A stretch of 64,000 bases of DNA, taken from IMG/VR virus record IMGVR_UViG_3300031952_000010, positions 27,512 through 91,511 of that record; one strand, written 5' to 3'. Source of the stretch: a virus. Shown in pieces: positions 1-64,000 of this stretch. A program made the translations under genes and the position numbers. The notes beneath the pieces were generated by a model that saw nothing but the letters and a program-made list of their open reading frames with translations, made no database searches and was not told where the DNA came from. Numbering within the stretch: position 1 is the first letter of the stretch; the number at the start of each line of letters is the position of its first letter.

Positions 1-1227
1 AGACTCAATTAATTTTGTTAAAATTCCACCCATGGTTTCAATACCTAATGACAATGGTGTTACATCTAATAGTAATACATCCTTAACATCTCCCGCCAAT
101 ACACCACCTTGAATTGCCGCTCCTAAAGCAACAACCTCATCAGGATTAACACCTTTTGATGGTTCTTTACCAAAGAATTCTTTAACCGCGTTTTGGATTG
201 CTGGAATACGAGTAGTACCACCAACTAAAATAATTTCATCAATTTCACCGATAGTAATATTCGCATTTGACATTGCGGTTATACAAGGTTTAATTGTTCG
301 TTTAATTAATGAATCTGCCAATTGTTCAAATTTGGCACGAGATAAAGAAGTTACTAAGTGTTTAGGTCCTGTTGAGTCGGCACTTAAATACGGTAAGTTA
401 ATTTCTGTTTGAAGTGATGATGATAACTCAACTTTCGCCTTTTCTGCCGCCTCACGTAAACGTTGTAACGCCATTGAGTCTTTAGTAACATCAAGACCGC
501 CTGTTGATTTTTTAAATTCATCAACCATGAAATCAACAATCACTTGGTCAAAGTCATCCCCACCTAAGTGAGTGTCTCCGTCAGTTGATAAAACCTCAAA
601 TACACCATCCCCTAAGTCAAGAACAGATACATCGTGAGTTCCACCACCACAGTCAAATACAACAATTTTCATATCTTTAGACATTTTGTCTAAACCATAA
701 GCTAATGCCGCTGCGGTAGGTTCGTTAATAATACGTTTAACAGTTAGACCTGCAATTTCTCCAGCTTCTTTGGTTGCTTGACGTTGTGCGTCATTAAAAT
801 ATGCTGGTACAGTAATAACCGCTTCTGTAACACTCTCCCCTAAATAATCTTCAGCGGTTTGTTTCATTTTTTGTAAAACAACTGCGGAAATTTCTTGTGG
901 TGAGTAATGTCTATCATCAATACTTACTCTTGGAACGTTCCCATCTCCTTTTACAACTGAGTATGGAACTTTAGACGTTTCGTTTTTAACCTCATCATAA
1001 CTTGCACCCATGAAACGTTTAATTGATGAAATTGTTTTGGTTGGGTTTGTAACCGCTTGTCTTTTTGCTGGGTCACCAATTTTTCTTTCCCCACCATTAA
1101 TAAATGCCACGATTGAGGGTGTGGTTCTTTTCCCTTCACTGTTCGTAATGACAACAGGTTCACTTCCTTCCATGACTGCCACACATGAATTTGTTGTACC
1201 TAAGTCGATACCAATAATTTTTCCCAT
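1..1227 (-). CDS. dnaK: Hsp70 chaperone DnaK, 3' end cut by window edge
   Basis: The minus strand reads from ATG at 1227 to the window edge without a stop (409 codons). The protein starts [20 protein letters not shown], the actin-fold ATPase phosphate-1 motif of DnaK. It continues through a [12 protein letters not shown]-like phosphate-2 loop, an [12 protein letters not shown] motif and [13 protein letters not shown], where the substrate-binding domain begins. The whole nucleotide-binding domain is therefore present and the rest lies outside the window. DnaK is an ATP-dependent chaperone for nascent and unfolded proteins; in a phage it could help fold capsid or replication proteins. No DnaJ or GrpE is seen here. 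The gene stands alone in front of a sigma70-like promoter rather than the Bacteroidota type used elsewhere. Identity is very secure; why the phage carries it is inference. Confidence 0.97.
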
Positions 1228-1248
1228 AGTTAAATAATATTTTGTGTA

Positions 1249-1277
1249 ATTATATAGAATAAAATTTATGGAGTCAA
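1249..1277 (-). promoter_or_regulatory. sigma70-like promoter of dnaK
   Basis: Read on the minus strand, TTGACT (1277-1272), a 17-nt spacer and TATAAT (1254-1249) lie just upstream of dnaK. A GGAG-CTTGA-CTCC inverted repeat covers the -35. This differs from the TTG-N19-TAnnTTTG form used by other genes here. In AT-rich DNA it could be chance. Confidence 0.4.
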
Positions 1278-1312
1278 GCTCCAAAGTAGAATACTATATA
1301 ATTGTACCAAAA

Positions 1313-1336
1313 CAAAAAAACTGACAAATTGTCAGT
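1313..1336 (-). terminator. Rho-independent terminator
   Basis: ACTGACAATTTGTCAGT stem (minus strand) followed by a T run, directly after the stop of the zincin-like gene. Confidence 0.7.
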
Positions 1337-1343
1337 TTTATAA

Positions 1344-2381
1344 CTATTCAGGTGACAAAGTATACAGTCTGGAATAATTTCTTTGTAATTTTCTACCCGC
1401 CAACCTAATTCTTGGTTGGAATCTGACCATTAGGTCGAGTAAATGTTTTGAATTTGCGATGTATTTTTGTGGTTCATTACCAAAAGATTTAACACCTGCG
1501 TAATAGTCTCGTAAAAACCACTTATATAAACGATTCATTATTGGTACCAAATATTCGGGGTTGTGTTGTTTAATTCTTTCCATTAAAGTATCAAATAATT
1601 TGTTGGCATCAAAATTTTCCATCATTTTAGCCGATTTCCAATACTTAGTTTCTTTAAATTCGTCAAATGTCATTCTTAAACGTTTACTGTAGGCTTCTTG
1701 AGACATGGCTCTTATCTCATATGGTTCAGAATAATACACAAAATATAAAAAAGTACTCCAAACTTTAAATATTTCTTTAGGTACATTATAATTTGTACTA
1801 CCAGCATAACTTAATGTTGTATCAACTAACCCCGCCTTGTTTAAATTTCTATTATAAAATTCATAAACATGATTAAACTCGTGCATAATAGTGTCTCTTA
1901 AATCTAAAGACAATTCATTTTTCATATCATATTCAAAGTCCTGATTAATATATCCACTGAAGTCAAATTTAGCAACAATAGTCTTATTTACATCGTCTAA
2001 TAAATATTTTGGTAAACTATCGCTTGGTTTTTTAAGATATGACCCATCATCTTTTTTAAATAAAATTTGTTCTGCGGCACCACCCGAAGAATATTTAAAT
2101 TCAAATCTATCTCGTCTAAGTTTATCCATGGTAAAATTAATCCTTATCTCCTCAACAGGAAACTCTAAGAAATCATCAACACTATCTCTATAGATGTATT
2201 TAATGTCCTTGAATTGTATAACAATATCTTCAGATATTTTTTTATCGTTACCTTTTAAAAATTTATCAACTTTTGGTAATAACACAGAATAAACCAAATT
2301 AACAAATGGTATTGTTGCTCTTGCAACTCCAAGGTCTTCTGATAATAACGACATTTGATTTTCTGTTAGTATAATTTCCAT
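1344..2381 (-). CDS. zincin-type metallopeptidase-like virion protein
   Basis: 345-aa protein with HEFNH (in DTIMHEFNHVYEFYN), the HExxH zinc-binding and catalytic motif of zincins, in its second half. No recognisable third ligand or named family was seen. The start was set at the third possible Met (MEIILTENQMSLL) because a TATTTAT element ends 4 nt before it, as for other late genes. The N-terminus (ILTENQ..LL) resembles the short terminal motif found on several putative virion proteins here. A second HExxH protein of similar size lies at 9740. A role in digesting host or capsid protein is inference; the substrate is unknown. Confidence 0.6.
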   Translation of the reverse strand: MEIILTENQMSLLSEDLGVARATIPFVNLVYSVLLPKVDKFLKGNDKKISEDIVIQFKDIKYIYRDSVDDFLEFPVEEIRINFTMDKLRRDRFEFKYSSGGAAEQILFKKDDGSYLKKPSDSLPKYLLDDVNKTIVAKFDFSGYINQDFEYDMKNELSLDLRDTIMHEFNHVYEFYNRNLNKAGLVDTTLSYAGSTNYNVPKEIFKVWSTFLYFVYYSEPYEIRAMSQEAYSKRLRMTFDEFKETKYWKSAKMMENFDANKLFDTLMERIKQHNPEYLVPIMNRLYKWFLRDYYAGVKSFGNEPQKYIANSKHLLDLMVRFQPRIRLAGRKLQRNYSRLYTLSPE

Positions 2382-2493
2382 AAACATAAATACGCAAAAA
2401 AATAGTAATTATTTGACTTTTACTATTTTAAGAATATATTTATTTCCAATGATACGAAACAGAAAAAAACGAAACTATGAAAACATTATAATA

Positions 2494-2508
2494 AACGGTA
2501 TTACCGTT
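2494..2508. repeat. 15-bp palindrome, possible operator
   Basis: AACGGTA-T-TACCGTT, a perfect 7-bp inverted repeat just upstream of a terminator hairpin (2514-2542) and of the synthetase-like gene. It could be an operator or part of an RNA leader. Confidence 0.35.
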
Positions 2509-2513
2509 AACAA

Positions 2514-2542
2514 TCCCATCATTAATTGATGGGATTTTTTTT
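2514..2542 (+). terminator. terminator hairpin upstream of the synthetase-like gene
   Basis: TCCCATC / GATGGGA stem with a 7-nt loop and eight Ts. It lies before, not after, the gene at 2584. A short open frame (ATG AAA ACA TTA TAA) precedes it, so it may act as an attenuator or end a short upstream transcript. Confidence 0.6.
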
Positions 2543-2583
2543 GCCCATACGTTAACAATAAATAAACATAAATAAAACAAAAA

Positions 2584-3411
2584 ATGAAGAACACAAAAAG
2601 TTACAATGAATTAGTACAAAAGATGAGAGGATTTTTCCTTGATAAAGGTTTTATAGAGGTACCAACCCAATCTAGATTATCAATATTAGCGGCATGTGAG
2701 AACCCACATTCAATCGCTACTTTCAACTATAATGGGGAGATTTGGCCTTTACCACAGACAGGTCAGATGTGGTTGGAGTATGAGTTACTTAAGAACCCTG
2801 AATGGGAAGGAGTATTCTGTATTTCAACATCTTATAGACAAGAAAAGAACCCAATCCATGGTAGACATGAATTAATATTCCCAATGTTTGAATTTGAATC
2901 TAAAGGTACGATGAAAGATATGGTGGAACTTGAATCAGAACTTTTGAATCACTTGGGATTTAACAAACCTGTTGAGGTAAAATATGATGATGTTTGTGAG
3001 GAATATGGAAATGTTTCAATTTTAGAGGACGAGCATGAATCGAGAATGTGGGAAGAAAAAGGTTCGGTGATATCACTTCAAAATTTTCCATTAAGAACAA
3101 ACCCATTTTGGAACATGAAACATAATGAAAATAGTGTCTTTAATAAAGTGGATGTAATTCTTTACGGGCAAGAAACAATTGGAAGTGCGGAAAGAAGTTG
3201 TGACCCTGAAGAGATGAAACATAATTTCTACACGATTGAAGGTGGCGGTTATTCCGCCAAGTTGTTTGAACTATTTGGTAAAGATAGAGTTGAGAAAGAA
3301 CTTGAAGAATTCTTATCTTTGGATTTCTTCCCAAGATTTGGTGCGGGTATTGGTTTAACAAGATTGTCAAGGGCTTGGAATTTAAATCAAGTTGAATTGG
3401 AATTTATTTAA
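2584..3411 (+). CDS. orphan class II aminoacyl-tRNA-synthetase-like protein (AsnRS/AspRS type)
   Basis: 275-aa protein containing only a class II synthetase catalytic core. Motif 2 is STSYRQE...GRHELIFPMFEFE, with the ATP-binding Arg, and motif 3 is RFGAGIGLTRLSRAWNL with its Arg. A GQETIGSAERSCDP segment matches the conserved GE-x-GGSxRE region of class IIb enzymes. The N-terminal OB-fold anticodon-binding domain of AsnRS, AspRS and LysRS is missing. The fold resembles AsnA-type asparagine synthetases derived from AsnRS and other synthetase paralogues that act on amino acids or proteins. It may make asparagine, charge a small RNA or modify a protein; the sequence alone cannot decide. The window also carries a phage tRNA-Asn with odd architecture (27754). 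Confidence 0.75.
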   Translation: MKNTKSYNELVQKMRGFFLDKGFIEVPTQSRLSILAACENPHSIATFNYNGEIWPLPQTGQMWLEYELLKNPEWEGVFCISTSYRQEKNPIHGRHELIFPMFEFESKGTMKDMVELESELLNHLGFNKPVEVKYDDVCEEYGNVSILEDEHESRMWEEKGSVISLQNFPLRTNPFWNMKHNENSVFNKVDVILYGQETIGSAERSCDPEEMKHNFYTIEGGGYSAKLFELFGKDRVEKELEEFLSLDFFPRFGAGIGLTRLSRAWNLNQVELEFI

Positions 3412-3427
3412 TTTTTTTGTACCTTTG
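3397..3427 (+). promoter_or_regulatory. Bacteroidota-type promoter, leaderless context
   Basis: TTG (3397-3399), 20-nt spacer, TACCTTTG (3420-3427); the ATG follows 4 nt later. Confidence 0.75.
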
Positions 3428-3431
3428 TATT

Positions 3432-3626
3432 ATGAATAAGAAACCAATCAGTAAAAACGACATTGAACCTAAAAAGTGGGAACGTATCTACGAAGATGAA
3501 GATACGATTAGTATTTGGAAATACAATTCAAAAATAAGTATGATTAACCCTTATGAGGTTGAGATAAAATATAAAAAACAGCCAGTTACTGGTGGTGTTA
3601 AGAGAACAAAATTAAGTGGGTCGTAA
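3432..3626 (+). CDS. hypothetical small protein
   Basis: 64-aa charged protein (MNKKPISKNDIEPKKW...). ATG 3432 was chosen because the TAnnTTTG promoter ends 4 nt before it; the earlier TTG codon lies inside the promoter. No recognised domain, no membrane segment. A weak ACCCACTTTTTTT tract follows, pairing with the last codons (GTGGGT), and could terminate transcription. Confidence 0.65.
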   Translation: MNKKPISKNDIEPKKWERIYEDEDTISIWKYNSKISMINPYEVEIKYKKQPVTGGVKRTKLSGS

Positions 3627-3644
3627 AATTACCCACTTTTTTTA

Positions 3645-3652
3645 TATTTATT
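3645..3652 (+). promoter_or_regulatory. TATTTAT late-promoter-like element
   Basis: TATTTATT with the ATG of the next gene 4 nt after TATTTAT. The same element and spacing recur at 35555, 43631, 51841 and, on the minus strand, before the 2381 gene. Confidence 0.5.
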
Positions 3653-3655
3653 AAT

Positions 3656-4081
3656 ATGAGATTACTTAACATTCTTAAAGAAAGTATTAATAAAAAACTA
3701 ATGTTAAACTCCTTAAAGGACATGGGGTTTAATAATGAAGACTCTCAATTTGAGTTGCAAAGTTTAGTTAGTTATGTTGAGAATTTACCTAATCCTGTAA
3801 AATTATATAGAATAGTCGTAATTGACGATAAGAACGATATTAACACGACTTACCCTGGTTCCCATTACTCAACAAGCCAAAAAGATTTAGAATACTCACA
3901 TTCTTATTTAACAGGATATGGTGACAAATATTTTTTAATGGTAGTAAGTGCCGATAAGAAATTAATTGATGTTAATAGTACGATTCATAACAATATTCTT
4001 TATCCTAATGAGAATGAAGTAACTTTAAAAAATAGAGGTAAAGGTGTTGAGATATTAAGTATTAAAAAAATAAAATTTTAA
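3656..4081 (+). CDS. putative mono-ADP-ribosyltransferase, virion-type N-terminus
   Basis: 141-aa protein. I see the three-part R-STS-ExE signature of the diphtheria-unlike (C2/C3, T4 Alt/Mod type) ADP-ribosyltransferases in the right order: Arg52 in KLYRIV, STS at 72-74 in SHYSTSQKDL, and E119-N-E121 in YPNENEVTL. The first 20 residues (MRLLNILKESINKKLMLNSL) look like the short N-terminal motif on other virion candidates. TATTTAT lies 4 nt before the ATG. In T4, Alt is packaged and injected to modify host RNA polymerase; a similar injected effector is plausible here. The call rests on motifs alone, so it is tentative. Confidence 0.5.
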   Translation: MRLLNILKESINKKLMLNSLKDMGFNNEDSQFELQSLVSYVENLPNPVKLYRIVVIDDKNDINTTYPGSHYSTSQKDLEYSHSYLTGYGDKYFLMVVSADKKLIDVNSTIHNNILYPNENEVTLKNRGKGVEILSIKKIKF

Positions 4082-4106
4082 AATAAACTAAATTAAATTA
4101 AAAAAA

Positions 4107-4928
4107 ATGTTATTAAAAAAAGGGTCTAAAGGTGAAGACGTTAAAAAACTACAATCAAAATTAGGTCTAGTGGCTGACGGTGATTTCGGTTCTGGAACTG
4201 AAACTAAAGTAAAAGAATGGCAATCCTCAAACGGATTAACCGCCGATGGTGTCGTTGGAGACGGTACTTGGGGTAAAATGTTTGGTGGTGAAGTGATAAA
4301 AAAAGATGTGGTTATCCCAACAGGAGGACCATTAAAATTGGAAAAATTAAAAGGTCACGTTCCTGATGCGGTTATCTCACAAATTCCTGAAACTGCTGCG
4401 AAGTTTAATATAACTAACCCATTAAGATTAGCTCACTTCTTGGCACAATGTGGTCATGAAAGTGGTGGATTTAAAGCGGTTAGTGAAAATGTTAATTATT
4501 CTGCTGATGGTCTTAAAAAGATTTTTGGGAAATACTTTCCTGGTAACTTAAATGAGTCTTACGCTCGTCAACCTGAAAAAATTGCTGCAAGAGTGTACGC
4601 TGACCGTATGGGTAATGGTAATGAAGCGTCAAAAGAAGGGTTTAAATTTCGTGGAAGAGGGTATATCCAATTAACTGGAAAATCAAACTACACAAACTTT
4701 GCCAAATTTATTGGTGAAGATACGGTAACAAATCCTGATTTAGTTGCTACAAAATATCCATTAGCTTCCGCAGCATTTTTCTTTGATTCAAACAAACTTT
4801 GGTCAATATGTGATAAAGGAGCTGACGTTACCACGGTAACTGCGGTCACAAAAAGAGTTAACGGTGGTACTATCGGATTAGAAGATAGAATCAAACACTT
4901 TAAAGAATATTATTCATTATTATCATAA
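4107..4928 (+). CDS. endolysin: peptidoglycan-binding domain plus GH19 glycosidase
   Basis: 273-aa protein. Residues 1-55 form a PG_binding_1 domain (KKGSKGEDVKKLQSKLG...GDFGSGT...VVGDGTWGKM). Residues 90-272 are a GH19 chitinase/lysozyme fold with catalytic Glu118 in CGHESGGF and the conserved FRGRGYIQLTGKSNY segment. The enzyme should cut the glycan strands of host peptidoglycan at lysis or, if packaged, at entry. No signal peptide is seen, so export would need a holin. A strong terminator follows. Confidence 0.93.
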   Translation: MLLKKGSKGEDVKKLQSKLGLVADGDFGSGTETKVKEWQSSNGLTADGVVGDGTWGKMFGGEVIKKDVVIPTGGPLKLEKLKGHVPDAVISQIPETAAKFNITNPLRLAHFLAQCGHESGGFKAVSENVNYSADGLKKIFGKYFPGNLNESYARQPEKIAARVYADRMGNGNEASKEGFKFRGRGYIQLTGKSNYTNFAKFIGEDTVTNPDLVATKYPLASAAFFFDSNKLWSICDKGADVTTVTAVTKRVNGGTIGLEDRIKHFKEYYSLLS

Positions 4929-4935
4929 AAATAAA

Positions 4936-4959
4936 AACCCCCTTAATTGGGGGTTTTTT
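4936..4959 (+). terminator. Rho-independent terminator
   Basis: CCCCC-TTAATT-GGGGG followed by six Ts. An almost identical terminator sits at 13341. Confidence 0.9.
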
Positions 4960-4960
4960 G

Positions 4961-5650
4961 TTAAAGAAACTTCACCTGATTAGTGATTGGGTCCCAATCA
5001 ATATTCCAAGGTAAGTGAGAGTAAAGGTATCTTTCATCTAATACTGCCGCGTTGAAATAATGAGTGTGTCCGTCAAAGTAGTGTCCATATCCTGTGTGGA
5101 TGTGACCACAAATGTGAATCTTCGGTTTGATAGTTTTAATTCTTTCCGCCAATAATTCACAACCTAAATGGTCTCCTCTGCGACCTTCAACGTCATCCAA
5201 GAATCCCCACGCAGGTCCGTGAGTAACTAAGATGTCAGTGTCCTCAGGAATTGCATTCCATTTTTCTTGTAACTCAGGTCCGTTTTTTTGTAGGTTGAAC
5301 GCCCATTGATAAAATTCAGGTTGCCAAGGACTACCATAAACTTTAACCATTTGATTGTCATCCCCAACTTTCGCCCAATCATCTTGCAAGTAATTAACGG
5401 TTTTGTAAGAGTTAACAATTTGCATCGCTTTCTCGGCGTTGTTTTGGAAACCCCAATCGTGATTACCCGCAATGAATATTTTGTGGTCATAGTTATCGAT
5501 TTTATCGAACCATTTAGTGAATTCAGTAATCTCGTGCTCATAACCCATAGAAGATATATCTCCTGCGTGGATTAACAAATCACCACCAGGTAAATCCTGG
5601 GTTATGTGTTTGTGTTTTGTGTGTGTATCTGATATAATTGTGATTTTCAT
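4961..5650 (-). CDS. calcineurin-like metallophosphoesterase
   Basis: 229-aa protein with the metal-binding motifs of the family in order: ISDTHTKH, HAGDISS, AGNHDW, VTHGPAW and CGHIHTGYG. These bind two metal ions and hydrolyse phosphomonoesters or diesters. The substrate is unknown; phage members are often linked to nucleic-acid end processing. It has its own TATATTTG promoter 4 nt before the ATG, so it probably makes a leaderless mRNA, and it is convergent with the endolysin. A second, distinct phosphoesterase is at 39496. Confidence 0.9.
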   Translation of the reverse strand: MKITIISDTHTKHKHITQDLPGGDLLIHAGDISSMGYEHEITEFTKWFDKIDNYDHKIFIAGNHDWGFQNNAEKAMQIVNSYKTVNYLQDDWAKVGDDNQMVKVYGSPWQPEFYQWAFNLQKNGPELQEKWNAIPEDTDILVTHGPAWGFLDDVEGRRGDHLGCELLAERIKTIKPKIHICGHIHTGYGHYFDGHTHYFNAAVLDERYLYSHLPWNIDWDPITNQVKFL

Positions 5651-5654
5651 AGTA

Positions 5655-5685
5655 CAAATATAATAATAATTTTTAATCCCACCAA
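5655..5685 (-). promoter_or_regulatory. Bacteroidota-type promoter of the phosphoesterase
   Basis: Minus strand: TTG (5685-5683), 20-nt spacer, TATATTTG (5662-5655), ATG 4 nt downstream. Confidence 0.75.
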
Positions 5686-6272
5686 CCTTTTATTCCAGAA
5701 CCGTCAAATTGTTCATCCCAATCAACGTCTTTATCAAATTTGGTATAATCTTGACCTTTTAAAATAGTAAAAAGTTCATCCCATTCTTGTCGTTCAATTT
5801 CACGAGCTCTATCAAACACTTTACGATTGTGAATTTTTTCTTCGTCAGTGTCTTTATCAACTAAACGACTGTATCCTGGTTTATCCTCAACTGGTTCAAA
5901 CTCCCAATCGTGATGTACTATTTCGCCAAGTTCTTTTTCCGACATTTCAATGTAGTTATCCTGATTGTAGTTTTTAATTAACTCAATGGCTCTACGCATT
6001 GCGGCCACTTTCTTTAAACGAGGTCCATCAACCTCATTACCATATTTTTCAATAGTGTCAGAAGTATTGGTTAACCCAATTTCAAGAAACTTTAAAGTTC
6101 CGTGATGGTCAAACCAATAATGGCTCCATAAAGCTTTTCTAAATGTCCAAACATTCTTAAAGAATCTTGGTAAGTCATATCTAAATAATTCATATGTTTT
6201 ATACCACCAAGTTTGGTGTCGTATTAATGTTTTAAGGCTATCCCCAAAACTATCTGCAAATCCTACTTTCAT
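5673..6272 (-). CDS. hypothetical protein, Trp/Tyr-rich
   Basis: 199-aa protein (MKVGFADSFGDSLKTLIRHQTWWYKTYELFRYDLPRFFKNVW...). It is rich in aromatic residues at the N-terminus and acidic at the C-terminus (DKDVDWDEQF). No catalytic motif or membrane segment is evident. The type looks like a conserved cytoplasmic phage protein of unknown function. A TACCTTTG element lies 16 nt upstream (minus strand, 6295-6288), so transcription is probably early or host-type. Confidence 0.75.
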   Translation of the reverse strand: MKVGFADSFGDSLKTLIRHQTWWYKTYELFRYDLPRFFKNVWTFRKALWSHYWFDHHGTLKFLEIGLTNTSDTIEKYGNEVDGPRLKKVAAMRRAIELIKNYNQDNYIEMSEKELGEIVHHDWEFEPVEDKPGYSRLVDKDTDEEKIHNRKVFDRAREIERQEWDELFTILKGQDYTKFDKDVDWDEQFDGSGIKGWWD

Positions 6273-6287
6273 AACTTTAATTTTTTA

Positions 6288-6295
6288 CAAAGGTA
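6288..6295 (-). promoter_or_regulatory. TACCTTTG -7 element
   Basis: Minus-strand TACCTTTG upstream of the gene ending at 5673. The nearest TTG is only 12 nt away, so the -33 element is weak. Confidence 0.5.
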
Positions 6296-6376
6296 GGTAA
6301 TTTTTTCCAAATAAAAAAGGGGATAGTAGCGAACTTCCCCTTTAATTTGTTACCACAACAGTAACGGTCCTAAAAG

Positions 6377-6391
6377 TCCCCAACTTGGGGA
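6377..6391 (-). terminator. weak terminator hairpin
   Basis: TCCCCAAGTTGGGGA stem (minus strand) right after the stop of the next gene, followed by a short T tract. A second GGGGA...TCCCC hairpin is at 6317-6341. Confidence 0.5.
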
Positions 6392-6898
6392 TTATTTTTC
6401 TTTAACTAAAACTAAACACCTTTTAAGATATTCTTTAGCTCTAGGTGTTGGGTCAGGATGACCAAGTACTTTCTCAATGTCTTTAACTAATTCTTCACCG
6501 TGTTCGTTTTCTTTATAAAGTTCAATAACTTTATCCATTGCTTGGATACACCCGTTATTAGTCTCGTCAAAATAATTCTTTTTTCTAAAACCATTAATAT
6601 GATTCATTAAGTTAAATGCCAAATGTTCACCACCATCATTAATTGTTTCAGGGTGTAATCTTAAAGTCCTTAGCATATCTAATGTATCAACCATTCCGTT
6701 AATACCACCTTCTCTTTTGTAGATTTTATTTGAATAGTTTTGGAAACTTTTAGACGGACCAACAATGTTATCTAAAGGAATTATATTTCCTGCAACACAT
6801 CTTGGCTTTTGTTCTTTAGACTCAATTTCAGTTTGTTCTAAAATATGTTGTCTAATTGTCATACGAAGTTTTTTTTCGTCAATTGTAATTTTTCCCAT
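6392..6898 (-). CDS. hypothetical protein with virion-type N-terminal motif
   Basis: 168-aa protein (MGKITIDEKKLRMTIRQHILEQTEIES...). The first 25 residues resemble the short helix-plus-acid motif on other putative virion proteins. The remainder is mostly helical and charged, with Cys33 and Cys118. No known domain. TATTTATA precedes the start by 17 nt on the minus strand, which groups it with the late genes. Confidence 0.6.
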   Translation of the reverse strand: MGKITIDEKKLRMTIRQHILEQTEIESKEQKPRCVAGNIIPLDNIVGPSKSFQNYSNKIYKREGGINGMVDTLDMLRTLRLHPETINDGGEHLAFNLMNHINGFRKKNYFDETNNGCIQAMDKVIELYKENEHGEELVKDIEKVLGHPDPTPRAKEYLKRCLVLVKEK

Positions 6899-7007
6899 TT
6901 TGTTTTCTTTATACTATAAATATTAGAAGAAATGTAATTATTTGTGAAGTCATATATTTATAGTAAAATAAGTCCGAGAGACATAAATTTTAAATACAAT
7001 ACTATGG

Positions 7008-7229
7008 ATGATGAGAGTTCCTATAAAAACATGGAGAAAGATATTTTTAGAAAATCTTTCAGTAAAATTTTTAATGTTAGCAATGTTCTTCAACCCATTT
7101 GGGTTCGATGCCATCCAATACTATCTTATTACAGTAACAGGGAGTATCTGGTACGCCAATTTAATTATGTACTTCATCTCGGGATTCTTCTTTGGTCTAT
7201 ACTTTTATTTTCGAAAATTATCTAAATGA
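7008..7229 (+). CDS. small membrane protein
   Basis: 73-aa protein with two likely transmembrane helices (VKFLMLAMFFNPFGFDAI and YANLIMYFISGFFFGLYFYF) and a basic N-terminus (RVPIKTWRKIF). This frame was preferred to an overlapping one from 6944 because its hydrophobic pattern is coherent and its TGA overlaps the ATG of the next gene (ATGA), suggesting translational coupling. Function unknown. Confidence 0.7.
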   Translation: MMRVPIKTWRKIFLENLSVKFLMLAMFFNPFGFDAIQYYLITVTGSIWYANLIMYFISGFFFGLYFYFRKLSK

Positions 7230-8344
7230 AACTAATTGAATCCCACATATATAGAATAACTAACTTAATGGGGTTTACCCCTAATAATATTATTATTGAA
7301 TCTGAAAATGATAATAAAGACGAATATTATTTAAAAAGAATTGTTAATTTATTACAGTTCAACCGATTATATAATAGTGAAAATAAAATAAATTTAAATA
7401 AAATTCAACAATTTGCCAAAGAAAATTTAATAGATTTTGGATTATTGGAAAGGGGCATGATTAAATTATTAAAGTTAAAGGGTAATCGAAAATTAAATTT
7501 ATCCGAATTTTTTAGTGAATTAATTAAATCTTTAGAAAAAAGACATTCTCATAATTACATCGGTAACCTTGAAACTAACGACGAATTTTCATTTGAACCA
7601 CAAGAACCATCAGTCGTACCTAAAAAAGTATATAAAGAAGAGTTATATTATTTACAAATTGAATTATTAAAACTTCAAGAGTGGTTAAATAAAACTGGAA
7701 AAACAGTAATTATTGTTTTTGAGGGTAGAGATTCTGCGGGTAAAGGGTCAACTATTAAAAAATTTACTGAAAACATGAACCCAAGAAATTATAATGTAAT
7801 TGCTCTTGGAGTACCAACACCTGAAGAAAGAAAAAATTGGTGGGACAGGTACAGAAGTCAAATTCAAAAAGGTAAAATAAATTTATTTGATAGAAGTTGG
7901 TATAACAGAGGTCTTATTGAGCCAGTTATGGGTTATGGTAATCCTGAAGAATATGAAAATTTTATGAATAATGTTGAGGGGTTTGAGGAAGATTTGGTTA
8001 AAGACGGTAATTTTTTATTTAAATTGTGGTTCTCAATAGAAAAAGAAACTCAACAAAATAGATTTGATATGAGACAAAAATCTCAACTCAAGTATTGGAA
8101 GTATTCCCCTAATGATGAAAAAATGCAAGACCTTTGGGATAGATTTACAGAATTTAAAGAAAAATTATTTGATAAAACATCAACAGTTAATAATCCTTGG
8201 GTTGTCATTGATTCAAACGATAAAAAAATTTCAGGATTAAATTCAATCAGGTATATACTCCAAAATATACCTTATGAAGATAAAAATAAAAAAATATTAA
8301 ATCAATATTATCCTGAAGCTCTTTCAGTTTTAAACCCTAAGTAA
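7226..8344 (+). CDS. ppk2: polyphosphate kinase 2 family protein with N-terminal extension
   Basis: 372-aa protein. Residues about 135-365 are a PPK2 domain: Walker A EGRDSAGKGS (166-175), lid-region arginines in the WWDRYRSQ segment, and Walker B FDRSWYNRG (221-229). PPK2 transfers phosphate between polyphosphate and nucleotides, so it could regenerate NDP/NTP during phage replication. The N-terminal 130 residues are not part of PPK2. They start MKLIESHIYRITNLMGF, very close to the IIESLHRVKLLMGY start of the protein at 17532, a motif I associate with virion proteins. This raises the possibility that the enzyme is packaged. Overlap with the preceding gene implies one operon. Confidence 0.9.
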   Translation: MKLIESHIYRITNLMGFTPNNIIIESENDNKDEYYLKRIVNLLQFNRLYNSENKINLNKIQQFAKENLIDFGLLERGMIKLLKLKGNRKLNLSEFFSELIKSLEKRHSHNYIGNLETNDEFSFEPQEPSVVPKKVYKEELYYLQIELLKLQEWLNKTGKTVIIVFEGRDSAGKGSTIKKFTENMNPRNYNVIALGVPTPEERKNWWDRYRSQIQKGKINLFDRSWYNRGLIEPVMGYGNPEEYENFMNNVEGFEEDLVKDGNFLFKLWFSIEKETQQNRFDMRQKSQLKYWKYSPNDEKMQDLWDRFTEFKEKLFDKTSTVNNPWVVIDSNDKKISGLNSIRYILQNIPYEDKNKKILNQYYPEALSVLNPK

Positions 8345-8548
8345 TTACTCCACCAATTTATCATCATCTGGCGATTTTGGTAGGATAAGTTGTAACCAAA
8401 TATCAAACACTAAAAAGTAAATCCACCAAGTTAAGTCTGATATTGGATGACGGTCAGAATTTAAATTAGTTAGATATAATAAAACAAGTATGTTTGTTGC
8501 AATATATATTCTGACAACTATAACTAAAAATATTAAAAATTTTTTCAT
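8345..8548 (-). CDS. small membrane protein
   Basis: 67-aa protein with two hydrophobic helices (KKFLIFLVIVVRIYIATNILVLLYL and WWIYFLVFDIWLQLIL) and an acidic tail (PKSPDDDKLVE). The start at MKKFL follows the upstream stop by 1 nt; a start six codons earlier would overlap it. It is probably co-transcribed with the P-loop kinase. Function unknown. Confidence 0.65.
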   Translation of the reverse strand: MKKFLIFLVIVVRIYIATNILVLLYLTNLNSDRHPISDLTWWIYFLVFDIWLQLILPKSPDDDKLVE

Positions 8549-8549
8549 A

Positions 8550-8972
8550 TTATAATTTAATCTCAAAACGGTTTTTCATAATCTCCAATTTGTCTTCAGG
8601 AACTCCGTGAGTATTGACCCCTCCGTGACGGTTTTCAACAATAACTGTAAAAACGGTATAACCATATTTTTTAGCCAATTTAAAATATTCGTCCATCTCC
8701 CACTCTTGTGTGAATGTATTTGATACGGCGATTTCTCGATAATATTGGTCATTTAATAATGAGTCTTTCATATAAGTTTCCACAGTATCCTGACAGAATT
8801 TATGAGCGTCTTTGATTTTTGAAACATCAAATTTATATTCACCAGTTTCTTTATCAATAAAATATTTGTCGGCTTCACAGACTAAAAAGTCCTCACCAAC
8901 TAATTTTTCGGCAAAAGTAGATTTACCCGAACCAGGTAATCCTCTAACAATAAAAAGTATTTTTTTTTCCAT
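8550..8972 (-). CDS. P-loop kinase (AAA_33 / polynucleotide-kinase-like)
   Basis: 140-aa protein with Walker A GLPGSGKST near residue 11, an Asp in CEADKYF, and a C-terminal segment (FTVIVENRHGGVNTHGVPEDKLEIMKNRFE) typical of small NEDD4BP2-like or PNK-like ATPases of phages. These phosphorylate nucleic-acid ends or small metabolites. With the RNA ligases at 40.6-42.9 kb it could supply 5'-kinase activity for RNA repair, which is inference. It has a perfect TATCTTTG promoter 4 nt before the ATG. Confidence 0.85.
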   Translation of the reverse strand: MEKKILFIVRGLPGSGKSTFAEKLVGEDFLVCEADKYFIDKETGEYKFDVSKIKDAHKFCQDTVETYMKDSLLNDQYYREIAVSNTFTQEWEMDEYFKLAKKYGYTVFTVIVENRHGGVNTHGVPEDKLEIMKNRFEIKL

Positions 8973-8976
8973 ACCA

Positions 8977-9006
8977 CAAAGATAGTGGTTTTATTATTGA
9001 AAACAA
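8977..9006 (-). promoter_or_regulatory. Bacteroidota-type promoter, leaderless context
   Basis: Minus strand: TTG (9006-9004), 19-nt spacer, TATCTTTG (8984-8977), ATG 4 nt further. Confidence 0.75.
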
Positions 9007-9109
9007 GCTGTATTATAGAAATATTTTAGCAAACTCACACACTCTAATTGCGGTGTTAATTGTTTTATAATATAGGTTGTAGAATGTTTTTTGGTAATTT
9101 TTCACAACA

Positions 9110-9268
9110 TTAAATATCATGTTTTTCTTCATTAACTAATATTTCTATTTGTCTTTTAACCATTTCTAATGTTGTGTAAGCGTAAACTTGAGAATCTTCT
9201 AAATTTTCTTCAGGAAATTGGATTTGTTGCAACTCAATCCAATCAATAATTTTCTTACAGTCACACAT
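9110..9268 (-). CDS. hypothetical small protein
   Basis: 52-aa protein (MCDCKKIIDWIELQQIQFPEE...). The ATG starts 1 nt after the stop of the thioesterase gene, so it is probably translationally coupled. It has two Cys near the N-terminus (C2, C4) and otherwise amphipathic helix composition. Function unknown. Confidence 0.6.
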   Translation of the reverse strand: MCDCKKIIDWIELQQIQFPEENLEDSQVYAYTTLEMVKRQIEILVNEEKHDI

Positions 9269-9269
9269 A

Positions 9270-9686
9270 TTACTCTGTTTCTTTGGGTAATGTCAAAACC
9301 ATCTTTTCAATCTTACATCTTCCTCTCTCACCGATTGGGATTGGGTTACCATACTCACTTATCTGAACAAATCTGATATTAGTTTTAAGTACAAGAATTT
9401 GATTTCCCGTGTAAACGTCATGAGCTCTTGCCTCCATATATAATGTTACTGAAGTATTACCAAGTTTAGAAGGATATCCATAAATTTTAAGTAATTGGCC
9501 TTCCTTCGCTGGCTTTTCAAAATTACACTTATCAATTGACACTGTAACCATTCTTGGCGAGTCACATAATTGCATTGAGTACCCTGCTGCGGCTGAGTCA
9601 ATCCATGCTAATAGTTTACCACCGAAAAGATTTCCATGGAACCCTAAATCGGATTTTTTAATCGGGTGAGTGTTCAATAATTCCAT
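9270..9686 (-). CDS. hotdog-fold acyl-CoA thioesterase (YciA-like)
   Basis: 138-aa protein with the hotdog signature: N19-x-FGG (GNLFGGKLLAWIDSAAAGY), where the Asp and conserved GG shape the active site, followed by VTVSIDKCNFEKPAKEGQLLKIYG and the strand region VTLYMEARA. The family hydrolyses acyl-CoA thioesters in the cytoplasm. Such a gene is uncommon in phages and could alter host membrane or fatty-acid metabolism. It forms a two-gene unit with the 52-aa ORF. No TAnnTTTG promoter was found. Confidence 0.85.
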   Translation of the reverse strand: MELLNTHPIKKSDLGFHGNLFGGKLLAWIDSAAAGYSMQLCDSPRMVTVSIDKCNFEKPAKEGQLLKIYGYPSKLGNTSVTLYMEARAHDVYTGNQILVLKTNIRFVQISEYGNPIPIGERGRCKIEKMVLTLPKETE

Positions 9687-9739
9687 AGGTAAATTATAAT
9701 AAAAAAAACATTAAACGTAAATAAAAGTATTTATATCAT

Positions 9740-10714
9740 ATGTTAAGTAATCAACAAATAGAAAAAATAAATACGACCATTTCCAACAAGGCATTCAATT
9801 ACCAAGGGGAGATACTCAATGGTGTTGATACAAAAGTGAATATTGACTTTAAGATTGAGTTTTTAGGGTACAAAGAAATGATTAGTGTTGGTGAATATTA
9901 CAATTACTTAAAAGTGGGTATTACTATTGTTGAGTTAAATGACCCATTATCAAAATTAATTTTTTCAGGGGATAAAAATGATAACTTAATGGATTGGAAG
10001 GTTTTCTTTAAGGCCAGTTTATATTATTTTTATTCTAGTTTAGAATCTTATATTTCTTCAGTTATTAAAATGTTTGATAGTGAAGATAGTAGAATTACTA
10101 TTTGGGATATTAAATTAGATTTAGAAAAAGAAAAACCAAAAATGAATGAAGGTAGAATGAGTAGAGTTGCTTTAAAAACAGTAGTTAGAGATATTATATA
10201 TAAAGTTAAAGAAGGTAAGAAAGGTTTCTTTTATTTACCTAAAGAAGATGATTCATATGAATTCACCAATTTACCATTTTCTTTTGATGTGGAGTTAACA
10301 TTAAAAACTAGTGGTAACATTAAAGATTATCAAATGAATGGTTATTACTCACCTGAGGATGAAGTAGTTGAGATTATTATAATATTTAACCCTAAAAGAT
10401 TTAAAGAATATGCTTATAATTTAATTGGTGAATTAAATGAGGTGTTGGCTCACGAATTGGAACATGGTCATCAGAATTATAGAGGTGAATTTGAGAATAG
10501 AAACGATGCCGACACTAAAGAGTCTTTAGTTTATTACACCCAAGAACATGAAATACCCGCACAATATGCAGGATTTAAAAGACTTGCTAAATTAAGGAAA
10601 GAACCACTTAGTTCTATTGTTAATGATTGGTTTAGAACTCACAAAGATATTCACGGTTTAACCGATGATGAAGAAAAAATAGTAATAGATAAGATTTTAA
10701 ATTTTAAAAGATAA
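9740..10714 (+). CDS. zincin-type metallopeptidase-like virion protein
   Basis: 324-aa protein with HELEHGHQNYRGEFE (HExxH) about two-thirds along, preceded by an amphipathic helix GELNEVLA. A downstream HEIPAQYAGFKRL segment might supply the third zinc ligand. The N-terminus (MLSNQQIEKINTTISN) recalls the short motif on other virion candidates. TATTTAT ends 5 nt before the ATG, so I place it with the late genes. Related in plan, but not obviously in sequence, to the protein ending at 1344. Confidence 0.6.
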   Translation: MLSNQQIEKINTTISNKAFNYQGEILNGVDTKVNIDFKIEFLGYKEMISVGEYYNYLKVGITIVELNDPLSKLIFSGDKNDNLMDWKVFFKASLYYFYSSLESYISSVIKMFDSEDSRITIWDIKLDLEKEKPKMNEGRMSRVALKTVVRDIIYKVKEGKKGFFYLPKEDDSYEFTNLPFSFDVELTLKTSGNIKDYQMNGYYSPEDEVVEIIIIFNPKRFKEYAYNLIGELNEVLAHELEHGHQNYRGEFENRNDADTKESLVYYTQEHEIPAQYAGFKRLAKLRKEPLSSIVNDWFRTHKDIHGLTDDEEKIVIDKILNFKR

Positions 10715-10720
10715 TTATCT

Positions 10721-11356
10721 TTAGTTTTTTTCCTTAAAAACTCTAATTAATTTAGAGAACAACTCTTTCACAACAATACCTGATACAGTTAAAACACCAA
10801 AAGAGGATAATCTAATTGCGATTTCTTTAGCGTCACCTGTTTTAAATGCCCCTGAAATAACTGCACTATAAACAATAGGTATTAATGGGATAATGAATGC
10901 GTAACTCATTATATTAGTGACTGAATGTAATGTGATGTTTAACCCATCCATAAAATCAACAAAAGTACTTTTTAATTGATTTGCTTTATTTAAACTTGTT
11001 TTAAATTCTTCAGACAATCCCTCAGATTTAATTCTCTCTAATATTTTTCGAATCATTTCTTTATTGTTCATATAGAACGTCGCAATAATTCCTGTTAATA
11101 TTAGACTCATTTCCACATCAGAAACATTAGGGAATCTACCAGATATAAACTCATTTAAAGGGCCAATAAACCCCCCGATACTTGCCCCCCATGTAAATAA
11201 GAATTCAAAATTCATACCCATTTGTTGTGACGACATTTTCAAAACGTCTTTAACAAATTTATAGTTTTGTTTAACCATATCACCGAATTCGTCATTAACG
11301 GATTCTCGTAATATAATTCTTTTTTGATTTTCGTTTATTAATAAAGTAGCACTCAT
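10721..11356 (-). CDS. hypothetical membrane protein with virion-type N-terminus
   Basis: 211-aa protein with about four hydrophobic segments (FEFLFTWGASIGGFIGPL, VEMSLILTGIIATFYM, ITLHSVTNIMSYAFIIPLIPIVYSAVISG, FGVLTVSGIVVKELFS). The start MSATLLINENQKRIILRES resembles the ILTENQ motif of the 2381 gene. TATTTAT lies 6 nt before the ATG on the minus strand. Possibly an internal virion protein that enters the host membrane; that is inference. Confidence 0.55.
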   Translation of the reverse strand: MSATLLINENQKRIILRESVNDEFGDMVKQNYKFVKDVLKMSSQQMGMNFEFLFTWGASIGGFIGPLNEFISGRFPNVSDVEMSLILTGIIATFYMNNKEMIRKILERIKSEGLSEEFKTSLNKANQLKSTFVDFMDGLNITLHSVTNIMSYAFIIPLIPIVYSAVISGAFKTGDAKEIAIRLSSFGVLTVSGIVVKELFSKLIRVFKEKN

Positions 11357-11408
11357 ACAACAATAAATACTTTGATTATATTTATTATTAAATTGAATTA
11401 TAAATTTT

Positions 11409-12017
11409 ATGATTAATCCTGAGTTATATGCTGGTGATAGAGTAGTTGTCCTACATATGGATGATGAATTTTCTGCGGTACCTATTGGAACTGCTGGAAC
11501 GGTTAAATCTCATACTAAGGTATTTGGAGGTGACCTATATTATGTGAAATGGGATAATGGTAGTTCTTTAGCTTTGCTTGGTGATGTTGATATTTGGGAT
11601 ACTGAAGAAAGTATGATTGCCAAGAGGACAATTAAAAAGAAGGTTGTTGAAGGCGAGTATGAAAGAAATATTAATTTATTAAAAAATATTGATGTATTTA
11701 AGAACTTTAATATGAAATTCTTACAAAAGTACTTGTTGGCCGTTAGGGAATCCAGTATTGTTAATATGTTTGCGGCATCCGATTACCTATGGTTAGGTCG
11801 AGAAAGAATTGAACATGAATTCAAATACAAAGACATACACAACGAAGACGCATTTGAACAAGTATTAGAAATGGCCGACAAAGCACAATCAGAAATGGTA
11901 CAAGGTGTTATGAAAATTCTTGAAAACGAAGGTAAGGAAGTTAGTTTAGAAAATGTTAACCGAAATATTAAAAGGTACGCATCTAAAGTTCTTCAGAATT
12001 ACATGATGTTATTTTAA
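11409..12017 (+). CDS. hypothetical protein with SH3/KOW-like N-terminal domain
   Basis: 202-aa protein. Residues 5-60 (YAGDRVVVLHMDDEFSAVPIGTAG...YYVKWDNGSSLALLGDVDIW) look like a small SH3/KOW-type beta barrel found in DUF4314-like proteins. The rest is helical with no known motif. TATTTAT lies 24 nt upstream. Its 3' end overlaps the convergent gene at 12009 by 9 nt. Confidence 0.6.
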   Translation: MINPELYAGDRVVVLHMDDEFSAVPIGTAGTVKSHTKVFGGDLYYVKWDNGSSLALLGDVDIWDTEESMIAKRTIKKKVVEGEYERNINLLKNIDVFKNFNMKFLQKYLLAVRESSIVNMFAASDYLWLGRERIEHEFKYKDIHNEDAFEQVLEMADKAQSEMVQGVMKILENEGKEVSLENVNRNIKRYASKVLQNYMMLF

Positions 12018-12299
12018 TTCAAATTCCCAAACATCATCTTTCATAACAGGGTTAACAAACAAATCTAAAAAAACTGCGTTTTGTTCACCAGCGTGTAAAC
12101 CTATTATATTGTAATCATAAAATTCTTCAGCTTCACCCATAGTCATTAAGTCTCTCTCTTGGAGTATATCTAAGATTATTTGTTTTGAATAAAGAATTCT
12201 TCTACCGTTACCAAATTCCTCAACAATTCCAATTATTGCACTCTCTAAACCATCTAAAAGGATGGCACCTTCTGCGTATTCGTCTATATCTACTATCAT
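12009..12299 (-). CDS. hypothetical protein
   Basis: 96-aa acidic protein (MIVDIDEYAEGAILLDGLESAIIGIVEEFGNGRRILYSKQIILDIL...), predicted soluble alpha/beta. The middle (GRRILYSKQIILDILQERDLMTMGEAEEFYDYNIIG) resembles small uncharacterised phage proteins. Convergent with its left neighbour and divergent from its right one. Confidence 0.65.
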   Translation of the reverse strand: MIVDIDEYAEGAILLDGLESAIIGIVEEFGNGRRILYSKQIILDILQERDLMTMGEAEEFYDYNIIGLHAGEQNAVFLDLFVNPVMKDDVWEFELK

Positions 12300-12359
12300 A
12301 TTATAATGATACTAAAAATATTTACTCCAATCAATATATTTATAAGGAAAACAATAACT

Positions 12360-12941
12360 ATGAACGCATATTTTTTTAAAATGACAAACGAAGAGAAAAC
12401 TAACATTCTTGACCAACATAAAGAAGTTTATGATGGGTATGTTACAAACTACTCTCAACCAAATACTCAACCTTTATATGTACAAGATTTTGCTAACGAT
12501 AAAGAAGGTATAACGGTTAACAATAAAGGCGTTGTTAGTACTTACAAAAACATGGGTATTAATGAACAATCTCATATATCCCCAGGTTCTGCTTACGAAG
12601 GTGAAGATACTTTTGAAAGTGAAGAAGAGGAAGAAGGATACATGGTAAGTGTTGGAGAACAGTTAGATATGATTGGTGACGGAGAAGATGATTTATCTCA
12701 GGGTACTTTCGATATTGATGATGAAGAGGAAACTCAATTTTTAGTTAGCCCTGAAGATGATATTGAACTTGATGATTATAAAGACAGAAGTATGTATGAC
12801 CCATATTATGGTGATGAGGATGAAAGTGATTTTGAAGAAGATTTATTCGGTGAAGACTTTGATGATGAAGAAAAAGGTGACATAGCCTTTAAGATTCACG
12901 AATCATTAGATATGTTTAATAGAATAAAAAAATATAACTAA
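12360..12941 (+). CDS. acidic protein with C-terminal virion-type motif
   Basis: 193-aa protein, very rich in Asp/Glu (FESEEEEEGYMVSVGEQLDM..., DEDESDFEEDLFGEDFDDEE). It ends KIHESLDMFNRIKKYN, a close match to the IIESLHRVKLLMGY-type motif but at the C-terminus. ATG 12360 was chosen after an A-rich leader and a TATTTAT element 16 nt upstream. Such an acidic protein could be a scaffold or internal head protein. Function not established. Confidence 0.6.
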   Translation: MNAYFFKMTNEEKTNILDQHKEVYDGYVTNYSQPNTQPLYVQDFANDKEGITVNNKGVVSTYKNMGINEQSHISPGSAYEGEDTFESEEEEEGYMVSVGEQLDMIGDGEDDLSQGTFDIDDEEETQFLVSPEDDIELDDYKDRSMYDPYYGDEDESDFEEDLFGEDFDDEEKGDIAFKIHESLDMFNRIKKYN

Positions 12942-13002
12942 TTTTGTCTTTTCATAAAAAATAAGATATTTCTTTGTTATAAACTAAATTAAACATTAGA
13001 AC

Positions 13003-13332
13003 ATGGAAATTAAAGAATTGGTTTCGTTTTTTATAAATGAATCATCGGAAACTTTAGAAATTACTTTTAGGTTGACGATTGACAGTGAAGACGAGATTAG
13101 AACAGACCAAATACAAATAAGTGAGACTCAATCATTTGGGTATAACTTTGAAAAATTTAAAATAAGTCCTTTAAGAGATTTATTCGAAGAGGATGAAGAT
13201 GAGGACGGATTTGAAAGTTTATTCGATGACGATGATTTTGAAGACCCATTAGATGAAGATGAGATTATGTCTTTTTTGAATGAATATTACTTAATCTACC
13301 CAAAGAAATTACCTACCGCAGAATTTTTTTAA
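13003..13332 (+). CDS. hypothetical acidic protein
   Basis: 109-aa protein (MEIKELVSFFINESSETLEITFRL...) with a beta-rich first half and an Asp/Glu-rich middle (LFEEDEDEDGFESLFDDDD). The INESSETL segment is a weak version of the N-terminal motif. A strong terminator follows at 13341, closing the unit that begins at 12360. Confidence 0.6.
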   Translation: MEIKELVSFFINESSETLEITFRLTIDSEDEIRTDQIQISETQSFGYNFEKFKISPLRDLFEEDEDEDGFESLFDDDDFEDPLDEDEIMSFLNEYYLIYPKKLPTAEFF

Positions 13333-13340
13333 AATAACTA

Positions 13341-13362
13341 CCCCCTTAATTGGGGGTTTTTT
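13341..13362 (+). terminator. Rho-independent terminator
   Basis: CCCCC-TTAATT-GGGGG then six Ts, the same stem and loop as at 4938. Confidence 0.9.
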
Positions 13363-13395
13363 GTTTTAGAAGTATTTATAATTAAAATAAAAATT

Positions 13396-13680
13396 ATGTC
13401 GGAAAATACAACTCCAGTTTCAGGATTCGCTGACACATTCTTATCTAAACTAAAAGAACAATCATTTACCATTATAGTTATGGTGGGTATTATTTGGTAT
13501 CAAGGTAAAATGATGGAAGAACGAGTTTCTTATTGGCAAAAATTATATGAAGAAAAAGAAGCATATATAGAACAAACCACAAAGGAGGACAGGGAAGATT
13601 TATTAGAAAGAATTAAATATCTTCAAGACCAACGAGACAAGTATGTTGAGGACGCAATTAATGAATTAAAAGAAAAATGA
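13396..13680 (+). CDS. membrane protein, one TM segment plus coiled coil
   Basis: 94-aa protein. A single hydrophobic helix (FTIIVMVGIIWYQGKMM, about 27-42) is followed by a long charged helix (YWQKLYEEKEAYIEQTTKEDREDLLERIKYLQDQRDKYVEDAINELKEK), typical of a coiled coil. Its last codons overlap the next ATG (ATGA), so it is probably coupled to the PAS protein. It could be a spanin-like, anti-holin-like or holin-partner protein; no family recognised. TATTTAT lies 16 nt upstream. Confidence 0.65.
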   Translation: MSENTTPVSGFADTFLSKLKEQSFTIIVMVGIIWYQGKMMEERVSYWQKLYEEKEAYIEQTTKEDREDLLERIKYLQDQRDKYVEDAINELKEK

Positions 13681-14786
13681 AAAATCTACCTAAAGAAGAG
13701 CTACTAAGCAGACTTGAAGCAATTAATAGAAGTAACGCTATTATCTACTTTGACCTTAACGGAATTATATTAGGGGTTAATGATATTTTTTTAGAAGCAA
13801 TGGGCTATGGTAAAGGTAACCATGAAGATTTAGTTGGAAAGCACCATAGTATTTTTGTATGTGATGACTATGCAAGAACACTTGAGTATGAAAAGTTTTG
13901 GGATATCTTAAGAAGCGGTAGGTACTATCAAGGCGAGTTTGAAAGAAGAAAAAAGGATGGTACTCTTATTAATCTTCAAGCAACTTACAATCCTATTTTT
14001 GATGAAGAGGGTAAGATTACTAAAATAATGAAGATTGCCACTGATATTAGTTTAATTGTTAATAGCCAAAAACAAATAGAGGCAATCAATAGAAGTACTG
14101 CTCTCATAAGTTTTAACCTTGATGGGTTCATAACAGAAGTTAATTCTATATTTTTAGAAACTATGGGATATACTGCTAATGAAAAATCTAAAGTCATCGG
14201 CAAACATCACAGTGTTTTTGTGAGTTATGAGTATTCAAAGTCTGATGATTATACTAAGTTTTGGGAAAGCTTGAAAAAAGGTAAATACTTTGATGGGATT
14301 TTTGAAAGAAAAAAAGTAGATGGCTCTACTGTTTATCTTCAAGCATCTTACAATCCTGTGTTAGATAGTAAAGGAAATATCACTGATGTAGTTAAAATTG
14401 CAACTGATGTTACTGAGTCTGTAAACAATAAGAAAAAAATAGATGACTTAACAAAGAATTTGACAATTGAGCTAAATAATTCAGAAAAACTTAAGAACTC
14501 AATAGAGATAGAAAAGAACGCAGCATTGAATGACTTAGACATAGTGATGAAAAAAAGTCAATCTGAGCTAATAAAAACAATTGTAAAGGTTGCATTGTCC
14601 GTTATCATTGGTGTAGGTGTTGTAACAACTATGTTATATTGGATGGCTATGGTTACAGGTAAAGACACACAAATTATAGGTTCTACTTGGAGTAATATGT
14701 TTAGTGTACTACTAACAAACGCGTTTTCAATAGTCGGTACAATTATGGGTATTAAGTATGCAACGCAAGATGGAAAAAAACAATAA
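13677..14786 (+). CDS. tandem PAS-domain membrane sensor-like protein
   Basis: 369-aa protein. Two PAS domains in tandem (about 15-130 and 135-255) share the same sequence plan: AINRS..I.F.L.G.I..VN..FLE.MGY ... VGKHHS.FV ... FWE.L..G.Y..G.FERRK.DG....LQA.YNP..D..G.I....KIATD. They are clear duplicates. A short coiled coil (NLTIELNNSEKLKNSIEIEK) and two TM helices follow (VKVALSVIIGVGVVTTMLYWMAMV and NMFSVLLTNAFSIVGTIMGIKYA). No kinase, cyclase or MCP signalling domain is present. PAS domains bind haem, flavin or small ligands and sense redox or oxygen. The TM hairpin at the end suggests a sensor coupled to a membrane pore, for example a holin; this is inference. Confidence 0.8.
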   Translation: MKNLPKEELLSRLEAINRSNAIIYFDLNGIILGVNDIFLEAMGYGKGNHEDLVGKHHSIFVCDDYARTLEYEKFWDILRSGRYYQGEFERRKKDGTLINLQATYNPIFDEEGKITKIMKIATDISLIVNSQKQIEAINRSTALISFNLDGFITEVNSIFLETMGYTANEKSKVIGKHHSVFVSYEYSKSDDYTKFWESLKKGKYFDGIFERKKVDGSTVYLQASYNPVLDSKGNITDVVKIATDVTESVNNKKKIDDLTKNLTIELNNSEKLKNSIEIEKNAALNDLDIVMKKSQSELIKTIVKVALSVIIGVGVVTTMLYWMAMVTGKDTQIIGSTWSNMFSVLLTNAFSIVGTIMGIKYATQDGKKQ

Positions 14787-14809
14787 ATGAATTAAAAGAT
14801 AAATAAATT

Positions 14810-15754
14810 ATGAAAAAACACGCACACATTAAACACAACGAAACCGCAGAAACACATTCAGATGAAACTTCTGGCGGAGCATCAATTGATAACACAACTA
14901 CTGCATCCGCAGGTGTATCAACGGGAGATGAAAACGCATCAATAGGTATTGAGGCGTCAGTTAAAAGTGGAACCGAGGCATCTGTAGAAGGAGGATTAGA
15001 CGGTAATAATGTTTATGTAGAAGCAAACTACTCAGATACAACTGAGGCTCATGTAACAGTAGAAGGTCAAGCCAATGCGGAAGGATTTGGAGTTAGTGGT
15101 ACTGTTGACGCTTATGTTAAAACAGGAAATGAAGCGAGTTTAGAAGTAAGAGCTGGTGATGAAGGAGTCGTTGCGAACGGGGAACTATCTTCAGGAAGTT
15201 CAGTTGGTGTAGATGGTGAAGGAACATTAGATTTGAGAGAAGGTTCTGTAACCGCAGGTGCAGGGGTATCAGTTGGAGAACAAGTTGGTATCGGTGGTGG
15301 TGGTGAAGCTACTTTGGTAGATGGAGTTGCAACCGTAGGAGTTAGTGGTGAAGTGGCGGTTTTACTTGGTGTTGATGTTGATTTAAGTGTTAGTATTGAT
15401 ACAAACCAAATTGCAGAAGACGCTAAATTAGCCGCGGAACAATCAGAACGTGCGGCGGCAGAAGCTCAAGAATTGGCTGAATTAACACGAAAAGAAACTG
15501 AACGACTTGCGGCAATCGCCCAAGAAGAAACTGAAAGAAAAGCGAAAGAGGCTCAGGAAGAATTTGATAGACAAGCGAAAGCGGCTAAAGAAGAAAGTGA
15601 TAGATTGGCGAGAATTGCACAGGAAGAACTTGACAGACAGGCGAGAGCGGCACAGGAAGAACTTGACAGACAAGCGAGAGCGGCACAAGACGCACTTAAT
15701 AACGCGGCAAGAGAAGCTGAAAAATCAAAATGGAATCCTAAAAATTGGTTTTAA
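14810..15754 (+). CDS. repetitive Gly/Ala/Ser-rich protein with C-terminal coiled coil
   Basis: 314-aa protein. Residues 1-200 are low-complexity beta-repeat-like (GVSVGEQVGIGGGGEATLVDG), then a long heptad/11-mer coiled coil with repeats of RQARAAQEELD and variants (about 205-305). It ends KSKWNPKNWF. Such mixed beta-repeat and coiled-coil proteins are common in phage fibres, but it lacks a known fibre tip or chaperone domain. It follows the PAS protein by 23 nt in the same orientation. Confidence 0.65.
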   Translation: MKKHAHIKHNETAETHSDETSGGASIDNTTTASAGVSTGDENASIGIEASVKSGTEASVEGGLDGNNVYVEANYSDTTEAHVTVEGQANAEGFGVSGTVDAYVKTGNEASLEVRAGDEGVVANGELSSGSSVGVDGEGTLDLREGSVTAGAGVSVGEQVGIGGGGEATLVDGVATVGVSGEVAVLLGVDVDLSVSIDTNQIAEDAKLAAEQSERAAAEAQELAELTRKETERLAAIAQEETERKAKEAQEEFDRQAKAAKEESDRLARIAQEELDRQARAAQEELDRQARAAQDALNNAAREAEKSKWNPKNWF

Positions 15755-15760
15755 AAAAAT

Positions 15761-16012
15761 ATGAGAACAGACGTTGATTATATAATTTCTTTAATGAAAG
15801 AATTCACCCCTAATAGTTCTAAGAATGAAATAGGGGAACAGGACGCTGCCCCCGCAGCGGGGGCAACTTCTTCAGGTGGGGGTAATTCACCATCCACTTG
15901 GTCTGACATTGTTGGGTCAAAACTTACCCGAGGTAAGGCAAATAAGTTAGGTAGGTCAGGTGAAAAATGGGAATCAGGTTTAACCCGAGGTCCTGCTAAT
16001 CAATTGAAGTAA
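15761..16012 (+). CDS. small Gly/Ser-rich putative virion protein
   Basis: 83-aa protein. The start MRTDVDYIISLMKEF fits the short terminal motif of the other virion candidates. The C-terminus contains two copies of a LTRG.ANKLG / LTRGPANQLK unit. No catalytic motif. Starts 6 nt after the previous stop. Confidence 0.6.
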   Translation: MRTDVDYIISLMKEFTPNSSKNEIGEQDAAPAAGATSSGGGNSPSTWSDIVGSKLTRGKANKLGRSGEKWESGLTRGPANQLK

Positions 16013-16071
16013 TACTTTATTGTAATAATAAACTATTTATCATTAATAAGATATTTATAGAAAAATAAAAA

Positions 16072-17517
16072 ATGGAAAAATTAGTCTTTGAAGGGATTTC
16101 CCACAACCTACAATATGTTTTTACTAACAGAGGGGTTTCAAGAATTTCGGAACAATTAAACGATTTAAACGGTAAGAATTATGTTTCTTATACCCATAAC
16201 AACTTAAATGTTGCTATAGATATAATGAAAGAGAATACCGAATTTAAATTTAAAACAGGTAAGTTAGACCTTGTAGAATATGCCGCAGCCCCGAGAAGAT
16301 TCCTAAATAATATTATTGAAATATTTCAACCTGAGAATTCCATATCTTTAATTAAAGAGTGGGAAACTATTTTTGGTGGTGATTTATTATTAATTAACGA
16401 ATCTGTTGATAGTTTAATAGTTGAATCAAGAATTAACGAATCATGGGAGTCATTCAAGATTCTTTTAGAACAATGGTATAATCCTGCCGATTGGGCTAGA
16501 GGAATTGCTAAAGGTGCTGAGAACGTTTATAATTACGGTAAAGAAAAAGTACAACAATTTAAAAAATGGGGTGGAGAACAAGTAAAACAAATACAACAAA
16601 AAGGTATTTGGAATTACGCTAAAGAAAAAGGTGCCGCTCTTTGGGACACCGTTAAAAATGCCGTTAAATCCGCATATAAATGTTTATCAAATAATTTTGT
16701 TGAGTGTTTAATGGAGGGTATTAGAGGAGCGGTTATGTCAGCTGGTGGAGTTGCGGTATTAACAGGTATATCTATGATTCCCGCTATTGGTCAAATACCG
16801 ACAGTTATTATTTTTGGGGCATTACTTCTTTGGGATTTATATAAAATGATGAGTGGTAAATATGAATCGGGGGAATATCAATGGTCTGTTATGGATATTG
16901 TAATTGACGCTATTTCATTATTATTACCTGCCTTGGGTAAAGTTGTTAAAGCAGCAACCATGGGGATTAAAAGTTTTGCTAGTTTAGGTAAAGCTGCGGT
17001 TTCTAAAGGAGGAGTATTATTAAAAGTATTTAACGCCATTAAAGGTGGAATAGTTAAATTGGGTGGTTATATAACACAAGCAGCTACTTGGTTAGGTGAG
17101 AAATTAGGAATGACCACATTAAAAAGTTGGGGGTCAAGAGCTACCTCTCAATTAAGTAAAATAACTGATGATATGGTTGCAGGTAGTGGAGGTAAAATCG
17201 CCACAAAAGCTTCAACCAAAATTAAACCTGTTAGTGTAGGCCAAAAAGTTAAAAGTGGTTTAAACAAAGCGTATAGACCTGATTTAGGTAAGGCAATTCC
17301 TGCTAAAGGTGTTATTGTTAAATCAGCAGGTAACGCATTTTTAGTTACAACGGCAATTTGTGCGGCGTTAGGATTAAATGGGGCAACATGTACCGAAAAA
17401 ATAGAAAATGGTGAAGTTACACCTGAACAATACGAGGCGGCAAAAAAACAAGCGGATATTGACATGTCTAATGCGATGGCTGCGGATGACAGTGGACTTG
17501 ACTTAATGGCACTTTAA
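16072..17517 (+). CDS. large putative internal virion / membrane-active protein
   Basis: 481-aa protein. The first 130 residues are soluble and contain INESVDSLIVESRINESW, a repeated IxES motif. The rest alternates amphipathic helices (NYGKEKVQQFKKWGGEQVKQ) with hydrophobic stretches (GGVAVLTGISMIPAIGQIPTVIIFGALLLWDLY; VMDIVIDAISLLLPALGKVV; NAFLVTTAICAALGL). This is reminiscent of pore-forming or ejection proteins. Located in a run of large late genes with TATTTAT 13 nt upstream. Possibly injected with the DNA; unproven. Confidence 0.6.
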   Translation: MEKLVFEGISHNLQYVFTNRGVSRISEQLNDLNGKNYVSYTHNNLNVAIDIMKENTEFKFKTGKLDLVEYAAAPRRFLNNIIEIFQPENSISLIKEWETIFGGDLLLINESVDSLIVESRINESWESFKILLEQWYNPADWARGIAKGAENVYNYGKEKVQQFKKWGGEQVKQIQQKGIWNYAKEKGAALWDTVKNAVKSAYKCLSNNFVECLMEGIRGAVMSAGGVAVLTGISMIPAIGQIPTVIIFGALLLWDLYKMMSGKYESGEYQWSVMDIVIDAISLLLPALGKVVKAATMGIKSFASLGKAAVSKGGVLLKVFNAIKGGIVKLGGYITQAATWLGEKLGMTTLKSWGSRATSQLSKITDDMVAGSGGKIATKASTKIKPVSVGQKVKSGLNKAYRPDLGKAIPAKGVIVKSAGNAFLVTTAICAALGLNGATCTEKIENGEVTPEQYEAAKKQADIDMSNAMAADDSGLDLMAL

Positions 17518-17531
17518 ATTAAATAAAAAAA

Positions 17532-18932
17532 ATGAAAATTATGAACAAAAATGAACAAATAATTGAATCTTTACATAGAGTTAAATTGTTAATGGGGTAT
17601 AAATCCACAATGACGTTAACTGAAAATGTTGAAAACCTAAAAGACTCTTTTATTAATGAGTCAATTATTATCACAGAAGGTGCAGGTAAACCTTTACTTA
17701 CGGCTTTATTTGGTGGTGTGGATGATGCGGTAAGAGCAGCCTCTATTTTGGCAAAAGACGCCAAATACGTTGCGGCAACAAAGTCTATTGACGATGCAAT
17801 TGCCGTTACAGGTAAAATAGCTCAAACTGATGGTAGGATACTAACAAAATCAAAGGATATTATCACGGCTATGGAGAAAGGGACTTTAAGTACTGCTGGG
17901 GTTAACCAATTAAAGGCAGGATTTTTAAAAAGTGGTAATCTTGGACCTGAACTTAGAAACACATTAGTTAATCAAGCCTCAGTTGACGCTAGAAATATTA
18001 AAGCTTTCCAAGGGATGACTCAGCAAGAAATAAAAGACGTATTAGTTAAAAAGGGGTTTAACACAGGAATTGCCGATGACATAGCAACACAAATACATCC
18101 TAAAGTTGGTGGTAAATTACCTGTCAAAGGTAATACAACAACTAAAGGTAAAACAAATGCTAAGGGTAAAAATACTACACCAGCAAGAAAAACTAGAGTA
18201 AAACCTGGCTCAAGAACTTACAAACCAGACCCAAGTAAAGTTACTGTTTGGGAAACTATCAAAGGTAGAATCGTGGGATTGACAAGAGGAAAAATATTTA
18301 AATATTTATTAATCGCTGGTGGTTTATACTTAGTATACAAATGGTGGACAGATGAAGGTTCTGCTCCGTTCCCTGATTGTATTTCAAAAAACATTCCTCA
18401 GGAAGATTTTGAAAAAATGGTTAGTGACGGTTTAGATTATGTCTTAATTACTGACACAGGAAATACAACTATTGACCAAAATGGTGGTGGTAGATTCTTT
18501 GATGATAAAAAATTCACAACAGGTAACGGTAAATATAGTGGAACTTGGAGTGAAAAAGATGGTGGTATAGTAATCTCTGTTAGTGGAACTGATTATTCTA
18601 TATCGTGTGAAGGTATGAGTGATAGTGATGACGATAATGATAATGGTGATGGTGGTGGTGATTCAGTAACTACTTATAGAGTATGTGACAGTTTCCCATT
18701 AACTAAAGGTTGTAAAGGTGGTAAAGTAAGTGAATTCCAAAAATGTATTGGAGTTAGTGCTGACGGTAAATTTGGACCTAAAACAGAACAAGGATTAAAA
18801 GATAAAGGACACGACATTATAGTAACTCAAGAGGTATACGATAAGATTCTTAAGAATTGTGGAAAAAGTAATAGTGACATCAATCCAAACGCACCTAAAC
18901 CTGATGCAGGTTCACCTGATGACGATAAATAA
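17532..18932 (+). CDS. putative virion protein with PG-binding-like C-terminus
   Basis: 466-aa protein. The N-terminus (MNKNEQIIESLHRVKLLMGYKSTMTLTEN) is the clearest example of the shared motif; the start may be at this second Met (17541). One TM-like helix (IFKYLLIAGGLYLVYKWW) lies near residue 265. A C-terminal segment (LTKGCKGGKVSEFQKCIGVSADGKFGPKTEQGLKDKG) matches the PG_binding_1 repeat with two extra cysteines. A Ser/Gly/Asp-rich linker separates them. It may anchor to peptidoglycan during DNA entry. Confidence 0.65.
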   Translation: MKIMNKNEQIIESLHRVKLLMGYKSTMTLTENVENLKDSFINESIIITEGAGKPLLTALFGGVDDAVRAASILAKDAKYVAATKSIDDAIAVTGKIAQTDGRILTKSKDIITAMEKGTLSTAGVNQLKAGFLKSGNLGPELRNTLVNQASVDARNIKAFQGMTQQEIKDVLVKKGFNTGIADDIATQIHPKVGGKLPVKGNTTTKGKTNAKGKNTTPARKTRVKPGSRTYKPDPSKVTVWETIKGRIVGLTRGKIFKYLLIAGGLYLVYKWWTDEGSAPFPDCISKNIPQEDFEKMVSDGLDYVLITDTGNTTIDQNGGGRFFDDKKFTTGNGKYSGTWSEKDGGIVISVSGTDYSISCEGMSDSDDDNDNGDGGGDSVTTYRVCDSFPLTKGCKGGKVSEFQKCIGVSADGKFGPKTEQGLKDKGHDIIVTQEVYDKILKNCGKSNSDINPNAPKPDAGSPDDDK

Positions 18933-18945
18933 AACAAATACTATA

Positions 18946-20688
18946 ATGAAAAATAAAAATTTAATAAGAGAACAAGTTGAGGTGGCATGTTTACAAGCTT
19001 TCCCAAATAATAAAAATCTATTTACCGCGTGTGCAGCAGGATGTTTTACGGATAAAGCGTCAGGAACATTGTTTGCAAAACAAACAACAATTAAAGACGG
19101 CCCAAACGCAGGTGTTTACGCATATAAAGAATCGGTACAAAGTCCTGGAACATATTATTTCTATAAAGACAATATTGATATCACAACAGGTCTTGGTGGA
19201 ACTAAGTTAAAGGGTAATATGGATAAACAAGAACCTGCTGGTCAATGGCCATGTAGTTTGTTGACCAATATTATGGCGGCAACATTAAGTCCTAAAATTA
19301 AATTGGCGGTTGACGCATTAAAGGCGGCGACTAAATCTGAAATAGTTCCTTATCAAGACGTAACAGGTGCTGACACTATGAGTGGTAAATACAAGTTAAT
19401 GAAATTACAAGATGTACCACAAATTAAAGAAAGAAGTTTAGATTTATCTCCTGACTTGGCGGCAAGACAAGGTGATATCTTTGTATGGGTTTTACAACAA
19501 GGAAAGGTTCAATATCAAGGTAATAGAGCTGAAGAAATTATTTCAGGAATGACAAAAAATGGATGGACTGAAGGTAGATTACCCGCAGAACAAGCTGGAA
19601 CCGAAATTAACTTACAAACATCACCAATTGACACTGCTACAAAAGAACCTAAATACGCAGCAGAATTTAAATCACCATTTTACATGTATAAATTATACAG
19701 TGAAATGAAACCATCTGAGGTTTTAACTAGTATGAAAACTCAAGTTAAAAAAGCGGGAACAGACTATAGTAAAAGTAGTTGTAGAAAAACAATCAACAAC
19801 TATTATGACATTTATGATAAAGGTGGATTGAACATGTCTCAACAAGAGATTAACATATTCAAACCAATTGTTGCAACATGTATTAATAATAACCGTACAT
19901 CGTTTGGTGGTAATATGACGGATAAAATGAATACTGTTTGGAACGCAACACCTAAGAACGGTTTAACGTTTGAAGTAAAAAGTTCTATCCAACAAAAAGC
20001 TCAAAACGAATCTAACGAAATTAAATTGAAAAATATGATTAGAGAGAATTTAGTTAGTCTTTCTGAATCTAAACAAAAAACATTATTAGGTGAACAAAAT
20101 ATTATCACAACAAGATTTGGTATTATTAAAGAAAGTGGTAAACCTAAAAATAGAAGTCAAAGACTAAAATTAACAGATGAGTTAATTTCAGAAACATTTT
20201 ATTTAAATTCTCAAGGATTTAATAATGAATTAATTAATGAAGAATTTTTAGATGTTATTAAAGGTTTATTTGGTAATGCTGGTGAAGGAGTATTTAATTA
20301 TATTAAAGAAAGATTTGCAAGTTTTATTGTTACTAAGTTAACACCGATGGACCCTGATGGATGGGCAGCAAACATACTTATCACTGCAGTCGGTAACATT
20401 CCAATCGGAGATTATATGACAGGTAAAGTATTCAGTTGTGATTACATAAGTGATGTTTTATCTAAGTCTGTCGCTGAAGGAGCATTAAGAAAAGTACAAC
20501 ACGATAAAGGAATGGGTGGACCATTATATGACATATTAAGAAACGCGATTGTTGAATCGTTAGAAGACACCAAATTTGGTTCGGCTATTGAAAACGCAAT
20601 CGGTGATTTGGTTTGTCCTTTATTAGGGGGAATTCAGAGTAAAATGAATTTAGCGGGTGACGCTATGAAAGAGAAAGCACTAAGTTAA
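18946..20688 (+). CDS. large putative virion protein
   Basis: 580-aa protein; ATG 18946 follows the upstream stop by 13 nt. The first 330 residues are Lys/Ala-rich with several Cys (MKNKNLIREQVEVACLQAFPNNKNLFTACAAGC). The middle has serial IxE/ES motifs (MIRENLVSLSESKQKTLLGEQ, RFGIIKES, LTDELISETF). The C-terminus (FLDVIKGLFGNAGEGVFNYIKERFASFIVTKL...) is helical. The IxE/LxE sites are what T4-type prohead protease cuts, so processing is plausible. No enzyme domain recognised. Confidence 0.6.
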   Translation: MKNKNLIREQVEVACLQAFPNNKNLFTACAAGCFTDKASGTLFAKQTTIKDGPNAGVYAYKESVQSPGTYYFYKDNIDITTGLGGTKLKGNMDKQEPAGQWPCSLLTNIMAATLSPKIKLAVDALKAATKSEIVPYQDVTGADTMSGKYKLMKLQDVPQIKERSLDLSPDLAARQGDIFVWVLQQGKVQYQGNRAEEIISGMTKNGWTEGRLPAEQAGTEINLQTSPIDTATKEPKYAAEFKSPFYMYKLYSEMKPSEVLTSMKTQVKKAGTDYSKSSCRKTINNYYDIYDKGGLNMSQQEINIFKPIVATCINNNRTSFGGNMTDKMNTVWNATPKNGLTFEVKSSIQQKAQNESNEIKLKNMIRENLVSLSESKQKTLLGEQNIITTRFGIIKESGKPKNRSQRLKLTDELISETFYLNSQGFNNELINEEFLDVIKGLFGNAGEGVFNYIKERFASFIVTKLTPMDPDGWAANILITAVGNIPIGDYMTGKVFSCDYISDVLSKSVAEGALRKVQHDKGMGGPLYDILRNAIVESLEDTKFGSAIENAIGDLVCPLLGGIQSKMNLAGDAMKEKALS

Positions 20689-20771
20689 TTAGTGTTTAAC
20701 TAACCTTCGGAGTAGAATCCGAAAGGGATAAACCATCTAAAAGAAAGGGGGGTATTCCAAATCTAGCAAAG

Positions 20772-20794
20772 AGGTGTCGTAAGACACCTTTTTG
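20772..20794 (+). terminator. Rho-independent terminator
   Basis: AGGTGTC-GTAA-GACACCT then TTTTTG. An extra TTCGGA-GTAGAA-TCCGAA hairpin lies at 20705-20723 in the 3' UTR. Confidence 0.85.
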
Positions 20795-20797
20795 TTT

Positions 20798-21289
20798 TTA
20801 CTTAAATGTCAATTTAAATTCTTCCCAAATACCTGTAATAGAGGGATTAATTACTTCAGAAAATAATGAAGGTTCAAAAGGTCTATAAGGTAATCTCAAG
20901 TTGGCTTCTTCAGGAGTTCTATTACCTTTATGTTTATTACAATTAGAACAACAAGTAACTAAATTAGTCCATAGATTATTACCACCACGTGATTTTGGTA
21001 TTACGTGGTCAATAGTTAAATTTTTTTTAACACCACAATATACACACGAATAATTATCTCTCTTAAACAATCTTTGACGATTAATTCTAAGATTTCTTAC
21101 CCTGTATTTAACGTAGTTTAATAAACGAATAATTAACGGTCTAACGTGTGTTTCATATCCTGATAGTATTGGTATCTCAGATGACTTTAAAACCTCTGCC
21201 TTACCTTTACTAACGAGTATAAACCCTCGAATAACTGTAGTTACGTTAATCGGGGTATAATCAGAATTTAAAACTAATACTTTATCCAT
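20798..21289 (-). CDS. HNH endonuclease
   Basis: 163-aa protein. The C-terminal half is an HNH domain: two CxxC knuckles (CVYCG and CSNCN) with catalytic LTIDHVIPKSRGG (DH) and NLWTNLVTCC (N). The N-terminal part (KVLVLNSDYTPINVTTVIRGFILVSKGKAEVL) is characteristic of the bacterial and phage HNH family often linked to restriction-like or homing nucleases. It faces the opposite way to the preceding late genes. Could be a free-standing homing nuclease; target unknown. Confidence 0.9.
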   Translation of the reverse strand: MDKVLVLNSDYTPINVTTVIRGFILVSKGKAEVLKSSEIPILSGYETHVRPLIIRLLNYVKYRVRNLRINRQRLFKRDNYSCVYCGVKKNLTIDHVIPKSRGGNNLWTNLVTCCSNCNKHKGNRTPEEANLRLPYRPFEPSLFSEVINPSITGIWEEFKLTFK

Positions 21290-21324
21290 AATAACGTAAG
21301 TTTAGTGTATTTTTTCGATAAAAC

Positions 21325-21357
21325 AAAAAAAGGGTACAATTTCTTACACCCTTTTTT
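21325..21357 (-). terminator. terminator of the sugar block
   Basis: AAAGGGT / ACCCTTT stem flanked by A and T runs, so potentially bidirectional; it follows the dehydrogenase gene on the minus strand. Confidence 0.65.
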
Positions 21358-21401
21358 ATAAGTTTTTATAATTTATGATTTTATTTGTTATAAAGAGGTT
21401 A

Positions 21402-22226
21402 TTAATCTGAAACCGCCCGACCCTTTAAAGATTTCCAATCTTGTTCAGGTCTAACCTCTAAATTAGTTTTCCAAGTTGCTTCAAGAATATTCATTGAGCA
21501 ACCCACTTCATTTGCCATAGTAATCAATGCGTTAATGTCTTTAGGAAAACAAGTTCCTCCAAACCCTAATTTACCATCAGGGCCTGGAACGTGTAAATGA
21601 GAATCCCCAATCCTTCCATCGGAAGCAAACCCATATAATGCTTTATCCCAATTAATCCCAATATTGGTCGCCAATCTATAATATTCGTTCATAAGACCAA
21701 CTTTAGCCGCAAAAAAAGTGTTGTTCATATATTTTACAAACTCAGCGGTTTTTGAATCCATATGAATGATGTGTCTATTCATAAACCTATCATTAAATAA
21801 TACTTCAACTTTTTTAGTCAATTTTTCATCTCCACCAAAAATAATTCTTGCTTGAGTTAACATATCTAATTTTGCAGTTCTCTCAGTTAAGAACTCAGGT
21901 GAGAATATTATGTTATAACTGTATTTCTCAATTAGTTGGTTTGTTGTTCCTGGTAATACAGTTGACTTAATGATGAAAATAGTATCTTCTTTTGGAGAAA
22001 CCGATTCAAAAAAGTTTTCAATGAATGATAAATCTTGAGACCCGTCAGTCGACATTGGGGTTGGTAAACATATAAAAATGAATTCCTGTTCCATCACTTC
22101 ATTCAAAGTATTAGTCGTTTTTAATGGGTTGATATCATAGACTTTAACTTCAGATGTTGGACTAAACGCGAATGCAATAGTTTCTCCAACAAAACCATTA
22201 CCTATAACTCCTACTGTTTTTTTCAT
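21402..22226 (-). CDS. UDP-glucose/GDP-mannose dehydrogenase family protein, short form
   Basis: 274-aa protein. N-terminal Rossmann motif GVIGNGFVGETIAFAF; FICLPTPMSTDGSQD; STVLPGTT; FSPEFLTERTA; and the catalytic Cys in GFGGTCFPKD. These are the landmarks of UDP-sugar 6-dehydrogenases, which oxidise UDP-glucose to UDP-glucuronate with NAD+. The protein stops soon after the catalytic Cys, so the usual C-terminal UDP-binding domain (about 120-150 aa) is absent. It may bind substrate differently or be impaired. It lies with glycosyltransferases and probably supplies a sugar for surface glycans. Confidence 0.88.
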   Translation of the reverse strand: MKKTVGVIGNGFVGETIAFAFSPTSEVKVYDINPLKTTNTLNEVMEQEFIFICLPTPMSTDGSQDLSFIENFFESVSPKEDTIFIIKSTVLPGTTNQLIEKYSYNIIFSPEFLTERTAKLDMLTQARIIFGGDEKLTKKVEVLFNDRFMNRHIIHMDSKTAEFVKYMNNTFFAAKVGLMNEYYRLATNIGINWDKALYGFASDGRIGDSHLHVPGPDGKLGFGGTCFPKDINALITMANEVGCSMNILEATWKTNLEVRPEQDWKSLKGRAVSD

Positions 22227-22297
22227 ATTTATAATTTAAAAATGATTATATGTATATATAATTATAGTAATAATAGTTAAATGGAAATCAACATAAA

Positions 22298-22984
22298 TTA
22301 CGATTCTTTAGACCACTTTTTGTTGTGTTTAACTTTAGTGAATAAAAATTTATTGGAATAAACATTACCAAAACCTTTTATAGTATTAATAGGTAATCCT
22401 ACTTTCCATGATGAGTAAACTTGGGATAACTGGTCCCTACCACTATGATTTTTAATTTCATTCCACCAAACATCATTAAAGTCATTAACTATCTTATTAT
22501 TTTTTCTAAACATAAATCCTGATTGAAATAACCCAAAATTTTCAGGATACCCTTCATTCCTATATTTTAACATTTGGGTATCAACAACCTCAGGGAGTTC
22601 TAAATTTAGTTTAGAAACTTTCGCACCTTCTTTGTAAATACAATTTCTTTCATCATGTTGGTATAACATAAGGTCTTTATCTGTAAACCCAATTGTTTTA
22701 ATCATTTCATTAACATCCTTAAATTTATAATCAAAACAATGGTCAATCCATATACTAATATCATGTTTAGGTAATACTTTATGAGGATTGGTTTTAAGGT
22801 ACCTGGCTTTAAGTCGAGAATCGAAACTATCGTCAATAAAATCTATATGGTTAACTTCCCATATATCTGATTTGAAATATTTGTTATCTGTGAATAAAAT
22901 ATATCTTACATTTGGGTCATAATTTTTGGGGTTCTTAAACATATCGTATCCCCCAATATTTACACTATAAATTATTATTTTCAT
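22298..22984 (-). CDS. glycosyltransferase, DUF616/TOD1-like
   Basis: 228-aa protein starting MKIIIYSVNIGGYD, with YILFTDNKYF, RLKARYLKTNPHKVLPKHDISIWID and a later FQSGFMFRK. This fits the TOD1/MUCI70 (DUF616) GT-A family. The WID takes the place of the usual DxD motif. It overlaps the next upstream gene by 4 nt, so these genes are translated as a unit. Substrate unknown. Confidence 0.75.
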   Translation of the reverse strand: MKIIIYSVNIGGYDMFKNPKNYDPNVRYILFTDNKYFKSDIWEVNHIDFIDDSFDSRLKARYLKTNPHKVLPKHDISIWIDHCFDYKFKDVNEMIKTIGFTDKDLMLYQHDERNCIYKEGAKVSKLNLELPEVVDTQMLKYRNEGYPENFGLFQSGFMFRKNNKIVNDFNDVWWNEIKNHSGRDQLSQVYSSWKVGLPINTIKGFGNVYSNKFLFTKVKHNKKWSKES

Positions 22985-23754
22985 TTATAAGAGTCGTTAA
23001 TTATTTTTATTATGTTTTTAATCGGGTCTGAAAAGGTTGGTTCTATTCTTTTAAAATATTTTGAGTTACTGAATTCATCCCATTGATTTTTCCAATCGGA
23101 TAAATCCCACCCTAATTTATCATTTGGGTTCCTATTTAATGAAGTATGAATCCCATGAACTGGCCTATAGGTTAATTCTTCATTAAAATTAGGGTATTTT
23201 TTACCAATCAATTTATGTAGAAACACCTCATCTAAAGATAAATACCCTTGTTTAATCAAATCAGTAAAATCGGGTATTGGGTAATAGTTCTCGTAAGGGG
23301 TAAAATGTAAACCTGATAATTTTTTTTGATTGGTCTTTTTATCTTTAATTTTTCTCACCATATTTGAATACGGTTGATTATTATTAGACATATTTTGAAT
23401 ATGTATTTCATGAAATTTTGGTTCCATTACTATTATGTCAATATCTGAAATATAAACATATTTTGATTTAACAATTGGTTCCGAATAAAATCTAACCGTA
23501 TTTGGGATGGTTTCATAATATCTACCATCTAAAGTTTTTCCATCAAAATCAACTTCTCTAATTAAAAATCGATTTGGGTACTTTTGTTTTAACATACAGA
23601 TAGAAGTTTGTATTGGTTTGTAGTTGACAATGTCAACCCCAATCTCAACAAAACATTCGTCGTTATAGTATAAGTTTGAAAGTATAAATAAAGGGATAAA
23701 ATCTTTATAAATTCCGTTACAACAAGTGAATACATTAACTATTACATTTTCCAT
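22981..23754 (-). CDS. glycosyltransferase-like protein with DxD motif
   Basis: 257-aa protein (MENVIVNVFTCCNGIYKDFIPLFILSNLYYNDECFVEIGVD...). A YISDIDIIVMEP segment supplies the DxD metal site of GT-A transferases, and the overall pattern recalls GT8-like enzymes. The start at MENV was chosen because the upstream gene ends 2 nt before it; an earlier start would overlap. Likely acts with its neighbours on a surface or virion glycan. Confidence 0.65.
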   Translation of the reverse strand: MENVIVNVFTCCNGIYKDFIPLFILSNLYYNDECFVEIGVDIVNYKPIQTSICMLKQKYPNRFLIREVDFDGKTLDGRYYETIPNTVRFYSEPIVKSKYVYISDIDIIVMEPKFHEIHIQNMSNNNQPYSNMVRKIKDKKTNQKKLSGLHFTPYENYYPIPDFTDLIKQGYLSLDEVFLHKLIGKKYPNFNEELTYRPVHGIHTSLNRNPNDKLGWDLSDWKNQWDEFSNSKYFKRIEPTFSDPIKNIIKIINDSYK

Positions 23755-23755
23755 A

Positions 23756-24325
23756 TTATAATAAGTGGGATTTATTATTTTGATTACCACCACGATACCA
23801 ATGTTGTACGTAGATTCCCTTCATTAATCCAACTTTTAATTTCGCATGAATTGCTTTGATATGTATGTCGTTATCTATTGATAACATTTTATCTTCTTTA
23901 AAACCCCCAAGACGTTCCCAAACAGATTTTTTAATTAAAATAATAACACCGCTAAATAATTGTTTATTTGTAATATCCGTAACTTCGGTACTATATGTTT
24001 CCCACATTTTTTTACCAAATTCTCTGTGGTATGTTTGGTTATCATTTTTTTGGTCAATACCTGGTGCAATTTGATGAGGGCACCCAATCCTATTTGTTAC
24101 ACAAGTGAAAATAGAATATTGTGGATTTTTTTCAATAACCAACTCAATATATTTACCAAAAAAATGAGTAGTATGTACCGCATCACCATCAATAAAACAA
24201 ACCCAATCATTGGTTCTTACTAATGACATAGTTTCGTTATAAGACTTACCAATATTTTTATTGGAGTTCCAAGGTATGGAATGAAAAACTCTTGGTTTTG
24301 GTGGTACGAATGTATTTTCTGTCAT
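23756..24325 (-). CDS. family 2-like glycosyltransferase
   Basis: 189-aa protein with a GT-A core: KSYNETMSLVRTNDWVCFIDGDAVHTT (DGD metal site) and a later GGFKEDKMLSIDNDIHIKA acceptor region. It is shorter than typical GT2 enzymes and lacks the N-terminal nucleotide-binding strand, so part of the donor site may come from elsewhere. First gene of the minus-strand sugar unit ending at 21402. Confidence 0.75.
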   Translation of the reverse strand: MTENTFVPPKPRVFHSIPWNSNKNIGKSYNETMSLVRTNDWVCFIDGDAVHTTHFFGKYIELVIEKNPQYSIFTCVTNRIGCPHQIAPGIDQKNDNQTYHREFGKKMWETYSTEVTDITNKQLFSGVIILIKKSVWERLGGFKEDKMLSIDNDIHIKAIHAKLKVGLMKGIYVQHWYRGGNQNNKSHLL

Positions 24326-24393
24326 ATTATCTTATATTACTACAAGTAAATTAAACAATCACTTGTATTTATAAATATAGATACCCCCTGTTT

Positions 24394-25449
24394 ATGAAAT
24401 TAGTAATCGTATCAACGTTTTGGAATTCCGAAAAATTTGTTTCGGATTGTATTAAATCTTTAAAAAACCAATATTACACAAATTTTGTGTCATATATGAT
24501 TGATGATATGTCAACCGACAAATCATACGATGTTGCCAAAAAAGAAATTGGTGATGATGAACGTTTTATTCTTATTAAAAACACTGAAAAAAAATATAAA
24601 ACTAAAAACTTTATAGATGTTATTCGTAATAACGTAAATATTGATTGGGATGATGTCATTATTGAATTGGATGGGGATGACCAATTAAATGATAATTTTG
24701 TGTTAGGTTTAATTAATAAAACTTATACTGACCCTAATATTTGGATTTGTGGTTCTAAATGGAAAGACAAAAAAGGTGGGACTATGAAGTATGGTCGTGC
24801 AAATGCAGATAAACCTAGAAGTACATCTTGGAACTTTTCTCATATGAGAACTTATCGAGCATTTTTATTCAGAATGATAAAAGACGAACATTTAAGGTAT
24901 AACGGGCAATATTTTAAAGCTGCGGTAGATTTAGGTATTGGGATACCTATGTTAGAAATGTCAGGTAATGAACATTATTATTTCTTAGATGAGGTAACCT
25001 ATCTTTACACATGGCACGACCATCAATCTTATTCTAAAAATAGTTCTTTTGGGGATTCTAAATTACAAGGTCTTACCGCAAAACATATATACCAATTACC
25101 TGTTTATAAAAAATTGGTTATTGGTGACAGTGATGTTAAAACGAATGTAGTTGTTGAAAATTCTCCGACTTCTATGGACTTAATAAATAATATATTAACG
25201 GATAAACCGTTTAACCCAAAACCATCATCACTTAATTATGATTTAATTAATCAAATTAAGAATAACAAAAATGTTTATAACCCCAAAGAAAACATTAAAC
25301 CTATTAGAGAGAATACCCCGTTAGATAGGAATAAATTAGTTGAAATTAAAAAAGGTTCAATTGCTGACCAAGCAAAAAGGGCCTTCATAGAAAAACCTAG
25401 TAGACTAAATCAGACACCAAATATTTTTGGTGGTAGAAAAAGAATGTAA
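24394..25449 (+). CDS. family 2 glycosyltransferase
   Basis: 351-aa protein. GT2 core: MKLVIVSTFWNSEKFVSDCIKSLKNQYYTNF, IDDMSTDKSYDVA (nucleotide site), and IELDGDDQL (DxD). A C-terminal 100-aa tail (from VVVENSPTSMDLIN) is unrelated to GT2 and rich in Asn/Lys/Pro. Divergently transcribed from the minus-strand sugar genes. TATTTAT lies 22 nt before the ATG. Probably decorates virion or host surface glycans. Confidence 0.85.
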   Translation: MKLVIVSTFWNSEKFVSDCIKSLKNQYYTNFVSYMIDDMSTDKSYDVAKKEIGDDERFILIKNTEKKYKTKNFIDVIRNNVNIDWDDVIIELDGDDQLNDNFVLGLINKTYTDPNIWICGSKWKDKKGGTMKYGRANADKPRSTSWNFSHMRTYRAFLFRMIKDEHLRYNGQYFKAAVDLGIGIPMLEMSGNEHYYFLDEVTYLYTWHDHQSYSKNSSFGDSKLQGLTAKHIYQLPVYKKLVIGDSDVKTNVVVENSPTSMDLINNILTDKPFNPKPSSLNYDLINQIKNNKNVYNPKENIKPIRENTPLDRNKLVEIKKGSIADQAKRAFIEKPSRLNQTPNIFGGRKRM

Positions 25450-25456
25450 CCCCACT

Positions 25457-25486
25457 TTGATTATTTCATAATTTATATTATCTTTG
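25457..25486 (+). promoter_or_regulatory. Bacteroidota-type promoter
   Basis: TTG (25457-25459), 19-nt spacer, TATCTTTG (25479-25486), ahead of the 58-aa gene and tRNA-Arg. Confidence 0.75.
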
Positions 25487-25505
25487 TATCATAATTAAAA
25501 AAAAT

Positions 25506-25682
25506 ATGTGGGTAATTGTAAAAATGATGAGAAATCTTAATGGGATTATGATACCTGTTATTATTTTAAATGGACAATCTGAAATTTGGGAATTTAAAAC
25601 TGAATCCGAGGCAAATGAGATGAAAAATATTTTTTCAAAAAATTCTGACTCAGGTTACGAGTACTTAATTAAGAAGATTTAA
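25506..25682 (+). CDS. hypothetical small protein
   Basis: 58-aa protein (MWVIVKMMRNLNGIMIPVIILNGQSEIWEFKTESEANEMKNIF...). It has the pattern of a small beta-beta-alpha fold with no active-site residues. It sits between a good promoter and a tRNA-Arg gene 5 nt downstream, so both are probably on one transcript. Confidence 0.65.
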   Translation: MWVIVKMMRNLNGIMIPVIILNGQSEIWEFKTESEANEMKNIFSKNSDSGYEYLIKKI

Positions 25683-25687
25683 CTTAC

Positions 25688-25761
25688 GGCTCCGTAGCTC
25701 AATTGGACAGAGCAACACACTTCTAATGTGTAGGTTACTGGTTCGAGTCCAGTCGGGGTCA
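25688..25761 (+). tRNA. tRNA-Arg(UCU)
   Basis: Full cloverleaf: acceptor GGCTCCG/CGGGGTC, anticodon loop TTCTAAT (TCT), T-arm CTGG-TTCGAGT-CCAG. Discriminator A; CCA not encoded. It stands alone, 1.6 kb before the first cluster, and reads AGA, a codon rich in AT-biased genomes. Confidence 0.95.
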
Positions 25762-25775
25762 CTAAAATTTATAAT

Positions 25776-26027
25776 ATGGGAAGTTATGACAATATATTAG
25801 AACAAGAACATAATGAGTTTGTTGAAAGCGACTTGTTTTGTTTTTACGTTCGTGAAAAAATAGAAAACTCACATTTTCATAAATACGATGGAATTGCCCC
25901 TGAGGGATTTATATTAATTCCAGAACAAACCTTAGAAAGATTAAAAGACTTCGAAACTTGGAAGGAATGGAAGAATAATCCATCTATTTTGAAAGAAATG
26001 ATGATTTATGACCTAAAAAATGAATAA
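25776..26027 (+). CDS. hypothetical protein
   Basis: 83-aa acidic protein (MGSYDNILEQEHNEFVESDLFCFYVREKIENSHFHKYDGIAPEGFILIP...). No domain recognised. It starts 15 nt after tRNA-Arg and is probably co-transcribed with it; a fresh promoter follows its stop. Confidence 0.65.
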   Translation: MGSYDNILEQEHNEFVESDLFCFYVREKIENSHFHKYDGIAPEGFILIPEQTLERLKDFETWKEWKNNPSILKEMMIYDLKNE

Positions 26028-26032
26028 TTGTT

Positions 26033-26062
26033 TTGTGGATTAGAATATAATTAGTATATTTG
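26033..26062 (+). promoter_or_regulatory. Bacteroidota-type promoter, leaderless context
   Basis: TTG (26033-26035), 19-nt spacer, TATATTTG (26055-26062); ATG at 26067, 4 nt on. Confidence 0.8.
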
Positions 26063-26066
26063 TGGT

Positions 26067-26783
26067 ATGAAATATTCAGCACTTAAAGACATCGTTTATA
26101 TTGGTTTGATGGTTTTAGCTATCGGAGGAACCAACGAGTATTTGGACAAATACGACTACAGTTATGACAAAGTAATGGCGTCTATCGGGTCTGAAGCAAA
26201 AAGACTTGATAAAGTTTACGGTTATGACAAGAACTACTCAAAAGAAGATGTTGTTGAGGTAACTCCTGACGTAGAACAACCATCTTCAACTGAAGTTACT
26301 TCTGACCAAGTAATCTACATCCACGGTTTTGGTAACTACACTCAAAGTGACCTTTATACAATAAAAGAAGGTGTTGAAAACTTCTACGGTATCCGTTGTG
26401 TAATTTCTGAAAGTGTTGAGTCTGATGATTTCTACTATAACAATAACACTAACGTATTGTTAGCTTACAAAGTATTGTCATTATCTGTTGGTAAATCAAA
26501 CATGAATATGTACGTAACTGACGAACCATTATGTGAAGAAAATTCTAATAATTTAATCAGTGGTCACGCAAGAATTAATTGTGATGGTTCTGTTATCAGT
26601 ACTAAAGAAATGAGAAATAACAACCACTACAATAATAATAGTTTAGTTCACACTGCGGTACACGAGTTAGGTCATAACTTTGGGTTGTCTCACTGTAATA
26701 ACCAATCTTGTATCATGAAATCTCACGGTTTAGATACTAAAGAGTTCTGTGATGAGTGTAAATCAAAAATTAACAAACATTAA
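26067..26783 (+). CDS. archaemetzincin-like zinc metalloprotease, membrane-anchored or exported
   Basis: 238-aa protein. The core H199-ELGHNFGLSH-C210 (HExxHxxGxxHC) followed by CIM (215-217) and a CxxC (228-231) is the archaemetzincin signature, where the cysteines bind a second, structural zinc. The N-terminus has a hydrophobic helix (IVYIGLMVLAIGG, 9-21), so the protease is likely exported or membrane-tethered. A GT..Y.Y repeat-rich linker follows. Archaemetzincins occur in archaea and some bacteria; finding one in a phage is unusual. The substrate is unknown. Driven by its own leaderless-type promoter. Confidence 0.85.
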   Translation: MKYSALKDIVYIGLMVLAIGGTNEYLDKYDYSYDKVMASIGSEAKRLDKVYGYDKNYSKEDVVEVTPDVEQPSSTEVTSDQVIYIHGFGNYTQSDLYTIKEGVENFYGIRCVISESVESDDFYYNNNTNVLLAYKVLSLSVGKSNMNMYVTDEPLCEENSNNLISGHARINCDGSVISTKEMRNNNHYNNNSLVHTAVHELGHNFGLSHCNNQSCIMKSHGLDTKEFCDECKSKINKH

Positions 26784-26794
26784 AATAAATAGAT

Positions 26795-27058
26795 ATGCCT
26801 GATTTTAGTGCAGAAATTGACATCGAACCATATGAATATGTTTCGGCGTGTAGTAAACGTGAAATAGTAGAACTTCTTGAGTCTTTAGTTGAGGAGGGTT
26901 ACATTAGTAGAAGTGCAATCTCAGCAATTGATGCTGATAGGGATAAGAACCTTTTAGATGAAGAATGGGATGTGATAACTGATAAGTTGAATCAAAATCG
27001 ACTTATGTTATCTAATGAAGAAGAAGAACTAATTAGGAAAATATCAAAAAGATTTTAA
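26795..27058 (+). CDS. hypothetical protein
   Basis: 87-aa acidic, helical protein (MPDFSAEIDIEPYEYVSACSKREIVELLESLVEEGYISRSAISAID...). No recognised domain. It starts 11 nt after the protease gene and is probably in its operon. Confidence 0.65.
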   Translation: MPDFSAEIDIEPYEYVSACSKREIVELLESLVEEGYISRSAISAIDADRDKNLLDEEWDVITDKLNQNRLMLSNEEEELIRKISKRF

Positions 27059-27064
27059 AAAAGT

Positions 27065-27094
27065 TTGACAATTGCAGAATTTTTCATAACTTTG
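27065..27094 (+). promoter_or_regulatory. Bacteroidota-type promoter
   Basis: TTG (27065-27067), 19-nt spacer, TAACTTTG (27087-27094). Drives a 39-codon ORF ending at a terminator just before the tRNA cluster. Confidence 0.75.
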
Positions 27095-27140
27095 TAATAA
27101 TTATAGAAACAGGTAGAAATACCACAACAAAAAAAAAACA

Positions 27141-27260
27141 ATGAAAACTAATAAACAACATATGGTCATTAACGTGAAATCGCAATTTAGTAATTGCTGG
27201 TATCCGCGTATTTCGCATACAAGTTCAGTTAGTTTATTAAGTGATATAATTTTTGAATAA
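27141..27260 (+). CDS. 39-aa ORF with its own promoter and terminator
   Basis: MKTNKQHMVINVKSQFSNCWYPRISHTSSVSLLSDIIFE. It is preceded by an A-rich leader and followed by a strong terminator at 27287. It may encode a small protein or be a leader peptide controlling the tRNA unit beyond. Unrelated to any family I know. Confidence 0.45.
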   Translation: MKTNKQHMVINVKSQFSNCWYPRISHTSSVSLLSDIIFE

Positions 27261-27286
27261 AAGATTAATCACACAAGATAACACGA

Positions 27287-27320
27287 ATCCTGAACTCAAA
27301 AAGTTCAGGATTTTTTTTTT
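27287..27320 (+). terminator. Rho-independent terminator
   Basis: ATCCTGAAC / GTTCAGGAT stem with a 7-nt loop and ten Ts. It ends the 39-aa ORF transcript, 11 nt before the boxA-like element of the tRNA cluster. Confidence 0.9.
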
Positions 27321-27330
27321 GTTATAAAGT

Positions 27331-27342
27331 GTTCTTTGACAT
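27331..27342 (+). promoter_or_regulatory. boxA-like antitermination element
   Basis: GTTCTTTGACAT, the type of sequence found in the leaders of Bacteroidota rRNA operons. It lies 17 nt before tRNA-Pro. Related copies occur before the other RNA units at 29300, 33262, 45539 and, on the minus strand, 47347. Confidence 0.55.
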
Positions 27343-27358
27343 ATTGGTAAAAAGTAAA

Positions 27359-27430
27359 CGGGGTGTAGTCTCGAGGAGAGACGCGTGTTTTGGGAACACG
27401 AGGCGGCAGGTTCGACTCCTGTCACCCCGA
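27359..27430 (+). tRNA. tRNA-Pro(UGG)
   Basis: Acceptor CGGGGTG/CACCCCG, anticodon loop TTTGGGA (TGG), T-arm GCAGG-TTCGACT-CCTGT. First tRNA of cluster 1. No encoded CCA. Confidence 0.93.
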
Positions 27431-27436
27431 CTACAT

Positions 27437-27510
27437 TGTCACATAGCTCAGTTGGTTAGAGCGTTCGCCTGATACGCGAAAGGTCGATGGTTCGAGCCCA
27501 TCTGTGACAA
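27437..27510 (+). tRNA. tRNA-Ile(GAU)
   Basis: Perfect acceptor TGTCACA/TGTGACA, anticodon loop CTGATAC (GAT), T-arm GATGG-TTCGAGC-CCATC; 6 nt after tRNA-Pro. Confidence 0.95.
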
Positions 27511-27516
27511 CTTAAT

Positions 27517-27590
27517 GACTTCGTAGCTCAGTTGGCTAGAGCACCTCACTTTTAATGAGGGAGTCCCGAGTTCGAGTCTCGGCGGGGTCA
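27517..27590 (+). tRNA. tRNA-Lys(UUU)
   Basis: Acceptor GACTTCG/CGGGGTC with G.U pairs, anticodon loop CTTTTAA (TTT), T-arm CCGAG-TTCGAGT-CTCGG. Confidence 0.95.
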
Positions 27591-27596
27591 CAATAA

Positions 27597-27668
27597 GGTC
27601 GGTTGGCCGAGTGGTTTAGGCGATAGTCTGCAAAACTATCAACACAGGTTCGACTCCTGTACCGACCT
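27597..27668 (+). tRNA. tRNA-Cys(GCA)
   Basis: Acceptor GGTCGGT/ACCGACC, anticodon loop CTGCAAA (GCA), T-arm ACAGG-TTCGACT-CCTGT; discriminator T, as usual for tRNA-Cys. Confidence 0.95.
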
Positions 27669-27673
27669 CAAAT

Positions 27674-27746
27674 ACGTCTGTAGCTCAGTTGGTAGAGCAT
27701 TGGTCTCCAAAACCAAGTGTCGGTGGTTCGAATCCATCCAGGCGTG
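27674..27746 (+). tRNA. tRNA-Trp(CCA)
   Basis: Acceptor ACGTCTG/CAGGCGT, anticodon loop CTCCAAA (CCA), T-arm GGTGG-TTCGAAT-CCATC; discriminator G, the Trp identity base. Confidence 0.95.
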
Positions 27747-27753
27747 CTAAAAT

Positions 27754-27839
27754 TGACGGGTTCGCGTAGTTGGCCGAACGCACCAGACTGTTAATCTGGC
27801 GAGACTTCTCCACCGTGGGTTCGAATCCCACCCCGTCAG
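27754..27839 (+). tRNA. tRNA-Asn(GUU) with class II variable arm
   Basis: Acceptor TGACGGG/CCCGTCA, anticodon loop CTGTTAA (GTT), T-arm GTGGG-TTCGAAT-CCCAC, discriminator G (correct for Asn). The variable region is 14 nt with a small GAG-ACTT-CTC stem, so the body is class II like tRNA-Tyr, not the normal 5-nt Asn form. The anticodon stem and loop (CAGACTGTTAATCTG) differ from typical tRNA-Tyr by the anticodon change GTA to GTT. A separate true tRNA-Tyr is at 28567. Confidence 0.88.
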
Positions 27840-27888
27840 CAAACATTTACGAACTTTCTAATATTTATTAATATAAAATGTTAATATT

Positions 27889-28446
27889 ATGGAAAGGTAT
27901 TCGGAAAAAATAATTACCTTAAGGAAAGAAGGTAAAACCTATAAAGAAATTAAAAACATTATAGGGTGTGCAATGTCAACAATATCGTATCATTGTACAT
28001 TAAATGGTTTAGGGGATAATAACCAAAAGGTAACTGAGAACGAAATCATCGAACTTCAAAAAATGTATGACGAATTTGGTTCACTTAAAAAAGTTGCTAA
28101 AATAACGGGAAGGGCTTTTGATACCGTTCAAAAATATGTTAAGACAAAACAAAAAGTTAAAACTGTAACATCTTCTGAATCAGTTATTTTATGGAGAAAA
28201 AGGACTAAAATTAAATTGATTGAATATAAAGGAGGTAAATGTGAAATTTGTGGATATGATAAATGTAATAGAGCCTTACAATTTCATCATAAAAATCCAT
28301 TAGAAAAGGATTTTTCAATATCGGGTAGAAGTTTATCATTTGACAGATTAAAAGACGAGGTTGATAAATGTATGTTAGTTTGTTCTAATTGTCATTGTGA
28401 AATACACGATAATTTAATAACGATAAATAGGTTGATTAGGGAATGA
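27889..28446 (+). CDS. HNH homing endonuclease-like protein in the tRNA cluster
   Basis: 185-aa protein. Two helix-turn-helix segments at the N-terminus (LRKEGKTYKEIKNIIGCAMSTISYHCTL and MYDEFGSLKKVAKITGRAFDTVQKYV) are followed by an HNH/zinc-ribbon domain: CEICGYDKCNRALQFHHKNPLEKDF ... CMLVCSNCHCEIHDN. This is the layout of homing nucleases with DNA-reading heads. It lies between tRNA-Asn and tRNA-Tyr, a typical place for a homing gene to enter. No sign of a disrupted gene around it. Confidence 0.88.
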   Translation: MERYSEKIITLRKEGKTYKEIKNIIGCAMSTISYHCTLNGLGDNNQKVTENEIIELQKMYDEFGSLKKVAKITGRAFDTVQKYVKTKQKVKTVTSSESVILWRKRTKIKLIEYKGGKCEICGYDKCNRALQFHHKNPLEKDFSISGRSLSFDRLKDEVDKCMLVCSNCHCEIHDNLITINRLIRE

Positions 28447-28465
28447 TTGAACTGATAGTTCGAGA

Positions 28466-28506
28466 GTGAATACTGACTAGTACAATCGGAGTTTGCAGGT
28501 ATTCAC
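28466..28506 (+). other. 8-bp stem-loop in intergenic RNA
   Basis: GTGAATAC (28466-28473) pairs perfectly with GTATTCAC (28499-28506) around a 25-nt loop. It lies between the HNH gene and tRNA-Tyr. A terminator-like hairpin (AAAACAGA / TCTGTTTT, 28526-28558) follows. No known riboswitch recognised. Confidence 0.4.
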
Positions 28507-28566
28507 CCGAGTAATGCTAATCGTAAAAACAGATGTCCACTGAACCATCTTCTGTTTTCCTAAATT

Positions 28567-28647
28567 GGGAGTATTGAGCAACGGTTGCTCAGCGGTCTGT
28601 AAAACCGTCGCCATTTGGCATTGCAGGTTCGAATCCCGCTACTCCCA
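28567..28647 (+). tRNA. tRNA-Tyr(GUA)
   Basis: Acceptor GGGAGTA/TACTCCC, anticodon loop CTGTAAA (GTA), long variable arm (CGCCATTTGGCAT), T-arm with TTCGAAT and one A.C mismatch. The D-arm is unusually self-complementary (GAGCAA-CGG-TTGCTC). Confidence 0.9.
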
Positions 28648-28651
28648 CAAT

Positions 28652-28680
28652 AAAAAAAGGGGAATAACTTCCCCTCTTTT
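28652..28680. terminator. bidirectional terminator
   Basis: GGGGAA-TAAC-TTCCCC flanked by an A run on the left and a T-rich tract on the right. It separates the tRNA unit from the convergent 54-aa gene. Confidence 0.8.
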
Positions 28681-28701
28681 CTTTAATTTGGTTGTTATTA
28701 A

Positions 28702-28866
28702 TTATTTTTTTTTAGAAACAATTGACCACACACCACCTGCAAGTGTAACCGCTGCTCCGATAAGTTCTTGTACTGATGAATCAGTTGCAAGACCTTTCAT
28801 AATCAGGATACCACCTACGAAAGTAAGTGTGTGTCTAACGATACCTAGGATTTGTTCTTTAGTCAT
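28702..28866 (-). CDS. 54-aa holin-like membrane protein
   Basis: MTKEQILGIVRHTLTFVGGILIMKG... with two hydrophobic segments (HTLTFVGGILIMKGL and LIGAAVTLAGGVWSIV) and a Lys-rich C-terminus (SKKK). The form matches small phage holin-like proteins, but no activity can be read from sequence. The gene is unusual in lying inside the tRNA cluster on the opposite strand. Confidence 0.7.
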   Translation of the reverse strand: MTKEQILGIVRHTLTFVGGILIMKGLATDSSVQELIGAAVTLAGGVWSIVSKKK

Positions 28867-28922
28867 TTTAATGTTGATTAAAGGTTTATGCCAGTCTATA
28901 AGTATCGGAGAAATAGGTAAAC

Positions 28923-28993
28923 TGTCCTTTGGTCTAATGGCAGGACACGTGGTTTTGGTCCACGCGGTGGAGGTTCGAATCCTTCAGGGACAA
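28923..28993 (+). tRNA. tRNA-Gln(UUG)
   Basis: Acceptor TGTCCTT/AGGGACA, anticodon loop TTTTGGT (TTG), T-arm GGAGG-TTCGAAT-CCTTC. Confidence 0.95.
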
Positions 28994-29040
28994 CAAGGGG
29001 TTCGGGGGAAACCCAATAGTGGGTGATGAGCCCACATCCT
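28994..29040 (+). other. two-hairpin spacer between tRNAs
   Basis: GGGTT-7nt-AACCC and GTGGG-TGATGAG-CCCAC occur back to back. GC-rich and well paired compared with other spacers; function unknown. Confidence 0.4.
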
Positions 29041-29046
29041 CCAAAT

Positions 29047-29115
29047 ACCGAATGGTCTGGTGACCGAAAATGGCTCATATCCGTTTTTAGAGTGGTTCGA
29101 AACCATTATTCGGTA
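29047..29115 (+). tRNA. tRNA with CAU anticodon, short D-arm
   Basis: Perfect acceptor ACCGAAT/ATTCGGT, anticodon loop CTCATAT (CAT), 5-nt variable loop, T-arm AGTGG-TTCGAAA-CCATT. The D-arm is reduced to GGTC-TGGT-GACC and the usual bases 8-9 seem missing, giving 69 nt. Met or, after lysidine modification, Ile(AUA) are both possible. Confidence 0.65.
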
Positions 29116-29123
29116 CTTTAAAC

Positions 29124-29196
29124 AGTTCCTTAGCTCAGTTGGGAGAGCGCTTGTTTTACATGCAAGATGTCGTAGGTTCGAATCCTACAGGAACTA
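29124..29196 (+). tRNA. tRNA-Val(UAC)
   Basis: Perfect acceptor AGTTCCT/AGGAACT, anticodon loop TTTACAT (TAC), T-arm GTAGG-TTCGAAT-CCTAC. Confidence 0.95.
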
Positions 29197-29206
29197 CAAA
29201 AAATGT

Positions 29207-29237
29207 TTGGAGAATTAAATAATTTGCCGTACATTTG
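29207..29237 (+). promoter_or_regulatory. Bacteroidota-type promoter of the second part of cluster 1
   Basis: TTG (29207-29209), 20-nt spacer, TACATTTG (29230-29237), followed by a 12-bp hairpin and a boxA-like element. Confidence 0.7.
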
Positions 29238-29250
29238 TAATATAGAAGTA

Positions 29251-29310
29251 AGGGGGGTAGGTAGTTAGTGGGTTGGTGACCTACTCCCCTGACGAAAGAG
29301 TTCTTTGAAT
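29251..29310 (+). promoter_or_regulatory. hairpin plus boxA-like leader
   Basis: A 12-bp stem (29251-29262 with 29279-29290; AGGGG...CCCCT at the base) is followed by GTTCTTTGAA (29300-29309). The same order (promoter, hairpin, GTTCTTTGA) occurs at 33204-33273 and 45482-45547. Confidence 0.5.
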
Positions 29311-29558
29311 AAAATGTTGGTGGATGGTAAGAAACGGTAAACTCGTAAAGTGCATTAACCTGTTGATATGAAATGGTGAAACGAGAGTCCATATCAGCTA
29401 CTCATCACAATAAAAATATTGATAATGGTTTTCCCCATTCAACGAAGGTCGACTCTTCAGAATGGAATCGGAATTCATCACCCTTTGCTGAGGCCTCATT
29501 AAAACTCAGGAAGCAATTAAGATTGGAGCGAGACGGGTACTCCATCATTATTATACTT
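29311..29558 (+). ncRNA. structured non-coding leader before tRNA-Phe
   Basis: About 250 nt with no convincing ORF. Stems include TGATATG / CATATCA (29363 region) and CTGAG-12nt-CTCAG (29489 region). Positions 29524-29540 are complementary (15 of 17, one mismatch possibly a G.U) to the 3' arm of the downstream tRNA-Phe. Could be a processed leader or a separate small RNA. Confidence 0.4.
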
Positions 29559-29631
29559 GGAACGGTAGCTCAGTTGGTAGAGCACTTGATTGAAGCTCAA
29601 GGTGTCGGCGGTTCGAACCCGTCTCGTTCCA
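29559..29631 (+). tRNA. tRNA-Phe(GAA)
   Basis: Acceptor GGAACGG/TCGTTCC, anticodon loop TTGAAGC (GAA), T-arm GGCGG-TTCGAAC-CCGTC. Confidence 0.93.
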
Positions 29632-29705
29632 CGGAGTCCTGAAATAACAGGATGCCCCCACTCCCATATGGCAGCCAGTCCATTAAGCTGGTGAAGGGGG
29701 TAAAT

Positions 29706-29810
29706 AGTCAAGTGGACGTAATGCGGGATGGTCCCAAGTCCCCAACTCTAACGAGGTAAGGTAGTCTAATCCGTCTTGAACGGTATTCGGTTCGAGTCCG
29801 ACCTTGATTA
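29706..29810 (+). other. tRNA-like element, anticodon not assignable
   Basis: A 7-bp acceptor-like stem (AGTCAAG / CTTGATT) and a T-arm (TCGG-TTCGAGT-CCGA) sit in exact tRNA geometry, with a D-stem-like GGAC/GTCC. The 105-nt length and lack of a normal 5-7-5 anticodon arm set it apart. Perhaps a degenerate tRNA, a tRNA with an insertion, or a decoy. Confidence 0.4.
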
Positions 29811-29815
29811 CAAAT

Positions 29816-29894
29816 TGCGATAATGGTGTAGGGTCGTTCTCATGAGACGATTTGGTAGATATACCCCTGTGAGGTTCGAGTCCTCAAATCGCAA
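29816..29894 (+). other. tRNA-like element with CAU loop, no normal D-arm
   Basis: Acceptor TGCGATA/AATCGCA (6 of 7 pairs) and T-arm TGAGG-TTCGAGT-CCTCA are tRNA-like. TCGTT-CTCATGA-GACGA could be an anticodon arm with CAT. The D region is only 11 nt; alternatively GGTGTA/TATACC is a D-stem with the hairpin inside its loop and no anticodon arm. Identity unclear. Confidence 0.45.
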
Positions 29895-29904
29895 CAAATT
29901 ATAT

Positions 29905-29978
29905 GGTGACTATAGCTCAGTTGGCAGAGCAAAGGTTTGTGGTACCTTGTGCCATGGGTTCGATTCCCATTAGTCACC
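29905..29978 (+). tRNA. tRNA-His(GUG)
   Basis: G-1 (29905) pairs with C73; acceptor GTGACTA/TAGTCAC, anticodon loop TTGTGGT (GTG), T-arm ATGGG-TTCGATT-CCCAT. The encoded G-1:C73 pair is the His identity mark. Confidence 0.95.
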
Positions 29979-29982
29979 CAAA

Positions 29983-30075
29983 TAGGTTGGGGTCCCTTGT
30001 AGTAACGGATTGAACTATAGTAAGTAAACTACAAGTATCTAGTAAGAAGTCACAGATGGGTTCGTGACGACCTAA
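29983..30075 (+). other. structured RNA element of about 92 nt
   Basis: Outer stem TAGGTTG / CGACCTA (7 bp), inner stem CTTGTAG / CTACAAG (7 bp) and GTCAC / GTGAC (5 bp). It fills the gap between tRNA-His and tRNA-Ser. No tRNA T-loop. Could be a small RNA or processing signal. Confidence 0.45.
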
Positions 30076-30078
30076 ATT

Positions 30079-30163
30079 GGAGGAATGGCAGAGTGGTCTA
30101 TCGCACTTGTCTTGAAAACAAGCGTACCGAAAGGTACCGTAGGTTCGAATCCTACTTCCTCCG
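30079..30163 (+). tRNA. tRNA-Ser(UGA)
   Basis: Acceptor GGAGGAA/TTCCTCC, anticodon loop CTTGAAA (TGA), class II variable arm (GTACC-GAAA-GGTAC), T-arm GTAGG-TTCGAAT-CCTAC; discriminator G. Confidence 0.95.
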
Positions 30164-30186
30164 CAAAACAATTAGAAAAAAAACAT

Positions 30187-30390
30187 ATGACAGACAAGTT
30201 AAAAGAGTTGTTAGAGACATCTCAAATTGGGGAACCTGAAATCGTTGATTTAATTCATTCGTATTATAAATTAGTGACCGCTGAATTATTCACACAAGAA
30301 GAATTTGATACCGTATTAGAAAGATTAGGTATTACACAAAACGGGAACGTTTTTATTTTCAACGAGAACATAACTTATACTTTTAACTAA
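30187..30390 (+). CDS. hypothetical small protein between tRNAs
   Basis: 67-aa acidic protein ([44 protein letters not shown]...). ATG 30187 follows an A-rich stretch; the longer frame would run through tRNA-Ser and is rejected. No domain recognised. Probably on the tRNA transcript. Confidence 0.65.
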
Positions 30391-30393
30391 AAT

Positions 30394-30465
30394 AGTTCCT
30401 TGGTGTAATGGATAGCACTAAACACTACGGATGTTTCAGTGAGGGTTCGAGTCCTTCAGGGACTA
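30394..30465 (+). tRNA. tRNA-Arg(ACG)
   Basis: Acceptor AGTTCCT/AGGGACT, anticodon loop CTACGGA (ACG), T-arm GAGGG-TTCGAGT-CCTTC. A34 would be read as inosine by host TadA, covering CGU/CGC/CGA. Confidence 0.93.
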
Positions 30466-30470
30466 CTATT

Positions 30471-30555
30471 GGAAGATTGGCAGAGTGGTAATGCGGCGGT
30501 TTGCTAAACCGTAGACCTCGAAAGGGGTCCACAGGTTCGAATCCTGTATCTTCCG
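30471..30555 (+). tRNA. tRNA-Ser(GCU)
   Basis: Acceptor GGAAGAT/ATCTTCC, anticodon loop TTGCTAA (GCT), class II variable arm (GACC-TCGAAAG-GGTC), T-arm ACAGG-TTCGAAT-CCTGT; discriminator G. Confidence 0.95.
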
Positions 30556-30600
30556 CTTATTTATAATTTTATACTATTTATTATCGAATAATATGATATC

Positions 30601-31995
30601 ATGAGTTACAAAAAATTTTTAATAGCGGAATCCGAGAAAAAGAACATTAGAGAAATGTACGGTTTACTAACCGAACAGTATTTCAAACCACCAAACGGTG
30701 GTGAAGGTCAAGTGGTAAATAAATATCCTGCGGGTTACTACTCCTTAAGTGGAACTGATAAGGCGGGTAACGTATATGACAATACAATCAATTTACAAAA
30801 AATTATTGACAATGCCAAAGAGTTTTTAACAACCAATAAAGGTTTTATTCCAAGAGTTGTAATAAACGCGGGAGAATCAATTATCCCTAACTACGACACT
30901 GAAGGGGGTACTGGTGTTAAAAACTCAGGATGGTTATCTGAAAAAAGAAAAAATAAGATTTCTGAATATGTCAAAAATCAATTAAAAGATTTAGTTAGTA
31001 AAAAATTAATATCAAAAGAACCTGAGGTTATTCTATATTTTGATGAAGCTAAAACATTAACGGTACCGTCAGGTGGTTGGGAGGGTTATCGAACATGGAA
31101 AAGAAGTTCTGAAGCTGAAAAGGTTAATAACCCTAATAATGCCGAGTACACCAAATTAAAAACAGGATACGATAATGACCAATTCACCAAAATAAATTTT
31201 AAAATTGTTCCTGATTTAGGCCCAAACCAATGTTCATTTAATGTCAAAATTGGTGTGCATTACGATGATTTAGATATTGGTCATAGATGTAATAAGGCGA
31301 GATTCCAAATATTGGCTAATGGTGTTCCGTTAACAACTGGTGCGGGCTCAACCTGTGGAAATGGTTTATCGTATGCGGACATGAATAACGGTGGTGGTAG
31401 TTTAGATTGTAAATCAGGCGACATTGGTGGTAAAAGAATGAATTACTTCCAACTAAATAGTAAGTCTATTGTGGACAAAATAATGGCGGCGTCTCCCGAC
31501 AAAAACTCAATAAAAATATCCATGAAATGTACATCAACAGGATTTGATGATGCTTCAGGTAGATGTCACCAAGATGTACCACATATTACGATTCATAACA
31601 CTGATGGTAAACAAACGGTTAACACCTACCCTAAAGTTAACGATAAAGATTTAATTACAATTGACAAGTGCGGTAATTTAATTACAGGTGGTGGTGGTGT
31701 CGCAACAAAAAGTAAAGATGCTGGTGGTACTGCAACAACTACAGTTACTACAACAAAACCTACAGGTCAAAAATTAAATTTTGCGTCACCAGCAACAGGA
31801 ACGTTAACTTCTGACCAAGCGATTCTTAATAAAATTAGTGATGGCTCAATTAAGAAAAACGCGGATAATACTTATTCAGTATTAAAAACATTTAATTATA
31901 ATGGTGTGTCTTATAGAATTAATGATACAATTGTTAAAATATTACCTAAAGGTAGTGTAGTAACTACGACAACGACAACTATTAAACCAAAATAA
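30601..31995 (+). CDS. putative virion protein with N-terminal motif
   Basis: 464-aa protein. The start MSYKKFLIAESEKKNIREMYGLLTEQ is a clear example of the shared terminal motif, ending LLTEQ, a possible gp21-type cut site. The middle domain (about 200-350) is beta-rich with several Cys (GPNQCSFNVKIGVHYDDLDIGHRCNKARF; GSTCGNGLSYADM). The C-terminus is Thr-rich and may be surface-exposed. TATTTAT lies 19 nt before the ATG. No enzyme domain seen. Confidence 0.65.
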   Translation: MSYKKFLIAESEKKNIREMYGLLTEQYFKPPNGGEGQVVNKYPAGYYSLSGTDKAGNVYDNTINLQKIIDNAKEFLTTNKGFIPRVVINAGESIIPNYDTEGGTGVKNSGWLSEKRKNKISEYVKNQLKDLVSKKLISKEPEVILYFDEAKTLTVPSGGWEGYRTWKRSSEAEKVNNPNNAEYTKLKTGYDNDQFTKINFKIVPDLGPNQCSFNVKIGVHYDDLDIGHRCNKARFQILANGVPLTTGAGSTCGNGLSYADMNNGGGSLDCKSGDIGGKRMNYFQLNSKSIVDKIMAASPDKNSIKISMKCTSTGFDDASGRCHQDVPHITIHNTDGKQTVNTYPKVNDKDLITIDKCGNLITGGGGVATKSKDAGGTATTTVTTTKPTGQKLNFASPATGTLTSDQAILNKISDGSIKKNADNTYSVLKTFNYNGVSYRINDTIVKILPKGSVVTTTTTTIKPK

Positions 31996-31996
31996 A

Positions 31997-32019
31997 AATG
32001 GGGGTCAGTGACCCCCAAT
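31997..32019. terminator. bidirectional terminator
   Basis: GGGGGTCA-G-TGACCCCC between convergent genes, with the better T tract on the minus strand. Confidence 0.7.
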
Positions 32020-32020
32020 T

Positions 32021-32416
32021 CTATTCGATATTACCGTAGTAGTGGTAAGAATTTTTACCATCATCAACAATAACTGTCATTGATGTGTTATCAACACATT
32101 GTGATGTGAAATAAGTCACAACACAGGTTTTGTTAGATTTCAATTCCACAGAGTAAAAAGAATTTACCCCAGGATTTGATTCTTTTGTACCTGAGAATTT
32201 GTATACCATCTCAGTACCTTCACTTTTAATTACTAAAGAATCTTTACCAATTAAAACGGTTGGTGAACTTAACAATACTGAATCAACCCATGTTGATGTA
32301 CTATCAGTGATTGCGTAACCAATCTCTAAAGATTTAACTTTTACTTTATAGATGTCTTGTGATAAACAAACTAATGTTGTTAAAGACAATAACGATGTTA
32401 GGATTAATTTTTTCAT
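32021..32416 (-). CDS. secreted protein with signal peptide
   Basis: 131-aa protein. The N-terminus MKKLILTSLLSLTTLVCLSQD is a standard signal peptide with likely cleavage after CLS. The mature part is Ser/Thr/Val-rich beta structure with two Cys (KTCVVTY, SQCVDN) that could form a disulfide. It carries its own leaderless-type TATATTTG promoter, so it may be expressed early. A role in changing the cell envelope, for example blocking superinfection, is possible but unproven. Confidence 0.75.
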   Translation of the reverse strand: MKKLILTSLLSLTTLVCLSQDIYKVKVKSLEIGYAITDSTSTWVDSVLLSSPTVLIGKDSLVIKSEGTEMVYKFSGTKESNPGVNSFYSVELKSNKTCVVTYFTSQCVDNTSMTVIVDDGKNSYHYYGNIE

Positions 32417-32420
32417 ACAA

Positions 32421-32451
32421 CAAATATAACGCTCTTATTTGACTAAAACAA
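32421..32451 (-). promoter_or_regulatory. Bacteroidota-type promoter, leaderless context
   Basis: Minus strand: TTG (32451-32449), 20-nt spacer, TATATTTG (32428-32421), ATG 4 nt on. Confidence 0.75.
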
Positions 32452-32494
32452 ATTTTTTTATTATTTTCTTTCTAAAAATATTTTTTAAAAAGTT

Positions 32495-32524
32495 TTGGCA
32501 GTCTCAAAATTTATTGTATCTTTG
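32495..32524 (+). promoter_or_regulatory. Bacteroidota-type promoter
   Basis: TTG (32495-32497), 19-nt spacer, TATCTTTG (32517-32524). Divergent from the previous promoter. Confidence 0.8.
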
Positions 32525-32546
32525 TATTCACAAAAACGATATAACT

Positions 32547-32996
32547 ATGACAACTACCAACACAATCATCGACGTAACAACAGGAACATTAGCAGGTGAC
32601 GTATTCTACGGAAACTTTAAAACTCGTGTTAAAAATAAAGTAATTAATGTTATGGTTTCAAACCACTTGAAAGACATTAACAAAGAATATGAATTCCGTA
32701 TCGCAGGGAAATGTCAAGCAGGATTCATCAGTATCCACGATACTAAAGGAACCGCTGGTGAAGTTATCCGTGGATACCAAAAAAACTCTTTGGTTAATAT
32801 CCAAGCAAAAAATGAGTTCGGTCATTGGATGAATGTTTACACAACTAAAGGTGGTAAATGGTACTCAATCGACAAAGGTTTCTTGGAAACTATTACAGTT
32901 GGTACTATGAGAGAATCTTTCCCTGATATGTGCGATATGCAAATTTGGGAAAGAATGGGAGCTAAGACTTGGGCTGATAAGGCTTTCACAAAATAA
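32547..32996 (+). CDS. hypothetical protein
   Basis: 149-aa protein (MTTTNTIIDVTTGTLAGDVFYGNFKTRVKNKVINVMVSNHLKDINKEYEFRIAGKCQAGFIS...). ATG 32547 lies 22 nt past the -7 box, after an A-rich leader. Predicted mixed alpha/beta with no membrane segment or known motif. Codon choice is rich in NNC codons compared with late genes, which fits high early expression. Confidence 0.7.
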   Translation: MTTTNTIIDVTTGTLAGDVFYGNFKTRVKNKVINVMVSNHLKDINKEYEFRIAGKCQAGFISIHDTKGTAGEVIRGYQKNSLVNIQAKNEFGHWMNVYTTKGGKWYSIDKGFLETITVGTMRESFPDMCDMQIWERMGAKTWADKAFTK

Positions 32997-33066
32997 GAAG
33001 TTTTTACCAATATTTGACTTTTTATGAAAGTCGTATATATTTAATAGAAAATACATAATACTGCAA

Positions 33067-33138
33067 ATGAAAAATTTAAATATCATACTATTAGGCGGGA
33101 CTGAGGCGGATACGTTAACTCGGACGGCGATGGTATGA
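33067..33138 (+). other. 23-codon ORF inside a stem-loop, possible leader
   Basis: MKNLNIILLGGTEADTLTRTAMV is encoded inside a hairpin whose base is ATCATAC / GTATGAT. The loop is GC-rich (GGCGGGACTGAGGCGG), unlike its surroundings. A terminator follows at 33164. It could be a leader peptide, a riboswitch or a small RNA. Confidence 0.35.
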
Positions 33139-33163
33139 TGTTTTGTCAACAATAACAATCAGA

Positions 33164-33192
33164 ACCCATCTCCAAAAAAGATGGGTTTTTTT
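33164..33192 (+). terminator. Rho-independent terminator
   Basis: ACCCATCT-CCAAAAA-AGATGGGT then six Ts. Confidence 0.9.
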
Positions 33193-33203
33193 ATGTCTAA
33201 AAG

Positions 33204-33233
33204 TTGGTAATTAAATAAATTGTTGTATCTTTG
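33204..33233 (+). promoter_or_regulatory. Bacteroidota-type promoter of tRNA cluster 2
   Basis: TTG (33204-33206), 19-nt spacer, TATCTTTG (33226-33233). Followed by a GGGG-ATGAAA-CCCC hairpin (33246-33259) and the boxA-like GTTCTTTGACAT (33262-33273). Confidence 0.85.
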
Positions 33234-33295
33234 TGAAACAATAAAGGGGATGAAACCCCGAGTTCTTTGACATGTTGGTTTGAAAAAAAAATTAA

Positions 33296-33367
33296 GGTCT
33301 ATTCGTTCATCGGCTAGGATGCTACCCTGTCACGGTAGTGAGGAGGGTTCGATTCCCTCATGGACCG
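33296..33367 (+). tRNA. tRNA-Asp(GUC)
   Basis: Acceptor GGTCTAT/ATGGACC, anticodon loop CTGTCAC (GTC), T-arm GAGGG-TTCGATT-CCCTC; discriminator G, the Asp identity base. Confidence 0.95.
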
Positions 33368-33378
33368 CAAACAATAAG

Positions 33379-33454
33379 GGGGGTGCATGTACCAAGGCAT
33401 TGGCGATGTCGATTTGCAATCAACGTGAGGTGGGTTCGATTCCCATCATCTCCA
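33379..33454 (+). tRNA. tRNA-Ala(UGC), divergent D-arm
   Basis: Acceptor GGGGGTG/CATCTCC contains G3.U70, the Ala identity pair. Anticodon loop TTTGCAA (TGC) on a stem with one C.A mismatch; T-arm GTGGG-TTCGATT-CCCAT; discriminator A. The D-arm lacks the usual pattern. Confidence 0.85.
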
Positions 33455-33467
33455 CACAAAAATATAT

Positions 33468-33539
33468 CGTGGGATAGAGCAGTGGTAGCTCGCAAGGCTC
33501 ATAACCTTGAGGTCGGGGGTTCGAATCCCTCTCCCGCAA
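33468..33539 (+). tRNA. tRNA-Met(CAU), initiator-like C1.A72
   Basis: Acceptor CGTGGGA/TCCCGCA has a C1.A72 mismatch, the mark of bacterial initiator tRNA. Anticodon loop CTCATAA (CAT), stem CAAGG/CCTTG, so not the full GGG/CCC of E. coli initiators. T-arm has TTCGAAT. Confidence 0.88.
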
Positions 33540-33548
33540 CTAATACAT

Positions 33549-33622
33549 CGTGGGTTAGACTGGAGGTGGTTCCAGCTTGGTCTCATAAGCCAAAGACGGG
33601 GGTTCGAGTCCCTCACCCGCAA
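33549..33622 (+). tRNA. tRNA-Met(CAU), second initiator-like copy
   Basis: Acceptor CGTGGGT/ACCCGCA, again with C1.A72. Anticodon loop CTCATAA (CAT), T-arm GGGGG-TTCGAGT-CCCTC. Differs from the previous copy in the D-arm and anticodon stem, so not a recent duplicate. Confidence 0.85.
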
Positions 33623-33700
33623 CAAATGTGTCTCAATTCCCTGAAGAAATTCAAAGTTGAGGTCTCGGTAGACAGAACGCGTCTGATTCTACCCAAATAC

Positions 33701-33773
33701 GCGAATATCGTATAGTGGTTTATTACTCCATCCTTCCAAGTTGGAGACGACAGTTCGATTCTGTCTATTCGCT
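33701..33773 (+). tRNA. tRNA-Gly(UCC)
   Basis: Acceptor GCGAATA/TATTCGC, anticodon loop CTTCCAA (TCC), T-arm GACAG-TTCGATT-CTGTC; discriminator T. The 78-nt spacer before it contains a GGTAGA / TCTACC hairpin (33667-33693). Confidence 0.93.
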
Positions 33774-33780
33774 CAAAAAT

Positions 33781-33861
33781 GCTTAAGTGGTGGAATGGTA
33801 TACACGTATGTCTTAGGAACATATGTCTTATGACGTGAGGGTTCGAGTCCCTCCTTAAGTA
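33781..33861 (+). tRNA. tRNA-Leu(UAG)
   Basis: Acceptor GCTTAAG/CTTAAGT (G1.U72), anticodon loop CTTAGGA (TAG), class II variable arm, T-arm GAGGG-TTCGAGT-CCCTC; discriminator A. Confidence 0.93.
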
Positions 33862-34428
33862 CAAAACCAAGGTAATGTCAGTAGGATGAGGCCGCAATCG
33901 GATTCCTTTGAACAACGCGTGAGGGGCGGCTTTCACGATGTGGCTGATAACCCGAGGTTTTAAGACCCCACGAGTAACGGAGATATCCGACCGTTATGGA
34001 GTGTGAACCTGACTTGAAGGCTTCAAGGCTATGGGGGAGGCAACACAAACAAACACGGATTCCCCATTATGGATTAAGGGGGTAAGGGGCTTTAATTAGT
34101 CGTAATACAATCCACAAGTTGTAAGAACACTGAACAATCTTACAATACACACTCTGACTTCCGAGTGAGACTCACCACGTAACTTTGGGGGTAGGGTGAA
34201 GATGTTCTGAGGATAACACTGAACGCTGAACAGTAAAAACCATGACGCATTTGATTGGTAGAATAGGTTAAGACGGAGTGTGAAAGTAGAAACCCCCGAT
34301 GGATGGTTACTAAGCTCTTTAACTCAAAAGGGATAGTCGGGAGGGATATATAAGCTTAAGGGAAACTATAAGTAAAAACTAGGTCAGTTCCGATTTAACC
34401 CCTATCGGTACGAGTGTCTGACCTTAAT
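33862..34428 (+). ncRNA. long structured non-coding RNA inside tRNA cluster 2
   Basis: 567 nt without a credible ORF, clearly more GC-rich than the protein genes. Stems visible by eye: GGCCGC with GCGGC (33891-33930 region), TAACGG/CCGTTA with an inner CGGA-GATA-TCCG, GGGGGA/TCCCC (34034-34070), TTGTAAGA/TCTTACAA with an 11-nt loop (34117-34144), CACTC/GAGTG, and GGTCAG/CTGACC enclosing CCGAT/ATCGG near the 3' end. It runs straight into tRNA-Thr and is presumably cut from the same precursor. Giant ornate RNAs such as GOLLD and ROOL sit next to tRNAs in phages; I cannot test membership here. Confidence 0.6.
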
Positions 34429-34501
34429 GCCTCCTTAGCTCAGTTGGCAGAGCACTTGTTTTGTAAACAAGATGTCGTTGGTTCGAATCCGACAGGAGGC
34501 T
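34429..34501 (+). tRNA. tRNA-Thr(UGU)
   Basis: Perfect acceptor GCCTCCT/AGGAGGC, anticodon loop TTTGTAA (TGT), T-arm TTGG-TTCGAAT-CCGA; discriminator T. Confidence 0.95.
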
Positions 34502-34527
34502 CAATGAGTAAGAGATACTCATCAAAT

Positions 34528-34613
34528 GCTCGGGTGGTGTAATTGGTAGCCACGCAAGACTTAAAATCTTGTGGACTGTAAGGTCCGTGCGGGTTCGATT
34601 CCCGCCCCGAGTA
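34528..34613 (+). tRNA. tRNA-Leu(UAA)
   Basis: Acceptor GCTCGGG/CCCGAGT, anticodon loop CTTAAAA (TAA), class II variable arm (GGACT-GTAA-GGTCC), T-arm GCGGG-TTCGATT-CCCGC. Confidence 0.95.
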
Positions 34614-34615
34614 CT

Positions 34616-34813
34616 AAAACAAATCTTACATAAGACGGATTAGCACCGTTGAAAGGAACCTTGGCTTCACCGCGGAGTAATTACCGTAACAGAAGTTCTA
34701 AATGCCCCAAGGTACTATGTAATGGACCCTGCTCTGATGTGCACGTCAACAGGTGATGGGGAACAAACCATCGGTCAAATCTAAACCTACGGTGAGCGTA
34801 GAAGATTTGTTTT
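34616..34813 (+). ncRNA. 198-nt RNA closed by a perfect 12-bp stem
   Basis: AAAACAAATCTT (34616-34627) pairs perfectly with AAGATTTGTTTT (34802-34813). Inside are CCTTGG/CCAAGG, CGG-8nt-CCG and a GATG-TGCA-CGTC-like hairpin. No ORF. It lies between tRNA-Leu and tRNA-Glu with 5-nt spacing to the latter, suggesting a discrete processed RNA. Confidence 0.55.
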
Positions 34814-34818
34814 TATTT

Positions 34819-34893
34819 GGTCCCATCGTCTAACGGTTAGGACATCAGGTTTTCATCCTGAAAATCGGGGTTCGATTCCCCGTGGGACTACCA
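34819..34893 (+). tRNA. tRNA-Glu(UUC)
   Basis: Acceptor GGTCCCA/TGGGACT (G1.U72), anticodon loop TTTTCAT (TTC), T-arm CGGGG-TTCGATT-CCCCG. Discriminator A is followed by CCA in the DNA, the only tRNA here with an encoded CCA. Confidence 0.95.
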
Positions 34894-34914
34894 AATATTC
34901 TTCATTTATATAAA

Positions 34915-34988
34915 GGACTTGTAGCTCAGTTGGTTAGAGCACCGCACTCATAATGCGTAGGTCCATGGTTCGAGTCCATGCTGGTCCA
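34915..34988 (+). tRNA. tRNA with CAU anticodon (elongator Met or Ile2)
   Basis: Acceptor GGACTTG/CTGGTCC with one T.T mismatch, anticodon loop CTCATAA (CAT) on CGCA/TGCG, T-arm CATGG-TTCGAGT-CCATG. The G1-C72 pair argues for an elongator. Last tRNA of cluster 2. Confidence 0.9.
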
Positions 34989-35006
34989 CTTTTTTCAAAT
35001 TATACA

Positions 35007-35036
35007 TTGCCAGTCCAAATTTTTTTTGTATATTTG
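35007..35036 (+). promoter_or_regulatory. Bacteroidota-type promoter, leaderless context
   Basis: TTG (35007-35009), 19-nt spacer, TATATTTG (35029-35036); ATG at 35041. Confidence 0.8.
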
Positions 35037-35040
35037 TTAT

Positions 35041-35541
35041 ATGAAAAATCAACTACCATATTGTAACACATCTGAAGCGATTAAAGGATATGATAATTCT
35101 CCTATTGCAAAATCCGAAACAAATGATTGTGTTGTTCGTGCGATAGCATCAGCATTTGACCTTGAATACGATAGAGCTCATAAATTTGTTGCCGACACAT
35201 TTGGTCGTAAACCAAGACAAGGTACTTTTGGATTTGGTCCTGGTATGAATAAGATTGCCGAAGAAAGAACTCGTATTGGTAGAAAATGTGTCAAACCTAT
35301 GGGTACTAAAGCAGAACACAGTTCTTTCCGTTCACTATCTTACGATGTTAAAGTTAAAGGAGTTAAAACTTCACGACAAATGACTGTGGGTACTTTCATT
35401 TCAAAATACCCTTTAGGTACTTATGTAGTTACAGTTAAACGTCACGCCTTCACTATTAAAGATGGTGTGGTTATCGGTAATCGTGAAGATGCTATTCAGA
35501 AAAGAAAAATCATGTTATTGGCTTGGAGAGTTGGTTCATAA
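35041..35541 (+). CDS. papain/C39-like cysteine-peptidase-fold protein
   Basis: 166-aa protein. NDCVVRAIASAFDLEYDRAHKFVADTFGR gives the nucleophile-type Cys at the start of a helix. KYPLGTYVVTVKRHAFTIKDGVVIGN gives the His and downstream Asp/Asn of a papain-like triad. Such proteins are widespread in phages, but their substrate is unknown and activity is unproven. ATG 35041 was chosen because the -7 box ends 4 nt before it. Confidence 0.65.
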   Translation: MKNQLPYCNTSEAIKGYDNSPIAKSETNDCVVRAIASAFDLEYDRAHKFVADTFGRKPRQGTFGFGPGMNKIAEERTRIGRKCVKPMGTKAEHSSFRSLSYDVKVKGVKTSRQMTVGTFISKYPLGTYVVTVKRHAFTIKDGVVIGNREDAIQKRKIMLLAWRVGS

Positions 35542-35554
35542 TATATAACCCATA

Positions 35555-35561
35555 TATTTAT
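35555..35561 (+). promoter_or_regulatory. TATTTAT late-promoter-like element
   Basis: TATTTAT with ATG 4 nt later (35566), the same spacing as at 3645, 43631 and 51841. Confidence 0.5.
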
Positions 35562-35565
35562 CAGT

Positions 35566-36153
35566 ATGTCAGATAGTATTATAAATTTCTTAAAGAAACA
35601 GGGAGATATTTTTAGTTCCGCTAAATATTTTGGTGGTATAGATAAATTACGTGAGATTGGTAAGACTAATCCTAAAATTATGGATATGATAACTAAATCA
35701 TCTTATGGTTATCTGGAATTTCAGGCGGGTGATAGGCCAAGACAAACTAAGACCTATAAATTTAATTTCTATGTATTAGATTATGATATGGAGGACGATA
35801 TGGGTGGTGGTGATTACAACCACGCTTATTTAGCAATTGACTTAATTGTTGATTACCCAAATTTAACAGATGAAGAAATTTTAAGAATTGGTCAATGGGC
35901 TGCTGAGTATTGTGAGGATGGTCGTTGTGACTATAACATTTCAAACAAAATCTTTGAAGATTCTTTGATTATGTCAGACGTTAAAAAAATTAACGGTAAA
36001 GATGTCCCATGGGTATCAGGTTCTTTATTAAACAACCAATCAGATATCGTTCCCGATGAAGAAGTTGAAGAATTAATTAAGAAAAGCGAGAATGGTGGTA
36101 CTGTTAAAGAATCCGTTATACGAATAAAAAAATTACTTAAAGTTGATTTATAG
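35566..36153 (+). CDS. hypothetical protein with C-terminal virion-type motif
   Basis: 195-aa protein (MSDSIINFLKKQGDIFSSAKYFGG...). It ends GGTVKESVIRIKKLLKVDL, the shared ES..RIK.LL motif in C-terminal position. The middle is acidic and Gly-rich (YDMEDDMGGGDYNHAYLAIDLIVDY). No known domain. Late promoter element directly upstream. Confidence 0.65.
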   Translation: MSDSIINFLKKQGDIFSSAKYFGGIDKLREIGKTNPKIMDMITKSSYGYLEFQAGDRPRQTKTYKFNFYVLDYDMEDDMGGGDYNHAYLAIDLIVDYPNLTDEEILRIGQWAAEYCEDGRCDYNISNKIFEDSLIMSDVKKINGKDVPWVSGSLLNNQSDIVPDEEVEELIKKSENGGTVKESVIRIKKLLKVDL

Positions 36154-36198
36154 ATTTATTTTTTATTTTATATTGTTTATTTTTATAAAAAAACAAAT

Positions 36199-36741
36199 AT
36201 GGGTAATAAAGTAAATGTTTTTGGGTTAGACAAATTAATTCAAAAACAATCGGCGGTAACTAAAAGTAAGATTTTAAGTCAAACCATTATTGATGGTGTT
36301 AAAACAAAATTCATTAGACCTGTTCCTCATGAAGATGGGACATTATGTGAGATTGCCAGAGCAGATTGGGATGAAATTACTGACCCTATTGTTCATACTC
36401 ATGTAACAACAACTCAAGTAGGTAGAATTCGTGCTTGGGGATTACATCAAAATAGTACAGATAGATTATTCGTTGTTAAGGGACTTGTTTCAATTGTAGT
36501 TTATGATGGAAGAATTGATTCACCAACATACGGTGTTATTAATGAATTTAAAGTTTCAGAAAGAAATCCAGTGTTATTAGTTATCCCACCAAATTTATAT
36601 CACGGATGGAAGAATATTGGTACTGATGAAGCGTATATTATTAATATGCCAACTTCAATGTATGATTATCATAAACCTGACGCCCTTGATTTACCTTATG
36701 ATTCTGAAGAGGCTATTAATATTGTCCCTCATAGATGGTAA
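36199..36741 (+). CDS. RmlC-like cupin (dTDP-4-dehydrorhamnose 3,5-epimerase family)
   Basis: 180-aa protein: FIRPVPHEDGTLCEIARADW, VGRIRAWGLHQNSTDRLFVVKGLVSIVVYD, SPTYGVINEFKVSERNPVLLVIPPNLYHGWKNIGTDEAYIINMPT. This is the double-stranded beta-helix of RmlC-type sugar-nucleotide epimerases, including the catalytic His region (W..H....D). It probably remodels a nucleotide sugar for glycan synthesis. It overlaps the following glycosyltransferase by 7 nt, so they form a pair. Confidence 0.85.
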   Translation: MGNKVNVFGLDKLIQKQSAVTKSKILSQTIIDGVKTKFIRPVPHEDGTLCEIARADWDEITDPIVHTHVTTTQVGRIRAWGLHQNSTDRLFVVKGLVSIVVYDGRIDSPTYGVINEFKVSERNPVLLVIPPNLYHGWKNIGTDEAYIINMPTSMYDYHKPDALDLPYDSEEAINIVPHRW

Positions 36742-37472
36742 AATCGGTTATGGTGGTTATTCCAACTCATAATCACCCCACAACACTTAAATACTCTGTT
36801 GAAAGTGCTCAAAATCAAACGGTTGAAGATTTAGATATTGTTATCATTGGTGATGGTGTTACTGATGATACAAGAGATGTTATTAGTGATATAATTAAAA
36901 CTGACAATAGGGTTAGATTTGAAGATGAACCAAAAAGATTAAGTAGGAATGAAGTTGCTAGACATAGGATAATTTCTGAATCAAAATCTGACATAGTTAC
37001 TTATCTTGGGGATGATGACCTTCTATTATCTAAACACGTCGAAATAATGAAAAATATGTTGGTTGATAGCGATTTTACTCACCCATTACCTGTTTTGGTG
37101 TATCCTGATAAAAGTATAGAAGCTTTAAGGATTGACTTAAAAGAAAAAAAATGGGTTGATTATCATTTAAAACCTAAACAAAATAAAATTAGTTTAACTG
37201 GTGCCGCCCATACAATGGATTTATATCGAAAATTAAAATTTGGATGGAGGGCGGCCCCAAAAAATATTTGGAGTGACCTTTATATGTGGAGACAAATATT
37301 TTTAACACCAAATATTAAATTATCAAGTTCTGATTTATCAACCATGATTAAACTACCTTCATCAGCAAGAATAGAAAATGATTTAAATAGAAAATTTGAG
37401 ATTGAGTCTTGGTCTATTATTATAAAAAAACCTGATTTTTTTGATTTATGGCAGAAAAAAGTTCTCCCATAA
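36735..37472 (+). CDS. family 2 glycosyltransferase
   Basis: 245-aa protein with GT2 landmarks: VMVVIPTHNHPTTLKYSVESAQNQT, IIGDGVTDDTRD and TYLGDDDLL (DxD). Coupled to the RmlC-like gene. It may transfer the sugar made by that enzyme to a virion or cell-surface target. Confidence 0.88.
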   Translation: MVKSVMVVIPTHNHPTTLKYSVESAQNQTVEDLDIVIIGDGVTDDTRDVISDIIKTDNRVRFEDEPKRLSRNEVARHRIISESKSDIVTYLGDDDLLLSKHVEIMKNMLVDSDFTHPLPVLVYPDKSIEALRIDLKEKKWVDYHLKPKQNKISLTGAAHTMDLYRKLKFGWRAAPKNIWSDLYMWRQIFLTPNIKLSSSDLSTMIKLPSSARIENDLNRKFEIESWSIIIKKPDFFDLWQKKVLP

Positions 37473-37525
37473 TAATCAGAACCTTTGAGGAAACTTTACA
37501 GTTTTCTTTTTAATAAAATATACTA

Positions 37526-37637
37526 TATTTATAAATGAAACCTTGTTACTGAGGTCCACGTGTCCAAGAGACATTTGAGTTGGTTAACCACCAACGAAGT
37601 GGGGTTCAATAAACATAAAAATTAAAATAAGGAAAAA
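37526..37637 (+). promoter_or_regulatory. structured 5' leader with TATTTAT element and mini-ORF
   Basis: TATTTAT (37526-37532) is followed 2 nt later by a 5-codon ORF (MKPCY) and stems such as TTGG/CCAA and CCAC/GTGG. A leader of about 100 nt before the 37638 gene is unusual here and may control its translation. Confidence 0.4.
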
Positions 37638-38474
37638 ATGTATTATCAAACAAAAACCGTAACGCCATGTGCGTTCATCACAAAAGACAAATTACGTCTT
37701 AAACAATTTGGACATAATGTCTATCTTAAAAACGGGTCTGAATTCGAATTAGAATTATTCAACCCAACACAATCAAGTGTTTTAACAAAAATTAGAATCG
37801 ACGGAAATTATATTTCAGGTGGAGGAATTGTTCTTAAACCAGGACAACGAATTTATCTTGAGCGATTTTTAGACGATGCTAAAAAATTTAAATTTGAGAC
37901 TTACGAAGTTGAATCAACTTCTAATGAAGTACTAAACGCAATATCTAATAATGGTAATGTGGACGTAGAATTCTACGAGGAATTTATTAAACCAACCTAC
38001 CAACAACCCTTTTTGGTTAATTACCCGTTGGTTAACCCTTTAGTTAATTACCCGTCAACAAATCCAAACCCTTACTATGTAAACACTTTTACAACCACAG
38101 GTTTAAATAATACCGTATCTACGTATACATCAAGTGTTGGGTTTAATCCTTCAAATAGTGGTGACGCAACTTTAAGTTTTACCAACGGTTACTCAAATAA
38201 ATTTGAAAATAAACCAAGAAGTCAAAGTTTATCTAAAAAATCAAAATCAATAGAAACAGGTAGAGTTGAGAAGGGTGGTAACAGTAACCAATCCTTTAGA
38301 ACTGTTAATAAAGATTTTAATAGTTATACGGTATCAACATCTAACTGGAAAATACTTCCTGAGTCAGTTAAACCATACGAATCAAATGATTTAAAAGTTC
38401 ACTGTACTGAATGCGGAAGTAAGAGAAAGAAAGATTCTCATAAATTTTGTCCTAATTGCGGAACAAAATACTAA
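37638..38474 (+). CDS. putative virion protein with C-terminal zinc ribbon
   Basis: 278-aa protein. The first 90 residues form a beta domain (MYYQTKTVTPCAFITKDKLRLKQFGHNVYLKNGSEFELELFNPTQSSVLTKIRIDG). An Asn/Pro/Ser/Thr-rich middle follows. The end is a treble-clef or zinc ribbon, CTECGSKRKKDSHKFCPNCG (two CxxC). It is the only zinc ribbon in the late set. Function unknown. Confidence 0.65.
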   Translation: MYYQTKTVTPCAFITKDKLRLKQFGHNVYLKNGSEFELELFNPTQSSVLTKIRIDGNYISGGGIVLKPGQRIYLERFLDDAKKFKFETYEVESTSNEVLNAISNNGNVDVEFYEEFIKPTYQQPFLVNYPLVNPLVNYPSTNPNPYYVNTFTTTGLNNTVSTYTSSVGFNPSNSGDATLSFTNGYSNKFENKPRSQSLSKKSKSIETGRVEKGGNSNQSFRTVNKDFNSYTVSTSNWKILPESVKPYESNDLKVHCTECGSKRKKDSHKFCPNCGTKY

Positions 38475-38501
38475 AATAAAACAACAAGGTTTCAAAAAAT
38501 A

Positions 38502-38533
38502 AACCCCTTCTATTCGGAGGGGTTTTGTTTTTA
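38502..38533 (+). terminator. Rho-independent terminator
   Basis: ACCCCTTC-TATTC-GGAGGGGT then TTTTGTTTTT. Confidence 0.85.
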
Positions 38534-38554
38534 ATAAAAAATGCAGTATCTTTG
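38525..38554 (+). promoter_or_regulatory. Bacteroidota-type promoter of the RNA-repair operon
   Basis: TTG (38525-38527), 19-nt spacer, TATCTTTG (38547-38554). It overlaps the end of the preceding terminator. Confidence 0.75.
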
Positions 38555-38598
38555 TTCAAATAAAGGTGATGAAAAGAACAAGTAAAAAAAATTATACT

Positions 38599-39009
38599 AT
38601 GAAACAAAGAATATATTTGGATGATGTTAGAACTCCTGTAGAAAAAGACCAATGGATTGTTGTTAGAAATTACGATGAGTTCGTAACTAAAGTTACTGAA
38701 ATTGGTTTAGAGAATATTGGCTTGATTTCCTTGGACCACGACTTAGGTGATACTGCGATGGCGGAATGGCGTAAAAACGTTTACCACAACTACGAATTAA
38801 ATTACGATAACATCACTGAAAAAACAGGGATGGATTGTACTAAATGGTTAGTGGAAAAATGGATGGATGGTGAACCTGTTGTAGATGTAGTAATCCATTC
38901 AGCTAATGCTATTGGTAGTGCTAATATGATGGGATATATTAATAACTATCGTCACATTAATCGTTTACCACAAAATTGTGTAAGAGTACAAATCGAACAT
39001 ACTGTATAA
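38599..39009 (+). CDS. cyclic-phosphate-processing receiver-like domain protein
   Basis: 136-aa protein (MKQRIYLDDVRTPVEKDQWIVVRNYDEF...LISLDHDLGDTAMAEWRKN...GMDCTKWLVEKWMDG...VVIHSANAIGSANMMGYINNY). It matches the receiver-fold proteins predicted to process cyclic phosphates (LDDxR, LDHDLG, HSxN motifs). These associate with RNA end-repair genes, which fits the RNA ligases downstream. ATG 38599 was preferred; ATG 38569 adds ten Lys-rich residues. Confidence 0.78.
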   Translation: MKQRIYLDDVRTPVEKDQWIVVRNYDEFVTKVTEIGLENIGLISLDHDLGDTAMAEWRKNVYHNYELNYDNITEKTGMDCTKWLVEKWMDGEPVVDVVIHSANAIGSANMMGYINNYRHINRLPQNCVRVQIEHTV

Positions 39010-39011
39010 AA

Positions 39012-39503
39012 ATGAATATTTTCTTCTTAGATTTTGATGTTAAAAAGTGTGCGGAGTATCATTGTGACAAACACGTTGTTAAGATGATACTGGAAACCGC
39101 ACAACTTTTATGTTCGTCCCACCATGTTACAGGGGGAACTGCACCATATAAGTTATCACATAAAAACCACCCATGTTCAATATGGGTTCGGTCGTCGTTA
39201 TCTAATTACCTTTACTTATGTGAATTAGGGTTGGAGTTAGGTAAAGAATATACTCATCGTTATGGTAAAAAACATAAGTCAGTTGAGGTGATTGAATGGT
39301 GTTTGGTGAATAGACCTAATATCCGCGATATTGATTTCACATGTCCACCATTAGCAATGGGTGATGAATACAAAATAGGTAATGATGTTATTGAATCCTA
39401 CCGAAATTATTATAAAGGAGCCAAGTCAAAAATTGTTTCTTGGAAAAACAGAGAAAAACCTTTTTGGTTTGAAAAAAAAGAGTTAAATTTGCAATATGAT
39501 TAA
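39012..39503 (+). CDS. conserved phage protein of unknown function
   Basis: 163-aa protein (MNIFFLDFDVKKCAEYHCDKHVVKMILETAQLLCSSHH...YKLSHKNHPCSIWVRSSLSNYLYLCELGLELGKEYTHRYGKKHKS...PPLAMGDEYK...SYRNYYKG). Conserved His, Cys and Arg residues and Trp-rich ends suggest an enzyme or nucleic-acid binder. The pattern recurs in many phages. The start at 39012 avoids overlap with the preceding stop. Located in the RNA-repair block. Confidence 0.7.
   Translation: MNIFFLDFDVKKCAEYHCDKHVVKMILETAQLLCSSHHVTGGTAPYKLSHKNHPCSIWVRSSLSNYLYLCELGLELGKEYTHRYGKKHKSVEVIEWCLVNRPNIRDIDFTCPPLAMGDEYKIGNDVIESYRNYYKGAKSKIVSWKNREKPFWFEKKELNLQYD
39464..39491 (+). promoter_or_regulatory. internal promoter, leaderless context
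   Basis: TTG (39464-39466), 17-nt spacer, TAAATTTG (39484-39491), ATG at 39496. Lies inside the preceding coding region; the spacer is short. Confidence 0.5.
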
Positions 39504-40158
39504 GATAGATAAAGACTTTAAAGGAGATGTGTGGGTTTTTTCGGACCCACACTACAACCACAAAAATATATGTCGTGGTGTAACCGCGTGGCGTTTACCT
39601 GACGGAACTGTACCATTATCACAAACTCGTGATTTTGAAACAATCGACAAGATGAACGCATTGATAGTAAATAACATCAATGAAAATGTGATGCAAGACG
39701 ATATTTTAATTTGTCTTGGTGATTGGAGTTTCGGAGGTTTTGAATCAATCAAAGAATTTTGGGATAGAATTGTTTGTAAAAACATTCACCTTATTTTAGG
39801 TAACCATGACCATCACATTGAAAACAACCGAGACGGTTGTCAGGGATACTTCAAGAGTGTTTCTCATTACAACACTTTGAGAATTGACGAACACACGTTC
39901 CGATTGATGCACTACCCAATAAGTTCTTGGGATGGGTTAAATAAAGGTGTTATGCACCTTCACGGACACTGTCACTTACCAACTAGTTTACGTTTAGGTA
40001 AAGGACAACGATTAGATGTTGGTATGGATGGTCACCCTGAATTTCGACCATACAATATTCGACGTGAAGTTGTTCCTATGTTACGACACAGAGATAAAGT
40101 ATCTGAGATGGATAATGACCATCACACTGATGAAATAATTAATAAAGATAAAGGATAA
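39496..40158 (+). CDS. calcineurin-like metallophosphoesterase
   Basis: 220-aa protein with VFSDPHYNHKNI, LGDWSFGG, LGNHDHH, MHYPISSWD and HLHGHCHLP, the ordered metal-binding motifs. It resembles phage phosphoesterases linked to nucleic-acid ends. In this block it could remove 3' or 2',3'-cyclic phosphates before ligation. It has its own -7 element and overlaps the previous gene by 8 nt. Confidence 0.9.
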   Translation: MIKIDKDFKGDVWVFSDPHYNHKNICRGVTAWRLPDGTVPLSQTRDFETIDKMNALIVNNINENVMQDDILICLGDWSFGGFESIKEFWDRIVCKNIHLILGNHDHHIENNRDGCQGYFKSVSHYNTLRIDEHTFRLMHYPISSWDGLNKGVMHLHGHCHLPTSLRLGKGQRLDVGMDGHPEFRPYNIRREVVPMLRHRDKVSEMDNDHHTDEIINKDKG

Positions 40159-40162
40159 TAAT

Positions 40163-40435
40163 ATGAAACATGATAAAGACATTTTGATTTGCAGTTGCCA
40201 TTCAACTGACCACCAATTAATTGTTCTATACGAACAAGATGAAGATTTTCCGATGGTTTATTTCCACATTCATTTGAATGAAAGACCTTTTTGGGAAAGA
40301 TTGGTTTATGGTGTAAAATATATTTTTGGTAGAAAATCTAGATACGGAGCCTTTGATGAATTTATATTTAATCACGACGACGCTCACAAAGTTGAAAGAA
40401 TTTTAAAATATTTACGAGATGAAAAAACCGTGTAA
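40163..40435 (+). CDS. hypothetical protein
   Basis: 90-aa protein (MKHDKDILICSCHSTDHQLIVLYEQDEDFPMVYFHIHLNERPFWERLVYGVKYIFGRKSRYGAFDEFIF...). Predicted beta-rich with a CSCHS segment and an Arg/Lys-rich helix (GVKYIFGRKSRYG) that could bind nucleic acid. Overlaps the next gene by 17 nt. Confidence 0.65.
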   Translation: MKHDKDILICSCHSTDHQLIVLYEQDEDFPMVYFHIHLNERPFWERLVYGVKYIFGRKSRYGAFDEFIFNHDDAHKVERILKYLRDEKTV

Positions 40436-40625
40436 GGAATGTCCTTGGGTTGTTAAAAACAAACATAACGAAATGATTACTAATCATTCGACAAAACATA
40501 ATAAACCCCATAATTGTCATATGATATCACCTGAAAAAAGAGGTGGGTTATGGGATGTAAAAGAAGAAACTAAATGTATAGGGAGAAAATTATATGAACA
40601 CAGAGAGAAAGTTAGCGAGTATTAG
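40419..40625 (+). CDS. Cys-rich small protein
   Basis: 68-aa protein (MKKPCKECPWVVKNKHNEMITNHSTKHNKPHNCHMISPEKRGGLWDVKEETKCIG...). The CxxCPW start and later Cys/His spacing suggest a small zinc-binding domain, as in DUF6283-like phage proteins. Sandwiched between overlapping genes of the RNA-repair block. Confidence 0.65.
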   Translation: MKKPCKECPWVVKNKHNEMITNHSTKHNKPHNCHMISPEKRGGLWDVKEETKCIGRKLYEHREKVSEY

Positions 40626-41616
40626 AATTATCAGTGACATCCAACCTATTGAGGGGGCTGATGTGATTGAATTAGCTATTGTCGACAGTTGGAAGGTTGT
40701 TGTTGCTAAGAATGTTGGTTATAAAGTGGGTGATATGGTTATCTACTGTGAAATCGATTCATTCTTACCAATCAAAGATGAATTTGAATTCTTAAGAAAG
40801 ACTTCGTATAAAAAAATGTCTGACGGAACGGAAGGATTTCGTTTAAAAACAATTAAAATGAGAGGGCAAGTTTCTCAGGGATTAATCTTACCAATGTCTG
40901 TTGTAGAATATACTAACGTAGATTTTGAAATTGGCGTGGATGTAACTAATTTATTAGGAATTAGTAAATACGAACCACCAATTCCTGCTGAATTATCAGG
41001 GAAAGTAAAAGGTTTATTCCCTTCTTTCTTACGTAAAACAGATGAGGAAAGAGTTCAAAACTTGACAAAAGAATATGAGAACTATAAATCATTAGGTCGT
41101 AAATTTTATGTGACTGAAAAATTGGATGGTTCTTCTGCAACATTTTACTTCAGAGACGGTGTATTTGGAGTATGTTCTCGTAACTTAGAATTACTTGAAA
41201 CTGAAGGTAACACTTTTTGGAGAGTTGCTCGTGAATTGGATTTGGAAAATAAAATGAAATCTTTGGGTAAAAACATTTCACTCCAAGGGGAATTAATTGG
41301 TGAAGGTATTCAAGGGAATCCTTACAAAATAAAAGGTCAAACTGTAAAATTCTTTAATTTGTTTAATATTGATTTACAAGTATATCATTCTTTATCTCAT
41401 TTGGATAGAGCTCTTGGTATTATGGGACTTAAAATGGTTCCAATTGTTGATGAGTTTTTCAAATTACCTGAAACTATTGAAACTTTATTAAAATATGCGG
41501 ATAATAAATCAATATTAAACCCAAAATTTAATAGAGAGGGAATTGTCATTCGTTCTAACGATAGAACCATCAGTTTCAAGGTTATTAGTAATAAATTCTT
41601 ATTAAACGAAAAATAA
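40594..41616 (+). CDS. RNA ligase, Rnl5/DraRnl-like
   Basis: 340-aa protein. Residues 1-130 form an N-terminal OB-fold-like module (RKLASIRIISDIQPIEGADVIELAIVDSWKVVVAKN). Residues 165-335 hold the nucleotidyltransferase core, with lysine 176 in EKLDGSSATFY (motif I), LQGELIGEGIQGNPY, FFNLFNI and EGIVIRS (motif IV), and a motif V lysine in SFKVISNK. This arrangement matches DraRnl-type (Rnl5) ligases that seal nicks with a 3'-OH RNA end. Likely role: RNA repair. Overlaps genes on both sides. Confidence 0.88.
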   Translation: MNTERKLASIRIISDIQPIEGADVIELAIVDSWKVVVAKNVGYKVGDMVIYCEIDSFLPIKDEFEFLRKTSYKKMSDGTEGFRLKTIKMRGQVSQGLILPMSVVEYTNVDFEIGVDVTNLLGISKYEPPIPAELSGKVKGLFPSFLRKTDEERVQNLTKEYENYKSLGRKFYVTEKLDGSSATFYFRDGVFGVCSRNLELLETEGNTFWRVARELDLENKMKSLGKNISLQGELIGEGIQGNPYKIKGQTVKFFNLFNIDLQVYHSLSHLDRALGIMGLKMVPIVDEFFKLPETIETLLKYADNKSILNPKFNREGIVIRSNDRTISFKVISNKFLLNEK

Positions 41617-41834
41617 TGGAAGAAAAGAATATTAGAAGAACCTTAATACGAGAGGAACTCAACGATAAACAACAGAAAATGTATGATGAATGGTTGTCTC
41701 ACATTAAAGCGATTTATGGTAGTTACGGTTTATTTACTTGGAAAATAACCCCAAACGGTATTGATAGTGAAATTGTAATTTATAGTCACCATACAAAAAC
41801 AGAATTAGATTTAACCGACGTTGATAGTTGGTAA
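41616..41834 (+). CDS. hypothetical small protein
   Basis: 72-aa protein (MEEKNIRRTLIREELNDKQQKMYDEWLSHIKAIYGSYGLFTWKITPNGIDSEIVIYSHH...). Its start shares a base with the ligase stop (TAATG). The first 20 residues (IRRTLIREEL) resemble the short terminal motif. Function unknown. Confidence 0.6.
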   Translation: MEEKNIRRTLIREELNDKQQKMYDEWLSHIKAIYGSYGLFTWKITPNGIDSEIVIYSHHTKTELDLTDVDSW

Positions 41835-41857
41835 TTAATAAAAAAGTATTACCTTTG
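41828..41857 (+). promoter_or_regulatory. Bacteroidota-type promoter, leaderless context
   Basis: TTG (41828-41830), 19-nt spacer, TACCTTTG (41850-41857), ATG at 41862. Confidence 0.8.
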
Positions 41858-41861
41858 TGAC

Positions 41862-42944
41862 ATGTTAGAAAGATTGAACAAATATTATGATGAGGGTTTG
41901 ATGCAAAAACAATCGCACCCAACCCTTCCTTTAACTATATGGAACTACACCCCAAAAGTTCAATACGGGGTGACTGGTGACCAATATAAGTTATGGGATG
42001 ATATCACTGTACAATGTAGAGGATTAGTCACTGACAATAACGGAGTTGTTGTTGCAAGACCATTTAAAAAATTCTTCAACATAGAAGAAAACCGACATAT
42101 CTCAACTTCAGATTTTGAAGTATATGAGAAAATGGACGGTTCTTTAGGAATCTTATTCAACTATAAGGGAGAATGGGTTCTTGCGACTCGTGGTTCTTTC
42201 ACTTCTGACCAATCAGTTAAAGGTACTGAGTTACTTCAAAAATACGATTATAACAAATTACATCCTGATTACACTTATTTATTTGAAATAATCTATCCTG
42301 AAAACAGAATAGTTTGCTCTTATAATTTTGAGGATTTAGTTTTGTTAGGAATGATACACACTGAAAGTGGTGTTGAGGTTGATATCCATTTAGGTAATAA
42401 TAACGATGTTAGGTTTAAAAATTTATTAAATAATCTTGAGTTAAATATTGTTAAAAAATACGACGGTATCAAAGATTATACTTTTTTGAAACGTATGATA
42501 GCGGATTCTAAAGAGGGTTTTGTTGTTAGATTCTCAAATGGTGATAGGATAAAAATAAAAGGTGAAGAATACCTTCGTCTTCATAAAATAATGACTAACG
42601 TATCAACAACTGCGGTTTGGGAGGTTCTAAGTTCTGGCGGTGATATGGAGGAAATAATAAAAGATGTACCTGATGAGTTCTACAAGAAAATAAAAATGTA
42701 TGTTCAGGAGCTTAATTATCAGTTTTACCGTTATTCAGAATATGCTGGTAAGATTCATGATTATTTCCGATACGGTAAGTATGGTGATAACGAAAAAGAA
42801 TATAGTAAAAAAGAATTTGCAGAACATTTGGTGAAATGTGATGTACATCCTAAAGTAAAATCTATCTGTTTCGCTATGTGGGACCAAAAACCATATGACC
42901 ATATCATATGGAATTTACTTAAACCAAAATTCGAAAAACTATAA
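41862..42944 (+). CDS. RNA ligase, T4 Rnl1-like
   Basis: 360-aa protein. Motif I lysine 90 lies in VYEKMDGSLGILF, preceded by CRGLVTDNNGVVVARPFKKFFN (the Rnl1 pre-motif) and followed by FEIIYPENRIVC (motif III), EGFVVRF (motif IV) and KIKGEEYLRLH (motif V). This fits the Rnl1 family that repairs tRNA cleaved in the anticodon loop (T4 Rnl1 with Pnkp counters host PrrC). With the Rnl5-like ligase, phosphoesterase and kinase it completes a plausible RNA-repair set. It has its own strong leaderless-type promoter. Confidence 0.9.
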   Translation: MLERLNKYYDEGLMQKQSHPTLPLTIWNYTPKVQYGVTGDQYKLWDDITVQCRGLVTDNNGVVVARPFKKFFNIEENRHISTSDFEVYEKMDGSLGILFNYKGEWVLATRGSFTSDQSVKGTELLQKYDYNKLHPDYTYLFEIIYPENRIVCSYNFEDLVLLGMIHTESGVEVDIHLGNNNDVRFKNLLNNLELNIVKKYDGIKDYTFLKRMIADSKEGFVVRFSNGDRIKIKGEEYLRLHKIMTNVSTTAVWEVLSSGGDMEEIIKDVPDEFYKKIKMYVQELNYQFYRYSEYAGKIHDYFRYGKYGDNEKEYSKKEFAEHLVKCDVHPKVKSICFAMWDQKPYDHIIWNLLKPKFEKL

Positions 42945-42945
42945 A

Positions 42946-42970
42946 ACACGACATAAAGTCGTGTTTTTTT
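42946..42970 (+). terminator. Rho-independent terminator
   Basis: ACACGAC-ATAAA-GTCGTGT then eight Ts. Confidence 0.9.
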
Positions 42971-43006
42971 TATTATCATTATATTTATTAATAAAAAATA
43001 TTTATA

Positions 43007-43612
43007 ATGTCAACAGAAGTTATTGTAGCGTTTATAACAGGGGTATTAGGACCAGTTATTCTTCTATATGCAAAAAACAAATTTGAGAAGAACAAAGAAA
43101 AACCTGACATGGTTAAAGAAGCACTACAAGTTAGTGAATTGATAACTTCAAAGATTGAACATATTAAAGATGAATTTAAGTCCGATAGAGTTTGGATAAC
43201 ACAATTCCATAACGGAGGTCATTATTATCCAACAGGTAAATCTATGGCTAAATTCAGTGTTATTTATGAGACTGTTTCCCAAAATACAAATTCAATTCAA
43301 GCAAATTTTCAAAACATCCCTGTTAATTTATTTAGTAAGTCTATCAATTATTTATTAGAAAATAATGTGATTGAAATTGCCGACTACACAAACGCAAATA
43401 TCGCAACTCACGGGTTAAAATATATTGCAACAGACACAGGTTGTAAATCAGGGTATTTATTCGCAATAAAAACAATTGATAATAAGTTTATTGGGACCTT
43501 AGGTTTAGATTTTTCAAAAAGAAAAACAAACCTTGATATAGAATCAATAAATCACTTACAAGTTCACGCAACTGCAATAGGTGGCGTTCTTATGGGACAC
43601 CTAAATGGTTAA
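43007..43612 (+). CDS. membrane-anchored GAF-like domain protein
   Basis: 201-aa protein. One N-terminal TM helix (VIVAFITGVLGPVILLYA, 5-22) is followed by a linker and a GAF-like domain (SDRVWITQFHNGGHYYPTGKSMAKFSVIYETVS ... GCKSGYLFAIKTIDNKFIGTLGLDFSKRK). GAF domains bind small ligands. No output domain. TATTTAT lies directly before the ATG, with a second copy further upstream. It parallels the PAS-TM protein at 13677 and sits beside cell-wall enzymes, so a lysis-control role is conceivable. Confidence 0.72.
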   Translation: MSTEVIVAFITGVLGPVILLYAKNKFEKNKEKPDMVKEALQVSELITSKIEHIKDEFKSDRVWITQFHNGGHYYPTGKSMAKFSVIYETVSQNTNSIQANFQNIPVNLFSKSINYLLENNVIEIADYTNANIATHGLKYIATDTGCKSGYLFAIKTIDNKFIGTLGLDFSKRKTNLDIESINHLQVHATAIGGVLMGHLNG

Positions 43613-43630
43613 CAAATCGAAATCTCATTA

Positions 43631-43637
43631 TATTTAT
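43631..43637 (+). promoter_or_regulatory. TATTTAT late-promoter-like element
   Basis: TATTTAT, 4 nt before the ATG at 43642. Confidence 0.5.
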
Positions 43638-43641
43638 TAAG

Positions 43642-44310
43642 ATGAGACGATTATTAAACGAAACTTTACAAATACCAGACCCTTCAGATTATACAAACAC
43701 TGACTTCAAACCGTTTGTTGTTGGTAGAAGTAATCCGTTAGCAGATAAGATAAATCCATCCTTATTAAAAGATGTTGATACTGCAGCCAAAAAAGCTAAT
43801 ATTAAAGTTAGTATCACAACCGCGGTTAGTGGTCACGATAAAGGTTCTCGACATGAAAAAGGTTTAGCAGTTGATATAGCCATGATTAATGGTCAAGGAT
43901 ATGGTAGTGAAAAAGCTGCAAAACAAAAAGGTATTTACGACGACATTATGAGATTTGTTTCTGAGTTAGAAAAACTTGGATATACTAAAAATAGTGAATC
44001 GGGTAATGATAAAGCCGTTTTAACATTTGGGTTCCCAAATCACCATCACCATGTACATGTTTCAAGGAATTCAGATACTGGAGTGTCAGATAGTAATGGT
44101 AATGTTACTACAAACCCTAAACCTGATTCACAGGAAACTCCTGACTCAGGTGAAAACTACGATAATATTGATTTTGATACTTCGTCAGATAGTGATAACG
44201 TAATCCAAAAATTTTTAAATCCATTGTTAAGTACATTAGGATTTAAAGAAGGTGAAGAACCAACCAATAAATTAGTTGAGGATATCCAACGAATTAAAAA
44301 TTTATTATAA
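43642..44310 (+). CDS. M15-type peptidase (D-Ala-D-Ala carboxypeptidase-like)
   Basis: 222-aa protein. SGHDKGSRHEKGLAVDIAMI (H...D) and HHHHVHVSRN supply the zinc ligands of M15/VanY-like peptidases, which cut peptide cross-links in peptidoglycan. An Asp/Ser-rich linker leads to a C-terminal tail, NPLLSTLGFKEGEEPTNKLVEDIQRIKNLL. The PLLSTLGFK part is shared with the 52417 protein and the E.IQRIKNLL end with other virion candidates. Its start MRRLLNETLQ also fits the motif. Probably packaged for cell-wall entry or used at lysis. Confidence 0.82.
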   Translation: MRRLLNETLQIPDPSDYTNTDFKPFVVGRSNPLADKINPSLLKDVDTAAKKANIKVSITTAVSGHDKGSRHEKGLAVDIAMINGQGYGSEKAAKQKGIYDDIMRFVSELEKLGYTKNSESGNDKAVLTFGFPNHHHHVHVSRNSDTGVSDSNGNVTTNPKPDSQETPDSGENYDNIDFDTSSDSDNVIQKFLNPLLSTLGFKEGEEPTNKLVEDIQRIKNLL

Positions 44311-44933
44311 TGGAAAAATTTACTAATCCAGCACCATATGGTAATATGAAATCATCAATAATGTCAAAATCTGTTGATTTAATTTCATATCCAAATTCAA
44401 AATTAATAAATCCGTATGATGGTGTTATTGTTTTTGACAGAACTCCTTCTTGTGAAAACTTAATTAAAATTAAACATGAGTTTAATGGCGATAATGTATA
44501 TTCTGAATTTTGTAATGTTGGTAAGTCATTTGTTTCACCAGGAGATAGAATAAAACAAGGTCAAATTATTGGACATTTCACTGACGATAGAATTGGGTAC
44601 TCAATTAAAAACGATGATGATAAAAAATTAGACGTGTCAAAATATATGGAAGGGTTTAAAACTAAAAAAGAGGAACCTAAAAAAGAGGAACCTAAAAAAG
44701 AGGAACCTAAAAAAGAAGACCCTGAAAAAAAGATTAATAAACTTGATGTCGGTAATAAAGACGTTGGTTCTGGTAATATATTCTTAGATACTTTACTATC
44801 CCCATTTTCAATTGCAAACGATATTACAAGTGGTGTTGGTAAAGAGATTAAGAAAGCCTTTAAAGAAGATTACGGTGGTAATAAAAGACTTACAGAACAA
44901 ATAGATAAGATTAAAAAAATTATAAAGTATTAA
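44310..44933 (+). CDS. degenerate M23-like (LytM fold) protein
   Basis: 207-aa protein. LINPYDGVIVFDRTPSCENLIKIKHEFNGDNVYSEFCNVGKSFVSPGDRIKQGQIIGHF follows the beta-sheet plan of M23 endopeptidases, but the HxxxD and HxH zinc ligands are not visible, so it is probably inactive. A KKEEP repeat (three copies near residue 120) precedes a C-terminal domain ending NKRLTEQIDKIKKIIKY, similar in plan to the M15 protein's end. It overlaps that gene by 1 nt. Perhaps a structural partner of the peptidase. Confidence 0.65.
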   Translation: MEKFTNPAPYGNMKSSIMSKSVDLISYPNSKLINPYDGVIVFDRTPSCENLIKIKHEFNGDNVYSEFCNVGKSFVSPGDRIKQGQIIGHFTDDRIGYSIKNDDDKKLDVSKYMEGFKTKKEEPKKEEPKKEEPKKEDPEKKINKLDVGNKDVGSGNIFLDTLLSPFSIANDITSGVGKEIKKAFKEDYGGNKRLTEQIDKIKKIIKY

Positions 44934-44935
44934 AA

Positions 44936-44960
44936 AACCCCCTTTTCAGGGGGTTTTGTT
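44936..44960. terminator. bidirectional terminator
   Basis: CCCCC-TTTTCA-GGGGG with an A run before and a T-rich tract after, between convergent genes. Confidence 0.85.
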
Positions 44961-44962
44961 TT

Positions 44963-45145
44963 TTACTTAACAGAATGAACTGAAGTGGTGTCTACTAAAG
45001 TAGAGTCTACACTGATTTTAGTTGAGTCTGTGGCTACAGATATACTGTCTGCCGTTGTTAGAGTTTCCTCAGTTTTAGTTGATTGTCCACAAGATGTAAT
45101 CATCATTGTTCCTGCAACCAACATAGTGAAAATTACTTTTTTCAT
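44963..45145 (-). CDS. small lipoprotein
   Basis: 60-aa protein. MKKVIFTMLVAGTMMITSCGQ is a lipoprotein signal peptide with lipobox ITSC, so Cys19 should be lipidated. The mature part is Ser/Thr/Asp-rich (STKTEETLTTADSISVATDSTKISVDSTL...) and probably flexible. A TATTTAT element lies upstream on the minus strand. Phage lipoproteins can alter host receptors or block superinfection; function here is not known. Confidence 0.75.
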   Translation of the reverse strand: MKKVIFTMLVAGTMMITSCGQSTKTEETLTTADSISVATDSTKISVDSTLVDTTSVHSVK

Positions 45146-45282
45146 GTTATGTTTGTTTGTTTTTATTGATAAATAAATAGGTGATTGTTGACGTAAAATC
45201 AACTTATACTTTAAAATAATTTAGATTTTCTTAATAAAGTACACTATTTATCTAAAAAATAAAAAAATATACTGTTTAGGTA

Positions 45283-45312
45283 TTGTTAGAACAGTTTTTT
45301 TTACTATCTTTG
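45283..45312 (+). promoter_or_regulatory. tandem promoter 1 of the long ncRNA
   Basis: TTG (45283-45285), 19-nt spacer, TATCTTTG (45305-45312). Confidence 0.75.
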
Positions 45313-45381
45313 TAAAACAATTCAGGGAAATGGTTGGAGTATCTGTAAAACCGTGGATTCCTAACCTTGAAAAAAAAAACA

Positions 45382-45429
45382 AAAAAAGATTTGGTAAATC
45401 AAAAAACTTTACCTACCTTTGTACAACAA
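45382..45429 (+). promoter_or_regulatory. tandem promoter 2 of the long ncRNA (repeat copy A)
   Basis: TTG (45391-45393), 20-nt spacer, TACCTTTG (45414-45421). It lies in a 48-bp direct repeat, copy B at 45473-45520 differing at only a few positions. Confidence 0.8.
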
Positions 45430-45472
45430 AAGAGATAGACAACAATTCAGATACAAATCTCAAAAAAAAATA

Positions 45473-45520
45473 AAAAAAGATTTGGTAAATCAAAAAACTT
45501 TACCTATCTTTGTAAAACAA
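45473..45520 (+). promoter_or_regulatory. tandem promoter 3 of the long ncRNA (repeat copy B)
   Basis: TTG (45482-45484), 20-nt spacer, TATCTTTG (45505-45512). The tmRNA promoter on the other strand closely resembles this repeat. Confidence 0.8.
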
Positions 45521-45521
45521 A

Positions 45522-45547
45522 TCGGAAGAGTCCGAAACGTTCTTTGA
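45522..45547 (+). promoter_or_regulatory. hairpin plus boxA-like element
   Basis: TCGGA-AGAG-TCCGA (45522-45535) then GTTCTTTGA (45539-45547), the same leader plan as at the tRNA units. Confidence 0.5.
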
Positions 45548-46830
45548 AAAATATTATTTATCCGTCAGGATGTTGATGCTGAGACCTTCGGGTTGATTCT
45601 GAGATAACTGAGAAAGATAATCGGCCGTATATGGTCGTTAAATAAACCTCGAAAGGGGGATAAAGTGGAATCATCTGTGTTAGTGGTTCTGCGGTTTGGG
45701 AAACCAAACTCAAGTATACAAGTGGGATATCAGTGAGCCTGTAGTACCGAGGATGACTTCGTAGGGAAATGGAAAACTGAATGGGCAATGTGGATTGTCT
45801 GTTTGAGGTGGGAACACCAATAAGAATAACCCATAGGAATCAAGTGAGAAGTGTACTTCCAAATACACAATTGCGGGTTCCAATATAAAAGGTGACTTAA
45901 AACCGAAGGGGTAATACCTGAAGGTAAGATATAGAACGAGTGGTGTCGCTAATATCCTTACCAAAGGCCTACCAAGGTCTTGGTACGAAGTAATCTTAAA
46001 ATATGAGAGTGGGGACACTCTACTGAGTAGAAAAGTATCTTGTTATTCAAAAGATAACGAGGCTTAAGACGGACCTCTACTTGGAACCATCCACAACACT
46101 AAAAACTTATATGCTATTTTAAGTAAAACTAAAAAACAGATAAGCAAAAGTGTTCGTCAGGGTTTGATGAAAGTCGCCTACACAGTCACGGGTTGTCCGT
46201 GGCATACAGAGACCGCAAGTTAATGTATATTTTTACAAAAAACCTCTAGGGAGTCGAATCCCGAGTTAGTTCGCAAGACTGAAGAGAGTAGAGTAGTAAA
46301 AGAGTAGTTGAACCCTTTAGGAGTGATTGGTCTAACCAATCGGCGATGAGGATTACCATTCAAAAGATGGTGGAAATGAAGGGAAACAATAATCCTTCTA
46401 AAGATTCTCACAAAACGGTGTATTCTCAGCCTTTTAGCCTAACTATGAAAACAGTGACTCCAACCGAGGTAATTACGGTATATTCCTCGAGGTAATGAGT
46501 TTAAACTTCCCCTTAAAAAAGTCCCATAGAGTGTGTTTTTGGTTTTTTACTATGTTACAACCTTTATCTACTCTGATTGAGAAATCCAAAAAACAAGTGT
46601 GTTTGTGTCAAGATAAGACATCTTCTCTAAAAGATAAAAAACATCAACACCGATATTCTTAGGTTGTGGATTTTTATGATAACCACAGGTTTTTTATAGG
46701 TGTCTAAATAAGTAAAAAACTAAAAAACATAGACGTTTAGGTCGCGAATTCACCTCACGATAGAAGGTCCCATTCGGTGTCACAAACTGATGGAGTGGTT
46801 AAGGTTGTACCACTGAGTAAAAAGCCCAAC

Positions 46831-46862
46831 GGGAGTAACATGACGATGTTACTCCCTTTTTT
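46831..46862 (+). terminator. Rho-independent terminator of the long ncRNA
   Basis: GGGAGTAACAT-GACG-ATGTTACTCCC (11-bp perfect stem) then six Ts. Confidence 0.95.
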
Positions 46863-46913
46863 ATGCTATAAAAACTAATTTTTGTACAACACCAAATAAT
46901 AATTTTACCGCAT

Positions 46914-46940
46914 AAAAAAACCCCATCCGAAGATGAGGTT
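46914..46940 (-). terminator. terminator of tmRNA
   Basis: Minus strand: ACCTCATC-TTCG-GATGGGGT (UUCG loop) then seven Ts, 8 nt after the tmRNA 3' end. Confidence 0.9.
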
Positions 46941-46947
46941 TAATGAG

Positions 46948-47333
46948 TGGAGGTAGAGGGGTTCGAACCCTCGTGTTGTACACCTTACCTATTAAGGACT
47001 ACACGCTTAGGATAACATTTTCTAATGTTCCAAAAATATTTAGTTTGTTCTTCACCATCGTAAACTAACAACCAATGGACGACTCGATTTTGGGTTCAGT
47101 CATTTTTCCACCTTTGTAAAGACTTCTGTTCCTAGGTTGTATGTCCACCGACCCGTATGGTGTTTCCTATATGTTAGGCAACAACCGCAGCGTCTTCACG
47201 GATTAATCCGATGGTCGCCATTTTGTCTAAAACGTTTCCGTTTACAGTTTACATCCGTAGATTTAAGTGATAGGATACATCTCACTGCGTGCCCCGAATA
47301 ACTAACAATGCCAGTCAATTCCAAGTTACCCCC
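46948..47333 (-). ncRNA. ssrA: tmRNA (SsrA)
   Basis: 386-nt minus-strand RNA. The 7-bp acceptor pairs GGGGGTA (5', 47333-47327) with TACCTCC (3', 46955-46949), discriminator A, no CCA. The T-arm is GAGGG-TTCGAAC-CCCTC. The 5' end continues ACTTGGAATTGACTGG, the conserved tmRNA start, and CTAAGCGTGTAG lies before the T-arm as in other tmRNAs. The reading frame appears to be GCG ACC ATC GGA TTA... to GCC TAA, giving a tag ending REDAAVVA; the resume codon is not certain (KM may precede ATIGL). tmRNA frees stalled ribosomes and tags the product for proteolysis. It has its own promoter, boxA and terminator. Confidence 0.95.
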
Positions 47334-47336
47334 ATA

Positions 47337-47389
47337 TGTTAAAGAACTTATTTCTCCTACAAAGATAGTAAAGTTTTCTCAATTACCAA
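47337..47389 (-). promoter_or_regulatory. tmRNA promoter and boxA-like element
   Basis: Minus strand: TTG (47389-47387), 19-nt spacer, TATCTTTG (47367-47360), then GTTCTTTAACA (47347-47337) ending 3 nt before the tmRNA. The -33 to -7 stretch (TTTGGTAATTGAGAAAACTT, then TACTATCTTTG) resembles the giant RNA promoters. Confidence 0.8.
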
Positions 47390-47421
47390 ACTATTTTATA
47401 TTTATATGTAAATAAATATTT

Positions 47422-48786
47422 GTGAAAGATTCAAAAAACGCTAAGATACTATTTGAAAATGAGTATGTCGTATTGGTACAGGTATTCAATAAGAATGCCG
47501 CAACCTATTACGGGCCCCCCAAGGTTACTGAATTATATGACCAAGATTTTAGTCATGGTGATTTATATTTTGCCGTGAGTAAATATAATCCTGGCCCTGA
47601 GTACATATACACACTATACAAACCTACAGATGGTGAACTTAAATATTATTCAGGTGACGTTTTAAAATCTGAAAGTTACGACAACATCACATTTAAGTAT
47701 CCATACCTAAAACCGTATGTTCAAGATATTAGGGGGAATAGTGAAATATATGATTTATTATTGAAAATTAAAAACGGTCAAAAGGTTAATAACTGGGACG
47801 CTAATAGATTTGACCCAATTGTGTACGATATTAAGTTTAACGAACAAACACCTGGTAAAAGTAGAGTTAAATTAAAATTTGACGATTATGAGGATTATTG
47901 GAAATTATTTGATTTAAAAGATGGTGATATTTGGTTTGGAAATTACATATATTCTAATTATGATTCTTACGAATTTGAAAGCGCAGATTTTGCTGATGAG
48001 GATTGGAAAGAGGGTTATTTATTACGTGAATTAAATGACGAAAACCAAATTAAATTAAAAGAAATTTTAACACTATTATCTCCAGAACTATCTCAATTAC
48101 GAAATGATGAAGAATGGAAAAAGGCTTCTAATTTATTATTAACAACATTTGAACGTGAATCTGAAGAAATTAAGTATGAATGGTTATCAGAAAAAAATAA
48201 CTGTAAAGAACGAGGAGCACGTAAGATGATTGAGGACGATTGTTGTAATTTTTTTCAAAATTATGGAATATTCAATATGGGTAGTTGTTTTTATAGTTAT
48301 GTGACGACAGTATCGGTATTATTATCTTTATATAAAATGGTTGATGAAAGACATTTCACGGTTAGTGAGGTTTTAAGTGATATTGGTCATAAATCAGGAA
48401 ATATTGGTGGATGGGAAGAATATTCTTATGAACAAGATTGTATTGATTTTGACGATGAATCTTTCAATCGTAGTTGTGGTTGGCAATTAGATAAGATGTT
48501 TACTAAACTTGAAGATTCTGAAGAATTTGAGGATATTAAAAAATTCTCAGATAATGCGTCAAAAATTTTAAGTAAGTACGACATGGAAACTAATTACAAA
48601 TTACCTAAAGACGAATCAAGAACATTTAGAATTATTAAAATAGACCCAAAAACTAATAAAATCCATGTTGTAGTTTCTAAGAAGGGTGAGTATCAAGGTG
48701 AACAAAGAAGTTATGATTTTGAAAATTTTGACCAATTTTTACATCAACCCGAATTATTTGAAAATAGATTTGTTAAAGTAAAGTAA
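47422..48786 (+). CDS. hypothetical protein, GTG start
   Basis: 454-aa protein (MKDSKNAKILFENEYVVLVQVFNKNAATYYGP...). A GTG start is inferred, as no in-frame ATG lies nearer; TATTTAT is 16 nt upstream. The N-terminal 110 residues are beta-rich. A central Cys-rich helical part (CKERGARKMIEDDCCNFFQNYGIFNMGSCFYSY) and an acidic C-terminus follow. No domain recognised. It may be a virion protein. Confidence 0.65.
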   Translation: MKDSKNAKILFENEYVVLVQVFNKNAATYYGPPKVTELYDQDFSHGDLYFAVSKYNPGPEYIYTLYKPTDGELKYYSGDVLKSESYDNITFKYPYLKPYVQDIRGNSEIYDLLLKIKNGQKVNNWDANRFDPIVYDIKFNEQTPGKSRVKLKFDDYEDYWKLFDLKDGDIWFGNYIYSNYDSYEFESADFADEDWKEGYLLRELNDENQIKLKEILTLLSPELSQLRNDEEWKKASNLLLTTFERESEEIKYEWLSEKNNCKERGARKMIEDDCCNFFQNYGIFNMGSCFYSYVTTVSVLLSLYKMVDERHFTVSEVLSDIGHKSGNIGGWEEYSYEQDCIDFDDESFNRSCGWQLDKMFTKLEDSEEFEDIKKFSDNASKILSKYDMETNYKLPKDESRTFRIIKIDPKTNKIHVVVSKKGEYQGEQRSYDFENFDQFLHQPELFENRFVKVK

Positions 48787-48800
48787 TTTACTTATCTTTG
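48770..48800 (+). promoter_or_regulatory. Bacteroidota-type promoter, leaderless context
   Basis: TTG (48770-48772), 20-nt spacer, TATCTTTG (48793-48800), ATG at 48805. Confidence 0.8.
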
Positions 48801-48804
48801 GCTT

Positions 48805-49635
48805 ATGGAGAGAAACTATCAATTACTAAAGGACGTTTTGTCGGTCCCAACAAAGACATATAAGGAAGACCGAATGATTGAGTTTTTAGTTAATTGGTTA
48901 ACTGAAAACCAAATACCATTTCAGGTTGACGAACACCGAAATATTTACGCGACTAAAACATCTCAGGATATTACTGAAGATTTCTATTTCCCGTGTGTTA
49001 TTGCTCATACTGACACCGTACATCAATTAGATGTAATCAACGTCAGAGAAATGGAATTACCTAACGCTCAGGGGATAATTAAACCATCATTAAAAGCATT
49101 CAACGATTTTGGTGAACCAACAGGGATTGGTGGTGATGATAAATGTGGCGTTTACGCATGTTTAGAATTACTAAAAGAATTACCAAATCTTAAAGCAGCA
49201 TTTTTTGTTTCTGAAGAAACAGGTTGTCACGGTTCAAAACAAGCCGATAAAAATTTCTTCGAGAACGTAGGATACGGGATTCAATTTGACGCACCTGAGA
49301 ACTGGATGGTTAGTGAGTTCTGTATGGGTGTTCAGTTATTTGGTCGAGATACAGAGTTCTTTAAATCATGTGATGAGGTATTAACAGAAACATTTAATCC
49401 TGATAGAAAATATCAATCTCACCCATACACAGATGTGTACGCACTGAAGAACACATTTGACTTCTCGTGTATTAACTTCTCAATTGGGTACTACGACTAC
49501 CACACTAAAGAAGAATACGTTGTAATCGAAGATGTTTATAACGGAATCAAAACGGGTAAAGAATTAATTGAAAAATTAGGTAACGTAAAATACCCATTCA
49601 AATCAAAACCACGATATAGTCATTTATTTGACTAA
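48805..49635 (+). CDS. M20/M42-type zinc aminopeptidase-like protein
   Basis: 276-aa protein with the metal-ligand series of the M20 clan: VIAHTDTVHQ (H, D), GGDDKCGVYACLEL (bridging D), VSEETGCHGS (catalytic EE pair). It is shorter than typical PepT (about 400 aa) and seems to lack the separate dimerisation domain. It may trim peptides, for example the products of ClpC- or tmRNA-linked degradation; that link is inference. A leaderless-type promoter suggests early expression. Confidence 0.85.
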   Translation: MERNYQLLKDVLSVPTKTYKEDRMIEFLVNWLTENQIPFQVDEHRNIYATKTSQDITEDFYFPCVIAHTDTVHQLDVINVREMELPNAQGIIKPSLKAFNDFGEPTGIGGDDKCGVYACLELLKELPNLKAAFFVSEETGCHGSKQADKNFFENVGYGIQFDAPENWMVSEFCMGVQLFGRDTEFFKSCDEVLTETFNPDRKYQSHPYTDVYALKNTFDFSCINFSIGYYDYHTKEEYVVIEDVYNGIKTGKELIEKLGNVKYPFKSKPRYSHLFD

Positions 49636-49640
49636 CAAAA

Positions 49641-49667
49641 AACCCCTCCGTAAGGTGGGGTTATTTT
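49641..49667 (+). terminator. Rho-independent terminator
   Basis: AACCCC-10nt-GGGGTT then TATTTTTT. Confidence 0.75.
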
Positions 49668-49687
49668 TTGTTTATTAACGAACATAA

Positions 49688-49712
49688 AAAAAGGGGGTTA
49701 TTCAACCCCTTT
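49688..49712 (-). terminator. terminator of the clpC-like gene
   Basis: Minus strand: AGGGGTTGAATAACCCCCT then seven Ts. It overlaps the last codons of the gene. Confidence 0.8.
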
Positions 49713-51740
49713 TCTTTTTCTTATAACTTTCTTTCCATCTTTGAATTTGACATCCCCATTTTCACTGATTAAAGTGTATTCGATATTTTCTTGGATGTTA
49801 CTCTTAAGAACTTCTTCCGAGATAAAATCTTCTATTTTATCCTGAATAGCCCTTTTTAGTGGACGAGCCCCGTACATCTCATCAAACCCAACCTCAGAAA
49901 TCATTTCAATAATAGAGTCATCAAATTTAATATTATATTTAAGACCTGTTAATCTTTCAGATAAAACATTCAACTCAAGTTTAACAATTTTTTTAACATC
50001 TTCTTTCACTAATGAATTGAAAATGATAACTTCATCAATACGATTTAAAAATTCAGGAGCGAAAAACTTCTTAAGTTCTTTCTTCAAAACTTCTCTTTTT
50101 TGTTCTTCCTCAACATAAGAACTTGAGTTAGTTTTAAAACCTACACCAGCTCCAAAATCTTGTAGTTTTTTAACTCCAACATTCGATGTCATGATGATAA
50201 TACAGTTTTTGAAATTAATCTTTCTTCCCATACCATCAGTAAGGTGACCGTCATCCAACACTTGTAATAATGTTGAGAATATGTCTTTGTTTGCCTTTTC
50301 AATCTCGTCAAACAAAATTACCGAGTAAGGTTTGTTCTTAACTTGTTCAGTTAATTGACCACCTTCATCATAACCTACATATCCTGGAGGTGCCCCAATT
50401 AATCTTGAAATACTATGTTTTTCTTGGTATTCAGACATGTCCACACGAATCATATTTTCTTCACTACCAAACATTTGTTTTGCCAATTGTTTTGCCAAGT
50501 AGGTTTTACCCACACCAGTTGAGCCAAGGAAAATAAATGAACCTATTGGTTTGTTAGGGTCTTTAATACCTAATCTGTTTCGTCTGATTGACTTAGCAAT
50601 TTTCATAACCGCTTCAGATTGTCCAATTACTTTGTCAGATAAACTACTGTCTAATTGACTTAATAACATTGTTTCATCGGCGTTTAATTTACTAATAGGA
50701 ATTTTGGTCATGTTTGAAACAACCTCATAAACCAACTCAATAGAAACTTCTTTCTTCTTAACTTGAAGTTCATCTTCAAATTTTTTCTTCTCAATATCTA
50801 ATTTATTAAGAATACGTTTTTCTTTATCACGTAAGTTTGCCGCCTCCTCGTAATTTTGTTTTTTAACTACCTCAAGTTTTTCAATTTTAACATCCGCAGC
50901 CTCTTGCTTTAATTTCTCAATAATTTCAGGCATTTTAATCTCAACCTGACATCTTGCACCAACCTCATCAATAATGTCAAATGCCTTATCAGGGAACTCT
51001 CTATCAGTGATATATCTTGCCGCCAAATCAACACATACAGAAAGTACTTCATCAGTATAGGACACCTTATGAAATGTTTCGTACTTGTCTTTAACATTTT
51101 TAAGAATTTCTAATGTTTCTTCTTTTGTTGAAGCGTCAACAATAACCTTTTGGAATCGTCTTTCTAAAGCTCCGTCTTTCTCAAAGTTCTTACGATACTC
51201 GTCAAGAGTTGTAGCACCAACACATTGAATTTCTCCACGAGCAAGTGCTGGTTTAAAGATATTTGATGCGTCTAAAGAACCTGATGAATTACCAGCTCCA
51301 ACAATAGTGTGAATCTCATCAATAAACACAATGATATTTGGGGCGTTTTGTAATTCTTCAATAATTACCTTCATACGTTCCTCAAACTGACCACGATATT
51401 TTGTACCTGCAACGATTGAAGTCATATCTAAAGACACTATTCTTTTGTCCATTAAATTTCTCGGACATTCACCGTTAAAAATTTTAATAGCTAATCCTTC
51501 TACGATTGCGGTTTTACCACAACCAGGTTCACCAATAATAATAGGGTTGTTTTTCTTTCTACGAGAAAGAATTTGAGCTATTCTCGTAATTTCTCTCTCT
51601 CTACCAACTACAGGGTCTAACTTACCTTGTTCGGCTAATTTGATTAAATCTCTACTGAAGTTATCCAACACAGGTGTTGAAGAGTCAGATGTTGATTTAG
51701 GTGGGTTATTCTTTCCCCCATTGTCCATGGATTCTATCAT
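49698..51740 (-). CDS. clpC: ClpC-like Hsp100 AAA+ unfoldase lacking the N-domain
   Basis: 680-aa protein with two AAA+ modules. First: GEPGCGKT (70-77), VFIDEIHTIVGAG, GATTLDEYRK. Then a short UVR-like middle segment (KLEVVKKQNYEEAANLRDKEKRIL), characteristic of ClpC. Second: GSTGVGKT, DEIEKAN, MTSNVG and the sensor-2 GARPLKRAIQ. After MTSNVG there is a VGF tripeptide (GAGVGFKTN), the ClpP-docking loop of ClpC/ClpA, so partnership with host ClpP is plausible. The N-terminal Clp_N repeat domain is missing and replaced by a Ser/Thr/Pro-rich 25-residue stretch, so adaptor and substrate choice should differ from host ClpC. Confidence 0.93.
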   Translation of the reverse strand: MIESMDNGGKNNPPKSTSDSSTPVLDNFSRDLIKLAEQGKLDPVVGREREITRIAQILSRRKKNNPIIIGEPGCGKTAIVEGLAIKIFNGECPRNLMDKRIVSLDMTSIVAGTKYRGQFEERMKVIIEELQNAPNIIVFIDEIHTIVGAGNSSGSLDASNIFKPALARGEIQCVGATTLDEYRKNFEKDGALERRFQKVIVDASTKEETLEILKNVKDKYETFHKVSYTDEVLSVCVDLAARYITDREFPDKAFDIIDEVGARCQVEIKMPEIIEKLKQEAADVKIEKLEVVKKQNYEEAANLRDKEKRILNKLDIEKKKFEDELQVKKKEVSIELVYEVVSNMTKIPISKLNADETMLLSQLDSSLSDKVIGQSEAVMKIAKSIRRNRLGIKDPNKPIGSFIFLGSTGVGKTYLAKQLAKQMFGSEENMIRVDMSEYQEKHSISRLIGAPPGYVGYDEGGQLTEQVKNKPYSVILFDEIEKANKDIFSTLLQVLDDGHLTDGMGRKINFKNCIIIMTSNVGVKKLQDFGAGVGFKTNSSSYVEEEQKREVLKKELKKFFAPEFLNRIDEVIIFNSLVKEDVKKIVKLELNVLSERLTGLKYNIKFDDSIIEMISEVGFDEMYGARPLKRAIQDKIEDFISEEVLKSNIQENIEYTLISENGDVKFKDGKKVIRKRKGVE

Positions 51741-51840
51741 ATTTTGTTTTTTAGTTAATTATAAGGATTAATTTTGTATTTTCAACTACAGGTACAAAGG
51801 TAAGAAAAATATCTAAATTAAAAAATTTAATTTTTGGTTA

Positions 51841-51847
51841 TATTTAT
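51841..51847 (+). promoter_or_regulatory. TATTTAT late-promoter-like element
   Basis: TATTTAT, 4 nt before ATG 51852. Confidence 0.5.
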
Positions 51848-51851
51848 GAAT

Positions 51852-52187
51852 ATGATAAAACACTATACCAAATATATTGAGACTCTTGGTGCCGACGAAG
51901 AACTTATAGAAACCTATAAGAATCTTAGACAGGCCTTTCAAAGAGAAGGATGGTCAGAAAAAGATTTAGAAAGTCCACCATACTACCCTCAAGATATTAT
52001 GAGGAACTTTCAAAGGTTTAGTAGTTTACATTCAAAATTATTCCAAGAATTAAAAAGTTTTTTTCCTGATATTGACCACAATGAATTTGTTGATTATCTT
52101 AGTGGTAAATTACAAATAATAGATTCAGAAACACCTTTACAAAATGGCAGTAAAAAAAGAAGAGATAATCGGGACGAAGATTATTAA
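51852..52187 (+). CDS. hypothetical protein
   Basis: 111-aa protein (MIKHYTKYIETLGADEELIETYKNLRQAFQREGWSEKDLES...). Start at ATG 51852 because of the TATTTAT-N4 spacing. Mostly helical, ending in a basic/acidic tail (GSKKRRDNRDEDY). It overlaps the next gene by 44 nt. First gene of the right-hand late operon. Confidence 0.65.
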   Translation: MIKHYTKYIETLGADEELIETYKNLRQAFQREGWSEKDLESPPYYPQDIMRNFQRFSSLHSKLFQELKSFFPDIDHNEFVDYLSGKLQIIDSETPLQNGSKKRRDNRDEDY

Positions 52188-52386
52188 TGAGATTGACTCA
52201 AGTAACTTAGTAAAAACTGAGTACGACACCGAAACCAAATTAATGGTGGTGGAATTTAAAAACGGTATGAAATATCAATATGATGCGGTTCCTCATGAAG
52301 TTTACACAAGATTTAGAATGAATGAATCTCAGGGTAAATTTTTTAATACCGAAATTTCTAAAAAATACAAATATACTAAACTTTAA
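52144..52386 (+). CDS. KTSC-domain protein
   Basis: 80-aa protein. DSSNLVKTEYDTETKLMVVEFKNGMKYQYDAVPHEVYTRFRMNESQGKFFNTEISKKYKYTKL fits the KTSC domain (named for the C-terminal part of some lysyl-tRNA synthetases), a small nucleic-acid-associated fold common in phages. Precise role unknown. Confidence 0.85.
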   Translation: MAVKKEEIIGTKIINEIDSSNLVKTEYDTETKLMVVEFKNGMKYQYDAVPHEVYTRFRMNESQGKFFNTEISKKYKYTKL

Positions 52387-52416
52387 TTATTATCAATACT
52401 CGACTATTTATTAGTA

Positions 52417-53712
52417 ATGAGTGATTTAAAAAGTATATTAACTAGTTTTCACGTACAAGACGAATTAAATCCTAAGATTTGGGATAATTCTATGGAGAAG
52501 ATGTCACCTAAAGTTAGGTCACGTCTACTTGAGATTGCTTATGAGTTCATAGAATTTTTAAAAGTTGATATTGTAGTATCAGACGTTATAATGACAGGGT
52601 CATTAGCCAACTATAACTGGTCAAAATTTTCAGATGTTGATTTACATATCTTAGTCGACTTTAATCAGTTCTCAAAAACCGAATTACCTTTATACGAAGA
52701 ATTATTTCAACTAAAAAAAACCATATATAACGACAAACACGATATCACCATCTACGGATATGAAGTTGAGTTATATGTTCAAAACGAAATTGAGGCTCAC
52801 TTTAGTAGTGGAGTGTATTCTGTTTTATTTGATACATGGGAAAATGAACCTAAAAAAGAAAATGTTAAAATTGACCTTGAATTGATTAAAAACAAATCAA
52901 AACAATGGATGGATATTATTGACGGTGTTATTGAAAGTGTTCAGGATGAATCTATTGATGATACTAAAAAAATTATCGACAAGTATAAGAAAAAACTTAA
53001 GAAATATAGAACTTGCGGATTGGAAGAAGGAGGTGAATATTCTGACGAAAACTTAGTATTCAAAGTATTACGAAGAAATGGGTATATTGAGAAATTATAC
53101 CAATATCAAGATAATCGTATTGATAAGGAATTATCATTGAAAGAATCTACAACAACTATCGGTGGTAATTTTAAAACTGATTTAGAAAACGGTCCAAAAA
53201 ATCATGGTAGTAGAAAATTAGGTAATTGGCAGTCGGATAACGCTTGGGATATTTTTGCACCTCCCAATACAGTTGTTAATTCATATACTAACGGTACTGT
53301 TACTAAAATTAGAGATACAGGAAAAAATTCTGGAAAAATTTTTGGAACACAAGTATCAATTAAAGGTGCTGAAGGATTTCCTGAAATTTTTTACACTCAC
53401 GTTAAAGATGTAAAACTAAAAAATGGTGATACTGTTAAAGTTGGTGATTACATTGGGGTTGTTTCTGAATGGGTTGGACATGATACAATGACTCACGTAC
53501 ACATAGGATTACCTTATGGTCAACATATCAGAGATTTGTTAAAAAATTCTGGAAAAATTTTTACCAATAAATTGGGTACTGATTATAAAGATGACAGTAA
53601 TAATGACAAAACAGATTACGATGAGCCTGTTATTACCAAAGGTAGTGAAGGAAGTAATAAAGAAGTTAATAATTGGCTAGAACCATTATTATCGACATTA
53701 GGATTTAAATAA
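52417..53712 (+). CDS. fusion of nucleotidyltransferase domain and M23 peptidase
   Basis: 431-aa protein. Residues about 30-235 are a minimal nucleotidyltransferase: VIMTGSLANYNWSKFSDVDLHILVDF gives the GS and DxD motifs, with a later VELYVQ strand. Residues about 245-385 are an M23 (LytM) endopeptidase: HGSRKLGNWQSDNAWDIFAPPNTVV (H, D) and THVHIGLPYG (HxH). The tail WLEPLLSTLGFK matches the tail of the M15 protein at 43642. Separate families that transfer nucleotides and cut cell wall are rarely joined. The peptidase probably acts at entry or lysis; the nucleotidyltransferase target is unknown. Confidence 0.85.
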   Translation: MSDLKSILTSFHVQDELNPKIWDNSMEKMSPKVRSRLLEIAYEFIEFLKVDIVVSDVIMTGSLANYNWSKFSDVDLHILVDFNQFSKTELPLYEELFQLKKTIYNDKHDITIYGYEVELYVQNEIEAHFSSGVYSVLFDTWENEPKKENVKIDLELIKNKSKQWMDIIDGVIESVQDESIDDTKKIIDKYKKKLKKYRTCGLEEGGEYSDENLVFKVLRRNGYIEKLYQYQDNRIDKELSLKESTTTIGGNFKTDLENGPKNHGSRKLGNWQSDNAWDIFAPPNTVVNSYTNGTVTKIRDTGKNSGKIFGTQVSIKGAEGFPEIFYTHVKDVKLKNGDTVKVGDYIGVVSEWVGHDTMTHVHIGLPYGQHIRDLLKNSGKIFTNKLGTDYKDDSNNDKTDYDEPVITKGSEGSNKEVNNWLEPLLSTLGFK

Positions 53713-53794
53713 ATGATTCAATTACGTTAGAACGATAACATTTTTGATTCTGAATATATTTATATATAAATTAATTTAAAAAAAAAACAAAATA

Positions 53795-55147
53795 ATGGGA
53801 AACTTAAAACCAATTGGAAGTGAAAAATTACAAGGTATGGATAAAATCAATCGTATCATTGAAATTTCTAGATATAACGAAAATACTCCGACGCCTATAA
53901 ATGAAGATAAATCAATCGAATATAGAAAGACTTTATCTGACGGAAACAATTATCTAATTGTTAAAGAAAAAAATGGATATGTGATTAAAAAATCACTAAC
54001 CGAATCTGCTGGTGAAAATGATTACTTAGAACCAATGAAAAATAGAAAATACTATTCTTCTTATTCACAAGCATTCAAACGTCTTAACTTAATCGCTAAA
54101 GAGGTTAATGTTAATGAAGGGTATGAATCAAATGTTTCATTATTTGGTGAGAGTGATATTGATGAAAAAGCGGCAACAAAATACATTTTAAAAATGGGTG
54201 AAACTAAGGAACAAGCGGCTCCCGCACCTGCTCCCGCACCTGCTCCCGCACCTGCTCCCGCACCTGCTCCCGCACCTGCTCCCGCACCTGCACCTGCACC
54301 GACAGATGACTTAGGTATGGAGGATGAATTAGGTATGGAAGAACCTGAAGGTGACGAAATGGAACAACCTGAAGAGGATGAAGTTATAACATTAAAAGTT
54401 ATTCAAAAATTAACAGGTAAATTAGCTCAGAAGTTAAGAGCTTTCCAAGATACTCAAGAAGATGAGGAACCAATGACATCTAAGGACATTAAATATGTTG
54501 TTAATTCTATATTATCGGCATTAAATTTAGAATCATTAGACGAAGAAGATAAAGAAGATATTTTAAATAAAATTGAAGGTGTCGAATCTGATGAAGAATT
54601 TGGTGGTGAAGAAATGGGTATAGAAGAACCTGAAGGTGACGAAATGGGTATGGAAGAACCTGAAGGTGAAATGGCTGAGGGTGATTCTGGTATGTTTGAT
54701 GATGAAGATGAAGCACTTTCTGCAGGTAAAAAATTGACGGATAAAATTTTTGGTGAAGGTCATGATGAAGAAGATGGTGAAGAATACCATTCAAAAATTA
54801 AAGGTGTTAACCCAAAACATGGTAAACACATGGAAGATGTTATCGAAGGACTTTTTACCGAATCTAAAGTTGACAATATATTAAAAAAATATTTTAAAGT
54901 TGAGGAAAACGAACGTAATTTAATTGAGGCTAAAAAACAAAAACTTAATTTAATTAAAGAAAACAAATCAAAAACAATTAGTAAAATTAAGATTGTTTCT
55001 GAAAGTATTTCTCAAGAAGTTGCATCAACTAAATTGGTCTCTAAATACCCTAACGCTAAATTAGTAGGTAAAACAAATCATAAAAATTTAGTTTTTGAAA
55101 TGAACAATAAACAACTTAGAGTTACTGTTAAAGGTCAGATACTATAA
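53795..55147 (+). CDS. acidic structural/scaffold-like protein with Ala-Pro repeat
   Basis: 450-aa protein. N-terminus MGNLKPIGSEKLQGMDKINRIIEISRYNE is a variant of the shared motif. A 30-residue Ala-Pro rod (about 143-170) is encoded by 12-bp DNA repeats. Acidic Gly/Met/Glu repeats follow (GMEEPEGDEM-type). The C-terminal 130 residues are basic and helical (FTESKVDNILKKYFKVEENERNLIEAKKQKLNLIKEN). Position before the packaging genes suggests a head or scaffold role. Confidence 0.65.
   Translation: MGNLKPIGSEKLQGMDKINRIIEISRYNENTPTPINEDKSIEYRKTLSDGNNYLIVKEKNGYVIKKSLTESAGENDYLEPMKNRKYYSSYSQAFKRLNLIAKEVNVNEGYESNVSLFGESDIDEKAATKYILKMGETKEQAAPAPAPAPAPAPAPAPAPAPAPAPAPAPTDDLGMEDELGMEEPEGDEMEQPEEDEVITLKVIQKLTGKLAQKLRAFQDTQEDEEPMTSKDIKYVVNSILSALNLESLDEEDKEDILNKIEGVESDEEFGGEEMGIEEPEGDEMGMEEPEGEMAEGDSGMFDDEDEALSAGKKLTDKIFGEGHDEEDGEEYHSKIKGVNPKHGKHMEDVIEGLFTESKVDNILKKYFKVEENERNLIEAKKQKLNLIKENKSKTISKIKIVSESISQEVASTKLVSKYPNAKLVGKTNHKNLVFEMNNKQLRVTVKGQIL
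54216..54300 (+). repeat. 12-bp tandem repeat coding for Ala-Pro
   Basis: GCTCCCGCACCT repeated about six times with a shortened end. Slippage could vary its length between isolates. Confidence 0.9.
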
Positions 55148-55557
55148 TGAGTTATTTAATATATGTTAATGAATTAGGCCCTAACTATAAGGGTGATAAC
55201 ATATATGAATTCATATTTTCTGACACTTTAGAAAAAATATGGGGGGATAATTGGGAATCAAAACCGTCAAACGGTTACCCACTACCACCTGATTTAGAAT
55301 TCATACGAAAAGTAGGGAGTCTAAAAGATGACCAAGTTACATTATCAGTTATCCAAAATTCTGATTATTTCTCAATGATGGATTCTATGGATGGAGTAAT
55401 TGCGATGGCTTGGGAGAACGAAAGTGATGATGTCGATTTTGACCATCAAAAAAGATTGGTGTTTAGATTCGGTGACGAAGAAACCACAGTCAAAGATAAA
55501 TTATATGAACGTGATATCGTTTTAGAATTTGAAAAAAAGGTTGTCTATGAAAACTAA
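55147..55557 (+). CDS. hypothetical conserved late protein
   Basis: 136-aa protein (MSYLIYVNELGPNYKGDNIYEFIFSDTLEKIWGDNWESKPSNGYPLPPDLEFIRKVGSL...). Predicted alpha/beta, acidic. The ATG shares a base with the preceding stop, and its end overlaps the next gene. The pattern recurs beside packaging genes of large phages. Function unknown. Confidence 0.75.
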   Translation: MSYLIYVNELGPNYKGDNIYEFIFSDTLEKIWGDNWESKPSNGYPLPPDLEFIRKVGSLKDDQVTLSVIQNSDYFSMMDSMDGVIAMAWENESDDVDFDHQKRLVFRFGDEETTVKDKLYERDIVLEFEKKVVYEN

Positions 55558-56476
55558 CCAAAAACAATTAAGATTAATACAACACGGGTTGAAAGCGTCC
55601 ACTGTCACTAGATTAAGTGAATCACAAGTGGATATTTTGTTTAACAGACTTAATGAGTCTAAAAAAGAAAATAAAGAGCAAGTTACTAAAACTACTGAAC
55701 CTGCTAAAGAAATTGTTACTATAGGTGCTCAAGGAGGTGATTTACCAAATAACCCAACAGGGAAGGGATATAAGTTTGAAAAGAAACCTGATGGTACTAT
55801 GAAAGCGACTCCCATGGAGACTGAGATGACTGAAGACACTGATTCTGAAATGGATTGGTTAATGAAAGGTGATACGCAAGACCCTGTTCAAAAAGGACCT
55901 ACAGGTGACGGTGACCCCGATTCATTACAAGAGTATAAAAATCTTGCAGAAAAATTTGAGTCTAAAAAACAACAAAAATATTTCTTTGCTAAATGCGGTG
56001 ATGGTAAAACAAACGAACAAAAGAAATGGTGTAAAATGGCTGAAGAATTCTCTGACAAAACAAACTTTAAAAAGTTACCTGAAAAGAAAAAAACAGAAGC
56101 AAAAGAAAGTGGTTTAAATAATTTAGTTAATAAAGTTTCCGCAGCATATGCTGGTGGAGTAAAAAATAAGTTGAATTCCATGTCTCCAAGCGTTACCTTT
56201 GGTGAAAACGAAATAGAAAAAAAAATTATGAGACTAGTTGAAAAACATATAACTCCAAAAATGACTAAAAGGGAATTTCTTAATTTAGTTAAAGAACAAG
56301 GTACTAAAACGGCACCATCAAGACCAGGGGTTAAACCTGATGTTGATACACCATCAAGACCTTCAAAACCTGCAACACCGTACCAACCAAAGCCAGGTGT
56401 TAAACCAGCACCTAAAGCAAAAAGAGAGATACCAACTTGGTTATCATTTAAATCATTAGGAATTAAATTAAAGTAA
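55547..56476 (+). CDS. hypothetical late protein, Lys/Pro-rich
   Basis: 309-aa protein (MKTNQKQLRLIQHGLKASTVTRLSESQVDILFNRLNESKKE...). The start contains LSESQVDILFNRL, a variant of the shared motif. A middle C...KWC segment, a helical part (GENEIEKKIMRLVEKHITPKMTKREFLNLVKEQ) and a Pro-rich tail (SRPGVKPDVDTPSRPSKP) follow. Likely a virion or scaffold protein. Confidence 0.65.
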   Translation: MKTNQKQLRLIQHGLKASTVTRLSESQVDILFNRLNESKKENKEQVTKTTEPAKEIVTIGAQGGDLPNNPTGKGYKFEKKPDGTMKATPMETEMTEDTDSEMDWLMKGDTQDPVQKGPTGDGDPDSLQEYKNLAEKFESKKQQKYFFAKCGDGKTNEQKKWCKMAEEFSDKTNFKKLPEKKKTEAKESGLNNLVNKVSAAYAGGVKNKLNSMSPSVTFGENEIEKKIMRLVEKHITPKMTKREFLNLVKEQGTKTAPSRPGVKPDVDTPSRPSKPATPYQPKPGVKPAPKAKREIPTWLSFKSLGIKLK

Positions 56477-56480
56477 AACA

Positions 56481-57806
56481 ATGAGTCTAAATCCAAATAC
56501 AGAAAAAAATCTAAAAGTTAAAAAATTTTTAGAAAAAAAATTAGTTAGTGAAGGTTTAACCAATAGTGAACGTAGTCTTTTAAGTGAGTTAAAAAATAAA
56601 TTAAAAGAAGCTCCTATTGATTATGAAGGCCCTGAAAGAATGGAACCTGGTATTGAAAGAAAAATTACGTCAAAAGAGACTCCATACAATAACTTCCCCG
56701 CAATCCCTAACATGGATATGGATAAGGATTATATTGAATTAATCTCTTCAAAAAGATTTAAAGATTCTGTAGATAAAGTTAGAAGAGCCATGGGTGACAC
56801 CAGAGCAATCCAAGGAGCAAATCCGTTGAATTCATTAATGGCGACCGCAATGCAATCGTTACAAACGGTTGTATCAATTCAAATTCAAAACAAAGAAGTG
56901 TTAGAACAACTTGCGGTTGATTTAGTTATTAAAGAAATGGGTATTCCTGAAGGAGCGATGCAATTCGACGCAAAATTAGTTATGCAACCTATGGGAGCGT
57001 CTCAAGGGATGCAAGAAGAACCTGAAATGCCAAGTGAAGAAGAGATTGAAGAGTTTATGGGTGATGCCGAAACATTTGATTTAGAAAGAGCAAAAAGAAG
57101 ATTTATTAACTCACTTATCCAAGGTGCCGCATTTAAAGGAGGACACATGTTTAATTTAGTGTCAAGAGAACTTAATGATATTGACCCTAGATTAATGAAT
57201 TTATACACCGTGTCACAATCTTTAATGGAACACGCATATTGGTTGTTTCCTGATATGGAAGGAATGGCTGGCGGCGGTGGTGGCCAAATGGGGCAATCAG
57301 AAGTTGATACCGAAACAGACCCACCAACAGTAAAAGCGAGAGCAATGACATTTCCACTTTTAGTTCATGAATTGGTTAAAGGTGTTTATGAAATATTTGG
57401 AACTCACGGTTTACCTGACGACCCAAAACAACAAGAAATGATTATGAAAGCTGAAGACACTTTGCCTGCAGAGATTTGGGATTCTAGATTAGGACCAATT
57501 TTTTGGGAAAAATTTATAGGTACTTACCCAATGGAATTATTTGATGAGGATATGAAACACATCCAACATTACTTATTCATGAGATTTTCTAAGTTAAATG
57601 CTGAAGAATTTTTTAGAGTTGCTAAACTTATACTTTCAGGTAACCCACAAGGAACTCAATTTATTCAGAGAATGGTTAATGAAATTGTTACTGAACTAAA
57701 ACAATATGATGCTGAAGAAGCGTTAAGCGGTGATAATGACGATGATTTTGACGATGATGGGTTTGATGATTTATTAAGTGGTTTAGGTATATCAAGACCA
57801 AAATAA
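56481..57806 (+). CDS. hypothetical conserved late protein upstream of terminase
   Basis: 441-aa protein (MSLNPNTEKNLKVKKFLEKKLVSEGLTNSERSLLSELKNKLKEAP...). Helical, with a Gly-rich loop (MAGGGGGQMG) and an acidic C-terminus (DNDDDFDDDGFDDLL). It ends 6 nt before the terminase gene. Position suggests head assembly or packaging; no domain recognised. Confidence 0.72.
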   Translation: MSLNPNTEKNLKVKKFLEKKLVSEGLTNSERSLLSELKNKLKEAPIDYEGPERMEPGIERKITSKETPYNNFPAIPNMDMDKDYIELISSKRFKDSVDKVRRAMGDTRAIQGANPLNSLMATAMQSLQTVVSIQIQNKEVLEQLAVDLVIKEMGIPEGAMQFDAKLVMQPMGASQGMQEEPEMPSEEEIEEFMGDAETFDLERAKRRFINSLIQGAAFKGGHMFNLVSRELNDIDPRLMNLYTVSQSLMEHAYWLFPDMEGMAGGGGGQMGQSEVDTETDPPTVKARAMTFPLLVHELVKGVYEIFGTHGLPDDPKQQEMIMKAEDTLPAEIWDSRLGPIFWEKFIGTYPMELFDEDMKHIQHYLFMRFSKLNAEEFFRVAKLILSGNPQGTQFIQRMVNEIVTELKQYDAEEALSGDNDDDFDDDGFDDLLSGLGISRPK

Positions 57807-57812
57807 TGAAAC

Positions 57813-59582
57813 ATGTCAAATTTAACAAGAGAACAGGTACTAATAGAGTATGTAAAATGTCATAAAGACGTAGAATATGCGTTAAGAACTTATCTACAAA
57901 CATACGATAATACAGTATCAAAATACGTACCATTAGAATTATTTCCAGACCAAGTATCATTACTTGAAGATTACGAAAATTATAACGAAAATATCGCCTT
58001 AAAATATCGACAAGCGGGAGTAACTACAGTTACATCTGCTTGGGCTTCGATGAAACTTTCTTTTGCTAAGAAAAACAAACCCGAAAAAGTTCTTATAATC
58101 GCTAACAAACTTGATACGTCATTAGAGATGGCAAACAAGATTAGAAACTTTGTCAGTCAATGGCCGAGTTGGGTTGGTATTGATTTTGCGGTGGAAAAAA
58201 ACTCACAAAAACATTATAAATTAAATAACGGTAGTGAGGTTAAAGCCGTTGCAACATCTAAAGATGCCTTACGTGGATTTACTCCAACAATACTTATATT
58301 TGATGAGGCGGCGTTTATTGAGGCCGACAGTGATTTTTGGGCGGCGTGTATGGCATCTTTATCTACAGGTGGTAAAGTAATCGTGGTTTCAACACCAAAT
58401 GGTTATGACCGAATTTATTATGAGATATATGACCAAGCCTTAAGAAACATGAATGACTTCAGAATTTCTGAAATGTATTGGTATCGTGACCCTCGTTACA
58501 CAAAAGATTTATATCTAATTAAAACCGATGATATGATTCACTATCTTTTAAATAAAGAAGAGTACAGTGAGAAAGATATCCTTAGTTGGTCTCATATACC
58601 CGCAAACGAAAGAGATTATAAAGAACTAAGAGAATTAATGAACCAAGGTTATAAACCTTGTTCTTCTTGGTTTGAAGCGATGGTTAAGAAATTAAAATAC
58701 GATAAACGTAAAGTATCTCAGGAGTTAGAATGTAACTTCTTAGGTTCAGGTGATAACGTATTTGACTCTAAAATGTTACAAACAATAAGAGAAAATTCTA
58801 TTATAGAACCCAAGAATAAACTTATGGGAAACGCTTTATGGATTTGGAAAGAACCTGTCGTTGGCCATAAATACATTATGGGGGTCGATGTTTCTCGTGG
58901 GGATAGTGAAGACTTTAGCTCGTTTCAAATTATTGATTTTGATGAAAGAGAACAGGTTGCTGAATATGTTGGTAAATTACCGCCAGATACTATGGCTGAA
59001 ATTTGTTATAAATGGGCTAACATGTATTCGTGTTTTATTGTGATTGATATTACAGGTGGAATGGGAGTTTCCACGTCAAGAAAATTACAGGAAATGGGTT
59101 ACAAAGATTTATATGTTGATGGTGTGGATACCGCTAATAAGTGGAAATACGACGCTAAGTCACATGAAAAAATACCAGGAATTAATTTTAATAATAAAAG
59201 AGTTCAAATTATTGCTTCATTTGAAGAGGGTATGAGACATGGATTTAAAATTTATAGCTCAAGACTTTTCAATGAAATGAATACGTTCATTTACATTAAT
59301 GGTCGTCCTGACCATCAGAAAGGACATCATGATGACTTAATTATGTCAGTGGCTATGGCAACTTATGTTGCTGAATCGTCATTTAGTAATTTAACTAAGG
59401 TTGTGGAACATACTAAGGCAATGATTGAGTCTTGGGCAGTTAGTAACAATGACCAAGCGGCTAAAAATTTAGAATTTAATCCTGTTATACCACACATGTC
59501 AGAAAGAATTGGGCAGTATAATAATCAGAACATGTCTAAAGAGGATTATCAAAAGTACGGTTGGTTATTTGGTATTAGATAA
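57813..59582 (+). CDS. terL: terminase large subunit (T4 gp17-like)
   Basis: 589-aa protein. ATPase: an atypical Walker A RQAGVTT (66-72) after the Q-like LFPDQVSLLEDY, and Walker B LIFDEA with D164-E165. Nuclease: GVDVSRGDSEDFSSFQIIDF (first metal-binding Asp) and VIDITGGMG with a later HDDLIMSVAMA. This is the two-domain packaging motor of T4-type phages, which cuts concatemeric DNA and pumps it through the portal. The small terminase is not identifiable nearby. Followed by portal and protease, in gp17-gp20-gp21 order. Confidence 0.95.
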   Translation: MSNLTREQVLIEYVKCHKDVEYALRTYLQTYDNTVSKYVPLELFPDQVSLLEDYENYNENIALKYRQAGVTTVTSAWASMKLSFAKKNKPEKVLIIANKLDTSLEMANKIRNFVSQWPSWVGIDFAVEKNSQKHYKLNNGSEVKAVATSKDALRGFTPTILIFDEAAFIEADSDFWAACMASLSTGGKVIVVSTPNGYDRIYYEIYDQALRNMNDFRISEMYWYRDPRYTKDLYLIKTDDMIHYLLNKEEYSEKDILSWSHIPANERDYKELRELMNQGYKPCSSWFEAMVKKLKYDKRKVSQELECNFLGSGDNVFDSKMLQTIRENSIIEPKNKLMGNALWIWKEPVVGHKYIMGVDVSRGDSEDFSSFQIIDFDEREQVAEYVGKLPPDTMAEICYKWANMYSCFIVIDITGGMGVSTSRKLQEMGYKDLYVDGVDTANKWKYDAKSHEKIPGINFNNKRVQIIASFEEGMRHGFKIYSSRLFNEMNTFIYINGRPDHQKGHHDDLIMSVAMATYVAESSFSNLTKVVEHTKAMIESWAVSNNDQAAKNLEFNPVIPHMSERIGQYNNQNMSKEDYQKYGWLFGIR

Positions 59583-59603
59583 TATTTATTAATAAAATAT
59601 CGC

Positions 59604-59759
59604 ATGGGACTAACTTCTAGAAAAAAATCGGGGAATAAACTTAATGGTAGTAAATTAAACGTACCTGGTCAGGGTATTAGTAATGTTAGGCCTGGTGGTG
59701 ATAATAAAATAAACCAACAAAAAGGTGACCCTAACATAAAGAAAGGTAAACAAAATTAA
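59604..59759 (+). CDS. small basic protein between terminase and portal
   Basis: 51-aa protein (MGLTSRKKSGNKLNGSKLNVPGQGISNVRPGG...), Lys/Gly/Asn-rich with pI clearly basic. TATTTAT 14 nt upstream. The composition recalls the small Gly-rich protein at 15761. Too short for most gene callers. Function unknown; perhaps a DNA- or capsid-binding peptide. Confidence 0.65.
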   Translation: MGLTSRKKSGNKLNGSKLNVPGQGISNVRPGGDNKINQQKGDPNIKKGKQN

Positions 59760-59796
59760 CTATTTAATTATAGATAATTAGAATTAAATTTATTAC

Positions 59797-61641
59797 ATGG
59801 AAAACAATCAAAATAATCAATTTACAGTTTGGCAGAGGTTATCTCAAGCCTTTGGTCCTAACGCCCTGTTAAATCAAGATTATCCAACATATAAGTTAGA
59901 CAAGACTGAGTTATTAAAAACAACATCAAAACAAGAATACGACAAAGAAAAATTACAAGCTCAACAAACGTATTACTTAGCCAATCAATGGACTAAAATT
60001 GAGAGTAACTTATACACTCAAGCGGTTTATTATGAACCAACAAGATTAGCATCATTCTATGATTATGAATCGATGGAATATACTCCTGAAATTTCTGCAG
60101 CTTTAGATATCTACGGTGAAGAATCAACAACTGTTGACCAAAATGGTTACATGTTACAAATCTATTCAGAATCTAAACGTATTAAATCAATCTTAATTGA
60201 CTTATTTAATAATGTTTTAGATATCAATACTAATTTACCAATGTGGACAAGAAATACCGCAAAATACGGTGATAATTTTGTTTATTTAAAATTAGATGCT
60301 GAGAAAGGTATAGTTGGTTGTATGCAATTACCAAATATTGAGATTGAACGACTTGAAAGAGGTATGGCTGCAAAATCAGCAAACGTTGAGGAACCCGCAG
60401 AAAACAAAGGTTTAAGGTTTAAGTGGAAAGCCAAAGATATGGAATTTAATTCATGGGAAGTTGCTCACTTTAGATTATTAGGTGATGATAGAAAATTACC
60501 TTACGGTACTTCTATGTTAGAAAAAGCAAGACGTATTTGGAAACAATTATTATTATCAGAAGATGCGATGTTAATCTATCGTACCTCAAGAGCCCCTGAA
60601 AGACGTGTGTTTAAAGTCTTTGTAGGTAATATGGATGATAAAGACGTTGAGTCATACGTACAACGTGTTGCAAACAAATTTAAACGTAGTCAGGTTGTTG
60701 ATAGTCAATCGGGTAATGTCGATATGAGATTTAACCAAATGGCCGTTGACCAAGATTATTTTATACCTGTACGTGACCCAGCTCAAGCATCCCCAATTGA
60801 GACTCTACCAGGAGCTCAGAACTTAGCAGAGATTGCCGACATCGAATACATACAAAAGAAATTATTAACCGCTCTTAGAGTTCCTAAAGCGTTTTTAGGG
60901 TTTGAGGAAGTTGTTGGTGACGGTAAGAATTTATCATTACAAGACATCCGTTTTGCAAGAACAATTAATAGAATTCAAAAATCTATGATTGCTGAAATGA
61001 ATAAAATCTCTATTATTCATTTATTCTTATTAGGATTTGAAGATGAGTTATCAAACTTTACATTAGGTTTAACTAACCCATCAACACAAGCCGATTTATT
61101 AAAAATTGATGTTTGGAAAGAAAAAGTTTTATTATACAAAGATGCCGTAACACCAATCGAAGGTATTGCTCCAGTGTCTGTGACTTGGGCTAAGAAACAC
61201 GTATTAGGATTCTCGGATGAAGAGATTAAATTAGATTTACAACAACAACGTGTTGAAAAAGCCGTTGGTGCTGAATTAACTAACACCGCAACTATTATCA
61301 GTCATACAGGTGTATTTGATAATATTGATAAATTATATGGTGTTAAATCAGGAGCCACTCAAACTGTGGGGGCAACTCCACCACCTCCAGGAGGTGAATC
61401 AAGTGGAGGAGGATTAGGCGCACCTGAAGATATGGGTGGAGGAGCCCCAATACCACCGCCACCAGGGCCTGAGCCAGTCGGTGACGCGGGGTTAACACCT
61501 GAATCATATAAACGTGATAACTTAACAATTTTATTAGAAAGTGATAACTTAACAGATTCGGATTCATTTATTGATTTGTCTAAAGCAAGAAATTCTTTAG
61601 GTGAAATGGAAAAAGAATTAAACAAACTTCTAAAAGACTGA
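59797..61641 (+). CDS. portal protein (T4 gp20-like)
   Basis: 614-aa protein with portal landmarks: YYEPTRLASFYDYESMEYTPEISAALDIYGEEST, PMWTRNTAKYGDNFVYLKLD, AHFRLLGDDRKLPYGTSMLEKARRIWKQLLLSEDAMLIYRTSRAPERRVFKV, and PGAQNLAEIADIEYIQKKLLTALRVPKAFLGFEE. The dodecameric portal is the DNA gate at one capsid vertex. A Pro/Gly-rich C-terminal segment (PPPPGGESSGGGLGAP) precedes a short helical tail. Confidence 0.94.
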   Translation: MENNQNNQFTVWQRLSQAFGPNALLNQDYPTYKLDKTELLKTTSKQEYDKEKLQAQQTYYLANQWTKIESNLYTQAVYYEPTRLASFYDYESMEYTPEISAALDIYGEESTTVDQNGYMLQIYSESKRIKSILIDLFNNVLDINTNLPMWTRNTAKYGDNFVYLKLDAEKGIVGCMQLPNIEIERLERGMAAKSANVEEPAENKGLRFKWKAKDMEFNSWEVAHFRLLGDDRKLPYGTSMLEKARRIWKQLLLSEDAMLIYRTSRAPERRVFKVFVGNMDDKDVESYVQRVANKFKRSQVVDSQSGNVDMRFNQMAVDQDYFIPVRDPAQASPIETLPGAQNLAEIADIEYIQKKLLTALRVPKAFLGFEEVVGDGKNLSLQDIRFARTINRIQKSMIAEMNKISIIHLFLLGFEDELSNFTLGLTNPSTQADLLKIDVWKEKVLLYKDAVTPIEGIAPVSVTWAKKHVLGFSDEEIKLDLQQQRVEKAVGAELTNTATIISHTGVFDNIDKLYGVKSGATQTVGATPPPPGGESSGGGLGAPEDMGGGAPIPPPPGPEPVGDAGLTPESYKRDNLTILLESDNLTDSDSFIDLSKARNSLGEMEKELNKLLKD

Positions 61642-61661
61642 TATTTATAAATAAAAAAGAG

Positions 61662-62381
61662 ATGACAAATTTTGGAATAATTAAATCGAAGATAGAAGAT
61701 GTGTTATTAGAATCATATAAAAACAACACATTTAAACAAGAATTCAAAAACTTTAAAAAGTTAGTTTTAGAAAATAAAAAAATATGCAAACTTTTTTATT
61801 TATACGATGATTTATCTTCTAATAAAGGATTATCGGAATCAATTGTTAACGAATATGTAAATGAATGTATAACCATTTATGAAAATACCGTTAATAAAAT
61901 ACAAGAGTCGGATATTATACCATTAAAGTCTTGGGTTAAAAACTCTAAGGTTGATAATCAATATAATAATATTGATAATTTATTCTCGAGAGATGTCTTA
62001 ACGATTGAATCAAGAATAACTAGTAAAAAAAATATTTCAGAATCTCTTAAGAAATTACCTACCAAGAAAGTAGATACAGTTCAAATATCATTAACTTCTA
62101 TGGTTAATGTTGCTAATAAAACAATTTCAAATTTTATTGATTCATTAACTGAGTCAGACAAAAAAGAATTAACAAGACTTTTATCTGAGGATGACGTTAC
62201 TTTAAATCAAAAATTTGATAATGTTAAAGAAAGTGTTGTAAATAAATTAACTGAAATGAAAAACAATAATGAGGATAAGTCAACTCAAACAAGAATTGAT
62301 GAAACTCTTGATAAAGTAATTTCAGAAAAATACGACAAGTTAACTTATTTTAAACTTAAAAGTTTAAATGAGAATCTTTAA
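61662..62381 (+). CDS. hypothetical late protein between portal and protease
   Basis: 239-aa helical, charged protein (MTNFGIIKSKIEDVLLESYKNNTFKQEFKNFKKLVLENKKICKLFYLYDDL...). Several LxE/IxE sites, possible targets of the protease. In T4 the same place holds small core proteins, so a prohead-core role is plausible. Convergent with rpsU, overlapping by 4 nt. Confidence 0.65.
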   Translation: MTNFGIIKSKIEDVLLESYKNNTFKQEFKNFKKLVLENKKICKLFYLYDDLSSNKGLSESIVNEYVNECITIYENTVNKIQESDIIPLKSWVKNSKVDNQYNNIDNLFSRDVLTIESRITSKKNISESLKKLPTKKVDTVQISLTSMVNVANKTISNFIDSLTESDKKELTRLLSEDDVTLNQKFDNVKESVVNKLTEMKNNNEDKSTQTRIDETLDKVISEKYDKLTYFKLKSLNENL

Positions 62382-62572
62382 TCATTATTTGATTTATATT
62401 TTTTCTGAACGTATTTTGCTTTTGAAATTTCTTTCCTCCTTTTAACTGATTTTTTTTGGAATTCTTTTCTTTCATTTAATTCCTTACTTTGCCTTGTCTT
62501 TATGACTTTGCTTTTGTAAATTTTTAACGCTTTCTCAAGTGTTACATTCTTTTCTACCTTTACGATTAACAT
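62378..62572 (-). CDS. rpsU: ribosomal protein bS21 homologue
   Basis: 64-aa basic protein: MLIVKVEKNVTLEKALKIYKSKVIKTRQSKELNERKEFQKKSVKRRKEISKAKYVQKKYKSNND. The pattern (V.V..N...ekALk.fK.k..k....kElr.R..f.kpS..rr) is that of bS21, about the size of Bacteroidota versions. bS21 sits on the 30S platform beside the 3' end of 16S rRNA. In Bacteroidota it helps hide the anti-Shine-Dalgarno, so a phage copy could change which mRNAs start translation. It lies on the minus strand among plus-strand head genes. Confidence 0.88.
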   Translation of the reverse strand: MLIVKVEKNVTLEKALKIYKSKVIKTRQSKELNERKEFQKKSVKRRKEISKAKYVQKKYKSNND

Positions 62573-62660
62573 ATTTTTGTGAGTTTATATTTATTTTGAC
62601 TATTGCTGTAAATATACCTATTTTTATTAAAACAATAAACTTAAAAAATTATGAAATTTA

Positions 62661-63131
62661 ATGAAAAAGGGGAAAACCTCACACATTCACGGATTCAACA
62701 CTGCCAAGGTAGTATACGGAACAGTTGATTCGATGAATTTTAAGTCACTCTATCTTAACATCCAAACATGGGTAGAACCAACTACAGAGTGCGAAAATTG
62801 GACAAGGACAGTTCTCAATATGAGCAGAGCCATAAAACATTCGGTCTACGAAACCTTAGATAAAGAGTTATTTGATGATAAATTTATAGTGGATTTAGAT
62901 TTAAGGTCCAGCGGGTTAAATCAAGGTAAAAAATCTTTTATGAATTTAGAAATTAATTTCTTTTTGAATGATGATGGGCATGACTTTAAATCCAAAGAAA
63001 TTAAAGATTCACTTAAAGATATTACTACAAGAATTTTTTACGAAAACTTTGTAGGTAACGATTACTTTAAATTTTATCTAACTAAAAAAATCAAAACAAA
63101 CAACGAGACGTTACAATTAGAGAATGTTTAA
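62661..63131 (+). CDS. hypothetical conserved late protein
   Basis: 156-aa protein (MKKGKTSHIHGFNTAKVVYGTVDSMNFKSLYLNIQTWVEPTTECENWTRTVLNMSRAIKHSVYETL...DKFIVDLDLRSSGLNQGKKSFMNLEINFFL...). Alpha/beta, basic start. Placed between portal and prohead protease. Its end overlaps the reading frame extension of the protease gene. Function unknown. Confidence 0.72.
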   Translation: MKKGKTSHIHGFNTAKVVYGTVDSMNFKSLYLNIQTWVEPTTECENWTRTVLNMSRAIKHSVYETLDKELFDDKFIVDLDLRSSGLNQGKKSFMNLEINFFLNDDGHDFKSKEIKDSLKDITTRIFYENFVGNDYFKFYLTKKIKTNNETLQLENV

Positions 63132-63153
63132 TATTTATAATAAAACATTTGAG

Positions 63154-63882
63154 ATGAATTTAAGAATTTTACAACCAACTGAAATAGGTAAAGGTATATT
63201 AATAGAATACGATGCGGGTTACGTATCACCAACAGATACACATAATGCTAAGATTATTAAAGAATCTAAAGGTAATATGTTAGACCATTCTAAACCATTT
63301 GAATTTTATGCGGTATTACAGAAATATAATACCCCAAACAGAAATGGTAGAATATACCCTGAACGTATTTTAAAAAGAGAAGCTGAAAACTATAAAAAAA
63401 TGATAGAAAAGGGTACCTCTCTTTCAGAGTTAAATCACCCTGAATCATCTTTAATAGATTTAGATAGAGTTTCTCATATGATTACTGAAGTATGGTGGGA
63501 AGGACCTGTATTAATGGGTAAGATACAATTACTTACTTCACCAGGATTCCACGAAAGAGGTATTGTATCAACCAAAGGAGATTTAGCAGCTAACTACCTA
63601 AGACAAGGAGTTACGTTAGGAATCTCCTCAAGAGGGGTTGGTTCCCTTAAAAAAGTTGGTGAACAGAACGAGGTCCAAGAAGATTTTGAATTAATCTGTT
63701 TTGACTTAGTATCGTCACCATCAACACCAGGAGCGTATTTATTCCAAAATCCTGAAGATAGATTTAACTTTGAGGAGAACTTGGAAGAGGAGAAAAAAAT
63801 TAAAGTCGAAAGAGAAGTTGGGGAAAGTGGAAATAAATCACTTGACTTAATGAAAAAATTGAACGATTATTTAGGATATTAA
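63154..63882 (+). CDS. prohead maturation protease (T4 gp21-like)
   Basis: 242-aa protein. FYAVLQKYNTPNRNGRIYPERIL begins the conserved region; SELNHPESS carries the catalytic His and LGISSRGVGS the catalytic Ser of the U9/herpesvirus-type serine protease fold. It should cut head proteins at LxE/IxE sites. Start set at the eleventh codon of the open frame (MNLRILQPTE), which follows TATTTAT by 16 nt; a start at 63124 would overlap the upstream gene. Confidence 0.92.
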   Translation: MNLRILQPTEIGKGILIEYDAGYVSPTDTHNAKIIKESKGNMLDHSKPFEFYAVLQKYNTPNRNGRIYPERILKREAENYKKMIEKGTSLSELNHPESSLIDLDRVSHMITEVWWEGPVLMGKIQLLTSPGFHERGIVSTKGDLAANYLRQGVTLGISSRGVGSLKKVGEQNEVQEDFELICFDLVSSPSTPGAYLFQNPEDRFNFEENLEEEKKIKVEREVGESGNKSLDLMKKLNDYLGY

Positions 63883-63896
63883 AAAAAAATTATAAC

Positions 63897-64000
63897 ATGG
63901 ACGAAAAGTATTTTATTGCAAAAATCACAACCGATATGATTGATGAAAAATCGGGAAAACTTAAAAAATTAAGAGAAGAAAAATTAGTAAAAGGTTATAA
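63897..64000 (+). CDS. partial hypothetical late protein, cut by window edge
   Basis: Opens at ATG 63897 and remains open to the edge (MDEKYFIAKITTDMIDEKSGKLKKLREEKLVKGY...). Lys/Glu-rich and helical. In T4-type order the next gene would be a scaffold core or the major capsid protein, but this segment is too short to tell. Confidence 0.55.
   Translation, partial: MDEKYFIAKITTDMIDEKSGKLKKLREEKLVKGY

Follow-up and report, generated by a model that had tools for sequence, protein, structure and literature searches.

The timing of phage lysis is usually explained by the accumulation of holins together with simple antiholins. To our knowledge, environmental inputs to this process are few, namely lysis inhibition and quorum-sensing receptors that act on lysogeny genes. 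VqmA of phage VP882, a PAS-domain quorum-sensing receptor, launches the lytic programme (PMC8284805, PMC12802170); it is a soluble DNA-binding transcription factor that works on the lysis-lysogeny switch via qtip. In T4, lysis inhibition is exerted by the antiholins RI and RIII on the holin T (PMC8385771), and it is also described in a Vibrio cholerae phage (PMC7182436); T4 RI is periplasmic, is believed to sense superinfecting phage DNA, and receives no input through PAS, GAF or a two-component system. The mycobacteriophage proteins LysF1a and LysF1b make up a two-protein holin-like pair, the former with two TM segments in N-in/C-in orientation and the latter with a single N-terminal TM (PMC13056207); neither such pairs nor class II holins contain a sensor domain. 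In bacteria, LytST/LytSR-LrgAB place holin-like membrane proteins linked to lysis under two-component control (PMC3507848, PMC4830213); LytSR is chromosomal and works through a response regulator that controls gene expression.

Here we describe a phage protein in which two PAS domains precede a membrane hairpin. Like VqmA, it is a phage-encoded PAS sensor that would be tied to host killing; unlike VqmA, the sensor is mounted on a membrane hairpin, has no HTH, and belongs to lysis cassettes. With T4 lysis inhibition it would share the principle of phage proteins sensing a condition and setting lysis timing at the membrane. The LysF1a/LysF1b pair resembles the sTM1 and CC proteins of the cassettes treated below, yet the hairpin has no sequence match to the holin families tested. 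In contrast to LytSR, the hairpin system lies in a phage operon, where a receiver-only regulator sits beside the membrane protein. Homologous PAS domains occur in Aer (also membrane-anchored), MmoS, NifL and tandem-PAS MCPs and kinases, but there the output is an MCP, a kinase or a partner protein, and the cellular relatives that we retrieved lack the hairpin. T4 lysis inhibition, VqmA and LytST-LrgAB are the nearest role analogues, and none of them joins a phage sensor or phosphorelay to a lysis-cassette membrane output.

The Locus and Its Record

The window, that is, the whole stretch of 64,000 nucleotides analysed, covers bases 27512-91511 of the IMG/VR virus record IMGVR_UViG_3300031952_000010 (91.5 kb), which derives from a freshwater phage and includes terminase, portal and head protease genes. 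Judging from the relatives of its PAS domains, our guess is a host among Bacteroidota. Relevant features are collected in table 1. Elsewhere in the window, 27 tRNA genes are clustered at 25688-34989 with small ORFs in between; a Clp-family ATPase (phrog_4871 ATP-dependent protease, E 2e-238) lies at 49698-51740 on the strand opposite to its neighbours; and 52417-53712 encodes an N-terminal nucleotidyltransferase domain fused to a C-terminal M23 peptidase. By eye, the ORF at 7226-8344 resembles polyphosphate kinase 2, and that at 2584-3411 a class II aminoacyl-tRNA synthetase, a similar ORF being found beside the TM-GAF gene of locus L143.

Table 1. Features of the tandem-PAS locus and of related genes, in window coordinates
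Feature	Position	Strand	Basis
GH19-type endolysin with PG-binding domain	4107-4928	+	phrog_181 endolysin, 1.1e-68
Terminator-like hairpin preceding the CC and PAS genes	13340-13357	+	scan
Small TM/coiled-coil (CC) protein, 94 aa	13396-13680	+	ORF; weak PHROG 9316 'holin', E 0.0033
Tandem-PAS/coiled-coil/TM-hairpin protein, 369 aa	13677-14786	+	ORF, Pfam, hydropathy
PAS repeat A (aa 9-130)	13701-14066	+	Pfam PAS_3, aa 33-120
PAS repeat B (aa 131-252)	14067-14432	+	Pfam
Linker/predicted coiled coil (about aa 253-296)	14433-14564	+	alignments
TM helix 1 (aa 302-320)	14580-14636	+	hydropathy
Invariant loop and TM helix 2 (aa 331-364, TQIIGSTWSNMFSVLLTNAFSIVGTIMGIKYATQ), proposed output element	14667-14768	+	conservation
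Insertion scar: 26-bp second copy of the CC gene 3' end (CAATAAATGAATTAAAAGATAAATAA)	14781-14806	+	alignment vs L174/L176
Downstream gene, 314 aa, low complexity	14810-15754	+	directly 3' of CC in sister phages
Second sensor-like membrane protein, N-terminal TM and GAF-like domain (TM-GAF)	43007-43612	+	homologue L143
M15-like peptidase (weak), adjoins TM-GAF	43642-44310	+	PF13539, E 0.029, below cut-off
M23 peptidase	44310-44933	+	PF01551, 3.6e-8

Domain Architecture of the Tandem-PAS Protein

The 369-aa protein matches PAS_3 (PF08447) twice, with an E value of 2.7e-25 and 88.9 bits against a curated cut-off of 25.6. Since the two repeats are 51% identical to each other (E 3e-48), the initial annotation was right in calling the PAS domains duplicated. 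Downstream of the repeats, the linker ends in a segment (LNDLD..KKSQ.ELI) common to the PAS protein and to the two-component version of the hairpin protein described below. A second hydrophobic segment at aa 341-359 completes a C-terminal hairpin with the first TM helix, these TM calls being made by hydropathy only. Pfam searches returned no kinase (HisKA/HATPase), MCP or other output domain in the protein. Among cellular proteins, the PAS pair is most closely related to histidine kinases and chemotaxis (MCP) proteins, which lack the hairpin, so the description of a TM hairpin standing in place of a kinase or MCP module was also accurate. Near-full-length relatives with 83-89% identity occur in at least 80 IMG/VR contigs, and the gene is therefore not a chance product.

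The nearest solved PAS domains are those of Aer, NifL and 3ewk, which we take to be MmoS. In the G..W.G...N segment of such domains the Trp and Asn hold flavin. Alignments to MmoS and Aer place Tyr at the Trp position and Glu at the Asn position in both repeats of the phage protein; these replacements appear to lower the odds of flavin binding, short of excluding it. Redox sensing, first suggested for the protein, is thus unsupported as far as FAD is concerned.

Selective Constraint on the Hairpin

Among 58 distinct proteins, 33 of the 34 columns of aa 331-364 are invariant, and pN/pS of this stretch is 0.011. Elsewhere in the same proteins the ratio is 0.121 in PAS-A, 0.114 in PAS-B, 0.173 in the coiled coil and 0.190 in TM1 plus loop, while pS is similar over all regions (0.46-0.58). 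Constraint on TM2 is therefore about ten-fold that on the PAS domains at equal pS, and the invariant stretch was kept while the DNA diverged, since its low ratio goes with a pS like that of the other regions. We conclude that the hairpin is the likely output element of the PAS protein, as far as can be judged from patterns of substitution. The protein had been described as lacking an output domain; the near-invariance of the hairpin, and its presence in PAS, GAF and two-component forms alike, show behaviour expected of an output.

A Recent Insertion Next to a Probable Lysis Gene

The PAS gene overlaps the upstream CC gene by 4 bp (ATGA). Gene for gene, four sister phages (L174-L177) follow the same order as the window, at 58-94% protein identity, but the PAS gene is missing from them and CC directly precedes the homologue of the gene at 14810. 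In the window, the scar left by the second copy of the CC 3' end supplies the last codon and the stop of the PAS gene. Because the collinear sisters are without the gene and the 26-bp copy remains, comparison of these sequences indicates that the PAS gene is a recent insertion in the window phage; it is also dispensable in this lineage, given that the sisters do without it.

In other phages the CC family is found between endolysin genes, in the order sTM1-lysozyme-CC-PG enzyme or GH19-CC. As CC is elsewhere a lysis-cassette gene, the insertion adjoins another probable lysis gene. In many phages (L192-L234) the family is flanked by a lysozyme and another PG enzyme, which makes CC a holin-like candidate itself. 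The PAS protein had initially been regarded as coupled to this TM/coiled-coil protein; the pairing is local, and we rejected CC as an obligate PAS partner, since the sisters carry CC without PAS and most PAS relatives have no CC. A late-promoter-like motif, GTATTTATA, at 13372 before the CC gene was likewise dropped, being no commoner than in shuffled sequences.

Genomic Neighborhood of PAS-Hairpin Genes

The surroundings of the PAS-hairpin relatives in IMG/VR, whose contigs are mostly fragments, differ from the window and among themselves, but lysis genes recur. Gene families were scored with profiles purpose-built for this analysis. In 51 dereplicated close relatives, a PG-degrading enzyme lies at most three genes away in 94% and at most two genes away in 92%, against 22% within two genes for random genes of the same 51 loci. 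Among the matches listed, 67 of the 69 PAS-type loci with enough flank have such an enzyme within three genes, where random genes from the same loci give an expectation of 35%; homologues near endolysins, the search suggested at the outset, were thus found. Neighbours include Phage_lysozyme, Peptidase_M15_3, GH19, PG_binding and relatives of Phage_holin_4_1, and homologues of the GH19 endolysin at 4107-4928 adjoin PAS-hairpin genes in other phages. A small 2TM holin-like protein (the sTM1 family) is encoded within 3 kb in 33 of 39 PAS loci with enough flank; of the Phage_holin_4_1 relatives in the same loci, HOL9 occurs in 5 and HOL20 in 6. Lysis cassettes of PAS phages also contain a protein with a lipoprotein signal and a C-terminal TM (L001:1719-2195), the topology of a unimolecular spanin.

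Across the PAS-type loci, closeness to endolysin, holin or spanin genes is thus conserved, an association that fails in the window. The window phage is one of two exceptions among the 51, with no PG enzyme within four genes and the endolysin about 8.5 kb off. About 2 kb beyond the window there is a 2TM candidate resembling sTM1 (L408:5468-5731, the same as G000:25468-25731), assigned by eye, the profile search having given no match.

Other Sensors Joined to the Hairpin

When IMG/VR was scanned by alignment a second time, the same 80 loci came back, and a motif scan, using a DNA pattern of the invariant motif without restriction to PAS, was then used to reach other architectures; its totals are lower bounds. 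With all sets combined, at least 136 dereplicated viral loci carry the hairpin: at least 74 with two PAS domains, at least 21 with one, at least 37 with a receiver (a kinase also being seen in 32 of these), and at least 4 of other or cut form. A single-PAS form in L300 shows an apparent in-frame deletion that fuses repeat B to the beginning of repeat A; such variants may thus arise by inter-repeat recombination.

The two-component form came up among relatives of the TM-GAF protein: in L143-L148, near a GH19 endolysin, a 225-aa protein with the same C-terminal hairpin follows a receiver gene and the gene of a 707-aa histidine kinase. Pfam identifies Response_reg in the receiver and GAF, PAS and HATPase_c in the kinase of the L143-type locus. 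A dedicated scan found 43 two-component hairpin loci, nearly all in the order kinase-receiver-hairpin; L311 and L344 have one or two further genes between receiver and hairpin, among them that of a TM/coiled-coil protein in L311. The canonical receiver residues (D-D, D, S/T, K) are kept in 35-36 of 36, and the kinase boxes H in 31/32, N in 30/32, G2 in 26/32 and G1 in 20/32. The phage receivers are CheY-like, of about 145 aa and without a DNA-binding domain, and therefore most likely act by protein contact. A PG enzyme lies within four genes in 15 of 26 two-component loci, among the matches listed, against 26% by chance, a moderate association; L354 has a complete cassette, with a Phage_holin_4_1 relative, an M15 peptidase, sTM1, one further gene, hairpin, receiver and kinase.

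GAF-coiled coil-hairpin fusions are encoded in L360 and L401 (the GAF domain being Pfam-confirmed for L360 only), the latter adjoining a GH19 endolysin. Because the GAF domain of L360 is 60% identical to that of the L143 kinase, one sensor occurs both in a kinase and fused to the hairpin. The hairpin tree divides PAS-fused from two-component forms as two clades (support 0.99 and 0.97), and GAF falls within the two-component one. Twenty-one virus records of 72-203 kb hold exactly one hairpin each. A strong histidine-kinase-type HATPase match adjoins the hairpin in 10/10 two-component records and in 0/11 fused-sensor records; nine of the latter have no HATPase match and two have a weak, distant one, possibly a topoisomerase. 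From these comparisons the sensor forms look interchangeable. Those fused to the hairpin, whether two PAS, one PAS or GAF, are domains of cytoplasmic type.

The TM-GAF protein itself has 163 relatives in IMG/VR, mostly beside M15- or M23-like peptidase genes; in its L143 homologue the GAF match (E 0.0014) falls under the Pfam cut-off. Homologues of the M15-like peptidase at 43642-44310 neighbour TM-GAF in other phages, and TM-GAF genes sometimes adjoin a PAS-hairpin or two-component hairpin gene (hairpin neighbours in L021, L023, L052 and L254-L259). TM-GAF probably serves as another sensor in the setting of the PAS-hairpin protein.

Distribution of the Hairpin

The hairpin was found in none of 792 sampled Bacteroidota genomes (395 plus 397), while the same model matches 21/21 hairpin-bearing viral records. 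It was also absent from an annotated and cultured phage collection (50,697 phage records) and had no match in Pfam, PHROGs or PDB; we consider it virus-restricted on the basis of these searches. Neither the PAS protein nor its two-component counterpart matched a holin profile in Pfam or PHROGs, and hhalign found no homology between the hairpin and the cassette sTM1, Phage_holin_4_1 or other small TM families. In annotated phages, the receiver of the phage relay had no match and the kinase domain weak matches only, and the PAS matches came from an 8-kb 'Bacteriophage sp.' scaffold (L093), where the protein is MCP-type, and from two unannotated 10-kb 'Listeria phage' records. We found no description of a sensor-to-hairpin phage system in the open-access literature. 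In a survey of 224 jumbo phages the words PAS, GAF and holin are absent, and histidine-kinase two-component systems are cited only as never holding its divergent receiver domain (PMC7824862).

Discussion

Our findings are compatible with a model, to which we assign an even chance, where the PAS protein is the one-component version of a phage signal-transduction module, its output being the C-terminal membrane hairpin and its target the lysis machinery. A signal-controlled lysis effector or regulator is, we infer, the best reading of the locus. Because sTM1 is present in most PAS loci and Phage_holin_4_1 relatives in several, so that another holin-like protein is usually at hand, the hairpin may regulate lysis instead of forming the hole; gene content makes a signal-dependent regulator of the antiholin or co-holin type more likely than a main hole-former. 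In the fused form, the ligand or cofactor state of the PAS pair would alter coiled-coil packing; in the two-component form, the phosphorylated receiver would bind the hairpin protein with the same effect on the coiled coil. The hairpin, lying N-in/C-in in the inner membrane, would then self-assemble in a different way or alter how it contacts the cassette's small TM holin-like protein(s), delaying or triggering the opening of the membrane to the endolysin, and lysis would be timed by host or environmental state.

The initial annotation had gone further, proposing a holin gated by redox or ligand. Its general idea, that of a phage sensor with a role in lysis at the membrane, gains from the proximity of endolysins and from the several sensor inputs of one hairpin, whereas the holin itself is called into question by the other holin-like protein of most PAS loci. 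Oligomerisation of the hairpin into a lesion (class-II-holin or pinholin-like, N-in/C-in), gated by the sensor, is nevertheless the best of the alternatives, a possible reading that we hold to be doubtful. It draws on a two-TM hairpin with a charged tail, on the many small and polar residues of an invariant TM2, and on invariance in the company of endolysins and holin-like proteins of several unrelated kinds, a pattern easier to reconcile with self-assembly than with the matching of one partner; in L021 and L332, moreover, a GH19 endolysin is adjacent and known holin families are absent nearby. Yet sTM1, HOL9 and HOL20 recur close to the PAS genes, and the hairpin shows no profile similarity to cassette holins or to any Pfam, PHROG or PDB entry.

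A conserved host target could also explain why the hairpin is so extremely conserved in cassettes whose phage partners differ, and the hairpin could then serve superinfection exclusion, host membrane energetics or a host membrane protein, its neighbourhood reflecting the clustering of late membrane genes. The looser tie of two-component loci to PG enzymes and the distance of the window copy from the endolysin fit such a target, which is unlikely all the same, as several endolysin types are associated with the hairpin, repeatedly in immediate adjacency and far above the random control from the same loci. Still less probable, to the point of being hard to defend, is a hairpin that merely anchors the protein while the signal exits via the soluble part. 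Aer is anchored through a TM hairpin, and PAS domains of the Aer type count among the closest relatives of solved structure; an anchor, however, would not require 33/34 identity and such a low pN/pS while the rest drifts, nor would it require the hairpin to be the single part common to all sensor architectures. An annotation artefact or a chance ORF pair can be set aside with near certainty, given a Pfam score far above the cut-off, strong purifying selection and the many near-full-length relatives.

What is new here is the hairpin domain and the sensor-to-hairpin architecture; the role, if it is lysis timing, is known but reached in a new way. The hairpin module occurs in the lysis cassettes of many environmental phages, and its near-invariant sequence defines an undescribed membrane domain. 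Overall, we suggest, with the case for and against about equally strong, a new viral signalling class in which a membrane output hairpin is plugged into PAS, GAF or a phage kinase-receiver relay, and in which sensed conditions would decide the final lysis step post-translationally. Even if the target is not lysis, the phage kinase-receiver-hairpin relay is still new to the open-access literature and the databases searched. If the proposed role in lysis is true, phages control the last step of infection by bacterial-style signal transduction, and the question of what virulent phages sense before lysis becomes testable with one small protein family.

Follow-up and report, generated by a model that had tools for sequence, protein, structure and literature searches.

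GOLLD RNAs of phages form cages, built as homo-14-mers, whose structures have been solved, and their expression rises during lysis. In the env-38 GOLLD, which is of phage origin and located near tRNAs, a 5' region of 420 nt lies ahead of the 3' part, the last residue is 833, and a CG/GC switch has been reported for the symmetric intermolecular bridge B8 (PMC12286853). Some GOLLDs have a tRNA in their linker (PMC12286853). The corresponding Rfam model (RF02032) is restricted to the 3' region, which is universally conserved, the 5' region being less conserved. ROOL, likewise a large cage-forming RNA of phages, occurs near tRNAs (PMC12286853); its sequence and secondary structure are unrelated. 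Two cellular systems are relevant to the way in which long untranslated RNAs are transcribed. In the leaders of bacterial rRNA operons, tandem host promoters are followed by a hairpin (boxB), a boxA of the host consensus and a long untranslated RNA, and in Escherichia coli the Nus factors recruited by boxA act with SuhB in rRNA synthesis and folding (PMC4807359). In Legionella, a boxA GTTCTTTAAAA located ahead of cellular CRISPR arrays raised the long untranslated array about 10-fold (PMC7862264).

In this work we analysed a 64-kb stretch (hereafter the window) of a 91.5-kb virus record, in which terminase and portal genes are present and ARAGORN identified 27 tRNAs. The region from 45241 to 46862 is in all probability a GOLLD gene from a tailed phage infecting Bacteroidota, preceded by a leader resembling that of rRNA operons and extended by an appended RNA, designated module X. 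The structured RNA is real and mostly explained, being a member of a known family. As far as the tools used here show, the new elements are the rRNA-type leader, which is general to the GOLLD genes of these phages, and module X. The locus shares with env-38 a 3' domain matching the entire model, a 5' domain of roughly 400 nt, a linker of variable length, the phage origin near tRNAs and a dinucleotide switch in the symmetric kissing loop L21a. It differs in its boxA leader with three promoters, in the presence of X ahead of the terminator and in a convergent tmRNA.

The region had been described, from its sequence alone, as about 1.3 kb without genes, and this description was borne out. No credible gene was found between 45241 and 46862, where the open reading frames are 40 to 102 aa in length. 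The best that can be said for a decayed or undetected protein gene is the presence of a 102-aa frame on the minus strand (45710-46018) and of a 55-aa frame on the plus strand (46495-46662). However, the latter is frame-shifted in L030, a relative with 90% identity, an intrinsic terminator lies downstream, covariation of the RNA type runs throughout the region, and a search for a conserved open reading frame in the homologues yielded none. A protein gene was therefore rejected for lack of a conserved reading frame, and its probability is negligible.

The sequence-only reading had proposed a giant structured RNA near tRNAs, perhaps GOLLD, and had suggested a search of Rfam. Using cmscan, GOLLD was matched on the plus strand from 46023 to 46432 with 320.3 bits (cut-off 150 bits; E 2.5e-92), over model positions 1-416 of 416. 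The correct accession of the family is RF02032, not RF01998 as had been given. No match at gathering score was obtained in the window for ROOL, OLE or group I/II introns, which were rejected, and no other relevant Rfam family was detected up to E 5 between 44900 and 47450. The linker within the 3' domain (approximately 46085-46138) differs in length between relatives. Further GOLLD loci were collected by pattern scans of IMG/VR, and cmscan confirmed nearly all of those on which it was run, one locus (L016) proving to be a chance match. In total, 121 full-length loci with both GOLLD domains were available. The motif AAATAAACYNCGAAAG marks the conserved 5' domain in 29 of 30 loci inspected, the exception being the divergent L031.

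The 5' domain of the window (45623-46022, plus strand, approximately 400 nt) was delimited by alignment and covariation in 25 sequences. Covarying pairs, whose absence had been named as a possible refutation, were abundant in this alignment, since 128 of the 185 predicted pairs showed compensatory changes on both sides. The L21a loop, whose counterpart in env-38 forms bridge B8, is present in 22 of the 25 sequences. In the window its sequence is UCGA, and the window group accordingly has the dinucleotide CG; the majority of the other sequences have CGCA, with GC, as in the switch reported for B8. The dinucleotide was placed on residues 656-657 of env-38 by Rfam position only. The hairpins with GNRA loops noticed earlier are present (CCUC-GAAA-GGGG, GGUG-GGAA-CACC and GCAA loops). 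The z-score of the minimum free energy (MFE) was -3.2 in the 5' half; at the 3' end it was -4.0 with the terminator and -2.05 without it. The covariation is the stronger evidence. The segment from 45623 to 46432 is thus a canonical GOLLD of ordinary size (~810 nt). The earlier suggestion of a new class does not hold for the region as a whole. A length of 1.3 kb, exceeding the 833 nt of the env-38 GOLLD (PMC12286853), might speak for a giant RNA unrelated to GOLLD, or for ROOL, OLE or a group I/II intron, but the GOLLD match is full-length, the extra length consists of the leader and module X, and for 45623-46432 the match and the covariation together refute such an assignment, which we regard as extremely improbable.

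The leader contains three promoters on the plus strand, P1 (45283-45312), P2 (45391-45421) and P3 (45482-45512), all fitting the Bacteroidota pattern TTG-N18-21-TAnnTTTG. Three tandem consensus promoters had been described, and they are indeed real and tandem, but of the Bacteroidota type: a sigma-70 scan detected none of the three, and sigma-70 promoters upstream of GOLLD were rejected on that ground. A lone match to the Bacteroidota pattern says little, because the window contains 29 of them against 10.5 expected by chance. Here, three matches are packed into 230 nt, P2 and P3 lie within the 95% identical copies of a 60-bp repeat, and relatives keep two or three of these promoters, P1 and P3 among them, at the same position. 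The 5' start of the RNA is expected near 45519, just after P3. The promoter type agrees with a Bacteroidota host. The phage records LR745206 (634 kb) and LR756502 (642 kb) contain related GOLLDs, and Bacteroidetes hosts have been predicted for huge phages of these sizes (PMC7162821). A predicted small lipoprotein (MKKVIFTMLVAGTMMITSCGQS...) is encoded divergently from the GOLLD promoters at 44963-45202 on the minus strand.

Both the hairpin and the boxA-like site reported in the leader were found, on the plus strand. The hairpin, in a boxB-like position (45522-45535), is absent from many relatives. The boxA, GTTCTTTGA (45539-45547), had been mentioned in passing and is the more informative feature. 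It starts 26 nt past P3 and is identical to the 9-mer of 16S leaders in the host phylum. In a first set, GTTCTTT[AGT]A was present in 25 of 26 distinct GOLLD leaders (0.2 expected by chance). In an enlarged set of 76 GOLLD genes, non-redundant at 95% identity, GTTCTTT[AG]A was found just upstream of the 5' domain in 72, where 0.44 were expected by chance and at most 3 were obtained in 100 simulations. The exact pattern is missing in L003, L038, L211 and L216, L038 carrying GTTCTTTTA instead, and the motif was not seen in the divergent L031 and L212; these findings apply to phages with Bacteroidota-type promoters. The distance between boxA and the 5' domain varies, mostly from 28 to 105 nt, and boxA therefore lies outside the GOLLD fold. 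Among 74 Bacteroidota 16S leaders, GTTCTTTGA is the commonest 9-mer, with exact matches in only 28 and matches at one mismatch in 47, compared with 4.4 expected. A boxA in nearly all of the GOLLD genes examined suggests how phages can produce such long untranslated RNAs, and would connect GOLLD with the apparatus of rRNA synthesis and folding. In the literature searched, which did not include the original GOLLD paper of 2009, no link between GOLLD and boxA was found, and priority is uncertain.

The motif is not confined to GOLLD leaders. In 27 phage loci, 34 of 53 boxA matches were located at most 120 nt before the start of a tRNA, a tmRNA or GOLLD, a placement observed for 3% of the matches to permuted motifs on average, and for 35% at most. 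In the window, five of the eight matches precede stable-RNA units and the other three lie elsewhere. Those at 27331 and 33262 are found directly before a tRNA and that at 29300 upstream of a tRNA cluster (all plus strand), so that the other stable-RNA units of the phage seemingly share the rRNA-type signal. This distribution bears on the possibility that GTTCTTTRA is a promoter-proximal or processing element of phage stable-RNA genes and not a boxA for Nus factors. The motif often lies 4-30 nt before tRNA or tmRNA starts, the site of leader processing, and there is little need of antitermination in units as short as those of tRNAs. On the other hand, the same 9-mer occurs in 16S leaders, the GTTCTTTAA form fits the Legionella boxA GTTCTTTAAAA that was tested (PMC7862264), and the distance to the GOLLD fold is variable. 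We consider such an element to be improbable, and favour a boxA through which the phage leaders may recruit Nus factors. Part of the GOLLD leaders carry a boxA of the GTTCTTTAAAA form itself. The parallel with CRISPR arrays concerns a boxA ahead of a long untranslated transcript, which is cellular there and a structural RNA of a phage here. Likewise, the arrangement of the rRNA leader is reproduced, except that it drives a phage GOLLD RNA and, elsewhere, tRNAs and tmRNA, with a putative role for the Nus factors.

The region from 45.5 to 46.86 kb had been taken as one RNA. GOLLD ends at 46432, however, and is followed by a second module. Module X is a structured RNA of about 380 nt (46452-46830, plus strand), ending at the 11-bp intrinsic terminator (46831-46856, plus strand) that had been predicted, in which L030 has a covarying change from G-C to A-U. 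In the relatives L006, L012 and L027, with about 90% identity, GOLLD is directly followed by a short tail and a terminator, without X, whereas the window, L007, L021 and the L030 group have about 400 nt extra behind GOLLD. A mere insertion was rejected once homologues appeared in three further lineages. A piece of X with 72% identity was found behind the GOLLD of L223, L259 and L278; L280 and L281 then came from a pattern scan, and L221/L256 and L219 from profile searches. X is thus present in four phage lineages, always downstream of GOLLD, and its length is nearly constant (376-392 nt). Compared with the GOLLD body of the window, that of L223 shows 75% identity and that of L219 70%. The identity between L221 and L223 is 95.5%, which leaves three well-separated lineages out of the four. 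No Rfam family matched X. A covariance model of X, run on 180 loci, detected it only in its own lineages, the sole other hits being weak ones in L241 (E 0.04) and L022 (E 0.23), and no X was found in the phage collection or in the plasmid collection.

The alignment of X comprised six sequences from the four lineages. Two covarying hairpins, with the loops ACGAUAGA (46752-46768) and UCACNAA (46770-46793), both on the plus strand, and one conserved stem showed pairing in 100% of the cells, with six pairs compensated on both sides; when the partners were slid by 1-3 columns, pairing fell to 35-47%. In a third hairpin the stem is kept and the sequences differ. The MFE z-scores give weak evidence for X, with -2.0 for the window and values near 0 for L219 and L223, and a substitution test between the window and L030 was not significant (p 0.06-0.19). 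We therefore claim the covarying hairpins and not the long-range helix predicted from MFE.

Whether X might be a lineage-specific 3' arm of GOLLD was considered, since it always lies directly behind GOLLD and ahead of the terminator of the latter, and is continuous with GOLLD in the lineage of the window. In the lineages of L219, L221 and L223, however, the order is GOLLD, tRNA-Met(CAT), X and terminator; this tRNA, which is lacking in the window, should separate the two RNAs by its processing, and GOLLDs with about 90% identity do without X (L012, L027 and relatives). A 3' arm is thus rather unlikely, and the comparison of the loci argues for X as a separate conserved RNA appended to GOLLD. 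Excision of the tRNA lying between the two is required in these three lineages, and would probably set X free there as an RNA of its own. Module X is the first candidate for an RNA partner of the cage RNA.

The most likely course of events is that a transcript of about 1.34 kb, made with the help of host Nus factors, would give rise to a cage-forming GOLLD and a co-transcribed second RNA. The host RNA polymerase would start at the three tandem promoters of the host type, and the leader RNA would then display a boxA with the same sequence as in the host 16S leaders, to which the host Nus factors could bind. These factors would allow the polymerase to cross about 1.3 kb of structured untranslated RNA without early (e.g. 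Rho-dependent) termination, and might assist folding of the RNA. GOLLD, in which the 5' domain is the cap and the 3' domain the ring, would be transcribed ahead of module X and of the single terminator, and would assemble into a cage of the env-38 type during lytic growth, in a locus devoted to translation (tRNAs and tmRNA). A bolder proposal is that X represents a new class of phage RNA working with GOLLD as partner, cargo or assembly factor, and that the stable RNAs of Bacteroidota phages, GOLLD foremost, are under the control of the host Nus/boxA system; we offer it tentatively, as possible but not the likelier outcome.

The GOLLD unit converges with a tmRNA gene on the minus strand (46945-47333), missed by ARAGORN and detected by the Rfam scan, which has its own boxA (47347) and Bacteroidota promoter (47389-47360) on that strand. 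Its tag frame reads GNVLDKMATIGLIREDAAVVA*, ends in VVA and is almost unchanged in L030, L027 and L012. Of 27 distinct GOLLD loci scanned, not all of which are independent, 22 have a tmRNA on the fetched stretch, at a distance of up to about 5 kb, and this linkage to tRNAs and tmRNA points to a role in translation. Within a tRNA cluster of the phage, a freshwater-1 RNA (RF02979, an sRNA family) was identified at 34718-34779 (plus strand, 84 bits). In L031, a tRNA-Leu (8446-8519, plus strand) lies inside the linker of the divergent GOLLD (8382-8832). Behind this GOLLD, a gene-free stretch (approximately 8960-9400, plus strand) contains AAGGAAAGTC, which recalls the core of RNase P; RNase P was rejected there, as no Rfam match was obtained up to E 0.5. 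Genes for two different RNA ligases lie close together on the plus strand of the window, one of the RNA_ligase/PHA02142 type (40594-41616) and one of the T4 Rnl1 type (41862-42944). Near the tmRNA, a gene on the minus strand (49698-51740) encodes a Clp-type AAA+ unfoldase of 680 aa (AAA_2, ClpB_D2-small), and it is conceivable that tagging by the tmRNA is linked with degradation by this neighbouring unfoldase.

Follow-up and report, generated by a model that had tools for sequence, protein, structure and literature searches.

The tmRNA encoded beside a ClpC-type unfoldase gene in this virus carries a 21-residue tag, GNVLDKMATIGLIREDAAVVA, which, judged from sequence, is a real, phage-wide and selected feature rather than a misread frame. 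We propose, with a probability of about 0.5, that the tag is a private degron of phage trans-translation that would feed the phage's own ClpC-ClpP. The window analysed here is a stretch of 64,000 nucleotides (positions 27512-91511 of a 91.5 kb virus contig), and all coordinates refer to it unless stated otherwise (Table 1). Contigs of relatives sharing this locus are as long as 272, 309 and 318 kb; thus the record probably covers only part of a jumbo phage genome.

Table 1. Positions of the tmRNA, its tag and signals, and the associated genes (window numbering except for ClpP)
Feature	Position	Strand	Basis
One-piece tmRNA gene (ssrA)	46948..47333	minus	RF00023, 68.5 bits, E 1.4e-24; 63 homologues beside phage clpC
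Tag frame GNVLDKMATIGLIREDAAVVA and TAA stop	47174..47239	minus	Codon-position bias, conserved stop, invariant A at -4, Bacteroidota offset
Bacteroidota-type promoter, TTTG-N19-TATCTTTG	47360..47390	minus	Upstream of tmRNA; site count against shuffles; homologues
boxA-like leader, GTTCTTTAACA	47337..47347	minus	Just 5' of tmRNA; sequence
Intrinsic terminator (stem of 10 pairs followed by a T run)	46918..46941	minus	3' of tmRNA
ClpC-type AAA+ unfoldase lacking the N-domain; VGF ClpP-docking loop and UVR-type M-domain present	49698..51740	minus	Pfam AAA_2, AAA_lid_9, ClpB_D2-small
M20-type (PepT-like) peptidase	48805..49635	plus	phrog_4191 peptidase; TIGR01883 PepT-like, weak match
Conserved 454-aa protein between tmRNA and peptidase	47422..48786	plus	187 loci
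GOLLD RNA, tmRNA neighbour	46023..46432	plus	RF02032, 320 bits
ClpP	record position 15930-16454, ~61 kb away		PF00574, E 5.6e-57

The tmRNA gene and its expression signals

The Rfam tmRNA model RF00023 (gathering score 47) matches positions 46945-47333 of the minus strand over all 374 model positions, and the related phage tmRNAs score 50-95 bits. The original prediction of a complete tmRNA with promoter, boxA and terminator is borne out by this full-length match and by the location of all three signals. ARAGORN, which had been proposed as a check of the tag frame, reported no tmRNA in the region 46948-47333 and missed all six related phage tmRNAs on which it was run; the tmRNA is called by RF00023 instead. 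The alanine identity elements are preserved throughout the phage set (G3 in 39/39, U70 in 35/36 and A73 in 36/36), and both the G3-U70 pair and A73 are present here. Pairs of the acceptor, the T-arm and P2 covary, with 29 of the 43 predicted pairs changed on both sides in some sequence. The CCA end is not encoded in this copy, which has ACTC, and is encoded in ~60% of the distinct relatives. The tmRNA fold, the elements for alanine identity and a selected 21-residue tag frame together suggest that the locus encodes a working phage tmRNA.

Sites of the TTTG-N19-TATCTTTG type, a form that is the Bacteroidota promoter consensus, occur 16 times in the window, compared with 3.7 expected from shuffles. 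A promoter of this type lies upstream of the tmRNA in 24 of the 31 distinct homologues, and a leader GTT[CA]TTT, similar to the boxA-like sequence, is found in 16 of the 31. The promoter form and its excess in the window, together with the glycine resume codon described below, thus point indirectly to a host that is probably a member of the Bacteroidota. A tandem pair of near-identical Bacteroidota-type promoters (45390-45421 and 45481-45512, plus strand) lies ~0.5-0.6 kb before the GOLLD match.

Other tmRNA forms were noted in a 484 kb huge phage, LR756508.1. It carries a tmRNA of ~112 nt consisting of the tRNA-like domain only (414804-414915; about 1500-1610 in locus L216), as well as a full tmRNA at 92434-92880 with a frame read as NADYESAGFTAEDFAQMDGESLYHGSERKPAAV. 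The short form resembles a tRNA-like-domain-only tmRNA reportedly present in mycobacteriophage DS6A.

The tag, its resume codon and its distribution

Two sets of homologues were collected independently, one through the neighbouring ClpC protein (80 loci with 63 tmRNA matches) and the other by matching DNA to a degenerate tag pattern (at least 119 viral stretches). Since the pattern fixes some tag residues, independent support in the second set comes from the unconstrained codon positions and the stop, and otherwise from the first set. Pairwise differences among 39 distinct 21-codon tags amount to 3806, 2375 and 6684 at codon positions 1, 2 and 3, respectively. Every tag begins with GGN, in which the third base varies; the stop codon is conserved, and changes in tag length are of whole codons. 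The coding constraint in these statistics indicates that the tag frame is translated.

The resume codon is placed at GGA (47239-47237, gene position 95) and the stop at 47176-47174. In the set found through clpC, which was not chosen by tag, an A stands four bases ahead of GGN in 39/39 sequences, at the position of A86 in E. coli; by the known resume rule, the resume codon follows such an invariant A at a distance of four bases (PMC2481249). ARAGORN analysis of eleven viral contigs with Bacteroidota-type tmRNAs gave a GGC resume codon at 95-97, followed by the tags GENNYALAA, GETNYALAA, GESNYALAA and GEENYALAA. Thus, the invariant A and the resume offset shared with the Bacteroidota type identify the phage tag as GNVLDKMATIGLIREDAAVVA. 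The original prediction had read a tag ending in REDAAVVA rather than ALAA and preceded by ATIGLI, which covers the last 14 residues. Its frame and ending are correct and ATIGLI does belong to the tag, but the tag starts seven codons earlier, at GGA. It had also been anticipated that a resume codon lying elsewhere would give a standard tag; the resume codon did move, but the tag stays non-standard and in the same frame. A start at GCG (ATIGLI...) was ruled out by the coding constraint and the resume rule, which lead to GGA, and a standard tag in another frame by the codon statistics and the alignment.

The tag family comprises at least about 40 variants of 21-22 residues in more than 100 viral contigs; the commonest length of bacterial tags is 10 residues (PMC11915505). 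The C-terminal residue is always alanine and most variants end in -VA. Conservation is not limited to the end and extends over the whole 21-residue tag, including G1, N2, G11, the GL[IV]R motif and acidic residues. A scan of 84,980 bacterial and archaeal species genomes with the tag pattern matched two places, neither of them a tmRNA; thus the tag appears, as far as tested, to be confined to phages of this group. On the basis of this genome scan a bacterial origin of the tag was rejected, the two matches being due to chance. The tag was also absent from 50,697 phage records searched, and tblastn and blastn gave no match to it among cultured phages. A search of 83 ORFs of this phage for tag-like C-termini or the GL[IV]R motif gave one ending in LA and none with the motif.

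The unfoldase, ClpP and neighbouring genes

In 143 loci the clpC gene lies 1-7 kb from the tmRNA or tag, and in 142 of these both are on the same strand; L061 is the sole locus with the tmRNA on the opposite strand. It is also present in 19/19 contigs found by the tag alone, in one of which it is cut at the contig end. The co-occurrence may stem from only one related phage group sharing a conserved gene order. The best solved relatives of the phage protein are ClpC proteins, with 6em8 at the top (742 bits), and the two AAA+ modules, the M-domain and the ClpP loop are present. The loop, which we take to be the ClpP-docking motif, reads [VIL]GF in nearly every one of 86 distinct members of the phage ClpC family. 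No Clp_N domain was found in the phage ClpC; D1 starts near residue 20, and the family members are about 670-700 residues long. The N-domain of ClpC is the route through which many adaptors act. The clpC genes of two loci, L094 (G028) and L127 (G036), are split close to the first Walker A motif (query residues 60-76); the intervening stretch, of roughly 0.4-1.7 kb, may be an intron or intein.

The Ser-His-Asp triad of the phage ClpP is intact when aligned in the ClpP fold. Of 45 relatives, 13 encode ClpP, among them each of the three contigs longer than 270 kb; in four relatives extending about 70-90 kb downstream of clpC it was not found. The genes of the M20 peptidase, a conserved neighbour in 175 loci, and of the 454-residue protein sit between the tmRNA and clpC. 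For the latter protein, searches of Pfam, PHROG and PDB folds yielded no match; its predicted model is confident (pLDDT 88), and comparison of the fold with the PDB and viral structure libraries gave no convincing match.

No smpB gene is present in the 91.5 kb record, itself probably a fragment; thus SmpB would come from the host or from the missing part of the phage genome. Among 19 large relatives, six encode an SmpB whose C-terminal tail is normal; the gene often adjoins a GOLLD RNA, 1-2 kb downstream of the tmRNA. In relatives where GOLLD was located (L229:11801-12208, L230:9397-9802 and L231:4065-4472), it adjoins a same-strand smpB, a gene without a counterpart here. The window further contains an array of 26-27 tRNA genes that together serve most amino acids (25688-34989, plus strand), with a freshwater-1 RNA inside it (34718-34779, plus strand). 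Beyond the array lie two T4-type RNA ligases (40594-42944, plus strand), as if for tRNA repair.

Proposed fate of tagged proteins and comparison with known systems

In the proposed pathway, host AlaRS would charge the phage tmRNA, in line with established tmRNA biology, and SmpB, here from the host and in some relatives the phage's own, would bring it to stalled ribosomes. The ribosomes would resume at GGA and append Ala-GNVLDKMATIGLIREDAAVVA to the stalled protein. The phage ClpC-type unfoldase, docked to phage ClpP, would be the main reader of the tag, and the M20 peptidase encoded beside the tmRNA would finish the peptides. The outcome would be phage ribosome rescue, and possibly amino-acid recycling, independent of host degron recognition. 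We infer delivery to the phage ClpC-ClpP from the gene linkage, the docking loop and the conservation of the entire tag. More tentatively, the components (tmRNA, SmpB in some members, an adaptor-free ClpC, ClpP and the M20 peptidase) may form a self-contained viral pathway whose virus-private degron is insulated from the host degron system, although we would put this slightly below even odds.

The suggestion in the original prediction that the tag could route proteins to a different protease, such as the phage ClpC-like unfoldase, is plausible in view of the constant clpC neighbour, the docking loop and the ClpP in the record. However, the -VA ending, which had seemed to point that way, is by itself no argument for a different protease, since E. 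coli degrades a tag ending in LVA nearly as rapidly as one ending in LAA (half-lives of about 13 and 8 min, respectively; PMC3511798). Nor do the tag and ClpC show a link beyond shared ancestry: a partial Mantel test of their co-evolution, controlling for the neighbouring peptidase, gave 0.04 (p 0.052). The correlation of the tag with the M20 peptidase was stronger (0.22). Also weighing against the proposed route are the four relatives in which ClpP was not found, the missing N-domain of ClpC, the lack of smpB in this record and the chance that the co-occurrence merely mirrors a shared gene order.

Given the degradation of the LVA tag in E. coli, the -VA ending may be accepted by host ClpXP. 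The phage tmRNA could accordingly be functional with a tag that is an alternative degron still read by host ClpXP or by host ClpC-ClpP; the phage would boost rescue and turnover, and the tag would have drifted under a relaxed length constraint. Every tag variant ends in alanine, mostly as -VA, and an unrelated jumbo phage, Bacillus phage G, has a tag ending in LQVA, which fit this explanation. We nevertheless consider it less likely than the phage route, as a minimal ClpX degron would not need conservation of the entire 21-residue tag and as phage ClpC is a constant neighbour. A non-proteolytic role, such as docking to a phage adaptor, a compartment or a membrane, with the amphipathic middle of the tag (VLDKMATIGLIR) as the functional part, is less probable still. 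Known minimal degrons do not resemble this conserved middle segment with its hydrophobic and basic character, and the 454-residue neighbour could be a partner; against this stand the invariant C-terminal alanine and the proteolytic surroundings (ClpC, ClpP and the M20 peptidase). Some phages do manage with host ssrA alone, but the notion that ribosome release alone counts and the tag plays no part, or that the RNA is a decaying copy of host ssrA, is contradicted by the excess of third-position changes, the length changes in multiples of three with a conserved stop and the covarying acceptor, T and P2 stems, and is very improbable.

Why phages carry tmRNA is unsettled, and a private degron beside a private unfoldase would be a concrete, testable answer. 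On the private-degron reading, ribosome rescue and the disposal or recycling of stalled proteins by the phage would take place without host proteases, and the tag and ClpC-ClpP would form an orthogonal degron-protease pair. In the open-access literature, to which the search was limited, we found no description of a long tag shared across a phage group that differs from the host-type tag and is linked to clpC.

The phage unfoldase has the D1 and D2 AAA+ domains, the M-domain and the ClpP-docking loop in common with ClpC-ClpP systems (6em8 and relatives), but is devoid of the N-domain to which adaptors such as MecA bind. Phage-encoded tmRNAs are already known from mycobacteriophages (the Bxz1 group and Wildcat, PMC4131195), as are huge phages carrying both tmRNA and SmpB (Al-Shayeb et al. 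2020, PMC7162821). The main text of the latter study does not mention Clp or protease, and its tmRNAs were called by ARAGORN; surveys based on this program miss the phage tmRNA group found here. The odd tag of the likewise phage-encoded Bacillus phage G tmRNA, AKLNITNNELQVA, is also known and ends in -VA as well, but has no clear similarity to GNVLDKMATIGLIREDAAVVA. The one-piece Bacteroidota-type tmRNA (tag GE[NTSE]NYALAA) is alike in fold, in G3-U70 and A73, in a similar leader, in the glycine resume codon at gene position 95-97 and in the A at -4. However, its tag has 9 residues and ends in -LAA, whereas the phage tag has 21-22 residues and mostly ends in -VA, the first glycine being the only common residue; the former type is bacterial, and the present tmRNA family is carried by phages.
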